Assembly: GCA_030278955.1 (NCBI GenBank)
Contig: JAOANR010000009.1
Span: 38,150,445 to 38,214,444 of the forward strand
Origin: Hygrophila difformis
Taxonomy: Eukaryota > Streptophyta > Magnoliopsida > Lamiales > Acanthaceae
Direction of reading: 5' to 3'
DNA length: 64,000 nt
The translations under genes were made by a program, and so were the position numbers. Numbering within the stretch: position 1 is the stretch's first letter; the number at the start of each line of letters is the position of its first letter. Positions 1 through 64,000 of the stretch are shown here, one piece after another. The notes beneath the pieces are model-generated. The model did not search any database. It was not told the origin of the DNA and saw nothing but the letters and a program-made list of their open reading frames with translations.

Positions 1-2068
1 ACTCACCAAGGCCGACCTTGGACGTCCCTAGGTCATGTCTACCTATAAACAACCCCTCTTGAAAGCCCCGAACACTTTTCAAAACATCCATACTCTCTAT
101 ACGTTTGAAAACCCTAATTCCAGAGTCGTCGGAGGCACGAAACCAAGGCAAGGACTGTCGTGGATGAATTCGGAAGATCTCTAACGTCGTGGTAAGCTCC
201 GATCCGATCCTTTTTCCATATACGATTCGAAAACGAATCCTAACCTTCTTCTTTTCTTCTCTACACGCCGAATCGGATCTAGAATGAAGAACCCGACGAA
301 CGGAGAAGATAAACGGTGGACTGGAAGCCACGCCTCCGAAATCGACGTTCCCGGACGACTGGAAATCTGTAAGTTGACACTTACATGGTTTTGGGAGTAA
401 TTAAAACACTTAAATCTAAAAGCTTAATCAAGACTTTCGAAAATCTGACGACATGTGATTTCTACCGGCGCAGCGATTTTATACGATTTTTCCGAACCCT
501 TAAAATTCTTCAAATGAGAAAACTTAAAACACAATAAACGTTCCTAAGGCTTAGATCTATCTCCTGTAAAATTTTCAAAATTTTTCGTGATGATTTGGTA
601 TATGAAATCAACCCGAAACCGAACTGCTAAGATTTGAATCTTGAAATTCTTGACAGAACTTTGGTCTGAACTTGATGACGTTTTTTACTAGGGTTCTAAG
701 CCGATTTAGATCTTTAGCCGAACATGAAAGTTGTAGACAAATGTCTTAAGAAGGTCTCTGTAAAATTTCGTTAAGTTTGAAGTTGATTTGCTATGGTAGA
801 TCTTGAAAATCTTGAACTGCTGTATGATAAATTCGGACAGATTAATGTTTCTACAAAAATCGATGTTTTTGACCTGTTTCGGTATCTCAAATTAAAAACG
901 TTAAAACACGAAAGTTGTTCGTATCGGTGTTTCCGAGTCAGTGGTAAATTTTCAGAATTTTTGAACTTAAATCTTATATTAAATTAATTTTAGAGTAAAC
1001 AGCGGTTTACCAGAGTCAAATCTTGAAATCTTGTTGAAACGATGGAATTAGCCTTCAGGGCTGAAACGAGTCGAAATCTTTTTTAATAAATTTAGTGAAA
1101 CCAGAATTTTTGAAATAAATCCCCTTACATACTTGATAAATTAAAATTAGGGATGTGGCTCTGCAGGGTGCCCCCTAACTGCTTCACTTCGTGCCTTTAT
1201 GGACGATGGTGACCCTGCGCGAAAATTGAGATATGATATTGCCAAAACGGCATAAGATATATGGCCTACACTCTCGAGAATGTCCACATGGAATTCCCGA
1301 GGCTCCGGAGTGGTACTGGGTATAGCAGATACGGCTGCGGCCGCCGGTTTCCGGCTAAACTTGTCGAGATCGCGATGCAATCGTGAAACACTTGAAATTA
1401 CTAAATCGGGGATGTAATGGGGAATTTAAATTAAATTGGATTATTTATCGTTGTCGTTTAAATTGTTAAAAATGCTTTGTTTAAATTAGTTATGGCTTTC
1501 ATTTTAAATTGTGCTAAATGTATTACTGATTAGTGCCATGAAATAATTATGCAAATTGCTTAGATAATTAAGTTTTGAATTATTTATGGCTTATTATCAT
1601 GTTTTTATGTAAGTATTAAACTAATGGCTTTTAAACCCTACGATCATGCATTTGTTAACTTACTCAGCAAGTTGTGCTGACCAAACCGTTAATTTTTCAT
1701 TTTCCTTACAGAGTATGTGGAATGAACATGAGCACGTTCATGCATGGGGGAATTATATTTTGCGAAACTTTGTTTTTAAATTCTCGCATTAGACTAAGGA
1801 ACAAACGGGCCTGTTTAACCCGTGTTTTAACCATGTCGGTCTTATTTACATTTTCGCTGCAATATTATACCTAAATATTATATCCGCTGCTTTATGATAT
1901 TATTATTTTCGAATTTATATTGTATGGGCTGTTTGCTAATGTTTTAAATATTTTAAATACTGAAATGCCTAGCCTTGCATCTCTTCAGTAAGCCGGAGCA
2001 ACTGTGTCTTACTAGGGAGGTGTGGCGGTGACATCCCTACCTGGGTTACCAAAAACCGGGGTGTTACA
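1..2068 (+). mobile_element. LTR L, 3' part of a Tekay-type LTR (left end outside window)
   Basis: The right end is the family LTR terminus GGGGTGTTACA at 2058-2068. No primer binding site follows it; the next bases are in-frame gag codons of copy A, so this is a solo LTR or the 3' LTR of an element inserted into A. A TATA box (43-50), splice-donor-like GTAAG sites (192 and 369), a CAG/AG acceptor after a pyrimidine tract (AG at 1710-1711) and a GCCGG-TTT-CCGGC hairpin (1343-1355) are all at the positions seen in the other LTRs of the window. The interior has no convincing coding sequence; the short ORFs are incidental. The putative right target duplication is CCAGC (2069-2073); its partner is off the window. 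Confidence 0.85.
43..50 (+). promoter_or_regulatory. Probable TATA box of LTR L
   Basis: CTATAAAC lies in the same context as the TATA boxes of LTR H and E3: a conserved AAACCCTAAT stretch and a CGTCGGAGGCACGAA block follow about 65-90 bp downstream. It would mark the U3/R border of the LTR. Confidence 0.6.
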
Positions 2069-2689
2069 CCAGCCGGGGTCCCCAGGATAAGAGAAATCGG
2101 GACAATAGAAATGAGAACAACACTAGGAGGGTCGAGTATCGGGGAAGGCCGAATAGGCCACAGCAGATGAACAATGGCAGAAGGTTCAATCAAGGAGGTC
2201 TAGTGCCACCGTGCCCAAGGTGTGGCAGGGGGATGCCCTCAGCAGGGCGCATGCTACCGATGTGGCCGGATGGGTCACCAGAGTCGAGAATGTCGAACTA
2301 GGTTGGAGAATATCAAGAAGAGGGAGGATTTGGTCACGGGGCCGGTGCAGCCTCAAAATCAGAATGGACGAAATGGAAACAACCAGGGGTATAGGCCCCT
2401 TCAGAATCAGCATAACCAAAACCAGTGCCCTCCGCAGCCTCAACAACAGAATCAGCAACAGAATCAGCAGCAGAATCAGCAGAAGAATCTGAATCAGCAG
2501 GGCAATCAAGGACGCCCTATGGGACGCCTCAACGTGGTCAATCAAGCAGACGTGCCTGCGCAAGGAGAAGTGATGGCATGTACATTTCACGTCTTAAATA
2601 CACCCCTTAAAGTTTTATTTTATTCTGGAGCTAGTTGCTCCATTATAGCATCAAGAGTAGTGCCTGAGTTAGATCTACCTAAGTGCTAG
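2069..2689 (+). pseudogene. gag: Gag C-terminal fragment of Tekay copy A
   Basis: Translation gives the basic, Asn/Gln-rich gag tail that starts with SSRGPQDKRNRD, then a zinc knuckle (CYRCGRMGHQSREC), then a Gln-Asn-rich linker and the gag-protease junction (GRLNVVNQADVPAQGEV). It matches the intact gag of E3 closely. About 15 bp is missing at the first zinc knuckle near 2230, where HLARG is lost, which shifts the frame. The upstream gag half is cut off by LTR L. Gag-pol here is a continuous frame until a TAG at 2687-2689. This is a dead fragment of an older plus-strand copy that is interrupted by E1 and resumes at 14782. Confidence 0.85.
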
Positions 2690-3078
2690 ATAATTAGCTT
2701 AGGAATTCAATTGCCTTCAGGAGATGTAGTAGCGTGCTCTAAATGTTATGATGGAATTCCTATAGTAATAAAAAACGAAGAATTTTTCGCGAACTTAGTA
2801 GAATTTAACTTAAGGGACTTTGACATTATCCTGGGAATGGACTGGTTATCCCAGTATAAAGCGGTGATCAAGAGTCAAAAGCAAAAGATCACCCTCTCAA
2901 AAAGTAGGCGAAGAAGAGTTATCTTTTACTCTCAACCCCCTAAGAGGAGCAACAAAATCGTTACTGCCCTCAAATTGAGTAACTTGATGCGTAAGGGGTA
3001 TAAGTTGTATGCGTGCTACGCTCACAACCTTGAGGCGGAAGAGAGCAAGGTTGACAACATTCCGGTGGTAAGAGAGTA
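2600..3078 (+). pseudogene. pol: Aspartic protease region of Tekay copy A
   Basis: The retropepsin domain is recognisable from SGASCSIIASRVVPELDLPKC, GIPIVIKNEEFFANLVEFNLRDFDIILGMDWLSQYK and the linker to reverse transcriptase. The catalytic Asp of the DSGA motif is replaced: codon 2621-2623 is TAT (Tyr). A stop (2687-2689) follows the domain core. The reading frame runs up to VVREY at 3078, where E1 is inserted, and the next codons ([13 protein letters not shown]) are found at 14787. Both lesions make an active protease impossible. Confidence 0.85.
3074..3078. repeat. Target site duplication GAGTA, left copy (E1)
   Basis: GAGTA at 3074-3078 abuts the first TG of E1. The identical 5 bp at 14782-14786 abuts its last CA. 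Joining the flanks restores the pol frame of copy A. Confidence 0.95.
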
Positions 3079-5855
3079 TGTAACGGCCCGAATATTTTCG
3101 GATATTTTTGTCCGAATATTTTGTACCCCAAATAAACAAATTCAAATTGTTTTGAACTACGTAATGACTTGATCCCTTCACGGGGTACGTAGGCAACTTG
3201 GAAATTTCAATTCTGGGTTCAGTCAAATAATAACAAACAACAACACACAATAAATACAGTCGCTTAATCAAACAATTCCCGAACTCGCGAGATGATAAAG
3301 CGCAACTTCGAGGACGAAGTTGATTCTTAAGTAGGGTAAACTGTAATACCCGTAATTTTTAGGACATGAAATAGAATTTAATCCGATGAGCAAAGAGGTT
3401 TTGTTCCGAGAACCCGTAAAGTCGGAAATGCGTGGAAGTCAAAAGACAACGATTTGGAACCCGACGAACCCGAAACCGACGGACTTAAGATTTCAAACAT
3501 GAAATCAATTTGAGTCGGAATAAATTTAGGATGAGAATCATAACCCGAGAATGACCCGGAAAATCGAGCCGAAAATGTGGAAGGATAGAAGTCCGAAAGA
3601 GAGGAGGAAAAGACCCGACGGATCGCACGGACCGGCCCGGACTACAGTCCAGGCCGGTGCCACGCGCTGGCCGCGCGGGGTTTCCCCTTTCACCGCGCCA
3701 ACCCCGCGTGGAACCACGGAATGTGGCAATTCACGCGATTTTGGCGATTTCTTACCATAATTACGACTCCCGACTTAGGCAAGTAAATTTTGGACGGGGG
3801 AAGGCTTTTAGGGACGAATTAGGGTTGCCTCCCCCACCCCTTCATCAGTCACAACAGCCTCCATTCATCCTTAAGCTCTCCCAAACTCTCCCCAAAGCCA
3901 AAACACCTTGCGACGACTCCCGACAACTTTCCGATCACTTTCCGGCGATGCAAATCGACGAAGGAGGTGTGGAATACAAGATCCTTAGTGTTCCAGATTG
4001 TGGTAAGTCGTTCATAAGTCTTCATTTAAGTTTCCGAAACCGAAAACTCGATCTAACATTGGATTTCTTCTTCCGATTTGAAATCGTGGCCAAAGTTGGA
4101 AGCTCGGCGTTGAGGAGATCCGTTCGTAGCAAATTTGGACAAGCCCAGCGACCCTAGGACGACCAAACACCCTATCACAGTAATTTGATGCCTTTCATAT
4201 CAATGCGGGTGGCTTAGGGGTGTCCGATTTAGTCACTTTGTAACGAAACGTAAAAACCGAACCTAAAAACCCTATCTTGCGCAATTTCTGATATCCGGTT
4301 AAAACTCATATTTTGAGAGTCCAATCCGAGAAACTCAAAACTAGACTTTTGATCCCAACACATTAATCTATGTTGTGTAAAAAGTGTGGACATTTTCGTC
4401 GACGTTTGCTATCTCAAATCACGTCAAACATAAACAGCCTTGTTAAAACTTTTTCGAAAACTGACAGTGTACATGTCCAAACTTGATGAGCATGTTTCTA
4501 TATTTTCTAGTCCGAATTGATCTTTGCAATCTAAATGAAAGTTATAGATAATCATGTCTAGTATGCGCATATAAAATTTCAGAATATTTGGAGTCCATTG
4601 ATATGTCAAAACATCGATTTTCCAAACTGTGGAAAAACTGAAACCTGACAGTGTATATGTTGTGCAATAAACTCGATTTTTGACATGTTTCCTCAACTTA
4701 TTTCGAAATTGTTAAAACACAAAAGTTGTTCGTTAGGGTGTTTTTGGTACACTGTACAAATTTTAGATTTTTCGGACTTGAAATGAATTTTTAAACTAAA
4801 AAGGCGTAAACTGTAACGCCAAACGATTTTAAATCGAAGAGATTTTGAAATTTCGAAACAAACGATCGAAAACCTTGAAATACGATAAATCTATACTTTT
4901 GAAAAATCCCGTTACACTAAATCGAAACGATATGAGATACTTTGGTGGAGGGTGAGTGCTCTACATGGTGCCCCTCTAGCCTTTCTCTTCGTGCCTATAA
5001 TGGACGAGAGAATATTATTGAAATACTACGCCAAAACGACATTAAGATACGACCTACACTCTCGGGATTATCCGTATGGATTTCCCGAGGCTCCGGAGTG
5101 TTTTGGGTATGGCAGATATGGCTGCGGCCGCCAGATGACCGGCTACACAAGAAACTTACGAAACGGCTGCGGCCGCCGGATGATCGGCTACACTAAATAT
5201 TGAGAAACGGTGATGTAATAAAATTAAAAGACTTAATACTTTTTACGCATTTATTTATTTATTCTTGTCTTTAAATTTTGCATTTAAATTTATGTCTTAA
5301 ATTTTATAACATGTGAAATTATTATTTATGAATTTAATGCATGTTCAAGTATACAATTAAATTATTTATTTTTAAATTGGTAAATGGAATATTTTTGTAT
5401 GCATGCCTAGGAGTAGAATTTAATTATTTAATTAAACCCACTTTATTGTTATGTTAGGATCGACTTACTCAGTATTTTATATACTGATAAAATTGTTGTT
5501 TTTTTCTTTTTCAGAGTATGGAGAAAATGCATGAGCATATGCATTTGGGGGACGGAAAAATTTAAACATTGTTTTATCGCTTTTCATGATACTTGCATAT
5601 CGGGCATGTAAAATCCGAGTTTTGGCCATGTCGGCCCACTTTATATTTTCTGTTGCGATATATTACTATTAATATCATTATGTGTGTGGATGAGACTTAT
5701 TTATTATATTTTAAAAAAAATTCCGGACTTGTTTTTAAAACTCTTTGCAATACCTATAGCCTTGCATCTCTTTAGCAAGCTCGGAGAACCCGTGTCTTGC
5801 TAGAGAGGTGTGGCGGTGACATCCCGGCATGGGTTATCAAATCCGGGGTGTTACA
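3079..5855 (+). repeat. E1 5' LTR (2777 bp)
   Basis: It starts TGTAACGGCCCG and ends GGGGTGTTACA. Inside it are a 263-bp leading segment, the hairpin plus inner polypurine-like tract (3303-3341), a second LTR-start sequence TGTAATACCCG at 3342, a GC-rich block (about 3600-3720), a donor-like GTAAGT (4003), diverged repeats around AAAGTTGTT (4540-4760), two GCCGG-type hairpins (about 5130-5190), and a pyrimidine tract with acceptor AG (5513-5514). I see no clear TATA box in this subfamily. No protein gene is supported inside. Confidence 0.9.
3303..3341 (+). promoter_or_regulatory. Conserved hairpin and inner polypurine tract (E1 5' LTR)
   Basis: CAACTTCGAGGACGAAGTTG (3303-3322) is a perfect 8-bp inverted repeat with an AGGA loop. 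It is followed by TTCTTAAGTAGGGTAAAC and then TGTAATACCCG, an LTR-like start. In E2, E3 and solo LTR H the same TGTAATACC is the real left end of the LTR, so this tract is a plausible plus-strand primer (PPT2). Confidence 0.7.
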
Positions 5856-5858
5856 AGT

Positions 5859-5870
5859 TGGTATCAGAGC
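5859..5870 (+). promoter_or_regulatory. Primer binding site, initiator Met-tRNA (E1)
   Basis: TGGTATCAGAGC lies three bases after the LTR end. It is complementary to the 3' end of plant initiator tRNA-Met, the usual primer of chromoviruses. Confidence 0.9.
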
Positions 5871-6257
5871 CCGGAAAATTTTAAAGCTACTATTATTATT
5901 TATAAACCATTATTTTAAAACCTAGTATTATTTTTAATTTTATTATTTTTAACTACTAGTATTATTTTAGCCCAAAGTTTGAGCCCAAAGATTAATTATT
6001 TTGACCCAAAATTTTTTTATGATTGGCCCAAATACCCATATTTTTGTTACTTTAGCCAAATTATTAATTTTAGTCCAATATAGAGGCCCAACTTTTTAAT
6101 TACTTAAATCCATGATTAAATGTAAACTAAAAACACATTAAATAAATTTTTATTGGGGGGGGGGGATTGCATATGCATATTCATGTCGATTTAGATTCCT
6201 GCATATCTTGACTTTGCTCGAAACATGTTCTAACTCTAACCTCTTTGTTTACATTAG
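5871..6257 (+). other. E1 5' leader without a gene
   Basis: AT-rich untranslated leader between the primer binding site and ORF0, including a G run (about 6154-6164). No ORF or repeat array is visible. Confidence 0.6.
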
Positions 6258-6641
6258 ATGGCCGAACCCAACACGAACATGATCAATCTGATGAGGAAAC
6301 TGACTAACGCGTACCTCGAGTCACAACATGTCAATTACTTCAATACTCGGGTACAACAACTAGAGGGTAACGTGGCCCATTTGGGACATCTTAGGGAAGC
6401 TGACCATCACGATATAACTCAACTCAAGGCCCAAGTCGCCGAATTTCAAACCCAAGTGGTTGCACTTCAAAACAAGTATAACGAACTGATGATGCAAGTA
6501 GGGCACTTAGGAATGGAACTGATGAGCCTAGAGGATGACGTATTTCCTCAGAGCCCCGAGCCTGTTGGAACACCCACCCCCATTGACGTATCCAGCGACG
6601 AGGACGATCCCATTGAGGATGCACCTACCTATTCACTCTAA
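6258..6641 (+). CDS. ORF0: conserved coiled-coil protein upstream of gag (E1), 127 aa
   Basis: This intact 127-codon ORF lies between the primer binding site and gag and is separated from gag by 638 bp, so it is a separate protein. It has heptad-like Leu/Met/Val spacing over residues 5-95 (predicted coiled coil), a central LREADHH motif near residues 46-52, and an acidic C-terminus (IDVSSDEDDPIEDAP). Homologues occupy the same position in D (33476-33874) and E3 (45677-46012). I do not recognise a named family. A role as structural partner of Gag or in RNA packaging is only inference. Its intactness contrasts with the many lesions in the gag and pol of the same element. Confidence 0.75.
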   Translation: MAEPNTNMINLMRKLTNAYLESQHVNYFNTRVQQLEGNVAHLGHLREADHHDITQLKAQVAEFQTQVVALQNKYNELMMQVGHLGMELMSLEDDVFPQSPEPVGTPTPIDVSSDEDDPIEDAPTYSL

Positions 6642-7279
6642 ACTTAGAGATCCATACCGATGCACTATTATTTACATATCCCTTTAAATTATTATCAGCA
6701 CTATTATTTCTGTTTCGAATGCTTGTAACCCAAATAAAAAAATTTTCTTGAGTAATAAATATACAAGCATTTATTTTATATACAAGTATATTTAAATTAT
6801 TCCTTACATTTTATTAAATTATCATTCTTTAATTACCTTGATCAAATGAGGGAATAAGGTAATAATAAATAAACAACATACGTATATATATAATAATGAG
6901 ATAACAACTAAACAAAAATACAAGTATTAATAAATAAACGACATATATATATATTATATATAGACAATAATTAAACAAGGGTACCTCCAATCCCAAACCC
7001 GGAAACCCTGAAAACCCTAAACCCTAGACCCCTAGATTTTCAAGAAAAAAAACCCCTGAACAGGTTACTGTTCATGAAAAAAAAACAAAACAAAACAAAA
7101 CAACAAGTGTTAAGCAACTTCCAACAACAACAAATAATACACAAACTCTAAACAACCTCTACTAACAGGATCTAGTGGATTGATACCTGTTAATACCATA
7201 ATTTATTTAATAAATCACCTTACAAGCATTATACAATACTTCAACAAGAAAATCTAAACTCTCCTGTTCTTGCAACAAC
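6642..7279 (+). other. ORF0-gag spacer of E1
   Basis: AT-rich non-coding spacer with A-rich and TA-rich simple stretches (about 6890-6965, 7070-7130). No gene is visible. Confidence 0.6.
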
Positions 7280-8605
7280 ATGGCACCGAGAGGAAGACCA
7301 CGCGCCCAGCCCACTACTCCCAACACCAACGAAACACCTAGGCAACCAGATATGCCGATACTCAACAAAGGGGTACACGCTCAAGAGGAGCCAGCAAACC
7401 CTATGCCAAACAACATGGACGCTCGTCTACACACCTTAGATGAGGTTCTCATTGCGATAGAGAACGCACATGTGAACCAGGGCCAAGCAGCTGCGGTACC
7501 TCCACCCGAGGCCCGCATTAACTACTTAGCTATGGTGAACTCATATCACCCTCCGCGCTACGCCGGCGAAGAGGACCCGGCTAAACTCGAGGAATGGATC
7601 CGAACATTCGATAAGTTACTGAACGCTGTGAGGTGCCCAGTTGGCGAGAAGGTGCACGTGGCATCATACTACCTCGGAGCTGAGGCGGACGAATGGTGGC
7701 GTGCCATGCAAGACAAGTTAACTGAGGACGAAGAACCCTACTCGTGGTAGGAATTTATGGGACTGCTCAGGGATCGATTTTATCCCTGAGCACAAAGGCG
7801 GCGATGTACGAGGAGTTCCTCTCGTTGAAACAATGAGGACAAACGGTACAGGAATACTACGCCCGTTTCAAGGAGTTGGTGCGTTTCGCACCAAGGCTCG
7901 TGCCGACAGATGTGGAAAAGGCACAAAAATTTGAAATGGGGCTGAACTTGACCATACGGGAAGTGATCACTGGCGTCCACTACTCGGACCTGCAAGCGGT
8001 GTATGATCGCGCGATAGCTGTCGCAAGGGTGCAACAAATGAAGAGGAAAGTGAGTGGAGAGCCCAGTCGGGCATCTCAGGGACAAGATAAGAGGAATAGG
8101 GATAACCAATCCGGTAACAATTCTGGGGGAGACAACTTCCGAGGAGGCCTGAACAGACCCCCTCCGAACAACAATGGGGGAAATGATGGGAGGATCTTTT
8201 CCCAAGGTAACCCGGTGCCACCATGCCCAAGATGTGGCAAGCCTCATCTGGCTAGAGGATGCCCCCAACAGGGCGCATGCTACCGGTGTGGTCGCAATGG
8301 CCATTGGGTGAACGAGTGCCGCACTCAAATGGAAAACATCACAAAAAGGGAAGACTTAGGCACGGGAACAACGCAACCCCGCAATCAGGATGGGCGGAAT
8401 GGAAACAACCAGGGGTACAGAACCCCTCAAAACCAGAACTTCAACCAAAATCAATGTCCTCCACAGAACCCAAATCAGCAACAGAATCAGAACCGAACCG
8501 GGATCAACAAGGCAATCAGGGACGGCCAATGGGGCGGTTGAATGTTATCAACCAGGAGGATGTTCCTGTGCAGGGTGACGTAATGGGAGGTACGTTCCAG
8601 TTTTA
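7280..8605 (+). pseudogene. gag: E1 gag, mutated
   Basis: It begins MAPRGRPRAQPTTPN, like the intact E3 gag (434 aa). The retrotransposon gag domain is visible (EEWIRTFDKLLNAV, VASYYLGAEADEWW, QEYYARFKELVRFAPRL), followed by two zinc knuckles (CPRCGKPHLARGC and CYRCGRNGHWVNEC) and a Gln/Asn-rich tail. Lesions seen: TAG at 7748-7750 in place of Met after YSW, a 1-bp deletion near 7786, TGA at 7834-7836, and a frame change near 8495. It would form the virus-like-particle capsid if intact. Gag and pol were probably one frame originally, since the junction GRLNVINQEDVPVQGDVM runs into the protease. Confidence 0.9.
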
Positions 8606-11600
8606 AGTACGCCCCTTAAAGTTCTGTTTGACTCAGGAGCAAGTTGTTCAATAATATCATCAATAGTCTTACCTGAACTAGATCTACCTAAGTGCGAGTT
8701 GATTAACTCAGGAATTCAACTACCATCCGGAGAAATAGTATCATGCTCTAAGCGCTATAATGGAATTCCGGTAGTTATAAAGAACGTAGAGTTTTTTGCA
8801 AACTTGGTATAATTCGATCTAAAGGATTTTGACGTCATACTAGGGATGGATTGGTTAACCAAATATAAGGCCGTGATCGAATGCCAAAAGCAAAAGATCA
8901 CGGTGTCAAAGAGCAAAGGGAAGAGAGTCATCTTTTACTCCCAGCCCCCTAAGAAGTCTAACAAGATAGTTAACGCCTTCAAATTATGTAGCTTAATGCG
9001 TAAGGGTTACGCGTTGTACGCATGCTACATTCATAACCTTGAGGCCGAACGAGTCAAGGTAGATAACATTCCGGTGGTAAGAGAATACCCGGATGTATTT
9101 CCTGAAGACGTTCCCAGCATGCCGCCCGAGAGAGATCTTGAATTCACCATAGATCTCATTCCGGGAACGGAACCGGTCTCAAAAGCTCCTTACCGCATGG
9201 CGCCACTGGAAATGAAGGAGCTAAAGGAACAACTCGAGGAGTTGTTGGAGAAGGGATACATAAGGCCGAGAACGTCTCCATGGGGAGCCCCGGTCTTATT
9301 CGTTAAGAAGAAGGACGGAGGTATACGACTATGCATTGATTATAGAGGACTTAATCAAGTCACCGTCAAGAACAAGTACCCGTTGCCCAGGATCGAAGAC
9401 TTATTCGACCAACTGAAAGGAGCTTCAGTACTCTCAAAGATCGACATGTGATCTGGATATCACCAGTTAAGGATCGCCAAAAAGGACATTCCAAAGACGG
9501 CGTTCAGAACTCGTTACGGACACTACGAGTTCACGGTGCTATTATTTGGGTTAACGAACGCCCCCGCGATGTTCATGAATCTCATGAACAACGTATTTCG
9601 AGAACTATTAGATCAATGCCTGGTGGTGTTCATAGATGACATATTGATCTACTCAAAAGCGAAGAAGAACATTCCGAGCACTTGCACAAAGTGTTAGGGA
9701 TCTTACGAGTAAATCAGTTGTATGGCAAGCTGTCCAAATGCGACTTCTGGTTAAGAGAAGTGGCATTTCTTGGGCATATAGTATCCGCGAACAGAGTGGC
9801 AGTAGACCCGGTGAAGATCTCGGCAGTGACCGAGTGGGTGCCACCGCAAAACCCAACAGAGATAAGAAGTTTTCTTGGATTGGCAGGATACTACAGGCGA
9901 TTTGTAAAGGATTTCTCAAAAATCGCACGCCCGTTGACCCAGCTGTTGAAGAAAGGGGTTAAATACGACTGGACCAGTGAGTGCGAGTCCGCGTTCCAGG
10001 ATTTGAAGAAACGACTTACCATAGCACCAGTATTGGCGTTACCATCAGAGGATGGAGACTTCGAGGTGTACAGCGACGCCTCGAAAGAGGGATTGGGATG
10101 TGTGCTAATGCAAGATCAAAGGGTTATAGCATACGCATCGCGTCAACTAAAACCACACGAAGAAAACTACTCGACGCACGACTTAGAACTAGCCGCAGTC
10201 GTGTTCGCCTTAAAGATATGGAGACATTATCTCTATGGGCGAAAGTGTCGGATGTTCACCGACCATAAGAGTCTTAAGTATATATTCACGCAAAAAGAGC
10301 TGAATTTGAGGCAAAGAAGATGGTTGGAACTAATCAAGGATTATGACCTGGAAATTGCTTATCACGAAGGAAAAGCCAATGTAGTAGCCGACGCCTTGAG
10401 TCGAAAGACTCAACACGTGGGGAATTCACTCGTGATACCGGCCGAGCTATATAGAGACTTGGCGAAATTGAGTTTAGAGTTGGTGCATTCAGGCACAATA
10501 AATGAAGTCATCAACGCGATGATAGTGGGACCTACCATATTCGAGGAAATACGACTCGCCCAACCGGGTGATGAAAAGTTGGAGGAAATTAGGAAGAGCA
10601 TTGCCGAAGGAAAGGCAATAGATTTTAAAATTCATGAGGACGGAAGCATCTGCTTCAAGGGAAGGTGGTGTATACCACGAGGGTGCATTGACCTAAAGCA
10701 AAGGGTGATGGAGGAAGGCCATAATACACCCTACTCAGTTCATCCCGGAGGCGACAAGCTGTACAAGGACTTAAAGAAGAACTATTGGTGGCCGAACATG
10801 AAAAGAAAGGTAGCTGAATTTGTGGCAAGATGCCTCACCTGCCAGAAGATCAAGGCAGTACGTCAAAAACCCCTAGGGCTAATGCAACTATTGGAAATCC
10901 CGAGTTGGAAATGGGATAGCATTTCAATGGATTTCGTGTCGGGGTTACCACGTTCACCGAAAGGGATGAATAAAATCTGGGTGATCGTGGATAGGTTGAC
11001 AAAAGCTGCCATATTCATCCCAGTGAAGGATACTTGGTCCATGGACCAATTGGCAAAGGCGTATGTCGACAATGTGGTATGGCGGCATGGAATACCACAT
11101 GACATCATCTCGGACAGAGACAGTAGATTTGTCTCTCATTTCTGGACAAAGCTACAAGAAGCCCTCGGTACGAAAATAAAGATGAGTACCGCGTTCCACC
11201 CCATGACGGACGGACAAACAGAAAGAACGATCCAAACGTTAGAGGACATGCTAAGGACATGTGTACTAGAGTTTAAGGGAAGTTTGGAAGATCATTTACC
11301 ACTAATTGAATTTTCCTAAAACAATAGTTACCATGCTAGCATAGGCATGGCACCTTTCAAGGCACTGTATGGATGCAAGTGCCAAAGCCCATTGAGCTGG
11401 GAAGAGAACAATAGGACTATGGAAGTTGGACCGCAACTTGTTGAGGACATGGCCCAACAAATCAACATAATCCAAGGAAAGATGAGAGCCGCTCAGGACC
11501 GGCAAAAGAGCTATGCCGATGTGAGATGGCAAGACTTGGAATTTCAAATCGGCGATAAGGTCATGCTGAAGGTATCACCGATGAAGGGGGTGATGCGCTT

Positions 11601-11994
11601 TGGCAAACGAGGAAAATTGAGTCCACGATACATAGGACCATATGAGATCCTAGAAAGAGTGGGAAACCTAGCATATCGGCTAGCATTGCCGCCACAATTC
11701 GCTCGTGTCCATGATGTGTTCCATGTCTCACAATTGAAAAAGTATGTACACGATCCGACCCATGTACTCCAACCGGAGGAGATTGAATTGGATGATGACT
11801 TGAGCTACAAGGAAATTCCGGTACGAATACTTGACGTGAAGGAGAGAGTAACAAGAAACAAGACCGTGAGAATGGTCAAGGTTCTTTGGTCTAACCATGA
11901 AGCCGAGACGGCAATGTGGGAATTAGAGGCGGATATGAAGGAGCGTTACCCGACCCTTTTCCAAAATGATGCAACCACAGTTATGGGGACATAA
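8606..11994 (+). pseudogene. pol: E1 pol: protease, RT, RNase H, integrase, chromodomain (mutated)
   Basis: The protease active site DSGASCS is intact (about 8629). RT has [20 protein letters not shown] and [11 protein letters not shown]. RNase H has [21 protein letters not shown] and ADALSR. Integrase has the H-H-C-C finger (HNTPYSVH ... CLTCQK), [16 protein letters not shown] and [17 protein letters not shown] module ([11 protein letters not shown]) and a chromodomain ([15 protein letters not shown] ... VLWSNHEAETAMWELE) follow, ending YPTLFQNDATTVMGT. Lesions: a frame change near 8600, TAA at 8810-8812, TGA at 9449-9451 (Arg codon), a 1-bp deletion near 9658, and TAA at 11317-11319. The order protease-RT-RNase H-integrase-chromodomain is that of Tekay/Del chromoviruses. 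The copy cannot make a full polyprotein. Confidence 0.93.
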
Positions 11995-12003
11995 CTGTAG
12001 TCT

Positions 12004-12017
12004 TAAGAGGGGGAGGA
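12004..12017 (+). promoter_or_regulatory. Outer polypurine tract (PPT1) of E1
   Basis: TAAGAGGGGGAGGA immediately precedes the 3' LTR. The same tract precedes the LTR in D (37051-37067) and, reversed, in F, G, E2 and E3. Confidence 0.85.
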
Positions 12018-14781
12018 AGTAACGGCCCGAATATTTCCGGATATTTTTGTCCGAATATTTTGTACCCCAAATAAACAAATTCAAATTATTTTGAACTACG
12101 TAATGACTTGATCCCTTCACGGGGTACGTAGGCAACTTGGAAATTTCAATTCTGGGTTCAGTCAAATAATAACAAACAACAACACACAATAAATACAATC
12201 GCTTAATCAAATAATTCCCGAACTCGCGAGATGATAAAGCGCAACTTCGAGGACAAAGTTGATTCTTAAGGAGGGTAGACTGTAATACCCGTAATTTTTA
12301 GGACATGAAATAGAATTTAATCTGATGAGCAAAGAGGTTTTGTTCCGAGAACCCGTAAAGTCGGAAATGCGTGGAAGTCAAAAGACAACGATTTGGAAGC
12401 CGACGAACCCGAAACCGATGGACTTAAGATTTCAAACATGAAATCAATTTGAGTCGGAATAAATTTAGGATGAGAATCATAACCCGAGAATGACCCGGAA
12501 AATCGAGCCGAAAATGTGGAAGGATAGAAGTCCGAAAGAGAGGAGGAAAAGACTCGACGGATCGCACGGACCGGCCCGGACCGCAGTCCCGACTGGTGCC
12601 GCGCGCTGGCCGCGCGGGGTTTCCCCTTTCACTTGCCAACCCCGCGTGGAACCACGGAATGTGGCAATTCACACGATTTCGGCGATTTCTTACCATAATT
12701 ACGACTCCCGACTTAGGCTAGTAAATTTTGGACGGGGGAAGGCTTTTAGGGACGAATTAGGGTTGCCTCCCCCACCTCTTCATCAGTCACAATAGCCTCC
12801 ATTCATCCTAAAGCTCTCCCAAACTCTCCCCAAAGCCAAAACACCTTCCGACGACTCTCGACAACTTTCCGATCACTTTCCGGCGACGCAAATCGACGAA
12901 GGAGGCGTGGAATACAAGATCCTTAGTGTTCCATATTGTGGTAAGTCATTCATAAGTTTTAATTTAAGTTTTCAAAACCGAAAACTCGATCTAACATTGG
13001 ATTTTTTCTTCCGATTTGAAATCGTGGCCAAAGTTGGAAGCTCGGCGTTGAGGAGATCCGCTCGTAGCAAATTTGGACAAGCCCAGCGACCCTAGGAGAC
13101 CAAACACCCTATCACAGTAAGTTGATGTCTTTCATATCAATACGAGTGGCTTAGGGGCGTCCGATTTAGTCACTTTGTAATGAAACGTAAAAACCGAACC
13201 TAAAAACCCTATCTTGCGCAATTTCTGAAATCCGGTTAAAACTCATATTTCGAGAGTCCAATCCAAGAAACTCAAAACTAGACTTTTGATCCCAACACAT
13301 TAATATATGTTTTGTAAAAATTTCATACATTTTCATCGACGTTTGCTATCTCAAATCGCATCGAACATAAACTCCCTTGTTAAAACTATTTCGAAAAATG
13401 ACAGTGTACATGTCCGAACTTGATGAGCATGTTTCTATATTTTCTAGTCCGAATTGATCTTTGCAATCTAAATAAAATCTGTAGATAATCATGTCTAGTA
13501 TGTGCATATACAATTTCAGAATTTTTGGAGTCCATTTGGTATGTCAAAATGTCGATTTTCTGAACTGTGGTAAAACTGAAACCTGACAGTGTATATGTTG
13601 TACAATAAACTCGATTTTTGACATGTTTCCTCAACTTATTTTGAAATCATTAAAACACGAAAGTTGTTCGTTAGGGTGTTTTTGGTACACTGTACGAATT
13701 TCAGATTTTTCGGACATGAAATGAATTTTTAAACTAAAAAGGCGTAAACTGTGACGCCAAACGATTTTAAATCGAAGAGATTTTGAAATTTCGAAACAAA
13801 CGATCGAAAACCTTGAAATACGATAAATCTATACTTTTGAAAAATCCCGTTACACTAAATCGAAACGATATGAGATACTTTGGTGGAGGGTGAGTGCTCT
13901 GCAGGGTGCCCCTCTAGCCTTTCTCTTCGGGCCTATAATGGACGAGTGAATATTATTGAAATACTACGCCAAAACGGCATTGAGATACGGCCTACACTCT
14001 CGGGATTATCTGTATGGATTTCCCGAGGCTCTGGAGTGTTTTGGGTATGACAGATACGGCTGCGGCCGCCGGATGACCGGCTACACAAGAAACTTACGAA
14101 ATGGCTGCAGCCGCCGGATGACCGGCTACACTAAATATTGAGAAACGGTGATGTAACGGGGAAAATTAAAAGACTTAATCCTTTTTACGAATTTATTTAT
14201 TTATTCTTGTCTTTAAATTTATGTCTTAAATTTTATAACATGTGAAATTATTATTTATGAATTTAATGCATGTTCAAGTATACAATTAAATTATTTATTT
14301 TTAAATTGGTAAATGGAATATTTTTGTATGCATGCCTAGGAGTAGAATTTAATATTTAATTAAACCCATTTTATTGCTATGTTAGGATCGACTTACTCAT
14401 TATTTTATATACTGATAAAATTGTTGCTTTTTTCTTTTTCAGAGTGGAGAAAATGCATAAGCATATGCCGTTGGGGGATAGAAAAATTTAAACATTGTTT
14501 TATCGCTTTTCATGATACTTGCATATCGGGCATGTAAAACCCGAGTTTTGGCCATGTCGGCCCACTTTACATTTTTCGCTGCGATATATTACTATTAATA
14601 TCATTATGTGTGTGGATGAGACTTATTTATTATATTTTAAAAAAAAATCCGGACTTGTTTTTAAAACTCTTTGCAATACCTATAGCCTTCCATCTCTTTA
14701 GCAAACTTGGAGAACCCGTGTCTTGCTAGGGAGGTGTGGCGGTGACATCCCGGCCTGTGTTATCAAATCCGGGGTGTTACA
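12018..14781 (+). repeat. E1 3' LTR (2764 bp)
   Basis: It is collinear with the 5' LTR. The first base is A instead of T (AGTAACGGC), a point mutation. The hairpin (12242-12261, one mismatch), inner tract and inner start (12281) are present. A GTAAGT near 13115 preserves the second donor site that has decayed in the 5' LTR. GCCGG-ATGA-CCGGC hairpins lie near 14065-14130. The LTR ends GGGGTGTTACA and is followed by target duplication GAGTA. Confidence 0.92.
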
Positions 14782-15474
14782 GAGTACCCGGACGTGATTC
14801 CCGAAGACGTTCCGGGCATGCCACCTAAACGAGATCTTGAATTCACCATAGATCTCATCCCGGGAACAGAGCCTGTCTCAAAAGCTCCGTACCGGATGGC
14901 ACCATTGGAGATGAAGGAGTTGAAGGAGCAACTCGAAGAACTACTGCAGAAAGGATAAATAAGACCGAGTACTTCCCCATGGGGAGCAACGGTTTTATTT
15001 GTCAAGAAGAAAGACGGAGGATTACGTCTTTGTATAGATTATCGGGGATTAAATCAAGTGACCATCAAGAATAAGTATCCCCTGCCGAGGATCGAGGATC
15101 TGTTCGACCAATTGAAGGGAGCTTCTGTATTCTCGAAGATCGACGCCGAGAAAGACATTCCGAAGACGGCGTTTCGAACTCGATATGGCCACTATGAGTT
15201 CACGGTGTTATCCTTTGGGTTAACGAATGCTCCAACAATGTTAATGAACCTCATGAACAATGTGTTTCGAGAGTTGTTACATCAGTGCGTAGTGGTGTTC
15301 ATTGATGACATCCTGATCTACTCGAAGTGCGAGGAAGAGCATGTCCAACATTTGCACCTAGTATTAGGGATCTTGCGAAAGAACCAACTATACGGCAAGT
15401 TGTCCAAATGCGATTTCTGGTTAAAGGAAGTAGCATTTCTTGGACACAGTGGACCCGGCGAAGTGAATAAGATG
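14782..15474 (+). pseudogene. pol: Reverse transcriptase fragment of copy A (continues from 3078)
   Basis: The frame [15 protein letters not shown] picks up exactly where 3078 stopped, after the duplicated GAGTA. RT motifs follow: [45 protein letters not shown] and [13 protein letters not shown] stop interrupts LQKG*IRPST. The block [10 protein letters not shown] after FSKID is deleted. The sequence ends abruptly after FLGH at about 15445, with a further short deletion, and is then followed by unrelated DNA. RNase H and integrase of this copy are missing. Confidence 0.9.
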
Positions 15475-16850
15475 CATTGAGGTGAGTTGCAGATTGGATG
15501 GATAGGCGAGTGGGGTGATGTGATGAGTGGAGTGAAGAGGGGCGGACAGGAAATGAAGTGTGCGAGGTGAAGGGAGGCGAGATGGAATGAAGGAGAAACG
15601 AGATGGGAGATATGAGGCATGAGGCGAGGTGCAAGTGGTGTGAAAGAGGCTTGTGAAGTAGTAGCTCATATCCCTTCCCATTCAGCTCCAAAAGATGAGG
15701 AAAATTACTTAAAATAATTTTTTGAGAAAAGGCTCAAGTTACACAAAAGAATTGAGTGAATCAGGCCACTCGACTGTGCTATTTGGATTACACTAGAAAT
15801 TATTCCAAATCCTCAATTTTGACTCGAACGATGCGACTTGGATATTACAATTCTTGCTATACCCTCGTTTCATTCTAATCTCATATTAAACTTGGAAGAA
15901 TTTTATACATGCAAAAATTTGGGTTCAGGCGATCTAAAATGAGACAAGATTCACTCAAGAATTATGAGAGTTCTACATCTGATTGAATCATGCGATCTAA
16001 ATCAAAAATACTCAGGCCATGACTTAAACAAAACTCAAGATTACAAAACCTAACTCAAAACATAATTCGAAACTCTAACTATGGATTTAATTAATTAAAA
16101 AAAAAAATCTAGTCTGTAGAATTTAAAATAAATTCGACACATGCAGACAAGACACAGAAACTCACGTACACCGATATTCATGATGAATGATGATGAACAG
16201 TTTCCAGTATTCCTTCAAGATAATATCGATATCAGACATGATTCTGAAAACAAGAATTCATACTGATGCCATTTTCCGACGAACAAGGTTCACGAGTTAA
16301 ATAAAGATGAAGAAGACATACCATATTGGTGATCCAAAAATCAATGAGATGCGAAGTTGATGAAAACAATACGAATTCCGGACCAAAATTCATCGGATAG
16401 AATGGATCCGGATTCATCCTAAACTAGAAATTCAAGAGCAAAAATTGAAAGAACGAATTTTGGGAAATTAGCTACCTGAGGTTTATGGATTGAAAGAAAC
16501 AACATCTAATCTATTACAAGCAAAATAAAAATGGCGTGCACGCCAAGAACTACATTGTGAAAATCTGAAATTTTATGTTCGTTTGGTTCGGGGTATCCAA
16601 GATTCCCATTGGGGATTAAACATGCCCATGTATACATTGTATAGTTCGGGCCATGTTCATGTGGGAATGATATATTCCCACCGATGTGGGAATGTTAAGG
16701 ATTTTGGTGGGAATCATATTACCACCTGAAAGGCATGTAATCTTAAATCATCACCCCACTTTGCATACTTTTATACCAATTTAACTTTTATACACTCATT
16801 TTTATAAGGGTACCAAAAAAATGAATAAAAAAATGGTGAATAGTACTAAT
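15475..16850. other. Non-LTR sequence, no gene recognised
   Basis: A purine-rich strand (15480-15660, many GGNGAG triplets) gives way to AT-rich sequence without retroelement motifs. Around 16578-16760, GTTCGTTTGGTTCGGGG and repeated GTGGGAAT stretches resemble the ends of plant miniature transposons, but I found no convincing matching terminal repeat. The short ORFs on both strands have no recognisable domain. Confidence 0.4.
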
Positions 16851-16860
16851 AGCATGTTGA

Positions 16861-16915
16861 CAGGCGATTTGCACTATTCATGAATAAAATAATAATGAAT
16901 AGTGCAAATCGCCTG
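16861..16915. repeat. Perfect 21-bp inverted repeat (cruciform), 13-nt loop
   Basis: The left arm 16861-16881 (begins CAGGCGATTTGCACTATTC) is the exact reverse complement of the right arm 16895-16915. It is embedded in a cluster of related palindromes that runs to about 17030. Confidence 0.9.
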
Positions 16916-17030
16916 TTCAACAGACGATTTGCACTATTCACCAATTTTTTTTATCTACTCGCCTGTTCAACAGGCGATCAGGGCTAAAATATTTATTTTT
17001 TTCAATCGCCTGTTCAACAGGCGATTTAGT
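16908..17030. repeat. Cluster of CGCCTGTTCAACAGGCG palindromes
   Basis: The near-perfect palindrome TCGCCTGTTCAACAGGCGAT (stem CGCCTGTT/AACAGGCG around one base) occurs three times, starting near 16909, 16969 and 17007. The first has one mismatch (CAACAGACG). The spacing is irregular and T- or A-rich. No coding sequence overlaps. Confidence 0.85.
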
Positions 17031-17204
17031 ATCATTTTAGGAATGGAATATTTTATCTATATTATTTTAATAATTAAGCCGGCCCCAAGATCTATTGAAT
17101 CTGCCAAAAATCAGATCCAAACAACCCAGATTTTGAAAAGATTTGCAAAATTCTCAATTTGGTACGCAAGAGATATGAGTTAGCAGGCTTGGTGGTTAGT
17201 GAGA

Positions 17205-17460
17205 AGGGATGTGAGTGAGATGAGAGGGATGTGAGGTAGCTGGGTTGAAGGATGTGAGTGAGGTGGAAGAGAGGGATGTGAGGTAGCTGGGTTGAAGGAT
17301 GTGAGTGAGGTGGAAGAGAGGGATGTGAGTGACTTGGAAGGCTTGGTTATGAGTAACTTGGGGTGTGTCTCACCTCTCCTTTTGGTGCTGGGTGTGAGAT
17401 AGAAGGCTTGGATGTGAGTGACTTGGAAGGCTTGGAGTAACTCGCCTCCTATTACTCAAC
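17205..17460. repeat. GGATGTGAG minisatellite
   Basis: The GGATGTGAG(G/T) motif recurs about eight times. Two units of exactly 47 bp start at 17227 and 17274, each containing GGTAGCTGGGTTGAAGGATG, and shorter variants with GACTTGGAAGGCTTGG continue to about 17435. It is purine-rich on the plus strand. Confidence 0.8.
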
Positions 17461-17469
17461 TTGCTGCTG

Positions 17470-18130
17470 TGTGTGCGAAGGGCCATAAATGCCATCAACT
17501 CAAATCTGGTATGTAACTCGAATCTTAGATAATTCCAGCAATTTCTTCATGGTGTGCGGCATGCCTTTCTTCCGTGCGTCATGTGCGAGCTGCTGAACCC
17601 AGGTCAGACTGGTGACACAGCTGGCTCTCATCGGAGAAGATAACGAGGGCCGGCTAGGCAGCGATGGAGATTTTTTCGGCATTTTGGAGTTTCCGGAGAC
17701 ATTGGAGAAGACGAGGGCAAGGCAAAGGGCCTTCAAACATGATGGCTGGCGAATAGCTGGCCGTCTTTGGACTGTTGAAGACGTCGGGATGTTGGAGAAG
17801 ACAACGAGGGTTTGTTGTAGGTAGCTGGCCGGAGATAGGTGTCGGTGCTGTTGTAATGGCGAAGAGACAGCCGCGGTAGAGACGCTGGTAGCACTGGCTT
17901 CCTTCAACGGAGGATAGAATAGCAGCAGCAAGGGAGGGCGATGTGGGTGGGAACAAGTTGCTGGTGGTGGTGCTGGTCGGAGATGACGACGGTGATGATG
18001 GAGGGCTGCCGGAAGTCGATGGAGATGGAGCTACTGCCTGGAGGAGGAAGAAGATGAAGATGGCCGTGTGTCCCACTGAATGCTGCTCACTTTGTCAAAT
18101 GTTGATAATGTGTGTTAAGGTGTGATGGTG
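17470..18130 (-). other. GC-richer stretch with overlapping ORFs, not recognised
   Basis: Two minus-strand ORFs (18076-17654, 140 codons; 17931-17500, 143 codons) overlap in different frames, and plus-strand ORFs overlap both. The N-terminal part of the longer one is Ser/Pro/Thr-rich after a hydrophobic start (IFIFFLLQAVAPSPS). The end of the other reads KKGMPHTMKKLLELSKIRV. I recognise no domain. It could be an exon fragment of a host gene, a captured gene piece or chance ORFs in GC-rich sequence. Confidence 0.3.
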
Positions 18131-19350
18131 GGCCTCTTTGATTTTCCTTGTCCTTGTGAGACCTTCGATTAATGTTGGGCCTGCATAAAAATACTTATCC
18201 AAGTTTGTCATTTATTAAATTTTTCATACTTTTCCTAACAAATACTAAAGTTTAATTTATATAATTTCATCGCAAATTAATTTCATTGCAAAAATATAAA
18301 TTTTCGCTCAATTTATTTGTTCGATTATACAAATTACGCTAAAATGTAAATTTATTCTTATGTCGAGGACACGAAAATGGATGACAACAACAGTCAATTT
18401 TGACTGGTATCATAAACAACTTCAAAATGAACAGAACTTGTTAAACTTAAATTGCTAACTTATTATCTAGAACAAATTACCAAGAAGGGTGCCAAGGATC
18501 ATATGATACATTCTTGATACAAAGCAAAACTTGAATAAGTAAGTAGGTGGTACATAAACAAGCAAGTGAAATAAAATGGATGGGGAAGCAAACCAATACT
18601 CTAACATCAACAATGGAAGACAAATACGTCCATACGCCTTATCCTCATGACCTCATTGATCCAAAGTGTTGGTTGTAACCATCTTGGCTTGCTTCGATTT
18701 CCAAGTTGATGAAGGTTGCCCAAGCATGAGCATAAGTTGTGATCTTTTGGACAGTATGCAAATGTAGCAAATTTGATATTCAACAAAAGATGACTACAAA
18801 TGAGGGGGAGGCCGATTATATATGTTGCCAATGCCCCTGGCCCAAGTACATGTCGAAACAAGGAAGAAAACAAGGAAAATGGTGCATGGCGTCGTAATCC
18901 ATGGCTTGTGCGTCCTGATCCATACTTGCGTCGCCATCCTTCAAGGCCGTGCGGTCGTAACACAAACTACCAGCGTCAGAATCCTCTTGGGTGTGTCGTG
19001 ACACATTGCCCTGCGTCGCCATCCTTGTACTTGTGTTGGGACCCTCTTCTCTTGGTGCGTCGTGGCGCAAACTTGCGTCGTGATCTATGTGTTGCGACAC
19101 AACTACACAAGGTTTGCCAAAATATGTAGAATTTGTCCGTTTACTTGTTTTTGACGCCTTAGTCATTTTAAGGTATATTAATCCTATACTATTACATCAA
19201 AGCCTAATACAAAATATATCTATTAAAATACCATGGTTCATCCACTCACTCGTCCGGACTTAGTGAACTGGGTTCCGGACATTGGCATGCTCGAAATGTA
19301 AGAGCATAGTTGCTTCAAAATGGATGTTGGATACTTTGAACAGTTCTTCT
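18131..19350. other. Downstream flank of K; possible 3' non-coding part of the CRM-like element
   Basis: No defensible ORF. On the minus strand this lies just after the pol end of K, so it may contain that element's 3' untranslated region and LTR. I could not define LTR ends. A small family of GACGCA/GTCGTGACAC-like short repeats occurs at about 18890-19090. Confidence 0.35.
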
Positions 19351-20960
19351 TCAAAATGTTGCTTCAAAAATTCTTAGACTCGGGCTTGTGAACTTCTTGG
19401 TTTGATTCCTCGAACATGGACCCTCAGGAAATTGAAGTGTTGTTCCTACATTTCTGGCTTCCACACCATTCCCTCCTCCTTGGGAAGGTTGAGCGATCAA
19501 CCGACAAGCATCTTTCTCGTCCCGTTCGTACAATGCCAAATCTGCCACATTAAAGGTAGGATTAATGTTTCCTCAGGTAGTTCAAGTTTATTCGCATGAT
19601 GATTAATCCGTGCTAAAATTTTAAACGGTCCATCTCCTCGCGGAGATAGTTTCTGGCGCCGTTTGGCAGGGAATCGTTCTTTTCTGAGGTGAAGCCACAC
19701 CCAGTCGCGTGGTTTTAGGAGCAGTCTCTTCCTTCCTATATCGTGGTACTTGGCATACATCTCCACCGATTTCTGCAGGCTCTCTTGAACATTCTTGTGT
19801 AGATCCTTGATTGCTTGAGCCTTGTTTCTGCCATTCACATTTAAATACTCATTGTTGGGCAATTGTAGAAGGTCAATCAGGGATAGGGGGTTAAAACCGT
19901 AAACATACTCAAACGGAGAGATGTGAGTTGCACTATGGATGTGCCTATTGTATGCAAATTCAATTTATGGTAGGCATTCATCCCAGCTCTTAGAATTAGA
20001 AAAGTAATTATACGAAGCAGGTTACCTAGTACCCGGTTGATAGCTTCAGTTTGTCCATCTGTATGCGGGTGGAATGCAGTTGAGAACAACAGCTTCGTTC
20101 CAATTTCTCTCCAGAGGGATTTCCAGAAGTAACTTATGAACTTGACATCCCTGTCTGATACAGAGGACTTCGGAATCCTGTGCAATCTCACTATCTCCTT
20201 GGAAAACAATTTTGCAATATGAAGTGCATCGGTGGTCATCGTGCAAGGTAAGAAATGAGCCATCTTGGAAAACCTGTCTACCACGACAATGATTATCTCC
20301 TTTCCACGTGCAGTGCAGGGTAGACCAAGCACGAAGTCCATAGAAATATCTAGCGACGGTCCGGCTGGCACAAATAAAGCTTGACAAAGACCATGAGGTT
20401 TAACCGTAAATTTCACATTCACGCAGATGATGCACTTAGCAATAAACTCTTCCACTTGTTTTCTCAAACCGGGCCAATAAAACATTTTAGGTAAGATCTC
20501 AGCAGTGGAATTCTTTCTGAAGTGACCCATCAGATTCCCATTATGAGCTTCCTGAATAAGCAATTCTCTAATAGAATCTCTCGGAATGGAAAACTGATTC
20601 TCTCGGTAGAGAAACTCATCGAATCTCGAGAACTCTTTAAATGCGTGTACCTCAGTCTAACGGTACACTTCCTCAAAATCTGGGTCTGTATCGTATAAAG
20701 CTTTGATGTGCTCGAATCCAATAAATGAGTCGTCGCCATAGCAGCCGATGTTGCTCTGCGGGACAAGGCATCTGCGACCACATTATCCTTTCATGTCTTA
20801 TATCTGATGACATAGGGAAAGCCCTCAATGAACTGACTCCGTCTGGCATGTCGCTTGCTCAGTTGACCTTGTCCTCGGATGTGCTTCAGAGTTTCCTGAT
20901 CTGTATTGATGATGAATTCTCTACCCCAAAGATAGTGCTGCCATACTCGCAATGCTCTTA
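19351..20960 (-). pseudogene. pol: K: RNase H-integrase-C-terminus of a CRM/Reina-like chromovirus
   Basis: Read on the minus strand from 20960: RNase H ([20 protein letters not shown], then VVADALSRR), integrase zinc finger (HNGNLMGHF ... CIICVNVK), catalytic core (SMDFVLGLP, SDRDVKF, DGQTEAINRVL), GPY/F module (RGDGPFKILARI) and a tail with GPCSRNQTKK. The sequence type ([27 protein letters not shown]) differs clearly from the Tekay copies and resembles CRM/Reina/Galadriel chromoviruses from memory. Lesions: a stop replacing Gly before [12 protein letters not shown], and several frame breaks (near 20550, 19870 and 19540). The upstream RT is cut off by insertion of F at 20961. Confidence 0.85.
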
Positions 20961-21726
20961 TGTAACACCCCGGATTTGATCAACCAGGCCGGGATGTCAC
21001 CGTCACACATCCCTAGCAAGACGCGGTTTCTCCGAGCTTGCTAGAGAGATGCCAGGCTATGGTTTTTCAGAATTTAAAAACATTTCAAGCAGCCCATTTA
21101 TAAATATATGGCAAAATCATTACATAGTATTATCTAAGTTGCAGCGGAATGTAATATTTAAATATAGATATAGCAGCGGAAATATAAATAGGGCCAACAT
21201 GGCCAAAATGCAGTAAGCAATTTAAGTCTAATGAAATGCAACATTCATATATATTAATTTAATTCTCGAGCCCCAATATGCGTGCATACTCATGCCATAT
21301 CTCCATGCTCTGTACAAGAAAAATAAACAACGGGTTTTATCAGTATATAAAATACTGAGTAAGATAATTCCTAGCATAGCAATAAAGGGGTTTTTAATTA
21401 TTAAATTTTAAAAACTCATTTTAAGCATGCATGTTTACACAATAATAAAGTCCACAATTTCTCATAATCGATGTAATTTAAAAATAATGATTTAAGACAT
21501 ATGCATAATTTAAAACATGATATAATAGATAATTTAAATAATAAGGATTTAAAAGCATTATTCTAAATGTAAAGGGGCGTAAACAATATTAAGCATGTAA
21601 ACTTTTAAATTCTTAACAAAATGATTTATTAAATATGGAGAGTTTTAGAGATCATGGAATAAGGTATATGTTCTCGCATAACGAATATTTCATCCTTTTA
21701 CTATTGTTTCAATATGATCGAGGACA

Positions 21727-22040
21727 ATCGCCCTTGGGGAATCGAACCCGCAAGAACTCAAATACATCCTAGGGAATTGAACCCATATGAATCAACACAC
21801 ATTCTGGGAATCGAACCCGCAGGAAAATATACAATCGCCCTTGGGGAATCGAACCCGCAAGAACTCAAATAAATCCTAGGGAATTGAACCCATAGGAATC
21901 AACACACATCCTGGGGAATCGAACCCGCAGAAAAACATATAATCGCCCTTGGGAATCGAACCCACAAGAACTCAAATACATCCTAGGGAATTGAATCCAT
22001 AGGAATCAACACACATACTGGGGAATCGAACCCGCAGGGT
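21727..22040 (-). repeat. Array of nine tRNA-T-arm-like hairpins in the F LTR
   Basis: Three higher-order units of 107-108 bp (starting 21727, 21834, 21942) each hold three hairpins of about 36 nt. In element sense each has a GGG/CCC inner stem and a 7-nt loop TTCGATT or TTCAATT, matching the T-loop consensus TTCRANY. The outer stems vary but pair: CTTG/CAAG, CCTA/TAGG, CTG/CAG. Confidence 0.85.
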
Positions 22041-23862
22041 AAGAACAAGTTTCGCAAATTTCACAAAATATAATCTCCAAAGTCACACGAATCATCTATT
22101 TCTCAAAAGTCGACTATTTCAACATTTCAACCAAGTCATTGCCACAGTTTACGCCATCTCAGTTTAAAAATTCATTTCAAAGGCAATCGACTTGAAATTT
22201 CTACAGTAGCTCAAAAACACGTTAACGAACAACTTTCATGTTTTACGTTTTCCGAAAATAGGTGAGGAAACAAGTGAAATTTCACAATCTTTGCATGACA
22301 TAAAATCTGCTAACTTTTCTAACACAGCGCACTGATTTTCAAAAGAGATTTTGACATAGCAAACGATCTCCAAAATTTATGAAATTTTACAGGCACTTAA
22401 AAGACACCAAAATAAACAACTTTTATTTGAGGCAAATTATGCTAATTCATTACGGATCAAGTCAGAATATTTCACTATGTTCGGATTTAAAATCTGTTGA
22501 CTTTTTCTTCTCGGACACAGTGTATTCAAAACGGGATTTGACTATTCAAACGATGATGAAAATGCACGACAGAATATGTTTGACGCGATTTGGAATATCA
22601 AATCTTAATGAAAATGTATGAAATTTTAACACAAGCTAGATTAAGATGTTAGGAATAAATCTCTAGTTCGGAGTTTTTCGTTTCGAATTCTCGAAATAGG
22701 GGTTTTCGGCCAATCTCAAAAAACGCGTAAAGATTGAATCTTTTATGTCCGATTTTAGTGTTTGGATTAAAACTAATATTTTTAACGATTCAAAGCCACC
22801 AATATTGATATGTAAGGCATTATCTTACTTGAATCTCGTCCTAGACAGTCTCGGGGTCGTCCGGGCTCTAAGATTTGACACGAACGGATCTCCTCAACGC
22901 AAAGCTTCCAACTTTGGCCACGAATTCGAATCGAAAGAAGAAATCTAATGTTAGATCGAATTTTCGGGTTCGAAAACTTAAACAAAAACCTATGAACGAC
23001 TTACCACAATCTGGAATACTAAAGATCTTGTTCTCCACGCCTCCTCCGTCGATTTTCGTCGCCGGAAAGTGATCGGAAAGTTCGAAGTTGGTGATTTCGG
23101 GTGTTGGAAGAACTTTGGAGAGTTAGAGAGTGTTTTTAGGGCTGCTAGGGTTAGAGTCTCGAAAATAATGAGTCCTAAGACCTTTAAATCCGACCATATA
23201 CACCTTCCATCAACGGGATTGAGTTTCCAAAGTCGGGGGTCGAAAATAAGGTAAGAAATCGCCGAAAATCGAAACATGATCGCAGCCTGTTGAGTGGTGC
23301 GGCCTTGGTGTGGTATTCCTCTAGACCGCGCGGAGACCGCATGGACCCCGCCTGGGCTGCAGCCTGGGCCGGGTCATGCGATCCGTCGGGCCTTTTCTCC
23401 TCTCTTTTGGGCTTCTATCCTCCTACGTTTTCGGGCTCGATTTTTCGGGTCATTCTCGGATCATGGTTCCTATCTTAAATTTATTTCATCTCTAATAAAT
23501 TTCGTATTCGAAATCTTGAGTCCATCGAGTTTAAATTCGTCGGCTTTGAATTCGTCGTCTTTCGATTCCCATGCAATGATTTATTTATTTAAATCATTTT
23601 TGACTTCACGGTTCTTGGAATTAAAATTCTTTTCTTTCTTGAATTTAATTCCAATTCTTTTGACTCGATTCATGGAATGTCTTTGGGCTTCCTTTCCCTC
23701 TTTTATTCCATTTTGAATTTTTGGATCTATCGGCGTTTCATTTCCGAGCAATAATTTATTGTGATAAATTATTTTTTTCTTCTCGGAGATATTTCGACTT
23801 CGATCGGATGAAGAAACTAATTTTTATTCCTTTGGACGACGACAAAAATCTCCGGTATTACA

Positions 23863-23901
23863 GTCTGCCCCCCTTAAGAATCAACTTCGTCCTCGAAGTT
23901 G
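23863..23901 (-). promoter_or_regulatory. Inner polypurine tract and conserved hairpin (F)
   Basis: On the minus strand the perfect hairpin CAACTTCGAGGACGAAGTTG (23901-23882) is followed by TTCTTAAGGGGGGCAGAC and the inner LTR start. Confidence 0.7.
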
Positions 23902-24140
23902 CGTGACTTATTGTTCGATTGTTTGATTGTTGATTGTTTGGTTGTTTGTTTTCTTGTTTGTTTGTGTGTGATTGTTTGATTATTGTTTGTGTTATTTTAT
24001 TTTATTGTTTGACTGAACCAATAATTGAAATTTCCTAGTTGCCTACGTACCCTGTGAAGGGATCAAGTCATTACGGAGTTGAAAACAATTTGAATTTGTT
24101 TATTTATTGATTTGGGATAAATAACATTCGGGTTGTTACA

Positions 24141-24155
24141 TCCTCCCCCGCTTAA
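24141..24155 (-). promoter_or_regulatory. Outer polypurine tract (F)
   Basis: The minus strand reads CTTAAGCGGGGGAGGA directly before the outer LTR start at 24140. Confidence 0.8.
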
Positions 24156-24235
24156 GATTACAGTTATATCCCAATAAATGCCTATGTATTATTCTCGAGA
24201 AGGTTCGGGTTTTGCTGTATACGATCATTTCTCAC

Positions 24236-25237
24236 TGAGCTGGCAAGTCAGCTTGATCGACGTCATTCAGTTGTCCTAAAGTTCTTCCTTGATTTCCTTG
24301 CTGAGGGTTCACCAAATCTAGTCTCTTCTCAATCATCTCCTCACGAATATTGCATTCTCGAATTATGTGGTCTTCCCCACCACATCTATAACAAGTTCCA
24401 CACCTTGGGCATTCGCGCACCAGATGGGCTTTGTGGCACTGCGGGCAACGTGGTATGGCTGTACCCCGGGCAACATTCCTCCCATTATTAAAACCTTTAT
24501 TCTTATTCTCCTTTGGTTCATTGAACCCAGCTTGACCATTGTTCTTCCTGAAATTTCCATTGTTATTGTTTCGACTCTTTTTCTCAAATCCTTGCTCGAC
24601 TCACCATTTTCCTTATGCTTCAATTGCTGGATTCGAGCAATTGCTACAGCGCGATCATATATCGTCTGTAGGTTCGTGAATTGTCCTACTGCAAGTATCT
24701 CCCGGATACAATGGTTAGACCCATCTCAAATTTCTGAGCATTGTAAGAGTCGGTTGGTACTAGCCTCGTAGCAAATCGTACTAGTTCCTTGAATTTGGTG
24801 TAGTACTCTTGCACTGTTTGTGCACCTTGCTTCAAGTTGATGAATTCCTCGTATTTCACAATCTTGGTGCTCAGTGGGTAGAATCTTTCCCTCAAGGGTT
24901 CCTTAAGTTCTTCCCAGGTGTAGGCTTCTTCGCCTTCCTCTGCATTCGATTGAAAGTTTTGCCACCACTCATCGGCTTCGCCTCCTAAGTAGTAGGTCGC
25001 ACTCGTCAGGGCATTTGATAACATTAAAAAGTTTATCAAAGGTACGGATCCACCCCTCTCGATTGGCAGGATCCTCTTGCCAATCATAGTGTGGTGGTTG
25101 ATAAGGATTCACTAACGCTAGGTAGTTGATTCGAGCTACGGGCGGAGGTACTGCTGCTTGTGCCCCATGCACCTGAGCATTTCCTAACGCTACAAGAACT
25201 TCCTCTACAGTTTTTAAACTTTTTTCCATATTGTTGG
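24236..25237 (-). pseudogene. gag: F gag, frameshifted, with pol absent downstream
   Basis: Similar to the E2 gag. Visible parts are NNMEKSLKTVEEVLVALGNAQ, WIRTFDKLFNVIKCP, YYLGGEADEWWQNFQSNAEE, QEYYTKFKELVRFATRLVPT, a zinc knuckle (CPRCGTCYRCGGEDHIIREC, with part of the first finger fused to the second) and the terminal GRTLGQLNDVDQADLPAQ followed by TGA. The frame breaks near 25020, 24690 and 24400. Only about 80 bp separate the stop from the polypurine tract. The N-terminus is cut at PNNME by insertion of G, with GTTGG (25233-25237) the likely left target duplication. Confidence 0.85.
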
Positions 25238-25580
25238 TGTAACACCCCGGTTTTTGGTAACCCAGGTCGGGATGTCACCGCCACACCTTCCTAGCAAGAC
25301 ACGACTTCCTCGAGCTTGCTAGAGAGATGCAAGGCTATGGTTTCAGTGTTTAAAACATTTGAGTAATTAAAAGCCCATCGTATATAACTTGAAACTAATA
25401 AATAGTTGCAGCGGAAAAATAATATCTAAGTATAATTATGTGTAATGCAGCGAAAAAGTAAATACTGGGCCAACATGGCCAAGACACGGGTTAAACATGC
25501 CCGTTCATGCAATATACTACGAATATAATTTAAATAATGAAATTAGTGTTTATTTTCCCAAATGTGCCCATGTATGCATG

Positions 25581-26606
25581 TAGACCTGTCAAAACGGGCT
25601 TAGCCCGTTGGGCCGGCCCGCCCCGCAAGGTAAAAAATGCGGGGCGGGTTCAACTTTTAGAGGCCCGTTTAGATGCAGGCCTCAACGGGCCCAACCCGCG
25701 GCGGGGCGGGCTTTTGCGGGTTAGGCCCGCGGTGGGGCGGGCCTACCCGCGGGCTTTCAGTTTTTTTTTTTCTTCGTTGTGTATCGATTGAATTTATTAT
25801 TATTTAACATGAATGTTTAGCATAATGTCATCAAACATTTAAATTATTAAATTGATTGTATATTGAATTATATTAATACAAATTATCTGTCTCTTCTAAT
25901 ATTTCCATGGTCATTAATTTTATGGGTATCAAGTTTTTAAGTTTAAAATTCCTTATTATTCTATTTATTAAAAATTATTAGTGCAGACAAATTTTTATTT
26001 TTTAAATATAAATTAATAAATTATGCCCATAAAATCTTACCTAATAAAATACAAAATTTAGTGAATTATGTCCAGACAGTATTACCTACTAAAATATAGA
26101 ATTAATGAATTATATTCAGACAATCTTACCTAATACAACTATAGCAAAGACTTAATCTATTTGATCTAAAATTTTATGAGTTCAATAATTAATTATAAAA
26201 TTTTTGTCACACATATTATATTTTGCAAAATATAATATACTCCTTTAGTATTAAAAATGGAATAATCATAAATTCTTTTAAATAATTATTCAAAAAACCC
26301 ACATTAAAGTAAATAATTGTGCCAATAAATTTACACTTACTTATTTATAATCACAAATACGAGTTATAAATCTCTTTATTCATTTTTAATATATACATTA
26401 AAAAATATATCCGATTTTTTTTTACAAATAAAAAAATAATACTATTATTTAAATAAAAATCCCGCAGGCCGCCCCCATAACCCGTGGCCCGCATGTGGGG
26501 CGGGTCGGGCCTAGACATTTTGAGCCCGCCCCGTTCAAGCCCGCAAAAATGCGGAGGCCCGCGCGGGCCAACCCGTTTCGCCCACGGGCCCGTTTCGACA
26601 CCTCTA
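25581..26606. mobile_element. Non-autonomous hAT transposon, 1026 bp
   Basis: Perfect 8-bp target duplication TATGCATG (25573-25580 and 26607-26614). Terminal inverted repeats: left TAGACCTGTCAAAACGGGC and right (reversed) TAGAGGTGTCGAAACGGGC, a plant hAT-type end. The subterminal regions are strongly GC-rich with many GGCCCG/CGGGCC blocks (25600-25760 and 26460-26600). The interior is AT-rich without a transposase ORF, so it would need a transposase in trans. Confidence 0.92.
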
Positions 26607-27063
26607 TATGCATGTGATCATGCAAATTCCTCATACTCTGAAAGAAAAAGAGAAATGGTTTGGGTCAGCAAAACGAGCTGAGTAAGTTAACACTTAACAT
26701 GATTAAGGGGTTTCAAAGCCATTAATTTAATTTAAATAAAAACATGCTACTAGATAATAAATAATCTAATTTAATTTAATAGATAACAACTTGCATAATT
26801 TAAAAACATGGATTCTAGTCAATCATGCTCACAATATAATTTAAATAAATGCAATAAATGATAAAGCAATAAATAAAGTCTTTTAATTATCCCCAATTAC
26901 TCCAAGATCATGTATCTCAAGTTTTTCTCGATTGCATTGCAATCTCCACAGTTTTTCAAGTAGCCTTGGCCTAAGCCAAATCCGCCATACCCAGTACCAC
27001 TCCGGAGCCTCGGGAAACCCATACGGATACTCCCGAGAGTGTAGGCCCAAAATATATATCTCG

Positions 27064-27068
27064 CCGTT
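27064..27068. repeat. Target site duplication CCGTT, left copy (E2)
   Basis: CCGTT precedes the E2 terminus at 27069. An identical copy at 55428-55432 follows the other end. Confidence 0.93.
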
Positions 27069-29816
27069 TGTAACACCCCGGTTTTTTGTCACCCAGGTCG
27101 GGGTGTCACCGCCACACCTCCCTAGCAGGACACGATTTCTCCGAGCTTGCTAAAGAGATGCAAGGCTATGGTTTTTCAGAATTTAAAACATCCAAACAAC
27201 CCATTGTAATATAGCTCGAAAATAATATCGTTACAGTTGCAGCGGAAAATCATATTTACATATATAATGCAGCGGAATTTAAAAATAGGGCCAACATGGC
27301 CAAAGCACGGGTTAAACAGGCCCGTTCATGCAATTTCTAGTCTAACGCAAAATTTAAAAATAAAGTATTTTCCAAAAATTCCCATGAATGGATATGATGA
27401 TGCATATTCTACAGCTCTGAAAGAAAAACGGAAACAATATGGTTTGGTCAGCAAAAACTTGCTGAGTAAGTTAACACAAACATGATTATGGGGTTTCAAA
27501 GCCATTAATTAGATTTAAAGAAAACATGTGCATAACACCCCATAATTTAATTTATTTATCTAATAATAATTTAATTGCATAATTTAAAAGACATGAATTT
27601 CATAAGATCATAAATATAGCTTGCAAAATAATTAAATAAATTGACATAAATTTAAAAGCACAATTTAACCGCAATTTAATTTAAACAAATGGCTTGCTTC
27701 GTTTCTTTCACAGATCACCACCGCTAGGGCTCTTATGTCCGCCAGCCTTACGCTCGGGCTCTTATGTCCACGAGTATCATGGTCAATCTTTTAATAGGTT
27801 CATTACGTCCGCTGACCATACAATCAATATGTCGCTAGGGCTCTTATGTCCACTAGCCATACACTTGGGCTCTTATGTCCCAAGCCGTAGACAAAATTGA
27901 CAGTATCCAGATTAGTCATAAACCCCAATGTTTTAATCTTCTCTTTGTTTAGAAAGACCAATTTTCAAAATTTAGTAAGTTTCTCAAAATATACTATTTC
28001 AGGACGCTATCCCCTCCGATATCATTTAAAATCATTTTCAATAAGATTTTCAAGATTTGACTTGGTCAAAACTACTGTTTACTCCAAAATTAATTAAAAA
28101 TCGGTTTCAAGTCCAAAAATTCTGAAATTTGACCAGTGTCTCGAGAACACAGAGATGAACAAGTTTCATGTTTTACGTTTTTCGATCCGGCATACGGAAG
28201 TAAGTCAAAAACATCGATTTCTAACAGGTTACAAATCTGTCCGAATCTTTACGACAGCAGTTACTAAATTTCGAGATCTACCATAGCAAACCAACTCCAA
28301 AATTGATGAAATTTTATAGGGAGATGCTTAAGACATATATCTACAAGTTTTATGTTCAACAAAAGATCTAATTCACCCTATATCTATTGTCAAAAACGCC
28401 AACAACTTTGGGCCAAGAATCTGTCAAGATTTCAAGATCTAAATTTAGAACAGTTCGGTTTGGAGTCAAATTCCGATATCAAACCTCAACGAAAAATTCC
28501 AAAAATTTACGGAGGTGTTCTTAACGTATAGATCACAACTCTTATGTTTAGCACCAATCCTAAATCGGTCTAGATCTAGGGTAAAAAGCAACCTCAAGTT
28601 CGGATAAAGAATCTATCACCGTTTCAAGATCTAAGTCAAAGGCAGGTCTGTTTTTGGTCGTTTTCGGATATCAAAACACAATGAAAATTTATGAAAATTT
28701 TACAGTAGCTAGATCTACATCTTAAGAACGTTTTTTGTGTTTTAAGTTTTCTCGTTTGAGCAGGTTTAAGGGTTCGGAAAAATCATGCAAAAACATTGCG
28801 CCGTTAAAGATTTCGTTTGACAGATTTTTAAGTTCTTGATTTAAATCTTTAGATTAGATATATTTTAATTCGCCCAAAACCATAGTAAGGTTAACTTACA
28901 AGAATTGGATTATCCGGCTCGTCGATTCGTAGGCGTGGCTTCCACGTTCACCGTTTATCTCCTCGGTTCGTCGGGTTCTTCGTTCTAGATCTGAATCGGG
29001 GTGTAGAAGAGAAAGAGATCGGGTTAGGATTCGTTTTCGAATCAAGAATGGAAAAAGATTAAATCGGATCTTACCACGACGATAGAAGACTTCCGAATTT
29101 CGTCCATGGCAGTCCCTTCTCTTAATTTCGTGCCTCCGACGACTCCGGAATTAGGGTTTGATGTGTAGAGATTTTTCGTAGGGTTTTGAAAAGTGTTTGG
29201 GGCTAATTAGGATGTTTATTTATAGATGTAAAGGACCTAAAGGACGTCCAAAGGCAACCCTAGGATGTCTTGAGTCGCAAGGTGAGCAACCGAAGTCGAA
29301 AAATTCGGATTCGGGCGAGTAAATCTCGCAACGGGCGAATCTGTCCGATGGCGCGGCCTTGGCGCGCCGTTTAGCCAAAAACCGCACGGCCACCGCGCGG
29401 CCCACGCCTGGACTTCGGTCCGGGCGGGTCATGCGATCCGTCGGGCATTTCTTCCTCTCTCTATCGGACTTCTATCCCTCTATGTTCTCGGATTCGGATT
29501 TTCGGGATATTTTCGGGCTTAGGGTTTAGGAACTAGGAGCCCCTATCTTAATTCTTACTCGGGTCTAGATTTAATATTGGCCTCGAATTCTCGAGTCCAT
29601 TAGTGTCGGGTACACTTGTACAATTTGTTTGATTAATTTATCTTTGGCTTTACGGGTATTGGAAATTTTTATTCCTTTTTAATTTAAATTCCATTTCCCA
29701 TCTCTTATGATTCTTTATCTATTTATCATGTTCATTTATTTATTATATTTATTTATTATTTATTTATGTATTTATTTATTTATTTATGTTATGTTGCAAA
29801 ATTCCCGGGTATTACA
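27069..29816 (-). repeat. E2 3' LTR (2748 bp, inner start)
   Basis: It runs from TGTAACACCCCGG (left) to the reverse of TGTAATACCCGGG (29816), the same point at which the 5' LTR of this element ends (55427). Sense TATA-like sequence lies near 29218-29226. It contains a GGGCTCTTATGTCC hairpin array and diverged 180-200-bp modules, and no coding sequence. Confidence 0.88.
27717..27893 (-). repeat. Constant-loop hairpin array in E2 3' LTR
   Basis: GGGCTCTTATGTCC recurs four times. On the plus strand it is flanked by different pairing stems: GCTAG/CCAGC, CTCG/CGAG, GCTAG/CTAGC, CTTGGG/CCCAAG. A longer 7-bp stem ATGGTCA/TGACCAT lies between. The same array is at 53362-53541 in the 5' LTR. Confidence 0.85.
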
Positions 29817-30081
29817 GTCTACCCTCCTTAAGAATCAACTTCATCCTCCAAGTTGTGTTTCGGCTTTTCTCGTGTTAAGAACGAATTCTTTTGTTTGTTT
29901 TATTATTTTGTGACTGAACATAGAATTAAAACTTCTAAGTTGCCTACGTACCCTGTGAAGGGATCAAGCCATAATGTAGTTCAAAACAATTTGAATTTGT
30001 TTATTTATGATTTAGGATACACCGTATCGAGTCGAACTCCAAAAATAAATTATTACGGGGTATCACATCCTCTCCCCCTTA
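29817..30081 (-). promoter_or_regulatory. Two polypurine tracts of E2 with relic LTR start between them
   Basis: In element sense: the outer tract (30081-30068, CTAAGGGGGAGAGGA), a relic LTR start TGTGATACCCCG at 30067, about 210 bp, a decayed copy of the conserved hairpin (29855-29835), then the inner tract and the actual LTR start at 29816. The outer start was not used by this copy, because its 5' LTR lacks this segment. Confidence 0.8.
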
Positions 30082-30138
30082 GGACTTCAGTTATGTCCCC
30101 ATAACTGCCTATACGTTATTCTCAAGAGGGTTTGGGTT

Positions 30139-30332
30139 TTAGTCTTGTTCCTCGTCCCTCTCTCCTTGCTGAAGGTTCTCCAAATCTATCCTCTTTTCGA
30201 TCGCCTCCTCCGGCGTTCGACATCCCCTAGCCTTGTGACCAAGCTTGCCGCACCTATTGCAGGTTCCAGGCTTCGGGCATTGGCGCACCAGATGTGTATG
30301 GTTGCATCGTGGGCAGCGTGGTATAAACGCAC
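30139..30332 (-). CDS. gag: E2 gag, 3' exon-like part (zinc knuckles; separated by D insertion)
   Basis: This continues the gag frame from 51045 exactly in phase across the D insertion (CGCAC is duplicated). It encodes two zinc knuckles, CPRCNHTHLVRQC and CNRCGKLGHKARGC, and ends EERDEEQD-like before TAA (30141-30139). The protein was about 361 aa before D arrived. Compared with E3 gag it lacks the Gln/Asn-rich tail and the gag-protease junction, so termination here is a proper gag end. Zinc knuckles bind the element RNA during packaging. Confidence 0.85.
30328..30332. repeat. Target site duplication CGCAC, left copy (D)
   Basis: CGCAC flanks D on the left. The second copy is 51045-51049. 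Confidence 0.93.
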
Positions 30333-33102
30333 TGTAACACCCGCGAAAAAAAAAACAAATTCAAATTGTTTTGAACTACGTCATGACTTGATCCCTTCAC
30401 AGGGTACGTAGGCAGCTTGGGAATTTAAATACCAAGTTTAGTCATAAAATAAATCACAAAATAAAAACATAACCGAAAGCATCCCAATGTTTAAACCCGA
30501 AGAAACCAAAACACAACTTCAGTAAAATCATTAAGGAAGGACGGGACGAGTTTAAGTAGACGAATTATCATACGGAAGTTAGATCGAATTCGTAAATAAA
30601 CCCACGTGAGAATTTCGAGTCGGGAATGACCCGAAAAGTCGGACCAAGAGCGCGAAGGATAGAAACCCGATCGAGAAAAGGAAGAAAAGAACCGACGGAC
30701 CACACGAACCGCACGAACCGGCCGGTTCGGCGGCGTGCACCCCGCGCGCGCACGCGCGGCCACCGCGCGGGGAAAGGGAGACGCATCCCAGGACTGTTCG
30801 CGCGCACTCCGCGCGGACAAAGGCTTATGTGCGCGCCACCACCGCGCCAGAGGTGCAGGAGGTGTAAACTTTCCTTCTATGGCAATTTTCTTGCCAAAAA
30901 TCCGTCCCCTATCGAGGGGAAGCGGATCAAGGCAGTGGGGAAGGTTATAGGGGCTGTGTTGGCCGCCCCTCCCCTTAGTTTTCAGTTTCTCAAAACCCTA
31001 GACACTCACAACTCCCTCTCCAAGCCAAAACTCATCCGACGACAACTTCCGGCGAACATTCCGGCGACGGCGAGGCAAACGGGACGAAGGCACTGCCCCA
31101 TAGAATCTTGGTAAGCCATAGTTTAATGTTTTAGTTCGTCCATAACACTTAGAAACTCAAAATCTAACCCGTTTCCTTTACTACGATTTCACGCCGGAAA
31201 ACGAACGAAAAGCGATCGGAAGGGTTGGCCGTTCGTCGGGACCCTAGAACGTCCGGATACCCATCCTAGTAATCCTAATCTTCAAATCTGTAAGTTAAAA
31301 CCTTACTCACAAATTTTCGTGCTTATTGGTTGTTTAAAACTCGAGATATAGTCTTGTAACAAAAATCGGTTTTCAAAAACCCTATTTTCGTCCAATTTCA
31401 AAGACTCGCCTAAAACTCGACCTTCGGGAATTCAAACCGAAAACTTTTCAACATAAAAGTTGTTCCTAACACCTTTATCTATCTTGTATCCAAATTTCAG
31501 CCGTTGACATTAATATTTGCTATCCCAAATCATGCTGTAAACTTTCTGTGACAACCCGAACATTTCAAACTGTGACAGTTTCTCTTACTCGACTTGATGC
31601 ATGTTTTTCACCCATTTTTAGAATGATTCAACTTTGCATTCCTAAACAAAAGTTGTAGATAATTGTGTCTAGATTATGAATATAAAATTTCACGAATTTT
31701 GGTGTTCATTTGATATGCCCAACGGTCAAATTTCAGAACTGCTTTAAAACCTTTTCGGAGCCCGCGAGTATACAGTGGGTTGTGGTCGATTTTTGAGTAT
31801 CAAGAATTCATTATTTTCAAATTCTTAAAACATGAAAGTTGTTCCTTAACGTGTGTTTGTATTTACTGTAAAAATTTCGCATCAATTGGTTTTGAAATGA
31901 ATTTTTAATCGGCGTCGTACTAACCTGTGACGAAACCCGTTTTTGAGACAGAAATTATCTTTGCAAAGAACTCGAAATTCAACTCACTTCAAACCTTATT
32001 TCCAAAAACTTAAAACATGAAAGTTGTTCATGTGTATGTTTTCGAACTACTGTAAAAATTTCAGAATTTTTGGTGTAAAGACGAATTTTTAATTAAGAAA
32101 GGCGTAAACTGCCTCGAATAGGATTTTTCGAACTTGAGAAAACTCGAACCATGAAAACGCGATATCGATCATTTGATAACATTGAAATACGAACTTTCAA
32201 AAAATCCCGTTCACTAGGCCGAGCCGATCTTCATGCTATCATTATCTTTGAGACTGCCTCGTTAGTGGTCTCCTTACTATCTAAGATTGCCTCGTTAGTG
32301 ATCTCGCGCGCTGTATTTTTGGATCGCCTCGTTAGTGGTCCTACTATCTTTTTCAGACTGCCTCGTTAGTGGTCCCCCATTGTTTGGACTGCCTCGTTAG
32401 TGGTCCTATGTTGAGATTGCCTCGTTAGTGATCTCCCGGTATGGTGTCCTCTTCTTAGTCGACGGGATAAAATGTAAAAGACTTGTGTGAGTGTTCCATT
32501 ATGCTTAAATCGTATTTATCATGTTTTTAAATTATGTATTTAAAATTAAGCATCTTAAATTATGCTTAAATTACGCTTTTAAAATTATGTCCTTTAATCA
32601 TGTTTTCCGTTGCAAATAAATTATGTATTTTAAATTTATGTATGGAAAGCGAGATCTTTAGTTTAAACACATGTAACCCCTTTTATTTGTTAGTTAGGGA
32701 TTAACTTACTCAGTATATCTTTATACTGACAACCGTTGTCGTTTTTTTTTTCTTTTACAGAGTATGTCGAGTGACGCATGCACACGCATTTGGGGGGGAT
32801 ATATTTGTGAACGTTTTTAATTACTGCATCATACTACTGTTTTACCGGGTCTGTTAAACCCGAGGTTTTGGCTGTGTTGGCCGTGACTACTTTTCCGCTG
32901 CACTTACCTTATCCATGCATGATGACTTTTACCGCCGTACTATGATTGAAGTATTAATAAATTCCGGATTCATTGTTGAATGTTTTAAAACTTTGCATAC
33001 CCATAAGCCTTGCACTTCCTTAGCGAGCTCGGGAAGCCGTGTCTTGCTAGGGAGATGCGGCGGTGACACCTCGGCCTGGGTTACCAAATCCGGGGTGTTA
33101 CG
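30333..33102 (+). repeat. D 5' LTR (2770 bp, outer start)
   Basis: It starts TGTAACACCCGCG and ends GGGGTGTTACG (ACA changed to ACG). The inner hairpin and tract are decayed (near 30520-30560). There is a GC-rich block at 30640-30830, donors at 31111 (GTAAGC) and 31290 (GTAAGT), four diverged modules of about 180-200 bp around AAAGTTGTT (about 31450, 31650, 31831, 32016), a hairpin array (32250-32435), and an acceptor after a long pyrimidine tract (AG at 32759-32760). ORFs of up to 162 codons across the GC-rich block are incidental. Confidence 0.9.
32250..32435 (+). repeat. Six hairpins with constant loop and covarying stems (D 5' LTR)
   Basis: The loop TGCCTCGTTAGTG (13 nt, first base C in unit 3) is repeated six times. 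Stems around it pair although they differ: GAGAC/GTCTC, AGAT/ATCT, GGAT/GTCC (one G-U), GAC/GTC, GGAC/GTCC, GAGAT/ATCTC. The same array in the 3' LTR is at 50195-50380. Confidence 0.93.
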
Positions 33103-33105
33103 AGT

Positions 33106-33117
33106 TGGTATCAGAGC
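33106..33117 (+). promoter_or_regulatory. Primer binding site, initiator Met-tRNA (D)
   Basis: TGGTATCAGAGC lies three bases after the LTR end and is identical to the E1 site. Confidence 0.9.
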
Positions 33118-33475
33118 CCGGAATTTTATTTTGAAGCTATTATTATTATTAGTAATATTATTATTATAATTATTTTGAAACTAATATTTTAAACCCTAGT
33201 AATATTTTTAAGTATATTACTTTTACAGACCACTAGTTTTATTTAGTCCAAAAATTTATTTATAGCCCAATGTTTTAGCCAAGGAAAGGAAAAAAAATTA
33301 AACTTTTCGGCCCACTATAGAGGCCCAACCTTTAGCAATTTATTTTAAACATACGAATGAATTAAATTTTAATGGGAAGGGACTTGCACTTGCATGTTGC
33401 ATATAGATCTAATTTCTGCACATCTTGACTTTGCCTAAAATAGATCCTAACTCTGACCTACCTTGTCAACATTAG

Positions 33476-33874
33476 ATGGCCGAGCCCAACGCGAACATGG
33501 TCAATTTGATGGTGAAATTGATGAACGCATACCTCGAGGGCCAACAGCACATCAATTACTTCAAAACTCGGGTAAGACAGTTGGAGGGTAACGTGGCCCA
33601 TCTGGGTCATCTTAGGGAGGCAGACCATCACCACATAACCCAGCTGCAGGAGCAAGTCACGCAGCTCCAGGCCCAAGTGGCCCAGCTCCAGGACAAGGGT
33701 GATGGCTTGGAGGAGCAAGTGGAGAACCTGGGCTGGGACTTGACCAACCTAACCCAGGACGTTGGAGAGGCGATCCTCCAGAACCTGGGCCCTGGCCCCG
33801 ACGTCGCTGCTCCCATTGACGTATCCAGCGACGAGGACGACCCCATCGAGGATGCCCCTGCCTATCCCCTCTAG
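33476..33874 (+). CDS. ORF0: conserved coiled-coil protein (D), 132 aa
   Basis: Intact ORF that starts MAEPNANMVNLMVKLMNAYLEG and is about 65% identical by eye to ORF0 of E1, including HLGHLREADHH (residues 43-53) and the acidic end IDVSSDEDDPIEDAPAYPL. Residues 55-95 are a Gln/Leu-rich heptad repeat (QLQEQVTQLQAQVAQLQ), so a strong coiled coil is expected. It is GC-richer than its E1 homologue. It survives in an element that has lost gag and pol, which suggests that the protein or its RNA is needed in cis. Confidence 0.78.
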   Translation: MAEPNANMVNLMVKLMNAYLEGQQHINYFKTRVRQLEGNVAHLGHLREADHHHITQLQEQVTQLQAQVAQLQDKGDGLEEQVENLGWDLTNLTQDVGEAILQNLGPGPDVAAPIDVSSDEDDPIEDAPAYPL

Positions 33875-34433
33875 ATTAGGGATATATATAGCGATGCATT
33901 ACTACTTATACCTCCTTTGACTATTGCCAGCACTACTACGTTCATTCTACCGCGTATAACCAAATAAGTTTCTTTTGAATGGAGCAATAAAAGAATTTCC
34001 AGCAGCTATTTCATTTATCCTTTATACTTATTCGTATATTATACCCGGAAGAAACTCAACCACATAAATATGCAATAACTAGTGGGCGGCCTCCACTCAT
34101 GTAAATGCAATGAAGAGGTAACGACGAAACCATAGTACCGTAAATCATAACTAAGGCAGGACAGTTCAACCATACTTCTAGAACAGCAACAAACAACTAA
34201 CCCATGTCAAACACATAACTAAGCAATAACATAACGAAAATATAAATCACAAATCCCAGACAACAGCAACGTCCTCATAAGGAGGGAACTAAACAAAGTA
34301 CGTCTGATGCAAAACTTAAACGAAAACGCGAAAATGAAAGGAGACATCACTGATCGGGAGGCGGGAACTGCCGACGCATGTAGTCGTCCATCTGCCGCAC
34401 ATAAGCGTACATGTCGGACAGGGTGGCCTGCTG
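33875..34433 (+). other. Spacer between ORF0 and the antisense ORF of D
   Basis: AT-rich spacer. No ORF, repeat or structural motif stands out. It contains the 3' region of the antisense gene, where a polyadenylation signal would lie on the minus strand. Confidence 0.5.
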
Positions 34434-35687
34434 CTAAGCCTGCCTCGTAGCAAACGAGTCCATACGGGTCTGGTAGAAGTCCAACATAGCATCGATGGCG
34501 TCATAACGAGCCTGCCCAGCTGCAAACCCGGCATCCATACCGACCCGCATCTCCTGCATCATCTGCAGCATCTGAGCCATCTCCTGTCCCTGAGGTGCCA
34601 CTGCAGGAGGTGGAGCTACTGGAGGAGGGGGTGGCTGCTCCGGTGGTACAACAAGGATCAGGCCGCCGTCATCAGTCTGCGGGCGAAGTACAGCACGGGG
34701 AGCCCCACGACGTAAGGCGCTACGCCGGTCAGCATAAGTCGGGATACGGTAGCAACGGCCCGCTACTAGGTCGTACGGATCTGTCTCCAGTGTAGTGCGA
34801 ATCCCCTGCGCCGCGCACAACCCACAGATGAGGTGAACATGGGTAATCACCCTACTCCCTCGTCCTCTCCGCATACCCCGCAAGTTGTCTTCGATACAAG
34901 GTCCTACATTCACCCTACCGTCTCGCGCGATAAAGCAAATGGTCTCGTAGACGTGATCCAGGACAATGTGGCTCCGGGTGATCGGCCGGACGCGCCCTAA
35001 CCACAGCTGAGCAAGCTCTCGCCAAGGGGAGTCCATCGTCGTCAAACGAAGCTCATGACCGTGCTCGAGCTGAGGAGGCACTATGGTGCATAAGGTGTTC
35101 CACGCAGGAGCAAGAACACGTCCCTCAGGCTGTGGGCGAAATACGCCATCGTCAGGCAAGCCAAAAGAGACATTGATCGCCTGAGCACTGAAGTCGAGAT
35201 AGCGACCACGGACCCATACCCGAGATAGGTCGTCACCCTCCCCGAGACCGCCAATGTTGGCGATAACCTCCATAGCCAGATAACCGGAGGCAACGCCCTC
35301 GGGGTGACGTGCCAGACCGGTCCACTGCAAATACTCCAAGACTGCACTGACCCTGTCATCGCCCAGATGAAGAGGATATATGCCTCTCTCAGGGACGTAA
35401 GCCCTGTTTCGACGAAGCTCGTCGAAATAAAAGTCCTGGGCAACCCTCGTCCTAAACCGGAACCTGTCGTGCCGGTGAGGATGCACCTCGTCTGGGAGAC
35501 CCCTGAGTCGCGGGCCCCGCTGCTCCTCGTCCTCCTCTGGCTCGCTCTCGTCGGAATCAGGCATCGCCGGAGCGGCATGACTGGGGCCAGCCTCATCAGC
35601 AACTCGTCTCCTAGTCCTCGGAGGACACATGAGAGACGCCAGAACGACCCATAGAAAGAGCAACATCCTGCAGGTAGCCAATACCAA
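34434..35687 (-). CDS. Antisense ORF in D: plant transposon-protein (Transposase_32-like) family, 417 aa
   Basis: Uninterrupted ORF on the strand opposite to D. The first ATG is 35687; a second in-frame ATG at 35666 follows a good splice acceptor and is the more likely start (410 aa). An acidic Ser/Glu-rich N-terminus (residues 40-56) precedes a core: AQDFYFDELRRNRAYVPERG (83-102), ANIGGLGEGDD (143-153), VWVRGRYLDFSAQAINVSFGLPDDG (157-181), SHIVLDHVYETICFIARDGRVNVGPCI (239-265), VITHVHLICGLCAAQGI (280-296). A proline run (350-363) and a C-terminal Met/Gln-rich coiled coil (367-415) follow. The core pattern resembles the 'putative plant transposon protein' domain (Transposase_32 as I recall), often found next to gag-like plant transposon genes; its function is unknown. 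No DDE triad is evident. Confidence 0.75.
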   Translation of the reverse strand: MVLATCRMLLFLWVVLASLMCPPRTRRRVADEAGPSHAAPAMPDSDESEPEEDEEQRGPRLRGLPDEVHPHRHDRFRFRTRVAQDFYFDELRRNRAYVPERGIYPLHLGDDRVSAVLEYLQWTGLARHPEGVASGYLAMEVIANIGGLGEGDDLSRVWVRGRYLDFSAQAINVSFGLPDDGVFRPQPEGRVLAPAWNTLCTIVPPQLEHGHELRLTTMDSPWRELAQLWLGRVRPITRSHIVLDHVYETICFIARDGRVNVGPCIEDNLRGMRRGRGSRVITHVHLICGLCAAQGIRTTLETDPYDLVAGRCYRIPTYADRRSALRRGAPRAVLRPQTDDGGLILVVPPEQPPPPPVAPPPAVAPQGQEMAQMLQMMQEMRVGMDAGFAAGQARYDAIDAMLDFYQTRMDSFATRQA

Positions 35688-36480
35688 TATTAGGATTCAA
35701 AACCGCAAACTAATTATCAAACGGAACCACACAGAAGCGCCAGTATAAACTCCTAACATAAGCAACCCATAAGAACCTCAAATTTATCATCGCCAAAACA
35801 AAGAATATGTTTAGAAAAATCCCCCAAAGTCCCCTGCGGCATTTCGTTGAACACGTTAAGAGCGCAATAAACCAAATTTTGAATTACTAACAAGCATATA
35901 GAATTTGCCACCGAAATGAAACAAGTACTTCAACAACAACCCATCATTACCAAATGGCTCCAAACAACGGGAAAATAAACCAATGATCATGCCACAACAC
36001 CAACCGAAAATTGAAATTTTATATTAGTCCTAAAAATCCAAATCAAAAGGGAAATCACTAGAAACATAAACACATTATGGCATAAACACAAGCAATACAA
36101 CTGAAATAACATCAATTGACACGAATGCTTACTAATTTGCACAAATCAAACCTAAAACTAGAAAACCCCCAAATTCTTCCAACTAAACCCTAACTCCCAA
36201 ATCTACCCAAAAACTAGGAAGACATAAGCATAAAAACTGAAATTGATAAGTGATTCTAGTAGATACATACCTTGGTTAGCGAAATCGGGACAGAAACCGG
36301 GAGAAATGGGGTAGAGGAGGTCGAATTTGATTGAAAACGGCGCTCGGTCGCGAAAGGGGGAAGTGGTGGAAAGGGCTCGCGCACCGCGAGCCCTATTTTT
36401 CGACCTGCCGCGGCCGCGCAGTCTCGGCGCGGCACCGCGCGACCACCGCGCGGAGGTTGAAAAATGTTTTCTTTTTTTTT
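35668..36480 (-). promoter_or_regulatory. Upstream region of the antisense ORF: putative leader exon, intron and GC-rich promoter
   Basis: On the minus strand, AACCAAG|GTATGT (donor, GT at 36270-36269) and TGGCTACCTGCAG|G (acceptor, AG at 35669-35668) would define a 603-nt AT-rich intron ending one base before the ATG at 35666. Upstream (36300-36440) is a GC-rich block with many CGCGCGG elements and no clear TATA box. This is the layout of an ordinary plant gene start and suggests independent transcription. Confidence 0.5.
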
Positions 36481-36559
36481 AATTTTATTTTAATTTAGTT
36501 ATCTCTTTTGGTTGTTGTTCGTTTCCCTTATTTTGCCCCATCCGACACTACCTAGCTAC

Positions 36560-37045
36560 CCGTGTCTAGGCGACGAGACTTGAAGTTCCGAAAGCAGCGA
36601 CGGGATGGCGCCAAGAATATCACAAACAACAGGGGTGTGATACGCTTCGGCGGACAAGGGAAAAACTAAGCCCACAATACATAGGACCATATGAGATCCT
36701 CGAAAGAGTGGGGAATCTAGCGTACCGGCTAGCACTGCCGCCTCAACTAGCACGCGTCCATAACGTGTTTCACGTCTCCCAACTGAAGAAGTATGTGCCC
36801 GACACGTCGAATGTACTCCAACCGGATGTAATCGAATTGGATGATGACTTGACCTATGAAGAAACCCCGGTGCAAATACTCGACTACAAGGAAAGGGTGA
36901 CAAGAAATATATCTGTAAAGATGGTCAAGGTCCTGTGGTCTAACCACGAGGCAGAAACGACGACCTGGGAATTGGAAGCCGACATGAGACAACGTTACCC
37001 TACCCTCTTCCAAGATGACCCGACCACAGTTATGGGGACATAACT
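36560..37045 (+). pseudogene. pol: D pol remnant: GPY/F module and chromodomain only
   Basis: Sequence starts at RRDLKF (E3: [10 protein letters not shown]) and, after a damaged first part, runs in one frame from 36708: [29 protein letters not shown], then a chromodomain (PVQILDYKERVTRN ... [22 protein letters not shown]) and RYPTLFQDDPTTVMGT. Everything upstream of the integrase C-terminus is deleted. A 111-codon ORF remains open, so a free chromodomain peptide could be made, but there is no obvious start context. It may be retained simply because it lies next to the polypurine tract. Confidence 0.85.
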
Positions 37046-37050
37046 GTATT

Positions 37051-37067
37051 CTTAAGGGGGGGGAGGA
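37051..37067 (+). promoter_or_regulatory. Outer polypurine tract (D)
   Basis: CTTAAGGGGGGGGAGGA directly precedes the 3' LTR start TGTAACACC at 37068. It is the best-preserved copy of this tract in the window. Confidence 0.88.
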
Positions 37068-37825
37068 TGTAACACCAGAGAAAAAAAAATTCAAATTGTT
37101 TTGAACTACGTCATGACTTGATCCCTTCACAGGGTACGTAGGCAGCTTGGGAATTTAAATACCAAGTTCAGTCATAAAATAAATCACAAAATAAAAATAT
37201 AACCGAAAGCATCCCAACGTTTAAACCCGAAGAAACCAAAACACAACTTCAGTAAAATCATTAAGGAAGGACGGGACGAGTTTAAGTAGACGAATTATCA
37301 TACGGGAGTTAGATCGAATTCGTAAATAAACCCACGTGAGAATTTCGAGTCGGGAATGACCCGAAAAGTTGGACCAAGAGCGCGAAGGATAGAAACCCGA
37401 TCGAGAAAAGGAAGAAAAGAACCGACGGACCACACGAACCGCCCGAACCGGCTGGTTCGGGCGGCGCGCACCACGCGCGCGCACGCGCGGCCACCGCGCG
37501 GGGAAAGGGAGACGCGTCCCAGGACTGTTCGCGCGCACTCCGCGCGGACAAAGGCTTATGTGCGTGCCACCACCGCGCCAGAGGTGCAGGAGGTGTAAAC
37601 TTTCCTTCTATGGCGATTTTCTTGCCAAAAATCCGTCCCCTATCGAGGGGAAGCGGATCAAGGCAGTGGGGAAGGTTATAGGGGTTGTGTTGGCCGCCCC
37701 TCCCCTTAGTTTTCAGTTTCTCAAAACCCTAGACACTCCCAACTCCCTCTCCAAGCCAAAACTCATCCGACGACAACTTCCGGCGAACATTCCGGCGACG
37801 GCGAGGCAAACGGGACGAAGGCACT
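37068..37825 (+). repeat. D 3' LTR, left part (continues at 49039)
   Basis: It starts TGTAACACCAGAG and is collinear with 30333-31094 of the 5' LTR, including the GC-rich block. It stops at GCACT (37821-37825), the left target duplication of E3. Confidence 0.93.
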
Positions 37826-40433
37826 TGTAACACCCCGGTTTTTGGTCACCCAGGTCGGGATGTCACCGCCACATCCCCCTAGTAAGACACGGTTTCTTCG
37901 AGCTTACTAAAGAGGTGCAAGGCTAGGTATTGCAGTATTTAAAACATTTAAATCATTCCAGATAGCCCATTCAACATAATTGGAAAATAATAATAGTATA
38001 GCACAGCGGAAATAATTGTTTTAGTATAGTATTGCAGCGGAAAATTTAAATAGGGCCGACATGGCCAAAACACGGGTTAAACAGGCCCGTTCATAATGTA
38101 GTCTAAAGTACGAATTTAAAAGCAAAACAAAGTTCCCAAAATCCCATGCATGATTCGTGCCCACACATGCTCATTCCACATATTCTGTAAGAAAAGGAAT
38201 AAAAACGGTTTTGGTCAGCAAACTTGCTGAGTAAGCTAACACATGCATGATCGTAGGGTTTAAAAGCCATTAATTTAATAAATAACTGAAAGCATGATAT
38301 TAACATATTATTCACTTTAATCTAATGAACTATTCAATAGCATAATTTATTTCATGGCTCTATTTAATAACACATATCGCATGGTTTAGAATAATAGCCA
38401 TAATTTAAAGAAAGCATTTAAATAATTTAATTGGACATCAACATAATTTAATCTAATTTAATTTAGTTTAATATCCCCATTACATCCCCGATTTGGTATC
38501 TCAAAGTTTCACGATAGTATCGCGATGTCAACAAGTTTAGCCGGTAGCCCGGCGGCCGCAACCGTATCAGCCATACCCAGTACCACTCCGGAGCCTCGGG
38601 AAACCCATACGGATATTCACGAGAGTGTAGGCTCTATATTTCACCGTTTTGGCAATATCACATTTCAAGTTTAGCGCGCGGGGTCACCATCGTCCATTAC
38701 GGCACGAAGTGAATCGTTAGGGGGCACCCTGCAGAGCACTCACCCCTAATTTTAATTTATCAAGTTTGTAAGGGGATTAAATTTTTAAAATCTGACTTCA
38801 ATTGTATTTATTTAGAAATAATATCTCAACTCGTTTCAACCCTAAAGGTTAATTCCATGTTTCAACAAGATTTCAAGATTTTGTTTCCGGTAAACCACAG
38901 TTTACTCTAAAATTCGTCTAAAATCAGATTTAATTCCAAAAATTCCAAAATTTCATATCTGACTCAGAAATGTCAAGATCTACAACTTTCGTGTTTTAAC
39001 TTTTTCAATCCGAGATACCTAAGTAGGTCAAAATCACCAATTTTCGCATAAGAATAATTCTGTCCGAGTTTAATGTATCACAGTTTAAAGATTTCGAATT
39101 CTACCATAGCAATTCAACTCCAAATCTGATGAAATTTTACAGAGATCATCTTAAGACAATTATCTACAAGTTTCATATTCGGCCAAAGATCAAAAACAGT
39201 CTAGATCCTATGTCAAAAACGTGATCAAGATCATTCCTAAGTTCTGTCCAAGATTTCAAGATCTAGATTCAAACAGTTCGGTTTTGGTAGGTTTTCACAT
39301 ATCAAATCGACTCCAAAAATTCTCAACAATTTACAGTAGCTAGATCTAGGACTTAGGAACGTTTTTCATGTTTTAAGTTTCTCCGCTTGAATTCGTTTTC
39401 AGGTTCGGAAAAATTCATCAAATCTGTTACGTCGGTAGAAAGTATAAATTGACAGATTTTCGATTTCTTGGTAATCTTTTAGTTTGAATGTTTTAATTCA
39501 TCCCAAAACCATGTAAGAGTTAACTTACAGAGTTTATGAACGCCCGGGATCGTCTATTCGAAGGCGTGGCTTCCCGTCCACCGTTTCTCCTCTCCGTTCG
39601 TCGGGTTCTACGATCTAGATCCAATACGAGGTGTAGAAGAGAAAAGAAGAAGATTAGGATTCGTTTTCGAATCGTTTATTGAACAAGGATTCGATCGAGA
39701 CTTACCACGACTATGGAGATCTGTAGAAATTTCGTCCAACAGCGTTCGTGTTGGTTTCGTGCCTCCGACGACTCCGGATTTAGGGTTTCGAATGTGTAGA
39801 AAATTGTAGGGTTTTGTAAAAGTATTCGGAGCTCCTAGGAGGTCTTATTTATAGATATCTAAGACCTAGGGCGTCCAAAATCTGACCCCAAGGGTCTTGG
39901 GTCGAGAGATGTTCAACCGAAAGTCGAAAAATCCGCGTTCGGGCGAGAGATTCACGCAACGGGCAAATCTGTCGCTTGGCGCGGTCGTGGCGCGCCCTTC
40001 CCCTTGTGACCACGCGGCCACCTCGCCGAACTCGCCTGGACTTCGGTCCGGGCGGGTCGTGCGATCCGTCGTGCTTTTCCGCCTCTCTTTCGGGTTTCTA
40101 TCCCTCTATGCTCCCGAATTCCGATTTCCGGGGTATCTTCGGGTTTCTACTTTCTCTCTAAATTTTTACTCGGTTCTCTTATGGATGTTTGGACTCGAAT
40201 CCTCAAGTTCATTAGTGTCGGGTTTCGGTGTACAATTTATTTATCCTTACTCAATTCTTTTTATTTAATTAAATTCCTTTAATTCCTTTTTAAGTTAAAT
40301 CTCATTTCTCATTTCCTTATCTTTATTTATTTCTTTATTTGCTGGATTCATTTATTTATTTTATTTATTGTATTTATTTTTTATTTATTTAATTATTGTT
40401 TTATTTTATGTTGGAAAATTCTCGGGTATTACA
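37826..40433 (-). repeat. E3 3' LTR (2608 bp)
   Basis: From TGTAACACCCCGG to the reverse of TGTAATACCCGAG, the same limits as the 5' LTR. It is the reference for the inner LTR start: outside it lie the inner polypurine tract and a relic outer start at 40633. Confidence 0.93.
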
Positions 40434-40650
40434 GTCTACCCTCCTTAAGAATCAACTTCGTCCTCGAAGTTGTGTTTCGGCTTTTCTCGTGCTAAGGTCT
40501 TGTGTTTGTTTTATTATGTTGTGACTGAACTTAGAATTAAAACTTCTAAGCTGCCTACGTACCCGGTAAAGGGATCAAGTCATAACGTAGTTCAAAAGTT
40601 TACACAAGTGCACGAAAAATAGGTGGTATGACATCCTCTCCCCCTTAAGA
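40434..40650 (-). promoter_or_regulatory. Inner and outer polypurine tracts of E3 with conserved hairpin
   Basis: Element sense: the outer tract (40650-40634, TAAGGGGGAGAGGA), a relic LTR start TGTCATACC (40633), about 160 bp, the perfect hairpin CAACTTCGAGGACGAAGTTG (40472-40453), the inner tract TTCTTAAGGAGGGTAGAC, then the real LTR start at 40433. Confidence 0.85.
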
Positions 40651-40656
40651 TTGCAG

Positions 40657-43600
40657 TTATGTCCCCATAACTGTGTCGGTATCGGTTTGGAACAATGTCG
40701 GGTATCGTTCCCTCATGTCGGATTCTGCTTCCCAAGTTGCCGTCTCACTTTCGTGGTTTGACCAAAGAACCTTGATCATTTTGACGGTTTTGTTCCTCGT
40801 TACTCGTTCCTTAGTATCGAGAATACGCACTGGGACTTCTTCGTAAGCCAAATCTTCATCGAGCTCAATTATCTCCGGTTGAAGTACATGTGTCGAGTCC
40901 GGCACATACTTCTTTAGTTGCGAGACATGAAAGACATTATGAACTCGATCTAAGTGTTGCGGTAAAGCCAATCGGTAGGCTAGAGTTCCGACTCGTTCTA
41001 GAATTTCGTAAGGTCCTATATATCGAGGACTTAACTTCCCTCGTTTGCCAAAGCGCATCACCCCCTTCATGGGTGATATCTTTAGCATGACCCTATCTCC
41101 CACTTGAAATTCTAGGTCTCGTCGTCTCACGTCGGCATAACTCTTTTGACGGTCTTGTGCGGCTTTCATCTTCCCTTGAATCACTTTGATGTGTTGAGCC
41201 ATGTCTTCGATAAGTTGTGGTCCCACTACCACGGACTTATCGTTTTCTTCCCAGCTCAATGGGCTTCGGCACTTTCGTCCATACAACGCCTCGAAAGGTG
41301 CCATGCCGATGCTAGCATGGTAGCTATTATTACATGAAAACTCAATCAAGGGTAAATGAGATTCCCAATTCCCTTTAAATTCCAACACGCATGCTCTCAG
41401 CATGTCTTCTAGTGTTTGGATTGTTCTCTCGGTTTGACCATCCGTCATCGGGTGGAATGCGGTGCTCATTTTGATTTGAGTACCGAGAGCCTTTTGTAAC
41501 TCCGTCCAAAAGTGAGAGACAAATCTACTGTCTCTATCGGAAATGATGTCATGTGGTACTCCATGTCGTCGTACCACATTATCAATGTAGGCTCGGGCCA
41601 ATTGGTCCATAGTCCACGTGTCTTTCATTGGGATAAATATGGCTGTCTTCGTTAGCCTATCCACAATCACCCAAATCTTGTTCATGCCTTTAGGTGATCG
41701 GGGTAATCCCGAGACAAAGTCCATTGAGATGCTATCCCACTTCCAATTTGGAATCTCTAGTGGTTGCATCAATCCTAGGGGTTTATGTCGCACTGCCTTA
41801 ACCTTTTGGCAGGTGAGACATCTCGCCACGAAGTTCGCCACTTCCTTCTTCATTTCCGGCCACCAATAGATCTTCTTCAGATCTTTGTACAGCTTGTCAC
41901 CTCCGGGATGTACGGAATATGGCGTGTTGTGCCCTTCCTCCATCAACCTTTGTTTCAACTCGGCACATTTAAGGGGCACACACCATCTCCCTTTAAAACG
42001 GATGCTTCCATCCTCGCGGACAGCAAATCCTATTGCCTTTCCTTCGGCAATATACCCTTTTATCTTCTCGAGTTTCGGGTCGCCCGGTTGAGCGAGTCGA
42101 ATCTCGTCCAATATTGGAGTTTCTACGACCATGGCATTGACCGTTTCTCTCACTGTGCCAGGATGCACAAGTTCTAACTCCAATCTTGCCAATTCCATGT
42201 ACAATGCCGGCGGAATTACCAACGAGTTTGTAACGTGTTGGGTTTTCCGACTTAGGGCATCGGCTACCACATTCGCCTTCCCCTCGTGGTATGCTATCTC
42301 TAAATCGTAGTCTTTAATAAGTTCCAACCACCTTCGCTGTCTCAAATTCAACTCCTTCTGAGTGAATATATATTTCAAGCTCTTGTGGTCGGTGAACATT
42401 CGACACTTCCGCCCATAAAGATAATGTCTCCATATCTTTAGAGCGAAAACGACCGCTGCCAACTCCAGGTCGTGTGTCGGATAATTTTCCTCGTGAGGTT
42501 TTAGTTGGCGTGATGCATAGGCTACGACTCTCGAGTCTTGCATCAAGACACAACCTAAACCTTCCTTCGAAGCATCGCTGTAAACTTCGAAGTCACCATT
42601 CTCTGATGGTAGTGTTAATATGGGTGTGGTTGTGAGTCGTTTCTTCAGCTCTTGAAACGCAGTCTCACAAGTTTCGGTCCACTCGTATTTTGCTCCTTTC
42701 TTCAGTAGCTGGGTCAAAGGACGTGCAATCCTTGAAAAGTCCTTCACAAATCGTCTATAATTCCCGGCTAATCCAAGGAAACTCCTTATTTCCATTGGAC
42801 TCTTCGGAGTCGCCCATTCAGTTACGGCGGAAACCTTTTCCGGATCCACTGATACTCCATCAGCGGATACTATGTGTCCGAGAAATGCCACTTCTTTCAA
42901 CCAGAAATCGCATTTCGACAGCTTGCCGTATAGCTGATTTCTTCGCAAGATTTCTAACACTTGATGTAAGTGTTGGGCATGCTCTTCCTTGCTCTTTGAG
43001 TAGATCAGGATGTCGTCGATGAACACTACGACGCACTGATCTAACAATTCTCGGAACACGTTGTTCATGAGATTCATGAACATGGCCGGAGCATTTGTTA
43101 ACCCGAAGGATAACACTGTGAACTCGTAATGGCCATATCGCGTTCGAAATGCCGTCTTCGGAATGTCCTTCTCGGCGATCCTCAATTGATGATACCCAGA
43201 TCGCAAATCGATCTTCGAGAATACTGAAGCTCCCTTCAGTTGATCAAACAGATCCTCTATTCTCGGTAGGGGGTATTTATTCTTAATGGTCACTTGGTTT
43301 AGTCCTCGGTAATCTATGCAAAGACGTAGTCCTCCGTCTTTCTTCTTGACAAATAAAACCGGTGCTCCCCAAGGGGACGTATCGGTCTTATGTAACCCTT
43401 TCCTAACAGCTCCTCGAGTTGTTCTTTTAACTCCTTCATTTCCAGTGGTGCCATCCGGTACGGAGCTTTTGAGACAGGCTCTGTCCCCGGAATGAGATCT
43501 ATAGTGAATTCAAGATCTCTCTCAGGTGGCATGCCCGGAACGTCCTCAGGGAACACGTCCGGGTATTCTCTTACCACTGGTATGCTATCAACCTTGTTCT

Positions 43601-44072
43601 CTTCCGCCTCAAGGTTGTGCACATAGCACGCATATAGTTCGTACCCCTTACGCATCAAGTTACTTAGTTTAAGTGCACTAACGATTTTGTTACTTTTCTT
43701 AGGGGGCTGAGAGTAATAGATAACTCTCTTTCCCCTACTTTTTGACAAGGTGATCTTTTGCTTTTGGCATTCGATCACCGCCTTATACTGGGATAACCAA
43801 TCCATCCCCAGTATGATGTCAAAGTCTCTTAAGTTAAATTCTACCAAGTTCGCGAAGAATTCTACGTTCTTTATCACTATAGGAATTCCGTTATATCGTT
43901 TAGAGCAAGAAACTACTTCTCCAGAAGGCAATTGAATTCCTAAGCTAATTCTCTCGCACTTAGGTAGATCTAACTCAGGCACTATCCTTGATGCTATAAT
44001 TGAGCAACTAGCTCCAGAATCAAATAGAATTCTAAGGGGCATATTCAACACATAAAATGTACCTGCCATCAC
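40657..44072 (-). pseudogene. pol: E3 pol, complete apart from one 1-bp deletion
   Basis: Two ORFs form one pol. The first (44072-43314) holds the protease with its active site DSGAS (Asp 18), ILGMDWLSQYK and the RT start. A 1-bp deletion near 43385 (after GYIRP) shifts the frame. The second (43293-40657, 878 codons) holds RT (FIDD 91-94), RNase H (Asp240, Glu277, Asp302, Asp345), integrase zinc finger (His455, His462, Cys492, Cys495), catalytic Asp525, Asp586 and Glu622, the GPY/F module ([10 protein letters not shown]) and a chromodomain (about 795-870) ending [16 protein letters not shown]. All catalytic residues I can check are present. The chromodomain probably targets insertion to heterochromatin, as described for chromoviruses. 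Confidence 0.93.
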
Positions 44073-44075
44073 TTC

Positions 44076-45380
44076 TCATTGCGCAGGCACGTCCGCTTGG
44101 TTCACCACGTTCAGCCTCCCCATAGGGCGTCCCTGATTGCCCTGCTGATTCGCATTCGGCTGCTGATTTTGTTGCTGGTTTTGATTCTGAGGGGGCGGAG
44201 GTCGTTGGTTCTGGTTCTGGTTTTGCGGCCTATTTTGAGGGGGTCTGTACCCTTGGTTATTCCCGTTTCGCCCGTTTTGATTTTGAGGCTGTTCTTGCCC
44301 CGCGACCAAATCGTCCCTCTTCGTTATGTTCTCGAGCCTAGTCCGGCAGTCCCGTCGAACGTGACCCATTCGACCGCATCGGTAACAGGCGCCTTGTTGC
44401 GGGCATCCCCTTGCCAGATGGGGTCGTCCACATCTCGGGCAAGGCGGTACCGGATCTTCTTGGTTGAACCTCCTCCCAGTGTTGTTTTGTTGGGGCCTAT
44501 TCGACCCTCTGCGCTGCTCGTTCCTTCCAGTGTTGTTCTCGTTTCTTGAGTCTCGACTTCTCTTGTCTTGGGGACCCCTGCTGGACTCCCCACTCACCCT
44601 TCTTTTCAGCTGATGCACGCGTGCTACCGCCACAGCGCGGTCATACACAGCTTGCAAATCGGGGTAGTGTACCCCCGCGATCACCTCGCGCACAGACAGG
44701 TTCAGTCCCATCTCGAACTTCTGTGCCTTTTCTGCATCAGTAGACACTAGCCTTGGTGCGAACCTCACCAGCTCCTTGAAGCGTGTGTAGTATTCCTGCA
44801 CCGTTTGGCCTCCTTGCTTCAGCGACAGGAACTCTTCGTACATGGCAGCTTTAGTACTCAAGGGGTAGAATCGATCCCTGAGTAGTTCCATCATCTCCAT
44901 CCACGAGTAGGGCTCGTCATCTTCAGTCAGTTTGGCTTGAGTGGCCTGCCACCAGTCGTCAGCTTCGCCTCCCAAGTAGTACGAAGCGACGTGCACTCTT
45001 TCTCCTTCCGGACATTTAACTGCTCCCAGCAGCTTGTCGAAGGTCCGGATCCACTCTTCCAGTTTAGCTGGATCCTCCTCACCAGCATACTGGGGCGGCT
45101 GGTAAGGATTCACCATCGCCAGGTAGTTAGGGCGAGCTTGGGGCGGAGGTACCGCCGCAGCTTGACCCTGGTTGACTTGCGCGTTCCCGAGCGCAATCAA
45201 CACTTCCTCTATCGTCCTAAGACGATCGCCCACATTATTCGGTGCGGGGGCGTCCTGCGCACCTTGGGGCTGTTCCATTTCAGGTTGAATCGGTTCAGTG
45301 ACGTTTGGTGGTGTTTCAGTAGGTGTTTCAGTGGTGGTTTGGGGAGCGGTTTGAGTCCTTCCTCTTCCTCTGGGTGCCAT
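44076..45380 (-). CDS. gag: E3 Gag, 434 aa
   Basis: Intact ORF that starts MAPRGRGRTQ. The gag domain spans about residues 105-235 (WIRTFDKLLGAVKCP, VASYYLGGEADDWW, YSWMEMMELLRDRFYP, QEYYTRFKELVRFAPRL). A basic region follows (258-300), then two zinc knuckles: Cys314-Cys317-His321-Cys326 and Cys332-Cys335-His340-Cys345. A Gln/Asn/Pro-rich tail ends NVVNQADVPAQ. The TGA stop (44078-44076) replaces a Gly codon that is GGA in copy A, so gag and pol were probably one frame; whether this stop is a lesion or permits recoding is unknown. It forms the particle shell and binds RNA. Confidence 0.93.
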   Translation of the reverse strand: MAPRGRGRTQTAPQTTTETPTETPPNVTEPIQPEMEQPQGAQDAPAPNNVGDRLRTIEEVLIALGNAQVNQGQAAAVPPPQARPNYLAMVNPYQPPQYAGEEDPAKLEEWIRTFDKLLGAVKCPEGERVHVASYYLGGEADDWWQATQAKLTEDDEPYSWMEMMELLRDRFYPLSTKAAMYEEFLSLKQGGQTVQEYYTRFKELVRFAPRLVSTDAEKAQKFEMGLNLSVREVIAGVHYPDLQAVYDRAVAVARVHQLKRRVSGESSRGPQDKRSRDSRNENNTGRNEQRRGSNRPQQNNTGRRFNQEDPVPPCPRCGRPHLARGCPQQGACYRCGRMGHVRRDCRTRLENITKRDDLVAGQEQPQNQNGRNGNNQGYRPPQNRPQNQNQNQRPPPPQNQNQQQNQQPNANQQGNQGRPMGRLNVVNQADVPAQ

Positions 45381-45676
45381 TCTGGTACAAATAGGATAGA
45401 TTAGGACTTTGTGAATTTAGCATATAGCCTAAGCAATTTCTGTGATTGTATATGTGTGTTGCAATTTAGCACGAGGTGCTTTGTTCAAACTAAGAAGCGT
45501 CGTACGCTTCGGGGTTTTATTTTATTTCGGATTTTTTTTTTCGGCTGTACGGACAGATCTGTCCTTTTTTTTTTCGATTTATTACAAATAAATCGGGCAT
45601 TTTATTTCCTCAGAAGAAATTTTAGTACAAAAGTAGAAATATTTTCCTAGCAAAATAGTATCTAACAATAGAATCT

Positions 45677-46012
45677 CTAGTGTCTCATGACGTCCTTCGG
45701 CGGGGTAGCAGGATCTTCCTCCAGATCTTCCTCCTCCGAACTCGGCGGCAGTAGGTCGTCAAAGATAGTGTTTAAGTCTTGCCCGTGGGCATCGACGTAT
45801 TCCTTTAGTATTAAGTTTTGTGTAGTGAGGGTTTGGACTTGGCGTTCGAGTTGGTTTATGCGGTGATGATCCGCCTCTCTCAGGTTGCCCATGTGATGTA
45901 GATTGGCCTCCAATTGAGCCATACGGTACTTCATTTGCTCTAGGGTTTGGTGGGAATCGAGATGAACGCTCATCATCCTGACCATCAACTGCATCATGTC
46001 TTGACTAGCCAT
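45677..46012 (-). CDS. ORF0: conserved coiled-coil protein (E3), 111 aa
   Basis: Intact ORF between the primer binding site and gag (297 bp before gag). It starts MASQDMMQLMVRMMSVHLDSH. It shares with the E1 and D proteins the Met/Leu-rich N-terminus, the pattern RMAQLEANLHHMGNLREADHHRINQLERQVQTL (residues 32-64) and an acidic C-terminus (SSEEEDLEEDPATPP). Identity to the other two is only moderate, so the LREADHH core is conserved over a real divergence. It is predicted to be a coiled coil throughout. No family is recognised. Confidence 0.75.
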   Translation of the reverse strand: MASQDMMQLMVRMMSVHLDSHQTLEQMKYRMAQLEANLHHMGNLREADHHRINQLERQVQTLTTQNLILKEYVDAHGQDLNTIFDDLLPPSSEEEDLEEDPATPPKDVMRH

Positions 46013-46410
46013 CTAGCGCAAGCAAGAGATCTAAGTTAATATTCGCCAAGATTCTAAGTTCAATTCGCCAAGATTCTAGGTTCAATTCGCCAAGATTCTA
46101 AGTTCAAGTTTCCAAGATTCTACGTTCAAGTTTCGCCAAGATTCTAAGTTCAAGTTTCGCCCAGATTCTAAGTTCAAGTTTCGCCAAGATTCTAAGTTCA
46201 TAACAGAGATGCAACATGCAAATGCAAATGATGATTCCCCCCCAAAAATAATTTAATGCAATATATATATATATATATTTTTCCATGGGTTTTTAAAATA
46301 AAAATTTGCCATGGAAATAATACTTTAAAATTTAAAATAATAGTCAAAATACTAATAATAGTTTAAAAATAGTAATGGTTTAAAAATAGTAGTTTAAAAA
46401 AAATAGCCGG
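46013..46410 (-). other. E3 leader with short tandem repeat
   Basis: Untranslated leader between the primer binding site and ORF0. Plus-strand bases 46041-46200 hold about seven copies of a 22-25-bp unit (TTCGCCAAGATTCTAAGTTCA). A TA run lies at about 46262-46279. The reverse frame is open across the repeat but has no homologue. Confidence 0.75.
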
Positions 46411-46422
46411 GCTCTGATACCA
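46411..46422 (-). promoter_or_regulatory. Primer binding site, initiator Met-tRNA (E3)
   Basis: The minus strand reads TGGTATCAGAGC, three bases inside the 5' LTR end at 46426. Confidence 0.9.
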
Positions 46423-46425
46423 ACT

Positions 46426-49033
46426 TGTAACACCCCGATTTTTGGTCACCCAGGTCGGGATGTCACCGCCACATCCCCCTAGTAAGACACGGTTTCTCCG
46501 AGCTTACTAAAGAGATGCAAGGCTAGGTATTGCAGTATTTAAAATATTTAAATCATTCAAGATAGCCCATTCAACATAATTGGAAAATAATAATAGTATA
46601 GCGCAGCGGAAATAATTGTTTTAGTATAGTATCGCAGCGGAAAATTTAAATAGGGCCGACATGGCCAAAACACGGGTTAAACAGGCCCGTTCATAATGTA
46701 GTCTAAAGTACGAATTTAAAAGCAAAACAAAGTTCCCAAAATCCCATGCATGATTCGTGCCCACACATGCTCATTCCACATATTCTGTAAGAAAAGGAAT
46801 AAAAACGGTTTTGGTCAGCAAACTTGTTGAGTAAGCTAATACATGCATGATCGTAGGGTTTAAAAGCCATTAATTTAATAAATAACTGAAAGCATGATAT
46901 TAACATATTATTCACTTTAATCTAATCAACTATTCAATAGCATAATTTATTTCAGGGCTTTAATTAATAACACATATCGCATGGTTTAGAATAATAGCCA
47001 TAATTTAAAGAAAGCATTTAAATAATTTAATTGGACATCAACATAATTTAATCTAATTTAATTTAGTTTAATATCTCCATTACATCCCCGATTTGGTATC
47101 TCAAAGTTTCACGATAGTATCGCGATGTCAACAAGTTTAGCCGGTAGCCCGGCAGCCGCAACCGTATCAGCCATACCCAGTACCACTCCGGAGCCTCGGG
47201 AAATCCATACGGATATTCACGAGAGTGTAGGCTCTATATTTCGCCGTTTTGGCAATATCACATTTCAAGTTTAGCGCGCGGGGTCACCATCGTCCATTAC
47301 GGCACGAAGTGAATCGTTAGGGGGCACCCTGCAGAGCACTCACCCCTAATTTTAATTTATCAAGTTTGTAAGGGGATTAAATTTTTAAAATCTGACTTCA
47401 ATTGTATTTATTTAGAAATAATATCTCAACTCGTTTCAACCCTAAAGGTTAATTCCATGTTTCAACAAGATTTCAAGATTTTGTTTCTGGTAAACCACAG
47501 TTTACTCTAAAATTCGTCTAAAATCAGATTTAATTCCAAAAATTCCAAAATTTCATATCTGACTCAGAAACGTCAAGATCTACAACTTTTTTGTTTTAAC
47601 TTTTTCAATCTGAGATACCTAAGTAGGTCAAAATCACCAATTTTCGCATAAGAATAATTCTGTCCGAGTTTAATGTATCACAGTTTAAAGATTTCGAATT
47701 CTACCATATCAATTCAACTCCAAATCTGATGAAATTTTACAGAGATCATCTTAAGACAATTATCTACAAGTTTCATGTTCGGCCAAAGATCTAAAACAAT
47801 CTAGATCCTATGTCAAAAACGTGATCAATATCGTTCCTAAGTTCTGTCCAAGATTTCAAGATCTAGATTCAAACAGTTCGGTTTCGGTGGGTTTTCACAT
47901 ATCAAATCGACTCCAAAAATTCTCAAAACTTTATAGTATCTAGATCTTGGTCTTAGGAACGTTTTTCGTGTTTTAAGTTTCTCCGTTTGAATTCGTTTTA
48001 AGGTTCGGAAAAATTCATCAAATCTGTTGCGGCGGTAGAAAGTATAAATTGACAGATTTTCGATTTCTTGGTAATCTTTTAGTTTGAATGTTTTAATTCA
48101 TCCCAAAACCATGTAAGAGTTAACTTACAGAGTTTATGAACGTCCGGGATCGTCTATTCGAAGGCGTGGCTTCCCGTCGACCGTTTCTCCTCTCCGTTCG
48201 TCGGGTTCTACGATCTAGATCCAATACGAGGTGTAGAAGAGAAAAGAAGAAGATTAGGATTCGTTTTCGAATCGTTTATTGGGCAAGGATTGGATCGAGA
48301 CTTACCACGATTATGGAGATCTATAGAAATTTCGTCCAACAGCGTTCGTCTTGGTTTCGTGCCTCCGACGACTCCGGATTTAGGGTTTCGAATGTGTAGA
48401 AAATTGTAGGGTTTTGTAAAAGTATTCGGAGCTCCTAGGAGGTCTTATTTATAGATATCTAAGACCTAGGGCGTCCAAAATCTGGCCCCAAGGGTCTTGG
48501 GTCGAGAGATGTTCAACCGAAAGTCGAAAAATCCGCGTTCGGGCGAGAGATTCACGCAACGGGCAAATCTGTCGCTTGGCGCGGTCGTGGCGCGCCCTTC
48601 CCCTTGTGACCGCGCGGCCACCGCGCCGAACTCGCCTGGACTTCGGTCCGGGCGGGTCGTGCGATCCGTCGTGCTTTTCCGCCTCTCTTTCGGGTTTCTA
48701 TCCCTCTATGCTCCCGAATTCCAATTTCCGGGGTATCTTCGGGTTTCTACTTTCTCTCTAAATTTTTACTCGGTTCTCTTATGGATGTTTGGACTCGAAT
48801 CCTCGAGTTCATTAGTGTCGGGTTTCGGTGTACAATTTATTTATCCTTACTCAATTCTTTTTATTTAATTAAATTCCTTTAATTCCTTTTTAAGTTAAAT
48901 CTCATTTCTCATTTCCTTATCTTTATTTGTTTCTTTATTTGCTGGATTCATTTATTTATTTTATTTATTGTATTTATTGTTTATTTATTTAATTATTGTT
49001 TTATTTTATGTTGGAAAATTCTCGGATATTACA
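46426..49033 (-). repeat. E3 5' LTR (2608 bp)
   Basis: It is flanked on the right by GCACT. In element sense there is a TATA box (48454-48445), donors GTAAG (48305-48301) and GTAAGT (48128-48123), a GCCGG-GCTA-CCGGC-type hairpin near 47140-47155, and an acceptor after TTTTCTTACAG (AG at 46786-46785). A GC-rich block lies at 48560-48660, upstream of the TATA box. Confidence 0.93.
48445..48454 (-). promoter_or_regulatory. TATA box of E3 5' LTR
   Basis: The minus strand reads CTATAAATAA, about 75-90 bp before the conserved AAACCCTAAATCCGGAGTCG block. It is identical in H (57972-57981). Confidence 0.7.
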
Positions 49034-49038
49034 GCACT

Positions 49039-51044
49039 GCCCCATAGAATCTTGGTAAGCCATAGTTTAATGTTTTAGTTCGTCCATAACACTTAGAAAC
49101 TCAAAATCTAACCCGTTTCCTTTACTACAATTTCACGCCGGAAAACGAACGAAAAGCGATCGGAAGGGTTGGCCGTTCGTCGCGACCCTATAATGTCCGG
49201 ATACCCATCCCAGTAATCCTAATCTTCAAATCTGTAAGTTAAAACCTTACTCACAAATTTTCGTGGTTATTGGTTGTTTAAAACTCGAGATATAGGCTTG
49301 TAACAAAAATCGGTTTTCAAAAACCCTATTTTCGTCCAATTTCAAAGACTCGCCTAAAACTCGACCTTCGGGAATTCAAACCGAAAACCTTTCAACATAA
49401 AAGTTGTTTCTAACACCTTTATCTATCTTGTGTCCAAATTTTAGCCGTTGACATTAAGATTTGCTATCCCAAATCACGCCGTAAACTTTCTGTGACAACC
49501 CGAACATTTCAAACTGTGACAGTTTCTCTTACTCGACTTGATGCATGTTTTTCACCCATTTTTAGAATGATTCAACTTTGCATTCCTAAACAAAAGTTGT
49601 AGATAATTGTGTGTCTAGATTATGCATATAAAATTTCACGAATTTTGGTGTTCATTTGATATGCCCAACAGTCGAATTTCAGAACTGCTTTAAAACCTTT
49701 TCGGAGCCCGCGAGTATACAGTGGGTTGTGGTTGATTTTTGAGTATCAAGAATTAATTATTTCCAAATTATTCAAACATGAAAGTTGTTCCTTAACGTGT
49801 TTTGTAATTACTGTAAAAATTTCGCATCAATTGGTTTTGAGATGAATTTTTAATCGGCGTTGCACTAACCTGTGACGAAACCCGTTTTGAGACAGAAATT
49901 ATCTTTGCAAAGAACTCGAAATTCAACTCACTTCGGAACCTTATTTCCAAAAACTTAACACATGAAAGTTGTTCGTGTGTGTGTTTTCAAACTACTGTAA
50001 AAATTTCAGAATTTTTGGTGTAAAGACGAATTTTTAATTAAGAAAGGCGTAAACTGCCTCGAATAGGATTTTTCGAACTTGAGAAAACTCGAACCATGAA
50101 AACGCGATATCGATCATTTGATAACATTGAAATATGATATTTCGAAAAATCCCGTTCACTAGGCCGAGGCGATCTTCATGCTATCATTATCTTTGAGACT
50201 GCCTCGTTAGTGGTCTCCTTACTATCTGAGATTGCCTCGTTAGTGATCTCGCGCGCTGTATTTTTGGATCGCCTTGTTAGTGGTCCTACTATCTTTCTGA
50301 GACTGCCTCGTTAGTGGTTTCCCATTGTTTGGACTGCCTCGTTAGTGGTCCTATGTTGAGATTGCCTCGTTAGTGATCTCCCGGTATGGTGTCCTCTTCT
50401 TAGTCGACGGGATAAAATGTAAAAGACTTGTGTGAGTGTTCCATTATGCTTAAATCGTATTTATCAAGTTTTTAAATTGTATTTAAAATTATGCATCTTA
50501 AATTATGCTTAAATTACGCTTTTAAATTTATGTCCTTTAATCATGTTTTCCGCTGCAAATAAATTATGTATTTTAAATTTATGTATGGAAAGCGAGATCT
50601 TTAGTTCAAACACATGTAACCCCTTTTATTTGTTAGTTAGGGATTAACTTACTCAGTATATCTTTATACTGACAACCGTTGTCGTTTTTTTTTCTTTTAC
50701 AGAGTATGTCGAGTGACGCATGCACACGCATTTGGGGGGGATATATTTGTGAACGTTTTTAATTACTGCATCATATTACTGTTTTACCGGGTCCGTTAAA
50801 CCCGAGGTTTTGGCCGTGTTGGCCGTGAGTACTTTTCCGCTGCACTTACCTTATCCATGCATGATGATTTTTACCACCGTACTGTGATTGAAGTATTAAT
50901 AAATTCCGGATTCATTGTTGAATGTTTTAAAACTTTGCATACCCATAAGCCTTGCACTTCCTTAGCGAGCTCGGGAAGCCGTGTCTTGCTAGGGAGATGC
51001 GGCGGTGACACCTCGGCCTGGGTTACCAAATCCGGGGTGTTACA
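49039..51044 (+). repeat. D 3' LTR, right part
   Basis: It continues from 37825 after E3 and its GCACT duplication (49034-49038). It contains the second copy of the covarying hairpin array (50195-50380), an acceptor near 50702, and the terminus GGGGTGTTACA at 51044, followed by CGCAC (51045-51049). Confidence 0.93.
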
Positions 51045-51941
51045 CGCACCACGGCTGTCATCTCCTCCATTGTTGAGACCTTTATCTTCTTTCCTTCGAG
51101 ATCCATCGCCTTTCCTAGAGTTGTTGTTGTCTTTCCGATCCTTCTTCTCAAGTCCTTGTGAGTCCTTGCTCGACTCACCAAGTTCCTTACGCTTCAATTG
51201 CTGGATTCGAGCAATTGTTACAGCCCGGTCATATATCATCTGCAGGCTCGTGAATTGTCCTACTGCAAGTATCCCCCGGATACTACGGTTCAGACCCATC
51301 TCGAATTTCTGAGCCTTGTCAGAGTCGGTTGGTTCTAGCCTCGTAGCAAATTGTACCAATTTCTTGAATTTGCTATAGTATTCTTGCACCGTTTGTGCAC
51401 CTTGCTTAAAGTTGATGAATTCCTCGTACTTCGCAGTCTTGGTGCTCAGTGGGTAGAATCTCTCCCTCAAAGCTTCCTTAAGTTCTTCCCAAGTGTAGGC
51501 TTCTTCGTCTTCCTCCGCATTCGTTTGAAGATTTTGCCACCACTCATCGGCTTCACCTCCTAAGTAGTAGGTCGCTACGTGTATCTTCTCATCATTAGGG
51601 CATTTGATAGCGTTCAAGAGCTTATCAAAGGTACGGATCCAACCTTCCAACTTCGCCGGATCCTCTTGGCCGTCATAATGGGGTGGGTTGTAGGGGTTCA
51701 CCAATGCCAAGTAGTTGACTCGGGCTACTGGCGGAGGTACTGTTTGTGCCCTATGCACCTCGGCATTTCCTGATTCTACAAGGACTTCTTCCACAGTCCT
51801 TAAGCGTTCTTCCATGTTGTTGGGTGCAGGAGGTACTCGTTCCCCTAGGTTTTGAGGGTTCTCAGTGTTATTGGCCACGTTGGGGAGGTTAGCGCCAGTG
51901 CCGTTTGGACTTACCTTCCTCGGGTTTCTCCTACGTGCCAT
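51045..51941 (-). CDS. gag: E2 gag, 5' part (299 codons before the D insertion)
   Basis: The start MARRRNPRKV at 51941 is the first ATG after the leader. The gag domain is complete: NYLALVNPYNPPHYDGQEDP, WIRTFDKLLNAIKCP, YYLGGEADEWWQNL, YTWEELKEALRERFYP, QEYYSKFKKLVQFATRL, QKFEMGLNRSIRGIL. A basic Lys/Asp/Ser-rich linker ends NNGGDDSRGA at the insertion point. It continues in frame at 30327. It is diverged from E3 gag but clearly homologous. The uninterrupted frame suggests that the gag-only element was expressing Gag until D hit it. Confidence 0.88.
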
Positions 51942-52706
51942 TTTCTGTTATAACGTATATAGATTAGTTTATCAGAGTTTAGATAGATCGCTTGAACAAG
52001 AAATTTTCTAAATCGTATATGAGATCAAGTGTTAAACGCGCGCCCATAAGGCCACGTTTAGAGCATCGTGAGTTTCAAATTTCGAATTTCAAATTTTCGG
52101 ATTTGTTGTTTGGAAATCCAAGCAAGATTTTTGGAATAAAGAGTGTTTTAATAAAAACTTGATTTTTTTTTATTATTTCACATAAGGAAATTTTCTAATT
52201 CATACAAGGATAGGAATGACTAAGGCCGAGGATTGTTATGCTTAGGCGAGCACATAGATGAACGCGATCTAGAACTAAGGCAAGATCAGTCTCTAGTTAG
52301 CATTCCTAATTCGATGTCAAGCCTCTAAGTTATCTAGGTGTAGCAAGAGATCTAAGTTAGAATATATCACGCTTCTAAGTTATCTAAGTTTAGGCAATGC
52401 AGTATGCACATGCAAATGATGATTTCCCCCCAAAAATAATTCACGCACTATATATATATTTTTTCCATGGGTTTTAAAATAAAAATTTAATCCATGGAAT
52501 TAATGCTTTAAAAAAAATTAAAATATTAGTTAAAATTCTTGGACCTCTATATTGGGTCAAATATAATTATCATTTGGGCTAGGAAACTTTTAAAATAATA
52601 ATTTGGGCTTCAATAATAATTTAAAAATAATAATGGTTTAAAATAATAGTTTAAAAATAATAATCTAGTAGTTTAAAAATAATAATACTAATTTAAAAAT
52701 AAGCTG
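51942..52706 (-). other. E2 leader without ORF0
   Basis: AT-rich leader between the primer binding site and gag. No ORF0 homologue is visible, unlike in E1, D and E3. A weak repeat with TCTAAGTTATCTA at 52320-52392 recalls the E3 leader repeat. Confidence 0.6.
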
Positions 52707-52719
52707 GGCTCTGATACAA
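52707..52719 (-). promoter_or_regulatory. Primer binding site of E2 (one mismatch)
   Basis: The minus strand reads TGTATCAGAGCCC. It differs from the other copies by one missing G in TGGTATCAGAGC. Confidence 0.75.
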
Positions 52720-52722
52720 CTC

Positions 52723-55427
52723 TGTAACACCCCGGTTTTTGGTCACCCAGGTCGGGCCGCCACACCTCCCTAGCAGGACACGGTTTCTCCGAGCTTGCTA
52801 AAGAGATGCAAGGCTATGGTTTTTCAGAATTTAAAACATTCAAACAGCCCATTGTAATATAGCTCAAAAATAATATCGTTACAGTTGCAGCGGAAAATAA
52901 TATTTACATATATAATGCAGCGAAATTTAAAAATAGGGCCAACATGGCCAAAGCACGGGTTAAACAGGCCCGCTCATGCAATTTCTAGTCTAACGCAAAA
53001 TTTAAAAATAAAGTATTTCCCCAAAATTCTCATGAATGCATATGATGATGCATATTCTGCAGCTCAGAAAGAAAAAGGGAAACAATATGGTTTGGTCAGC
53101 AAAAACTTGCTGAGTAAGTTAACACATACATGATTATGGGGTTTCAAAGCCATTAATTAGATTTAAAGAAAACATGTGCATAACACCCCATAATTTAATT
53201 GATTTATCTAATAATAATTTAATTGCATAATTTAAAAGACAGGAATTTCATAAGATCATAAATATAGCTTGCAAAATAATTAAATAAATTGACATAAATT
53301 TAAAAGCACAATTTAACCGCAATTTAATTTAAACAAATGTCTTGCTTCGTTTCTTTCACAGATCACCACCGCTAGGGCTCTTATGACCGCCAGCCTTACG
53401 CTCGGGCTCTTATGTCTACGAGTATCATGGTCAATCTTTTAATATGTTCATTACGTTCGCTGACCATACAATCAATATGGCGCTAGGGCTCTTATATTCA
53501 CTAGCCATACACTTGGGCTCTTATGTCCCAAGCCCTAGACAAAATTGACAGTATCCAGCTTAGTCATAAACCCCAATGTTTTAATTTTCTCTTTGTTTAG
53601 AAAGACCAATTTCCCAAATTTAGTAAGTTTCTCAAAATATACTATTTCAGGACGCTATCCGCTCCGATATCATTTAAAATCCTTTTCAACAAGATTTTCA
53701 AGATTTGACTTGGTCAAAACCACTGTTTACTCCAAAATTAACTAAAAATCGGTTTCAAGTCCAAAAATTCACAGAGATGAACAAGTTTCATATTTTAAGT
53801 TTTTCGATCCGGGATACGGAAGTAAGTCAAAAACGTCGATTTCTAACAGGTTACAAATCTATCCGAATCTTTACGACAGCAGTTCCTAAATTTCAAGATC
53901 TACCATAGCAAACCAACTCCAAAATTGATGAAATTTTATAGGGAGATGCTTAAGACATATATCTACAAGTTTCATGTTCAACAAAAGATCTAAGTCACCC
54001 TATATCTATTGTCAAAAATGCCAACAAGTTCGGGCCAAGAATCTGTCAAGATTTCAAGATCTAAATTTAGAACATTTTGGTTTGGAGTCGAATTCCAATA
54101 TTAAACCTCAACGAAAAATTCCAAAAATTTACGGAGGTGTTCTTAACGAATAGATCTACAATTCTTATGTGTAGCACCAATCCTAAATCAGTCTAGATCT
54201 AGGGTAAAAATCAACCTCAAGATCGGATAAAGAATCTATCACCGTTTCAAGATCTAAGTCAAAGGCAGGTCTGTTTTCGGTCGTTTTCGGATAACAAAAC
54301 ACGATGAAAAATTATGAAAGTTTTATAATAGATAGATCTATGTCTTAGGAATGTTTTTCGTGTTTTAAGTTTTCTCGTTTGAGCAGGTTTAAGGGTTCGG
54401 AAAAATCATGCAAAAACGTTGCGCCGTTAAAGATTTCGTTTGACAAATTTTTAAGTTCTTGATTTAAATCTTTAGATTAGATGTATTTTAATTCGCCCAA
54501 AACTATAGTAAGGTTAACTTACAAGAATTGAATTATCCGGCTCGTCGATTCGTAGGCGTGGCTTCCACGTTCACTGTTTATCTCCTCGGTTCGTCGGGTT
54601 CTTCGTTCTAGATCCGAATCGGGGTGTAGAAGAGAAAGAGATCGGGTTAGGATTCGTTTTCGAATCAAGAATGGAAAAAGATTAGATCGGATCTTACCAC
54701 GATGATAGAAGACTTCCGATTTTCATCCAAGGCAGTCCCTTCTCTTGGTTTCGTGCCTCCGACGACTCTGGAATTAGGGTTTGATGTGTAGAGATTTTTC
54801 GTAGGGTTTTGAAAAGTGTTTGGGGCTAATTAGGATGTTAATTTATAGATTTAAAGGACCTAAAGGACATCCAAAGGCAGCCCTAGGATGTCTTGAGTCG
54901 CAAAGTGAGCAACCGAAGTCGAAAAATCCGGATTCGGGCGAGTAAATCTCGCAACCGGCGAATCTGTCCTATGGCGCGGCCTTGGTGCGCCGTTTAGCCA
55001 AAAACCGCGCGGCCCATGCCTGGACTTCGGTCCAGGCGGGTCGTGCGATCCGTCGGGCATTTCCTCCTCTCTCTATCGGACTTTTATCCCTCTATGTTCT
55101 GGGATTCGGATTTCCAGGATATTTTCGGGCTTATGGTTTAGGAACTAGGAACTAGGAGCCCCTATCTTAATTCTTACTCGGGTCTAGATTTAATATTGGC
55201 TTCGAATTCTCGAATCCATTAGTGTCGGGTACACTTGTACAATTTGTTTGATTAATTTATCTTTGGCTTTACGGGTATTGGAAATTTTGATTCCTTTTTA
55301 ATTTAAATTCCATTTCCCATCTCTTATGATTCTTTATCTATTTATCATGTTCATTTATTTATTATATTTATTTATTGTTTATTTATTTATTTATTTATGT
55401 TATGTTGCAAAATTCCCTGGTATTACA
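52723..55427 (-). repeat. E2 5' LTR (2705 bp, inner start)
   Basis: From TGTAACACCCCGG to the reverse of TGTAATACCAGGG, directly followed by CCGTT. A small deletion lies in the first 40 bp compared with the 3' LTR. The hairpin array is at 53362-53541, and sense donors are near 54697 and 54525. The acceptor near 53068 is altered (CTGAG instead of CAG). Confidence 0.9.
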
Positions 55428-55432
55428 CCGTT

Positions 55433-57448
55433 TTGGCATAATTTCACAAATTTCAATCCCATCGTCCTAAACAGGCACGACGCAGTTAGGAGGGCACCCT
55501 GCAGAGCACTTACCCCCTAATTTTAGTTTCAATCATGTTGCAAAGGGGATTTTCTGAAAACGTTTCATTTATTTAATTTCAAAAGATTTAACTTATTGAG
55601 TAATAAAGTCAACTATCCAAATTTAGTAAATTTCTCAACAATATACTATTTCAGGACGCTGTTCGCTCCAAAATTATTTAAACTAAATTTCAAAACTAAA
55701 AATTCTGAAATTCGAGCAGTAGCTTGCCAACACATCAAAGAACAAGTTTCGCGCTTTAACTTTTTTGATCCGGATTAAGAAAACGGGTCAAAAGTGAGAG
55801 GTTTCACAGAAATAGTGTTCTGCCCGAATTCAGACGTAGCAGTTTTCAGAGATCTAATTTTTCAGATATCAAATGTTTACCAAACTTAATGAAAATTTAC
55901 AGGCATACTCCTAACACATTTATCTAGAACTTCCGTTTAGAACTCGAGACCTAATTTCAACCGGATCAATTAACAAAAATCGGATTAAGTTCAGGAACCC
56001 AACCTGTCAATTTTTAGAAGTTCGAAGAAAACGCAGATTGGTTCGGTTCGAATTCAGAGGTTCAAATCTTGACGAACAATTCTCAAATTTTACAGTGGTA
56101 TTCTAAACCTATAGATCTACAATTTTTATGTTTAACACCAGGCCTGGTTCGGCATAAATCCAATGTCAAAATAATCAATAAGTTCGGATTACGTTTCTGT
56201 CTCTATTCCAAAATCTAAATTCAAGGCAGATCTGTTCGGTACAACTTTCGGGTATCAAACCTCCCCCAAAAATTATGAAATTTTTACAGGAAGTAGATCA
56301 AGGTCTTAGGAACATATTTCATGTTTTAAGTTTTCTCGTTTGAAAATTTTAAGTGGTCCGAATAAATTCAATAAAAATACTGCGCCGGTGTAGACAGATT
56401 TTAATTAGGGTTTTTATTAGATCTATGTGTTCAGTTAATTTTATACACCCAAAACCATAGTAAGTGATTAACTTACTTGATAGTGGATCTCCCGACTCGT
56501 CAACTTCGTAGGCGTTGCTTCCACGCTCTCCGTTCGTCCTCCGAGATCCTTCGTTCTCCCTCAATCACGATTGGAGACCTGAAGATTTTCGTCCACAAGC
56601 CTGCCCGTACTGCCTTCGTGCCTCCGACAACTCCGGGATTAGGGTTTGATCATATAGAGAATTTTCGAGGGGTTTGGAAAACGTTCGGGGTCGAAGGGGA
56701 TGGGTTTTTATAGAGTCAAGGGTCTTAGGGTTCAGCCAAATCAGTTGTGAAGAGTCTTGAGCCGAAAGGTAAGCAACCGAAGTCGAAAAATCCAAAATCG
56801 GGTGAGCGAATCTCGCACGGCTCGTTGCTGGGAGCTGCGCACCCGTGGCGCGCGGAATGCTACGCCTCGCGCGGCGACCGCGCGGCCTTGGCCTGGACTT
56901 CGGTCCGGGCCGGGTCGTGCGATTTGTCGGGCCTTTTCTCCTCTCTTTCGGACTTCTATCCTCCTATGTTCTTGGGATCCAATTTTTGGGCTAATCTTAG
57001 GGCTCCAAATTCCTATCCTAATTTTATTTGGATCTTAATTAAATTACGGGTCCGAACTATGAGTCCAATTGTATTGGGTTATCTTGGAACTATTTATTTA
57101 ATTAAATTACCTTTAACTTTAATTCTTTCTTGGATTAAATTCTATTTCTTATTTATTCTTTTAATTAATTATTCGTTTATTTATTGTATTTATTAATATA
57201 AAATTCTCGGGTATTATAGTCTACCCTCCTTAAGAATCAACTTCGTCCTCGAAGTTGCGTTTCGGCTTTTCTCGAGCTAAGAGTTAGGGTCCTTTCATTT
57301 ATTTTATTATTTTATGGCTGAACTCAGAAGTAAAATTTCCAAGCTGCCTACGTACCCTGTGGAGGGATCAAGCCATTACGTATTTCAAAATAATTCGAAT
57401 TTGTTTGTTTATTACAGACAAAATACATTGAAATTACACGGTGTGACA
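55433..57448 (-). repeat. G 3' LTR, right part
   Basis: It resumes after the CCGTT duplication of E2. The inner start is decayed (reverse of TATAATACCCG, 57218), the perfect hairpin is at 57238-57257, and the outer start ends at 57448. A GC-rich block lies at 56815-56920 and a donor-like site near 56470. Confidence 0.85.
57219..57257 (-). promoter_or_regulatory. Inner polypurine tract and conserved hairpin (G)
   Basis: Minus strand: perfect CAACTTCGAGGACGAAGTTG hairpin, then TTCTTAAGGAGGGTAGAC, then the mutated inner start. Confidence 0.7.
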
Positions 57449-57525
57449 TCCTCTCCCCCTTAAACTTACAGTTATGTCCCCATAACTGTGTCGGTGTCGG
57501 TTTGGAATAGTGTTGGGTAGCGTTC
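57449..57525 (-). pseudogene. pol: G: end of pol and outer polypurine tract
   Basis: In sense direction this gives [17 protein letters not shown], a stop, and TAAGGGGGAGAGGA just before the G LTR. It is interrupted at 57525 by solo LTR H; the upstream chromodomain is at 59968. Confidence 0.88.
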
Positions 57526-57971
57526 TGTAATACCCGGGAATTTTCCAACATAAAATAAAACAATAATTAAATAAATAAACAATAAATAACATAAACACCA
57601 TAAATAAATAAATTCAGCAAATAAAGAAATAAATGTAGAGGAAATGAGAAATGGAATTTAAATTAAGATAGGAAATCGGAGCCCGAAGATAGCCCGGAAA
57701 TCGGAGTCCAAGAACATAGAGGGATAGAAGTCCGAAAGAGAGGAGGAAAGACCCGACGGATCGCATGACCCGGCCCAAACCGAAGTCTAGGCCTGGATGG
57801 CGCGGTCGCCGCGCGGTTTTAGAGGGGAGAGCGCGCCAAGTGCGCGCCAGACCCGACAGGCGAGACGTTCCGCGATTCTCTCGCCCGAACGCGGATTTTT
57901 CGACTTCGGTTGAACATCTTTCGACTCAAGATTCTTAGAGTCAGATCTTGGATGCCCTAGGTCTTAGTTAG

Positions 57972-57981
57972 CTATAAATAA
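57972..57981 (+). promoter_or_regulatory. TATA box of LTR H
   Basis: CTATAAATAA, identical to the E3 box, upstream of the conserved AAACCCTAATCCCGGAGTCG block. Confidence 0.7.
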
Positions 57982-59226
57982 ACCCTCTTGGAAGCCCCAA
58001 GCACTTTTGAAACCCTACGAAATCTCTCTACACGTCGAAACCCTAATCCCGGAGTCGTCGGAGGCACGAAGGCATTCGTAGACTGGGTTGGACGAAAATT
58101 TGGAGACCCTTGCTTTCGTGGTAAGATCTTGTTCATTCCTTTCCATTCAAGATTCGAAAACGAATCCTAATTAAACCTCTTTTCTATTCTAAACCCCGAT
58201 CCGGACGCGTTGAGGAAAAACGAAGGATCTCGGAGGGAGAACGAAAAACGTGGAAGCCACGCTTCCGAATCATCGAGCTGAGACATCCATAGATCTGTAA
58301 GTTAACTCTTACATGGGTTTGGGCGAAATTAAAATACGTTAGAGTGAAAGATTCGAATAAAGAAACATAAAATCTGTCACAACTAAATCCTGACGGCGCA
58401 GCGTTTTTGCCCAATTTTTCCGAACCCTTAAATCTGTTCAAACGAGAAAACTTAAAACACGAACATCGTTCCTAAGACATAGATCTATCTACTGTAAAAA
58501 TTTCATAATTTTTCATCATGTTTTGATATCTGAAAACGACCGTGAACAGACCTGCCTTCGATTTAGATCTTGAAATGGTGATAGATTCTTTATCCGAACT
58601 TGAGGTTGATTTTTACCTTAGTTCTAGACCAATCTACGATTGGCGTTGAACATAAGAATTGTAGATCTATGAGTTTAGAACATCTCTGTAAAATTTTAGA
58701 ATTTTTCATTAAGATTTGAACCTCCGAACCTGAGCCGATCCGATCTGCGTTCGTACCGAAATCAAGAACCTTGACAGAAACTAGTTTCGAACTTGAGCTG
58801 AAGATTAACCTCTGATTCGATGAGAATTGGGCTTTGAGTTCTAAATAAAAGTTGTAGATAATCGTCTTAAAAATCACCCTGTAAAATTTCATCAAATTTG
58901 GAATTAGTTTGCTATGGTAGATCTTGAAATCTTGAAACTGAGGCGTAAAAACTCGGGCAGATTAGCCCCCTGTTAAAAGTTGATATTTTTCACCTACTTC
59001 CGTATCTCGGATTGAAAAACTTAAACCATAAAACTTGTTCATCTCTGTGTTTTTGAGTCACCGGTCAAATTTCAGAATTTTTGGACTTAAACTCGACTTT
59101 TAATAAATTTTCAAGTAAACTGTGGTTGACCGAGTCAAATCTTGATATCTTGTTGAAACGGAGAAATTAGCCTTTAAGGTTTAAATGATTGGGAATTCCT
59201 TTGAAATAAAATACACATGAAATATA

Positions 59227-59312
59227 ATTCTTGCCGAAAGACAATTGAGATATAATGCTTGCCGGAAGACAATTGATAAATAAAGCTTGCCGAATGGCAA
59301 TTGAGATATAAA
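59227..59312 (+). repeat. Three short hairpin repeats in LTR H
   Basis: TTGCCGAAAGACAATTG-type units occur three times at 28-33-bp spacing. The last forms a perfect stem TTGCC-GAAT-GGCAA; the others have a mismatch. Confidence 0.7.
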
Positions 59313-59967
59313 CTTGAAACCTGAGACATGAGATATGAAATTAGAAGACTCAAAAATTGTTCCTTTTAGAATATGCCTTAAATAATGTCTTGCAATTGTT
59401 TTACTTTGCGAATTATATTTAGGATCTTATGAAATCTCTATCGTTTAAATTATGCCATTTAATTATTGTTAGATAAATAAGTTAAATGATGTGGTGTTGT
59501 GTACATATTTTCTCAAATCTAAATAACGGCTTTGAAACCCCTTAATCATGTTTGTGCTAACTTACTCAGCACGTAGTGCTGACCAAACCATTTTTATTTC
59601 TTTTTCTTTCAGAGTTGAGAATTATGCATCGTCATATGCATACATGGGAAGTTTGGGATGATATATTATTTTGAATTTTTGTATTAGACTAGATCTTGCA
59701 TGAACAGACCTATTTAACCTGTGATTTGGCCATGTTGGCCCTATATTTAAATTTCGCTGCGTTATACATATGTAAATATTACTTTCCGCTGTAACTTATG
59801 TAATATTATTTTCAAATTATATTACAATGGGCTGTTTGAACGTTTTAAATTCTGAAAAACCCTAGCCTTGCATCTCTTTAGCAAGCTCGGAGAAACCGTG
59901 TCTTGCTAGGGAGGTGTGGCGGTGACACCCCGACCTGGGTGACCAAAAACCGGGGTGTTACACGTTC

Positions 59968-60213
59968 TCTCATGTCCATCTCCAATTCCCACGTTGTTGT
60001 TTCACTCTCATGGTTCGACCAAAGAACCTTAACCATCTTTACAGTCTTATTCCTCGTTATTCTCTCCTTAACATCGAGGATCCTCACTGGGATTTCTTCA
60101 TAAGTCAAATCATCATCGAGTTCAATCACTTCCGGTTGAAGTACATGTGTCGGGTCCGGCACATACTTCTTTAGTTGTGAGACATGAAATACATTGTGAA
60201 CTCGAGCTAATTG
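59968..60213 (-). pseudogene. pol: G pol: chromodomain part
   Basis: Sense direction from 60213: [38 protein letters not shown], the chromodomain ([28 protein letters not shown]), ending at the CGTTC duplication. No lesion is seen in this piece. The upstream pol is cut off by LTR I and lies beyond the window. Confidence 0.88.
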
Positions 60214-60518
60214 TGTAATACCCCGAATTTTTATCAACGCCCAAAGGAAAAAAAAAATTTTCCGATCAATGTTGAAATATTTCCGAGAAGAAGAAAATAA
60301 TTTATCACAATAAATTATTGCTCGGATATGAAACGCCGATAGATTTAAATTCAAAATGGAATAAAAGAGGGAAAGGAAGCCCGAAGACATTCCATGAATT
60401 GAGTAAAAATAATTGGAGTTAAGTTCATGAAGGAAAAGAATTTTAATTCCAAGAACCCGTGAAGTCGGAAGAAATTTAATGATACAATCGCAATCAATCA
60501 ATCGATCAATAAGTCGCG

Positions 60519-60557
60519 CAACTTCGGGGACGAAGTTGATTCTTAAGGATGGTAGAT
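60519..60557 (+). promoter_or_regulatory. Conserved hairpin and inner polypurine tract (I)
   Basis: CAACTTCG-GGGA-CGAAGTTG: the 8-bp stem is kept while the loop differs by one base. It is followed by TTCTTAAGGATGGTAGAT and the inner start. Confidence 0.7.
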
Positions 60558-60763
60558 TGTAATACCCGAGAAATCGCCATCGAAAATTTAAATCCAAAAA
60601 TAAAGAATTGGATTTAAATTATTAAAACCGAAATAATTCCGAGAGAGCGGAATTTATTATTTATCGGTAGATAACAACTCGAAACGAGTTTATCGAATTG
60701 TCCCAACAATCACGGATAATTCCCACATTATGATTTTTATTTTTGTAGAGAAGGAATCTTAAT

Positions 60764-60875
60764 ATTAAAAAAAAAAAAAAAAAAAAAAAAATTAAAAGTT
60801 ACTGTAGCACGTGTCTACTGTAGCAGTACTGTAGCAGTACTGTAGCAGTACTGTAGCACGTGCGGGTACTGTAGC
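60764..60875. repeat. Poly(A) tract and TACTGTAGCAG tandem repeat
   Basis: A run of about 30 A is followed by about seven copies of (T)ACTGTAGCA(G/C), with perfect 11-bp periodicity in the centre (60818-60860). It lies in the U3 part of LTR I. Confidence 0.9.
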
Positions 60876-62436
60876 AGCCGATCCCTTGTCGGATTTTTGT
60901 CCCTTTAATGCCAAAAATACACCCCCAACACCCCATTATCACCCATCTACTTCATTTCTTCACCCAAAAACACTCCCAAAACTCTCCCAAAGCCAAAATA
61001 CTTTCCGGCGAACTTCCGGCGAACTTCCGGCAACTTTCCGGCAACCAAATCCGACCAAGGAAGTGTGTAGATCAAGGATCACAGTGCTTAGATCTTTGGT
61101 AAGTAGTATCTTAGGTTCTCAATTTCGTTTTTCCTCTCAAATCCCCAATCTAACTCTTGAATCGTTGATTGCAAATACGTTCGTGGCCAAAGTCGGGAAC
61201 TTTGCGTTTCGTAGATCCGTTCGTAGGTGTTTGGACGAATCAAGAACACAATCTTTGTAAGTTAACCTTACTATGGTTTTGGGTGACTTAAAATGCAACC
61301 AAACATAGAGTTTTAAAAACTCTAAAATCTGTCAACAAGAAAAACCCCCGGCGCAGCGTTTTCGTATGAATTTTTCGAACCCTTAAAAGTCTTCAAACGG
61401 AAAAACCCAAAACATGAAAAATATTCCTAAGACATTAATCTAGCTACTGTAAAAATTTCATAATTTTTCATCGTGTTTTGATATCCGAAAACGACCATGA
61501 ACAGACCTGCCATCGACTTAGATCTTGAAATAGTGATAGATTCTTTATTCAAACTTGTTGGTTATTTTGACCATGGATCTAGGCCGATCTAGGATTGGTG
61601 TTGAACATGAAAGTTGTAGATCTATGAGTTTAGAACATCTCTGCAAGTTTTTAGAATTTTTCGTTGAGATTTGAACCTCCGAACTCGAGCCGATCCGATC
61701 TGCGTTAGAACCAATGTCAAGAACCTTGACAGATTTCTTAACCGAACTTGATGAGCATATTTCTATTACTTCGAGTGTTCAAACCTGAAAACTCAAAACT
61801 AAGATTTTGATCCTAAGAGCTTAAGCTATGTTGTGTAAAAATTTCAGAAATTTTCATCAAGTTTTGATACACCAAATCGTGTCGGACATATTCTGCGTTT
61901 TAAGAATTTCCAAAGGATGACAGATTTTATAACCGATCTTGAGGAGCTTATTCCTATCATTTCTAGTCCGAATCAATCTTTGAGTTCTAAACAAAAGTTG
62001 TTGGAAATCAAGTCTAGTAAGTCTCTGTAAAATTTCAGAATTTTTAAAGTCAATTTGATATGTCAAAAAGTCAAATCTTTGAAAGGTGTCAAACCTGAAT
62101 CCTGACAGCATACTATTTCTGTAGAAAACTTGATTTTTGACACGCTTCCCATCGTTTTTCCGAAAAACTTAAAACACGAAAGTTGTTCATTGGGATGTTT
62201 TTGAGATGCTGTACAAATTTCAAATCAATCGCCTAAGAAATGGATTTTTAAACCAAAAAGGCGCAAACTGTGACATCGATCGATTTTTGAAATCTTTTAA
62301 ACAACGATCGAGACGTTGGAATTACGATAAAGCTATATTTTTGAAAAATCCCGTTACACCAAATAAAAACATTTTCTGTAAAAGAATTCTTTAGAAACAT
62401 TGGGGACTTGTGACCAAGTTTGACGTTATCAATATG

Positions 62437-62592
62437 ATTCATGCGGGTTTGATTCCCAATGATGTATTTGAGTTCTTGCGGGTTAGATTCCCCAAGGGCG
62501 ATTGTATGTTGATTCCTGCGGGTTAGATTCCCCAGGATGTATTGAGTTCTTGCGGGTTAGATTCCCCAAGGGCGATTGTATGATTTCCTGCG
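62437..62592 (+). repeat. T-arm-like hairpin repeats in LTR I
   Basis: Four complete and one partial copies of CGGGTTAGATTCCC (first copy GCGGGTTTGATTCCC), flanked by pairing stems TCAT/ATGA, CTTG/CAAG, TCCTG/CAGGA, CTTG/CAAG. It is a degenerate relative of the F array. Confidence 0.8.
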
Positions 62593-63283
62593 GAAATATT
62601 GGTTATGAGGATTGCGGTCACAAGAGCCCTGGTGAATGGTGAACTATAAAAGAAACGAAAAATATTTTGAGAAATGATACTTTTGAAATTGGCTGAGGCC
62701 GCCGGATCACCGGCTAAATGATACTTTTGAAATTGGCTGCGGCCGCCGGATCACCGGCTAAATGATATATTGATGAAATGGTTATGTAACGGGAGAACAA
62801 AATATTTAAGGTTTTTAAGTCTTTATGCCTTGCAAATCATTTTCCTACAAGAAATCTTTTTATTAAATTTAACTAAAGGCTTTGAAACCCCTAACCCATG
62901 CTATGTGTTAGCTTACTCAGCGCGTTTTTGCTGACCCAAACCATATATCTCCTTTTTCTTACAGAGTACGAAGAATATGCATCGTCATATGCATACATGG
63001 GAACATTAGGGGAAATCTTTATTTAAAATCCCTGCATTTAATTACGACTTGCATGAACGGGTCTGTTTAACCCGTGTTTTGGCCATGTTGGCCCTATATT
63101 TAAATTCCGCTGCAACTTTGATGTATTATCTTTAAATTATATATGAATGGGCTGTTTGAATATTTTAAATTCTGAAAAACCATAGCCTTGCATCTCTTTA
63201 GTGAGCTCGGAGAAACCGTGTCTTGCTAGGGAGGTGTGGCGGTGGCATCCCGGCCTGGGTTACCAAAACCGGGGTGTTACATT

Positions 63284-64000
63284 TGTAACACCCCGGTTTT
63301 GGTAACCCAGGCCGGGATGCCACCGCCACACCTCCCTAGCAAGACACGGTTTCTCCGAGCTCACTAAAGAGATGCAAGGCTATGGTTTTTCAGAATTAAA
63401 AATATTCAAACAGCCCATCCATATATAATTTAAAATTAATACATCAAAGTTGCAGCGGAAATATAAATTGTGCAGCGGAAATAAAGTATGAGGGCCGACA
63501 TGGCCAAAACACGGGTTAAACAGGCCCGTTCATGCAAATTCTAGTCTAACGCAAAATTTAAAATATAATGTAATCCCCAAAAATTCCCAGTATGCATATG
63601 ATGATGCATATTCTTCAACTCTGAAAGAAAAAGAGGATAAATGGTTTGGGTCAGCAAAAACGCGCTGAGTAAGTTAACACATAGCATGGGTTAGGGGTTT
63701 CAAAGCCTTTAATTAAATTTTATTAAAAACATTTCTTGTAGGTAATTCACAATTTGAGTTAATCATCCACTATAAATAAATGGCATGATTTAAGACATGA
63801 ATAATGCCGTAAGTAAGTAAATAAAAATTTGAGCTTTTAAAAATTCTCCCCGATACGCCACCATCTCAACAATGTTTAATTTAGCCGGCAATCCGGCGGC
63901 CGCAGCCAATTTCATAAAATCTGAGCTTTTTAATATATTTCCCGTTACGCCATCATCTCAACAATATATCATTTAGCCGGTGATCCGGCGGCCGCAGCCG
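63284..64000 (-). mobile_element. J: inverted LTR of the I subfamily (right end outside window)
   Basis: Starts TGTAACACCCCGGTTTTGG. The first 112 bp are identical to the reversed end of I, and similarity continues to the window end, including two GCCGG-CCGGC hairpin units (63887-63900 and 63978-63991). It contains a small extra segment with a second CAGCGGAAAT near 63470-63490. No primer binding site or coding sequence is visible in the portion seen. Confidence 0.88.

Follow-up and report, generated by a model that had tools for sequence, protein, structure and literature searches.

Each LTR of element D, a non-autonomous LTR retrotransposon within a nest of plant-type Ty3/gypsy elements, carries six tandem hairpins in which a core sequence is constant while the arms around it vary yet stay paired. 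In the window (the whole 64-kb stretch of Hygrophila difformis DNA that was analysed) this array, together with a stem that closes it, is predicted to form a hairpin domain in a likely LTR intron. We read this domain, with a probability of roughly 0.4, as a docking platform offering many sites to Gag, i.e. a packaging signal, and its function would be that of a family-specific tag of the unspliced genomic RNA, similar to the packaging signals of retroviruses. Behind this reading we rank an element for nuclear export, then, on a level with each other, control of splicing and a repeat devoid of function, and last a site acting as DNA.

Element D has two LTRs, a target-site duplication, a primer-binding site and a purine tract, and its parts are placed as follows.

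30333..33102, + strand, 5' LTR of D
37068..51044, + strand, 3' LTR of D, interrupted by the nested element E
30328-30332 and 51045-51049, target-site duplication of D, CGCAC
37821-37825 and 49034-49038, GCACT duplications that bound the nested element E
37059-37067, + strand, purine tract of D, GGGGGAGGA
33106..33117, + strand, primer-binding site of D, TGGTATCAGAGC, read from the sequence
33476..33874, + strand, 132-aa ORF of D, coiled-coil-like
34434..35687, - strand, antisense ORF of D, 417 aa, PF20167 (putative plant transposon protein) at 40 bits against a cut-off of 45

The primer-binding site TGGTATCAGAGC we take to be of the tRNA-Met type. No relative of the 132-aa ORF was found in the protein database, and a Pfam search detected neither gag nor pol (RT) in the two main ORFs of D, the gag-pol present within its span being part of the nested E and not of D. 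In E, a candidate Ty3/gypsy chromovirus, gag, protease, RT and RNase H all score above the Pfam cut-offs (RT well above), and two domains fall short of theirs, the integrase core rve narrowly, with 31.5 against 32.6, and the chromodomain Chromo clearly, with 17.8 against 25.1; the pol of E gave four pattern-matching stretches among viral contigs, none of them confirmed by tblastn. D comes nearest to the large retrotransposon derivatives (LARD). It resembles them in having LTRs, primer site and purine tract and in the absence of gag and pol from the ORFs searched, and differs by its coiled-coil-like ORF and its antisense PF20167-like ORF. Other tandem repeats of the window, at 46030-46200 (24-bp units), 60816-60858 (11-bp units) and 17222-17340 (47-bp units), show no hairpin pattern.

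The hairpin units are found at equivalent places of the two LTRs.

32250..32435, + strand, six tandem hairpins of the 5' LTR (32250-32272, 32283-32305, 32320-32342, 32354-32376, 32385-32407, 32413-32435)
50195..50380, + strand, six tandem hairpins of the 3' LTR (50195-50217, 50228-50250, 50265-50287, 50299-50321, 50330-50352, 50358-50380)

A search for TGCCTCGTTAGTG with up to two mismatches returned 12 matches in the 64 kb, six in 32255-32430 and six in 50200-50375, against a mean of 0.67 and a largest value of 3 in shuffled sequence, and the six-fold repeat that a first-pass annotation had placed here is thus correct for both LTRs. The same annotation described an invariant loop of 13 nt. 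The repeat is exact in five of the six units of each LTR, but unit 3 starts with CGCC and has one extra change in the 3' copy. The core is indeed constant, but its 13 nt are not all loop, as it pairs three further steps inward (U.G, G.U and C-G) in 12/12 units and leaves a true loop of 7 nt, CTCGTTA (CTTGTTA in one unit). Folded singly, all 12 units adopt the same form, with 6 to 9 pairs, the 7-nt loop and energies between -4.3 and -9.2 kcal/mol. With respect to unit 1, the core has diverged at 1/65 sites and the arms at 16/50 in the 5' LTR (2/65 and 14/50, respectively, in the 3' LTR), and the linkers between units vary in length and letters. A scan of the window for groups of three or more hairpins whose 4-bp arms pair exactly and which share a loop of 11-15 nt picked up only the arrays of D and of the LTR families B and H (7 rows, some being alternative registers of one array), and arrays of at least three units occurred in none of 60 shuffled windows. 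Positions 31000-52000 contain no Rfam match at gathering score, and matches to two TGCCTCGTTAGTG units were absent both from the viral contigs and from the genome contigs searched.

Tandem repeats are common in LTRs, and the array could be a palindromic unit duplicated in tandem, without function, whose stems were kept complementary through template switching during copying. We consider this improbable, since the cores stayed constant as the linkers drifted apart in length and sequence, with the arms changed at far more sites. The bearing of the fold and of arm covariation on this explanation is given below.

A second structural feature surrounds the array, a stem formed by its two flanks.

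32204..32216, + strand, closing stem, 5' side, ATCCCGTTCACTA (3' LTR copy at 50149-50161)
32456..32468, + strand, closing stem, 3' side, TAGTCGACGGGAT (3' LTR copy at 50401-50413)

The closing stem of D comprises 12 pairs, including one G.U, plus one mismatch, with mean pair probabilities of 0.98 (5' LTR) and 0.96 (3' LTR). Variants of it occur elsewhere in the window, CCCGTTAC/GTAACGGG in families A and H and CCCCTTAC/GTAA-T-GGGG in C and E, and the closing-stem duplexes reach -14.9 to -16.4 kcal/mol compared with means of -4.8 to -7.2 kcal/mol when one side was shuffled. By motif search, which covered families A-H, the closing stem is present in 6/12 LTR copies and 5/8 families (A3, C, D5, D3, E3 and H); it is missing by motif in A5, where the 3' side has decayed, in E5, where one base has changed, and in B, F5, F3 and G.

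Without its flanks the bare array is about as stable as shuffled sequence (z of -0.53 and -1.42), which fits a repeat without function, and its minimum free energy was dropped as structural evidence. With the closing stem included, the sense strand of the D domain gives z values of -2.29 (4/200 shuffles equal it) and -3.28 (0/200) in the two LTRs, compared with -0.95 and -1.37 for the antisense strand. Across families, with 100 shuffles each, C, A5, A3, D5, D3 and H lie between -2.3 and -4.6, the B array at -2.7, and E5 and E3 at -1.5 and -1.6, and the F and G domains fold no better than shuffles (F3 -1.1, F5 -1.0, G +0.6). Six control segments from the same introns gave values between -0.98 and +0.51. 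The recurrence of the closing stem and of domain stability across families stands against a repeat without function. Sense z is below antisense z in 11/12 domains, A3 and H being strong on both strands. A scan of the introns in 100-nt windows was discarded, as 24/591 windows with z of -2 or lower were scattered and none fell in D5.

The domain structure is well supported as a computed fold, and as such it would represent the structured leader RNA that is expected of a packaging signal of the retroviral type. The computed optimum of D, however, does not hold all six hairpins together: a wheel of six scores -60.5 and -65.9 kcal/mol in the two LTRs whereas the optima lie at -76.5 and -83.6 kcal/mol, since pairing also takes place between arms of separate units. 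The six-hairpin wheel is to be taken as a model.

Changes in the arms of D were followed by pairing each left arm with every possible right arm. The observed Watson-Crick cells, 24/30 in the 5' LTR and 26/30 in the 3' LTR, are in each case the maximum under any re-dealing of the right arms (p of 0.022 and 0.011, respectively; 0.078 and 0.011 with G.U included). Two pairs show changes on both sides, the fourth pair (A-T to G-C) and the loop-closing pair, for which the switch from C-G to T-A noted in the first reading was confirmed. Overall 90.6% of the D arm cells are paired, against 87.3 +- 1.7% in shuffles (30/500 reach the observed value), and only 30 to 53% pair when the partners are slid. 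Covariation inside D, whose units are related to one another, is by itself modest, a point in favour of the repeat without function.

Comparison of the two LTRs of D adds nothing to this argument. They differ at 6/186 sites in the array and 48/1816 elsewhere (p = 0.63), so they drifted neutrally after insertion, and LTR-to-LTR changes were dropped as a sign of selection. The proposal that changes in the second LTR are compensatory finds no support in these counts, and G.U pairing preserves one difference only where several had been claimed; three arm cells are paired in the 3' copy and unpaired in the 5' copy. The broader claim of a selected RNA structure with a conserved loop survives in its constant core and gains the closing stem and the larger folding of the sense strand, but loses the compensatory LTR-to-LTR changes. 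What goes beyond that first reading is the closing stem, together with the introns predicted for the LTR and the arrays with other loops in neighbouring families.

Neighbouring LTR families carry hairpin arrays with different loops at a similar distance to the predicted acceptor.

21733..22042, - strand, family B, nine hairpins around GGGTTCGATTCCC
27723..27889, - strand, family F, four hairpins around GGACATAAGAGCC (second copy at 53371-53537)
62440..62571, + strand, family H, four hairpins around GGGTT[AT]GATTCCC

The B units are about 35 nt apart, with outer stems that vary and are mostly paired (TCCTA/TAGGA, TTCTG/CAGGA and TCTTG/CAAGG types around GGGTTCGATTCCC), and the F arms around GGACATAAGAGCC read CTTG/CAAG, CTAG/CTAG, CTCG/CGAG and CTGG/CTAG. 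The B core GGGTTCGATTCCC resembles a tRNA T-arm. LTR H holds three kinds of hairpin within 62440-62767 (+ strand), namely the four GGGTT.GATTCCC units, one F-like unit and two GCCGGATCACCGGC units. The loops of B, D and F differ, and the cores of B and H are nearly identical, so loops are not strictly private to a family. In A, C, E, H and I, GCCGG-loop-CCGGC hairpins (for example at 5120-5195, 14055-14130 and 62680-62767) have a constant stem and a changing loop, the reverse of the pattern in D.

On re-dealing, none of the B, H and F arrays reaches significance by itself (p of 0.07 to 0.25); the four arrays of B, D, F and H combined give p values of 0.0001 to 0.0007, and 0.004 when D is left out, all of these being optimistic since units within one array are related. 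The combined test takes in one LTR copy each of D and F, nine B units and four H units, and leaves out the GCCGG hairpins, the three short units of G and, in F, a decayed stretch that separates unit 2 from unit 3. The unpaired base present in the other three F units was omitted in scoring F unit 1, a single register giving 16/20 instead of 19/20 paired cells. The arrays of other families add weight to the covariation argument, and arms that co-vary in separate arrays around other cores speak against template switching of a repeat without function. G.T cells outnumber A.C cells 12 to 4 across the arrays (p = 0.04), as expected for a structure in the sense RNA.

This surplus, being RNA-like, together with the sense-strand folding excess in 11/12 domains, makes it very improbable that the arrays act as DNA, as transcription-factor sites or TFIIIC B boxes of an intronic enhancer or insulator. 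The familiar B-box consensus is GGTTCRANNCC, and most B cores fit it, but the D and F cores do not. A TFIIIC B-box array was rejected for D, TGCCTCGTTAGTG being off this consensus.

The position of the domain in the transcript was approached through the sister LTRs. In the LTRs of E, F and G, CTATAAAT[AT] at about LTR position 450 to 600 is followed by AAACCCTA; D has AAACCCTA near 30990 and lacks a canonical TATA box, for which reason the transcription start of D is placed via the sister LTRs. The predicted start lies about 1.26 kb upstream of the array, which would thus fall within the leader, and the earlier placement of the array in the leader of the transcript stands to the extent of this homology, as a prediction. 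Splice-like signals flank the domain in nearly all LTR copies of the window, and in D they are the following.

31111..31115, + strand, predicted first donor, TTG before GTAAGCC, present in 12/13 LTR copies covering the place
31290..31298, + strand, predicted second donor, TCT before GTAAGTTAA, present in 12/13 copies and absent in A5
32710..32729, + strand, hairpin TCAGTATATCTTTATACTGA with the predicted branch site CTGAC
32741..32760, + strand, predicted acceptor, pyrimidine tract plus TTTTACAG, exon from 32761

TGGTAAG is found about 140 nt downstream of the TATA box in 12/13 LTR copies covering the place, with CTAAC or CTAAT a further 47-54 nt downstream of the first donor in 11/11 copies tested. 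A second donor-like GTAAG follows 159-180 nt after the first in 11 of the 12 copies with the first donor (not in A5), in the form GTAAGTT[AG]A in 10 copies and GTAAGATAA in B. At 31290 and its equivalents GTAAGTTAA is followed by CTTAC, able to pair with the donor itself. At the far end, CTGA[CT] stands 27-31 nt upstream of the acceptor, with a pyrimidine tract past it, in 14/14 LTR ends, and the predicted acceptor is CAG in 13/14 (CTG in F5). The predicted long intron would measure 1492-1866 nt if it starts at the first donor (12 copies; 1650 nt in D5) or 1316-1708 nt if it starts at the second (11 copies; 1471 nt in D5). The hairpin domain is downstream of both donors, inside the predicted long intron from either.

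Splicing of these LTR introns, from the donors to the far acceptor, is thus a prediction. In D no ATG occurs in the first exon, 27 between first donor and acceptor and 12 between acceptor and ORF, so splicing would leave some upstream ATGs. No spliced long-intron junction was present in the 64-kb window (0/11 from donor 1 and 0/11 from donor 2, the best showing 5 to 8 mismatches). U-richness was abandoned as an intron mark, T being lower in first exons than in introns but not in the exon after the acceptor; the first-exon row for D3 in this comparison is not D sequence.

A conserved hairpin, TCAG...CTGA, in which one pair covaries (C-G to T-A), has the predicted branch site in its 3' arm. Of the cells of this hairpin 97.9% are paired, compared with 6 to 58% when slid (10 of the 14 copies given), and the 5' arm is altered in A3 (TCAT) and E5 (TCAA). 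Acting with the folded domain, such a hairpin may delay excision of the long intron and in this way determine how much genomic RNA there is relative to messenger RNA. As an explanation of the array, we judge this switch to be less probable than export, as the fold by itself accounts for neither the constant loop nor the six copies, and the branch hairpin also occurs in families without a loop array. The burial of the branch site speaks for it, as does LTR copy J, which suggests that splicing can take out a short intron and leave the long one in place.

57219-55433 with 27066-25238, - strand, LTR copy J, interrupted by F

In J, the thirteenth copy, about 90 nt are gone, starting exactly at the GT of the first donor. 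The counterpart of the gap is 90-91 nt and ends in GATCTAG in C, E and F, not so in G, the far end of the gap not being fixed by the letters, as joins moved by up to 30 nt fit equally or better. The second donor, the far acceptor and the intervening sequence are retained. The gap is possibly a short intron lost through copying of a spliced RNA and, if so, the RNA that was copied still had the long intron with the hairpin domain in it.

Under the standard mechanism of reverse transcription, LTRs are expected to lack an intron missing from the template. With R at both RNA ends and spanning the introns, copying of an RNA free of the long intron should yield LTRs without it; every copy in the window has the predicted long intron, which suggests that the copied RNA keeps it. 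The predicted domain, being intronic, would be present in unspliced RNA only, and a structure within a retained intron would label exactly that genomic RNA. If the loop were private to each family, every Gag could pick its own genome. Since D has no gag-pol, its Gag would have to come from a partner with the same loop, and an element of this kind was not present in the 64-kb window.

Packaging is supported by the constant core with variable but paired arms, by a closing stem shared by the two LTRs of D and by five of eight families, by the sense-strand excess in folding, by the donors and branch sites of nearly all LTR copies, by the lack of a spliced long-intron junction in the window, by loops that differ between B, D and F, as a reader encoded by each element would permit, and by copy J, with its short intron apparently lost and its long-intron signals retained. 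It is weakened by B, F and G, which lack the closing stem (F and G with domains no better than shuffles), by the opposite pattern of the GCCGG hairpins, by the near-identity of the B and H cores, by the missing canonical TATA box of D and by the computed optimum of D, in which the six hairpins are not all formed at once.

In retroviruses psi lies near or downstream of the major splice donor. The D hairpins are similar to psi in their place in the leader, predicted only in unspliced RNA, and in Gag/NC as the proposed reader; they differ in that donors and acceptor are all within the LTR and that one loop is present in six copies. Retroviruses and barley BARE both draw the RNA that they package from the unspliced pool (PMC7599994, PMC3735527), and the packaging signal of RSV is present in spliced and unspliced RNA alike (PMC7599994). 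D also resembles the spliced plant LTR retrotransposons BARE, Ogre and EVADE in that splicing, here predicted, would separate RNA pools. According to PMC3735527, BARE packages unspliced RNA and its intron, of 104 nt, is at the end of gag, whereas the predicted introns of the D type are in the LTR leader. A 2025 review (PMC12786077) describes plant LTR retrotransposons as generally without introns, with Ogre and EVADE as notable exceptions, and their RNA export as so far without direct study.

Export offers another use for such a domain: by binding a host export factor it would allow intron-containing RNA to exit the nucleus, by analogy with the CTE, RTE and MTE of animal retroelements. The transport elements MPMV CTE, IAP RTE, MusD MTE and MER11 CTE are multi-stem-loop RNAs that serve intron-containing RNA, as the D domain, which sits in a predicted intron, would do. 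Multi-stem-loop sequences of animal LTRs can work as transport elements, the MER11 CTE being LTR-derived (PMC11379458); similar in size to the 265-nt domain of D are the CAR export elements, which measure 160-285 nt and contain 10-nt motifs (PMC12786077). D differs from the transport elements in repeating one hairpin, in its plant host and in loops that differ between families, and any transport activity in D is putative. A shared host factor should favour a single loop, but those of B, D and F differ within one genome, a pattern easier to reconcile with a partner that the element itself encodes, and export, first among the alternatives, is in our view unlikely.

Among open-licence titles and abstracts we found no description of hairpin arrays, tandem repeats or covarying stems in plant LTRs, nor of LTR or leader introns, packaging structures or transport elements of the kind seen in D. 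It is conceivable, though doubtful, that the domain stands for a new kind of RNA element. Such an element would be a closed wheel of repeated hairpins whose loop is particular to the family, set in an intron contained within the LTR, and it would act as an identity tag through which each plant chromovirus-like family recognises its unspliced genome apart from the RNAs of relatives in the same cell.

How plant LTR retrotransposons choose between genomic and messenger RNA, and between their own RNA and that of relatives, has been little studied. If the packaging reading is true, an LTR-contained intron with a domain of repeated hairpins would offer a single cis element on which packaging, export and splicing could all be studied, and the loop sequence would predict which autonomous element mobilises which non-autonomous element.
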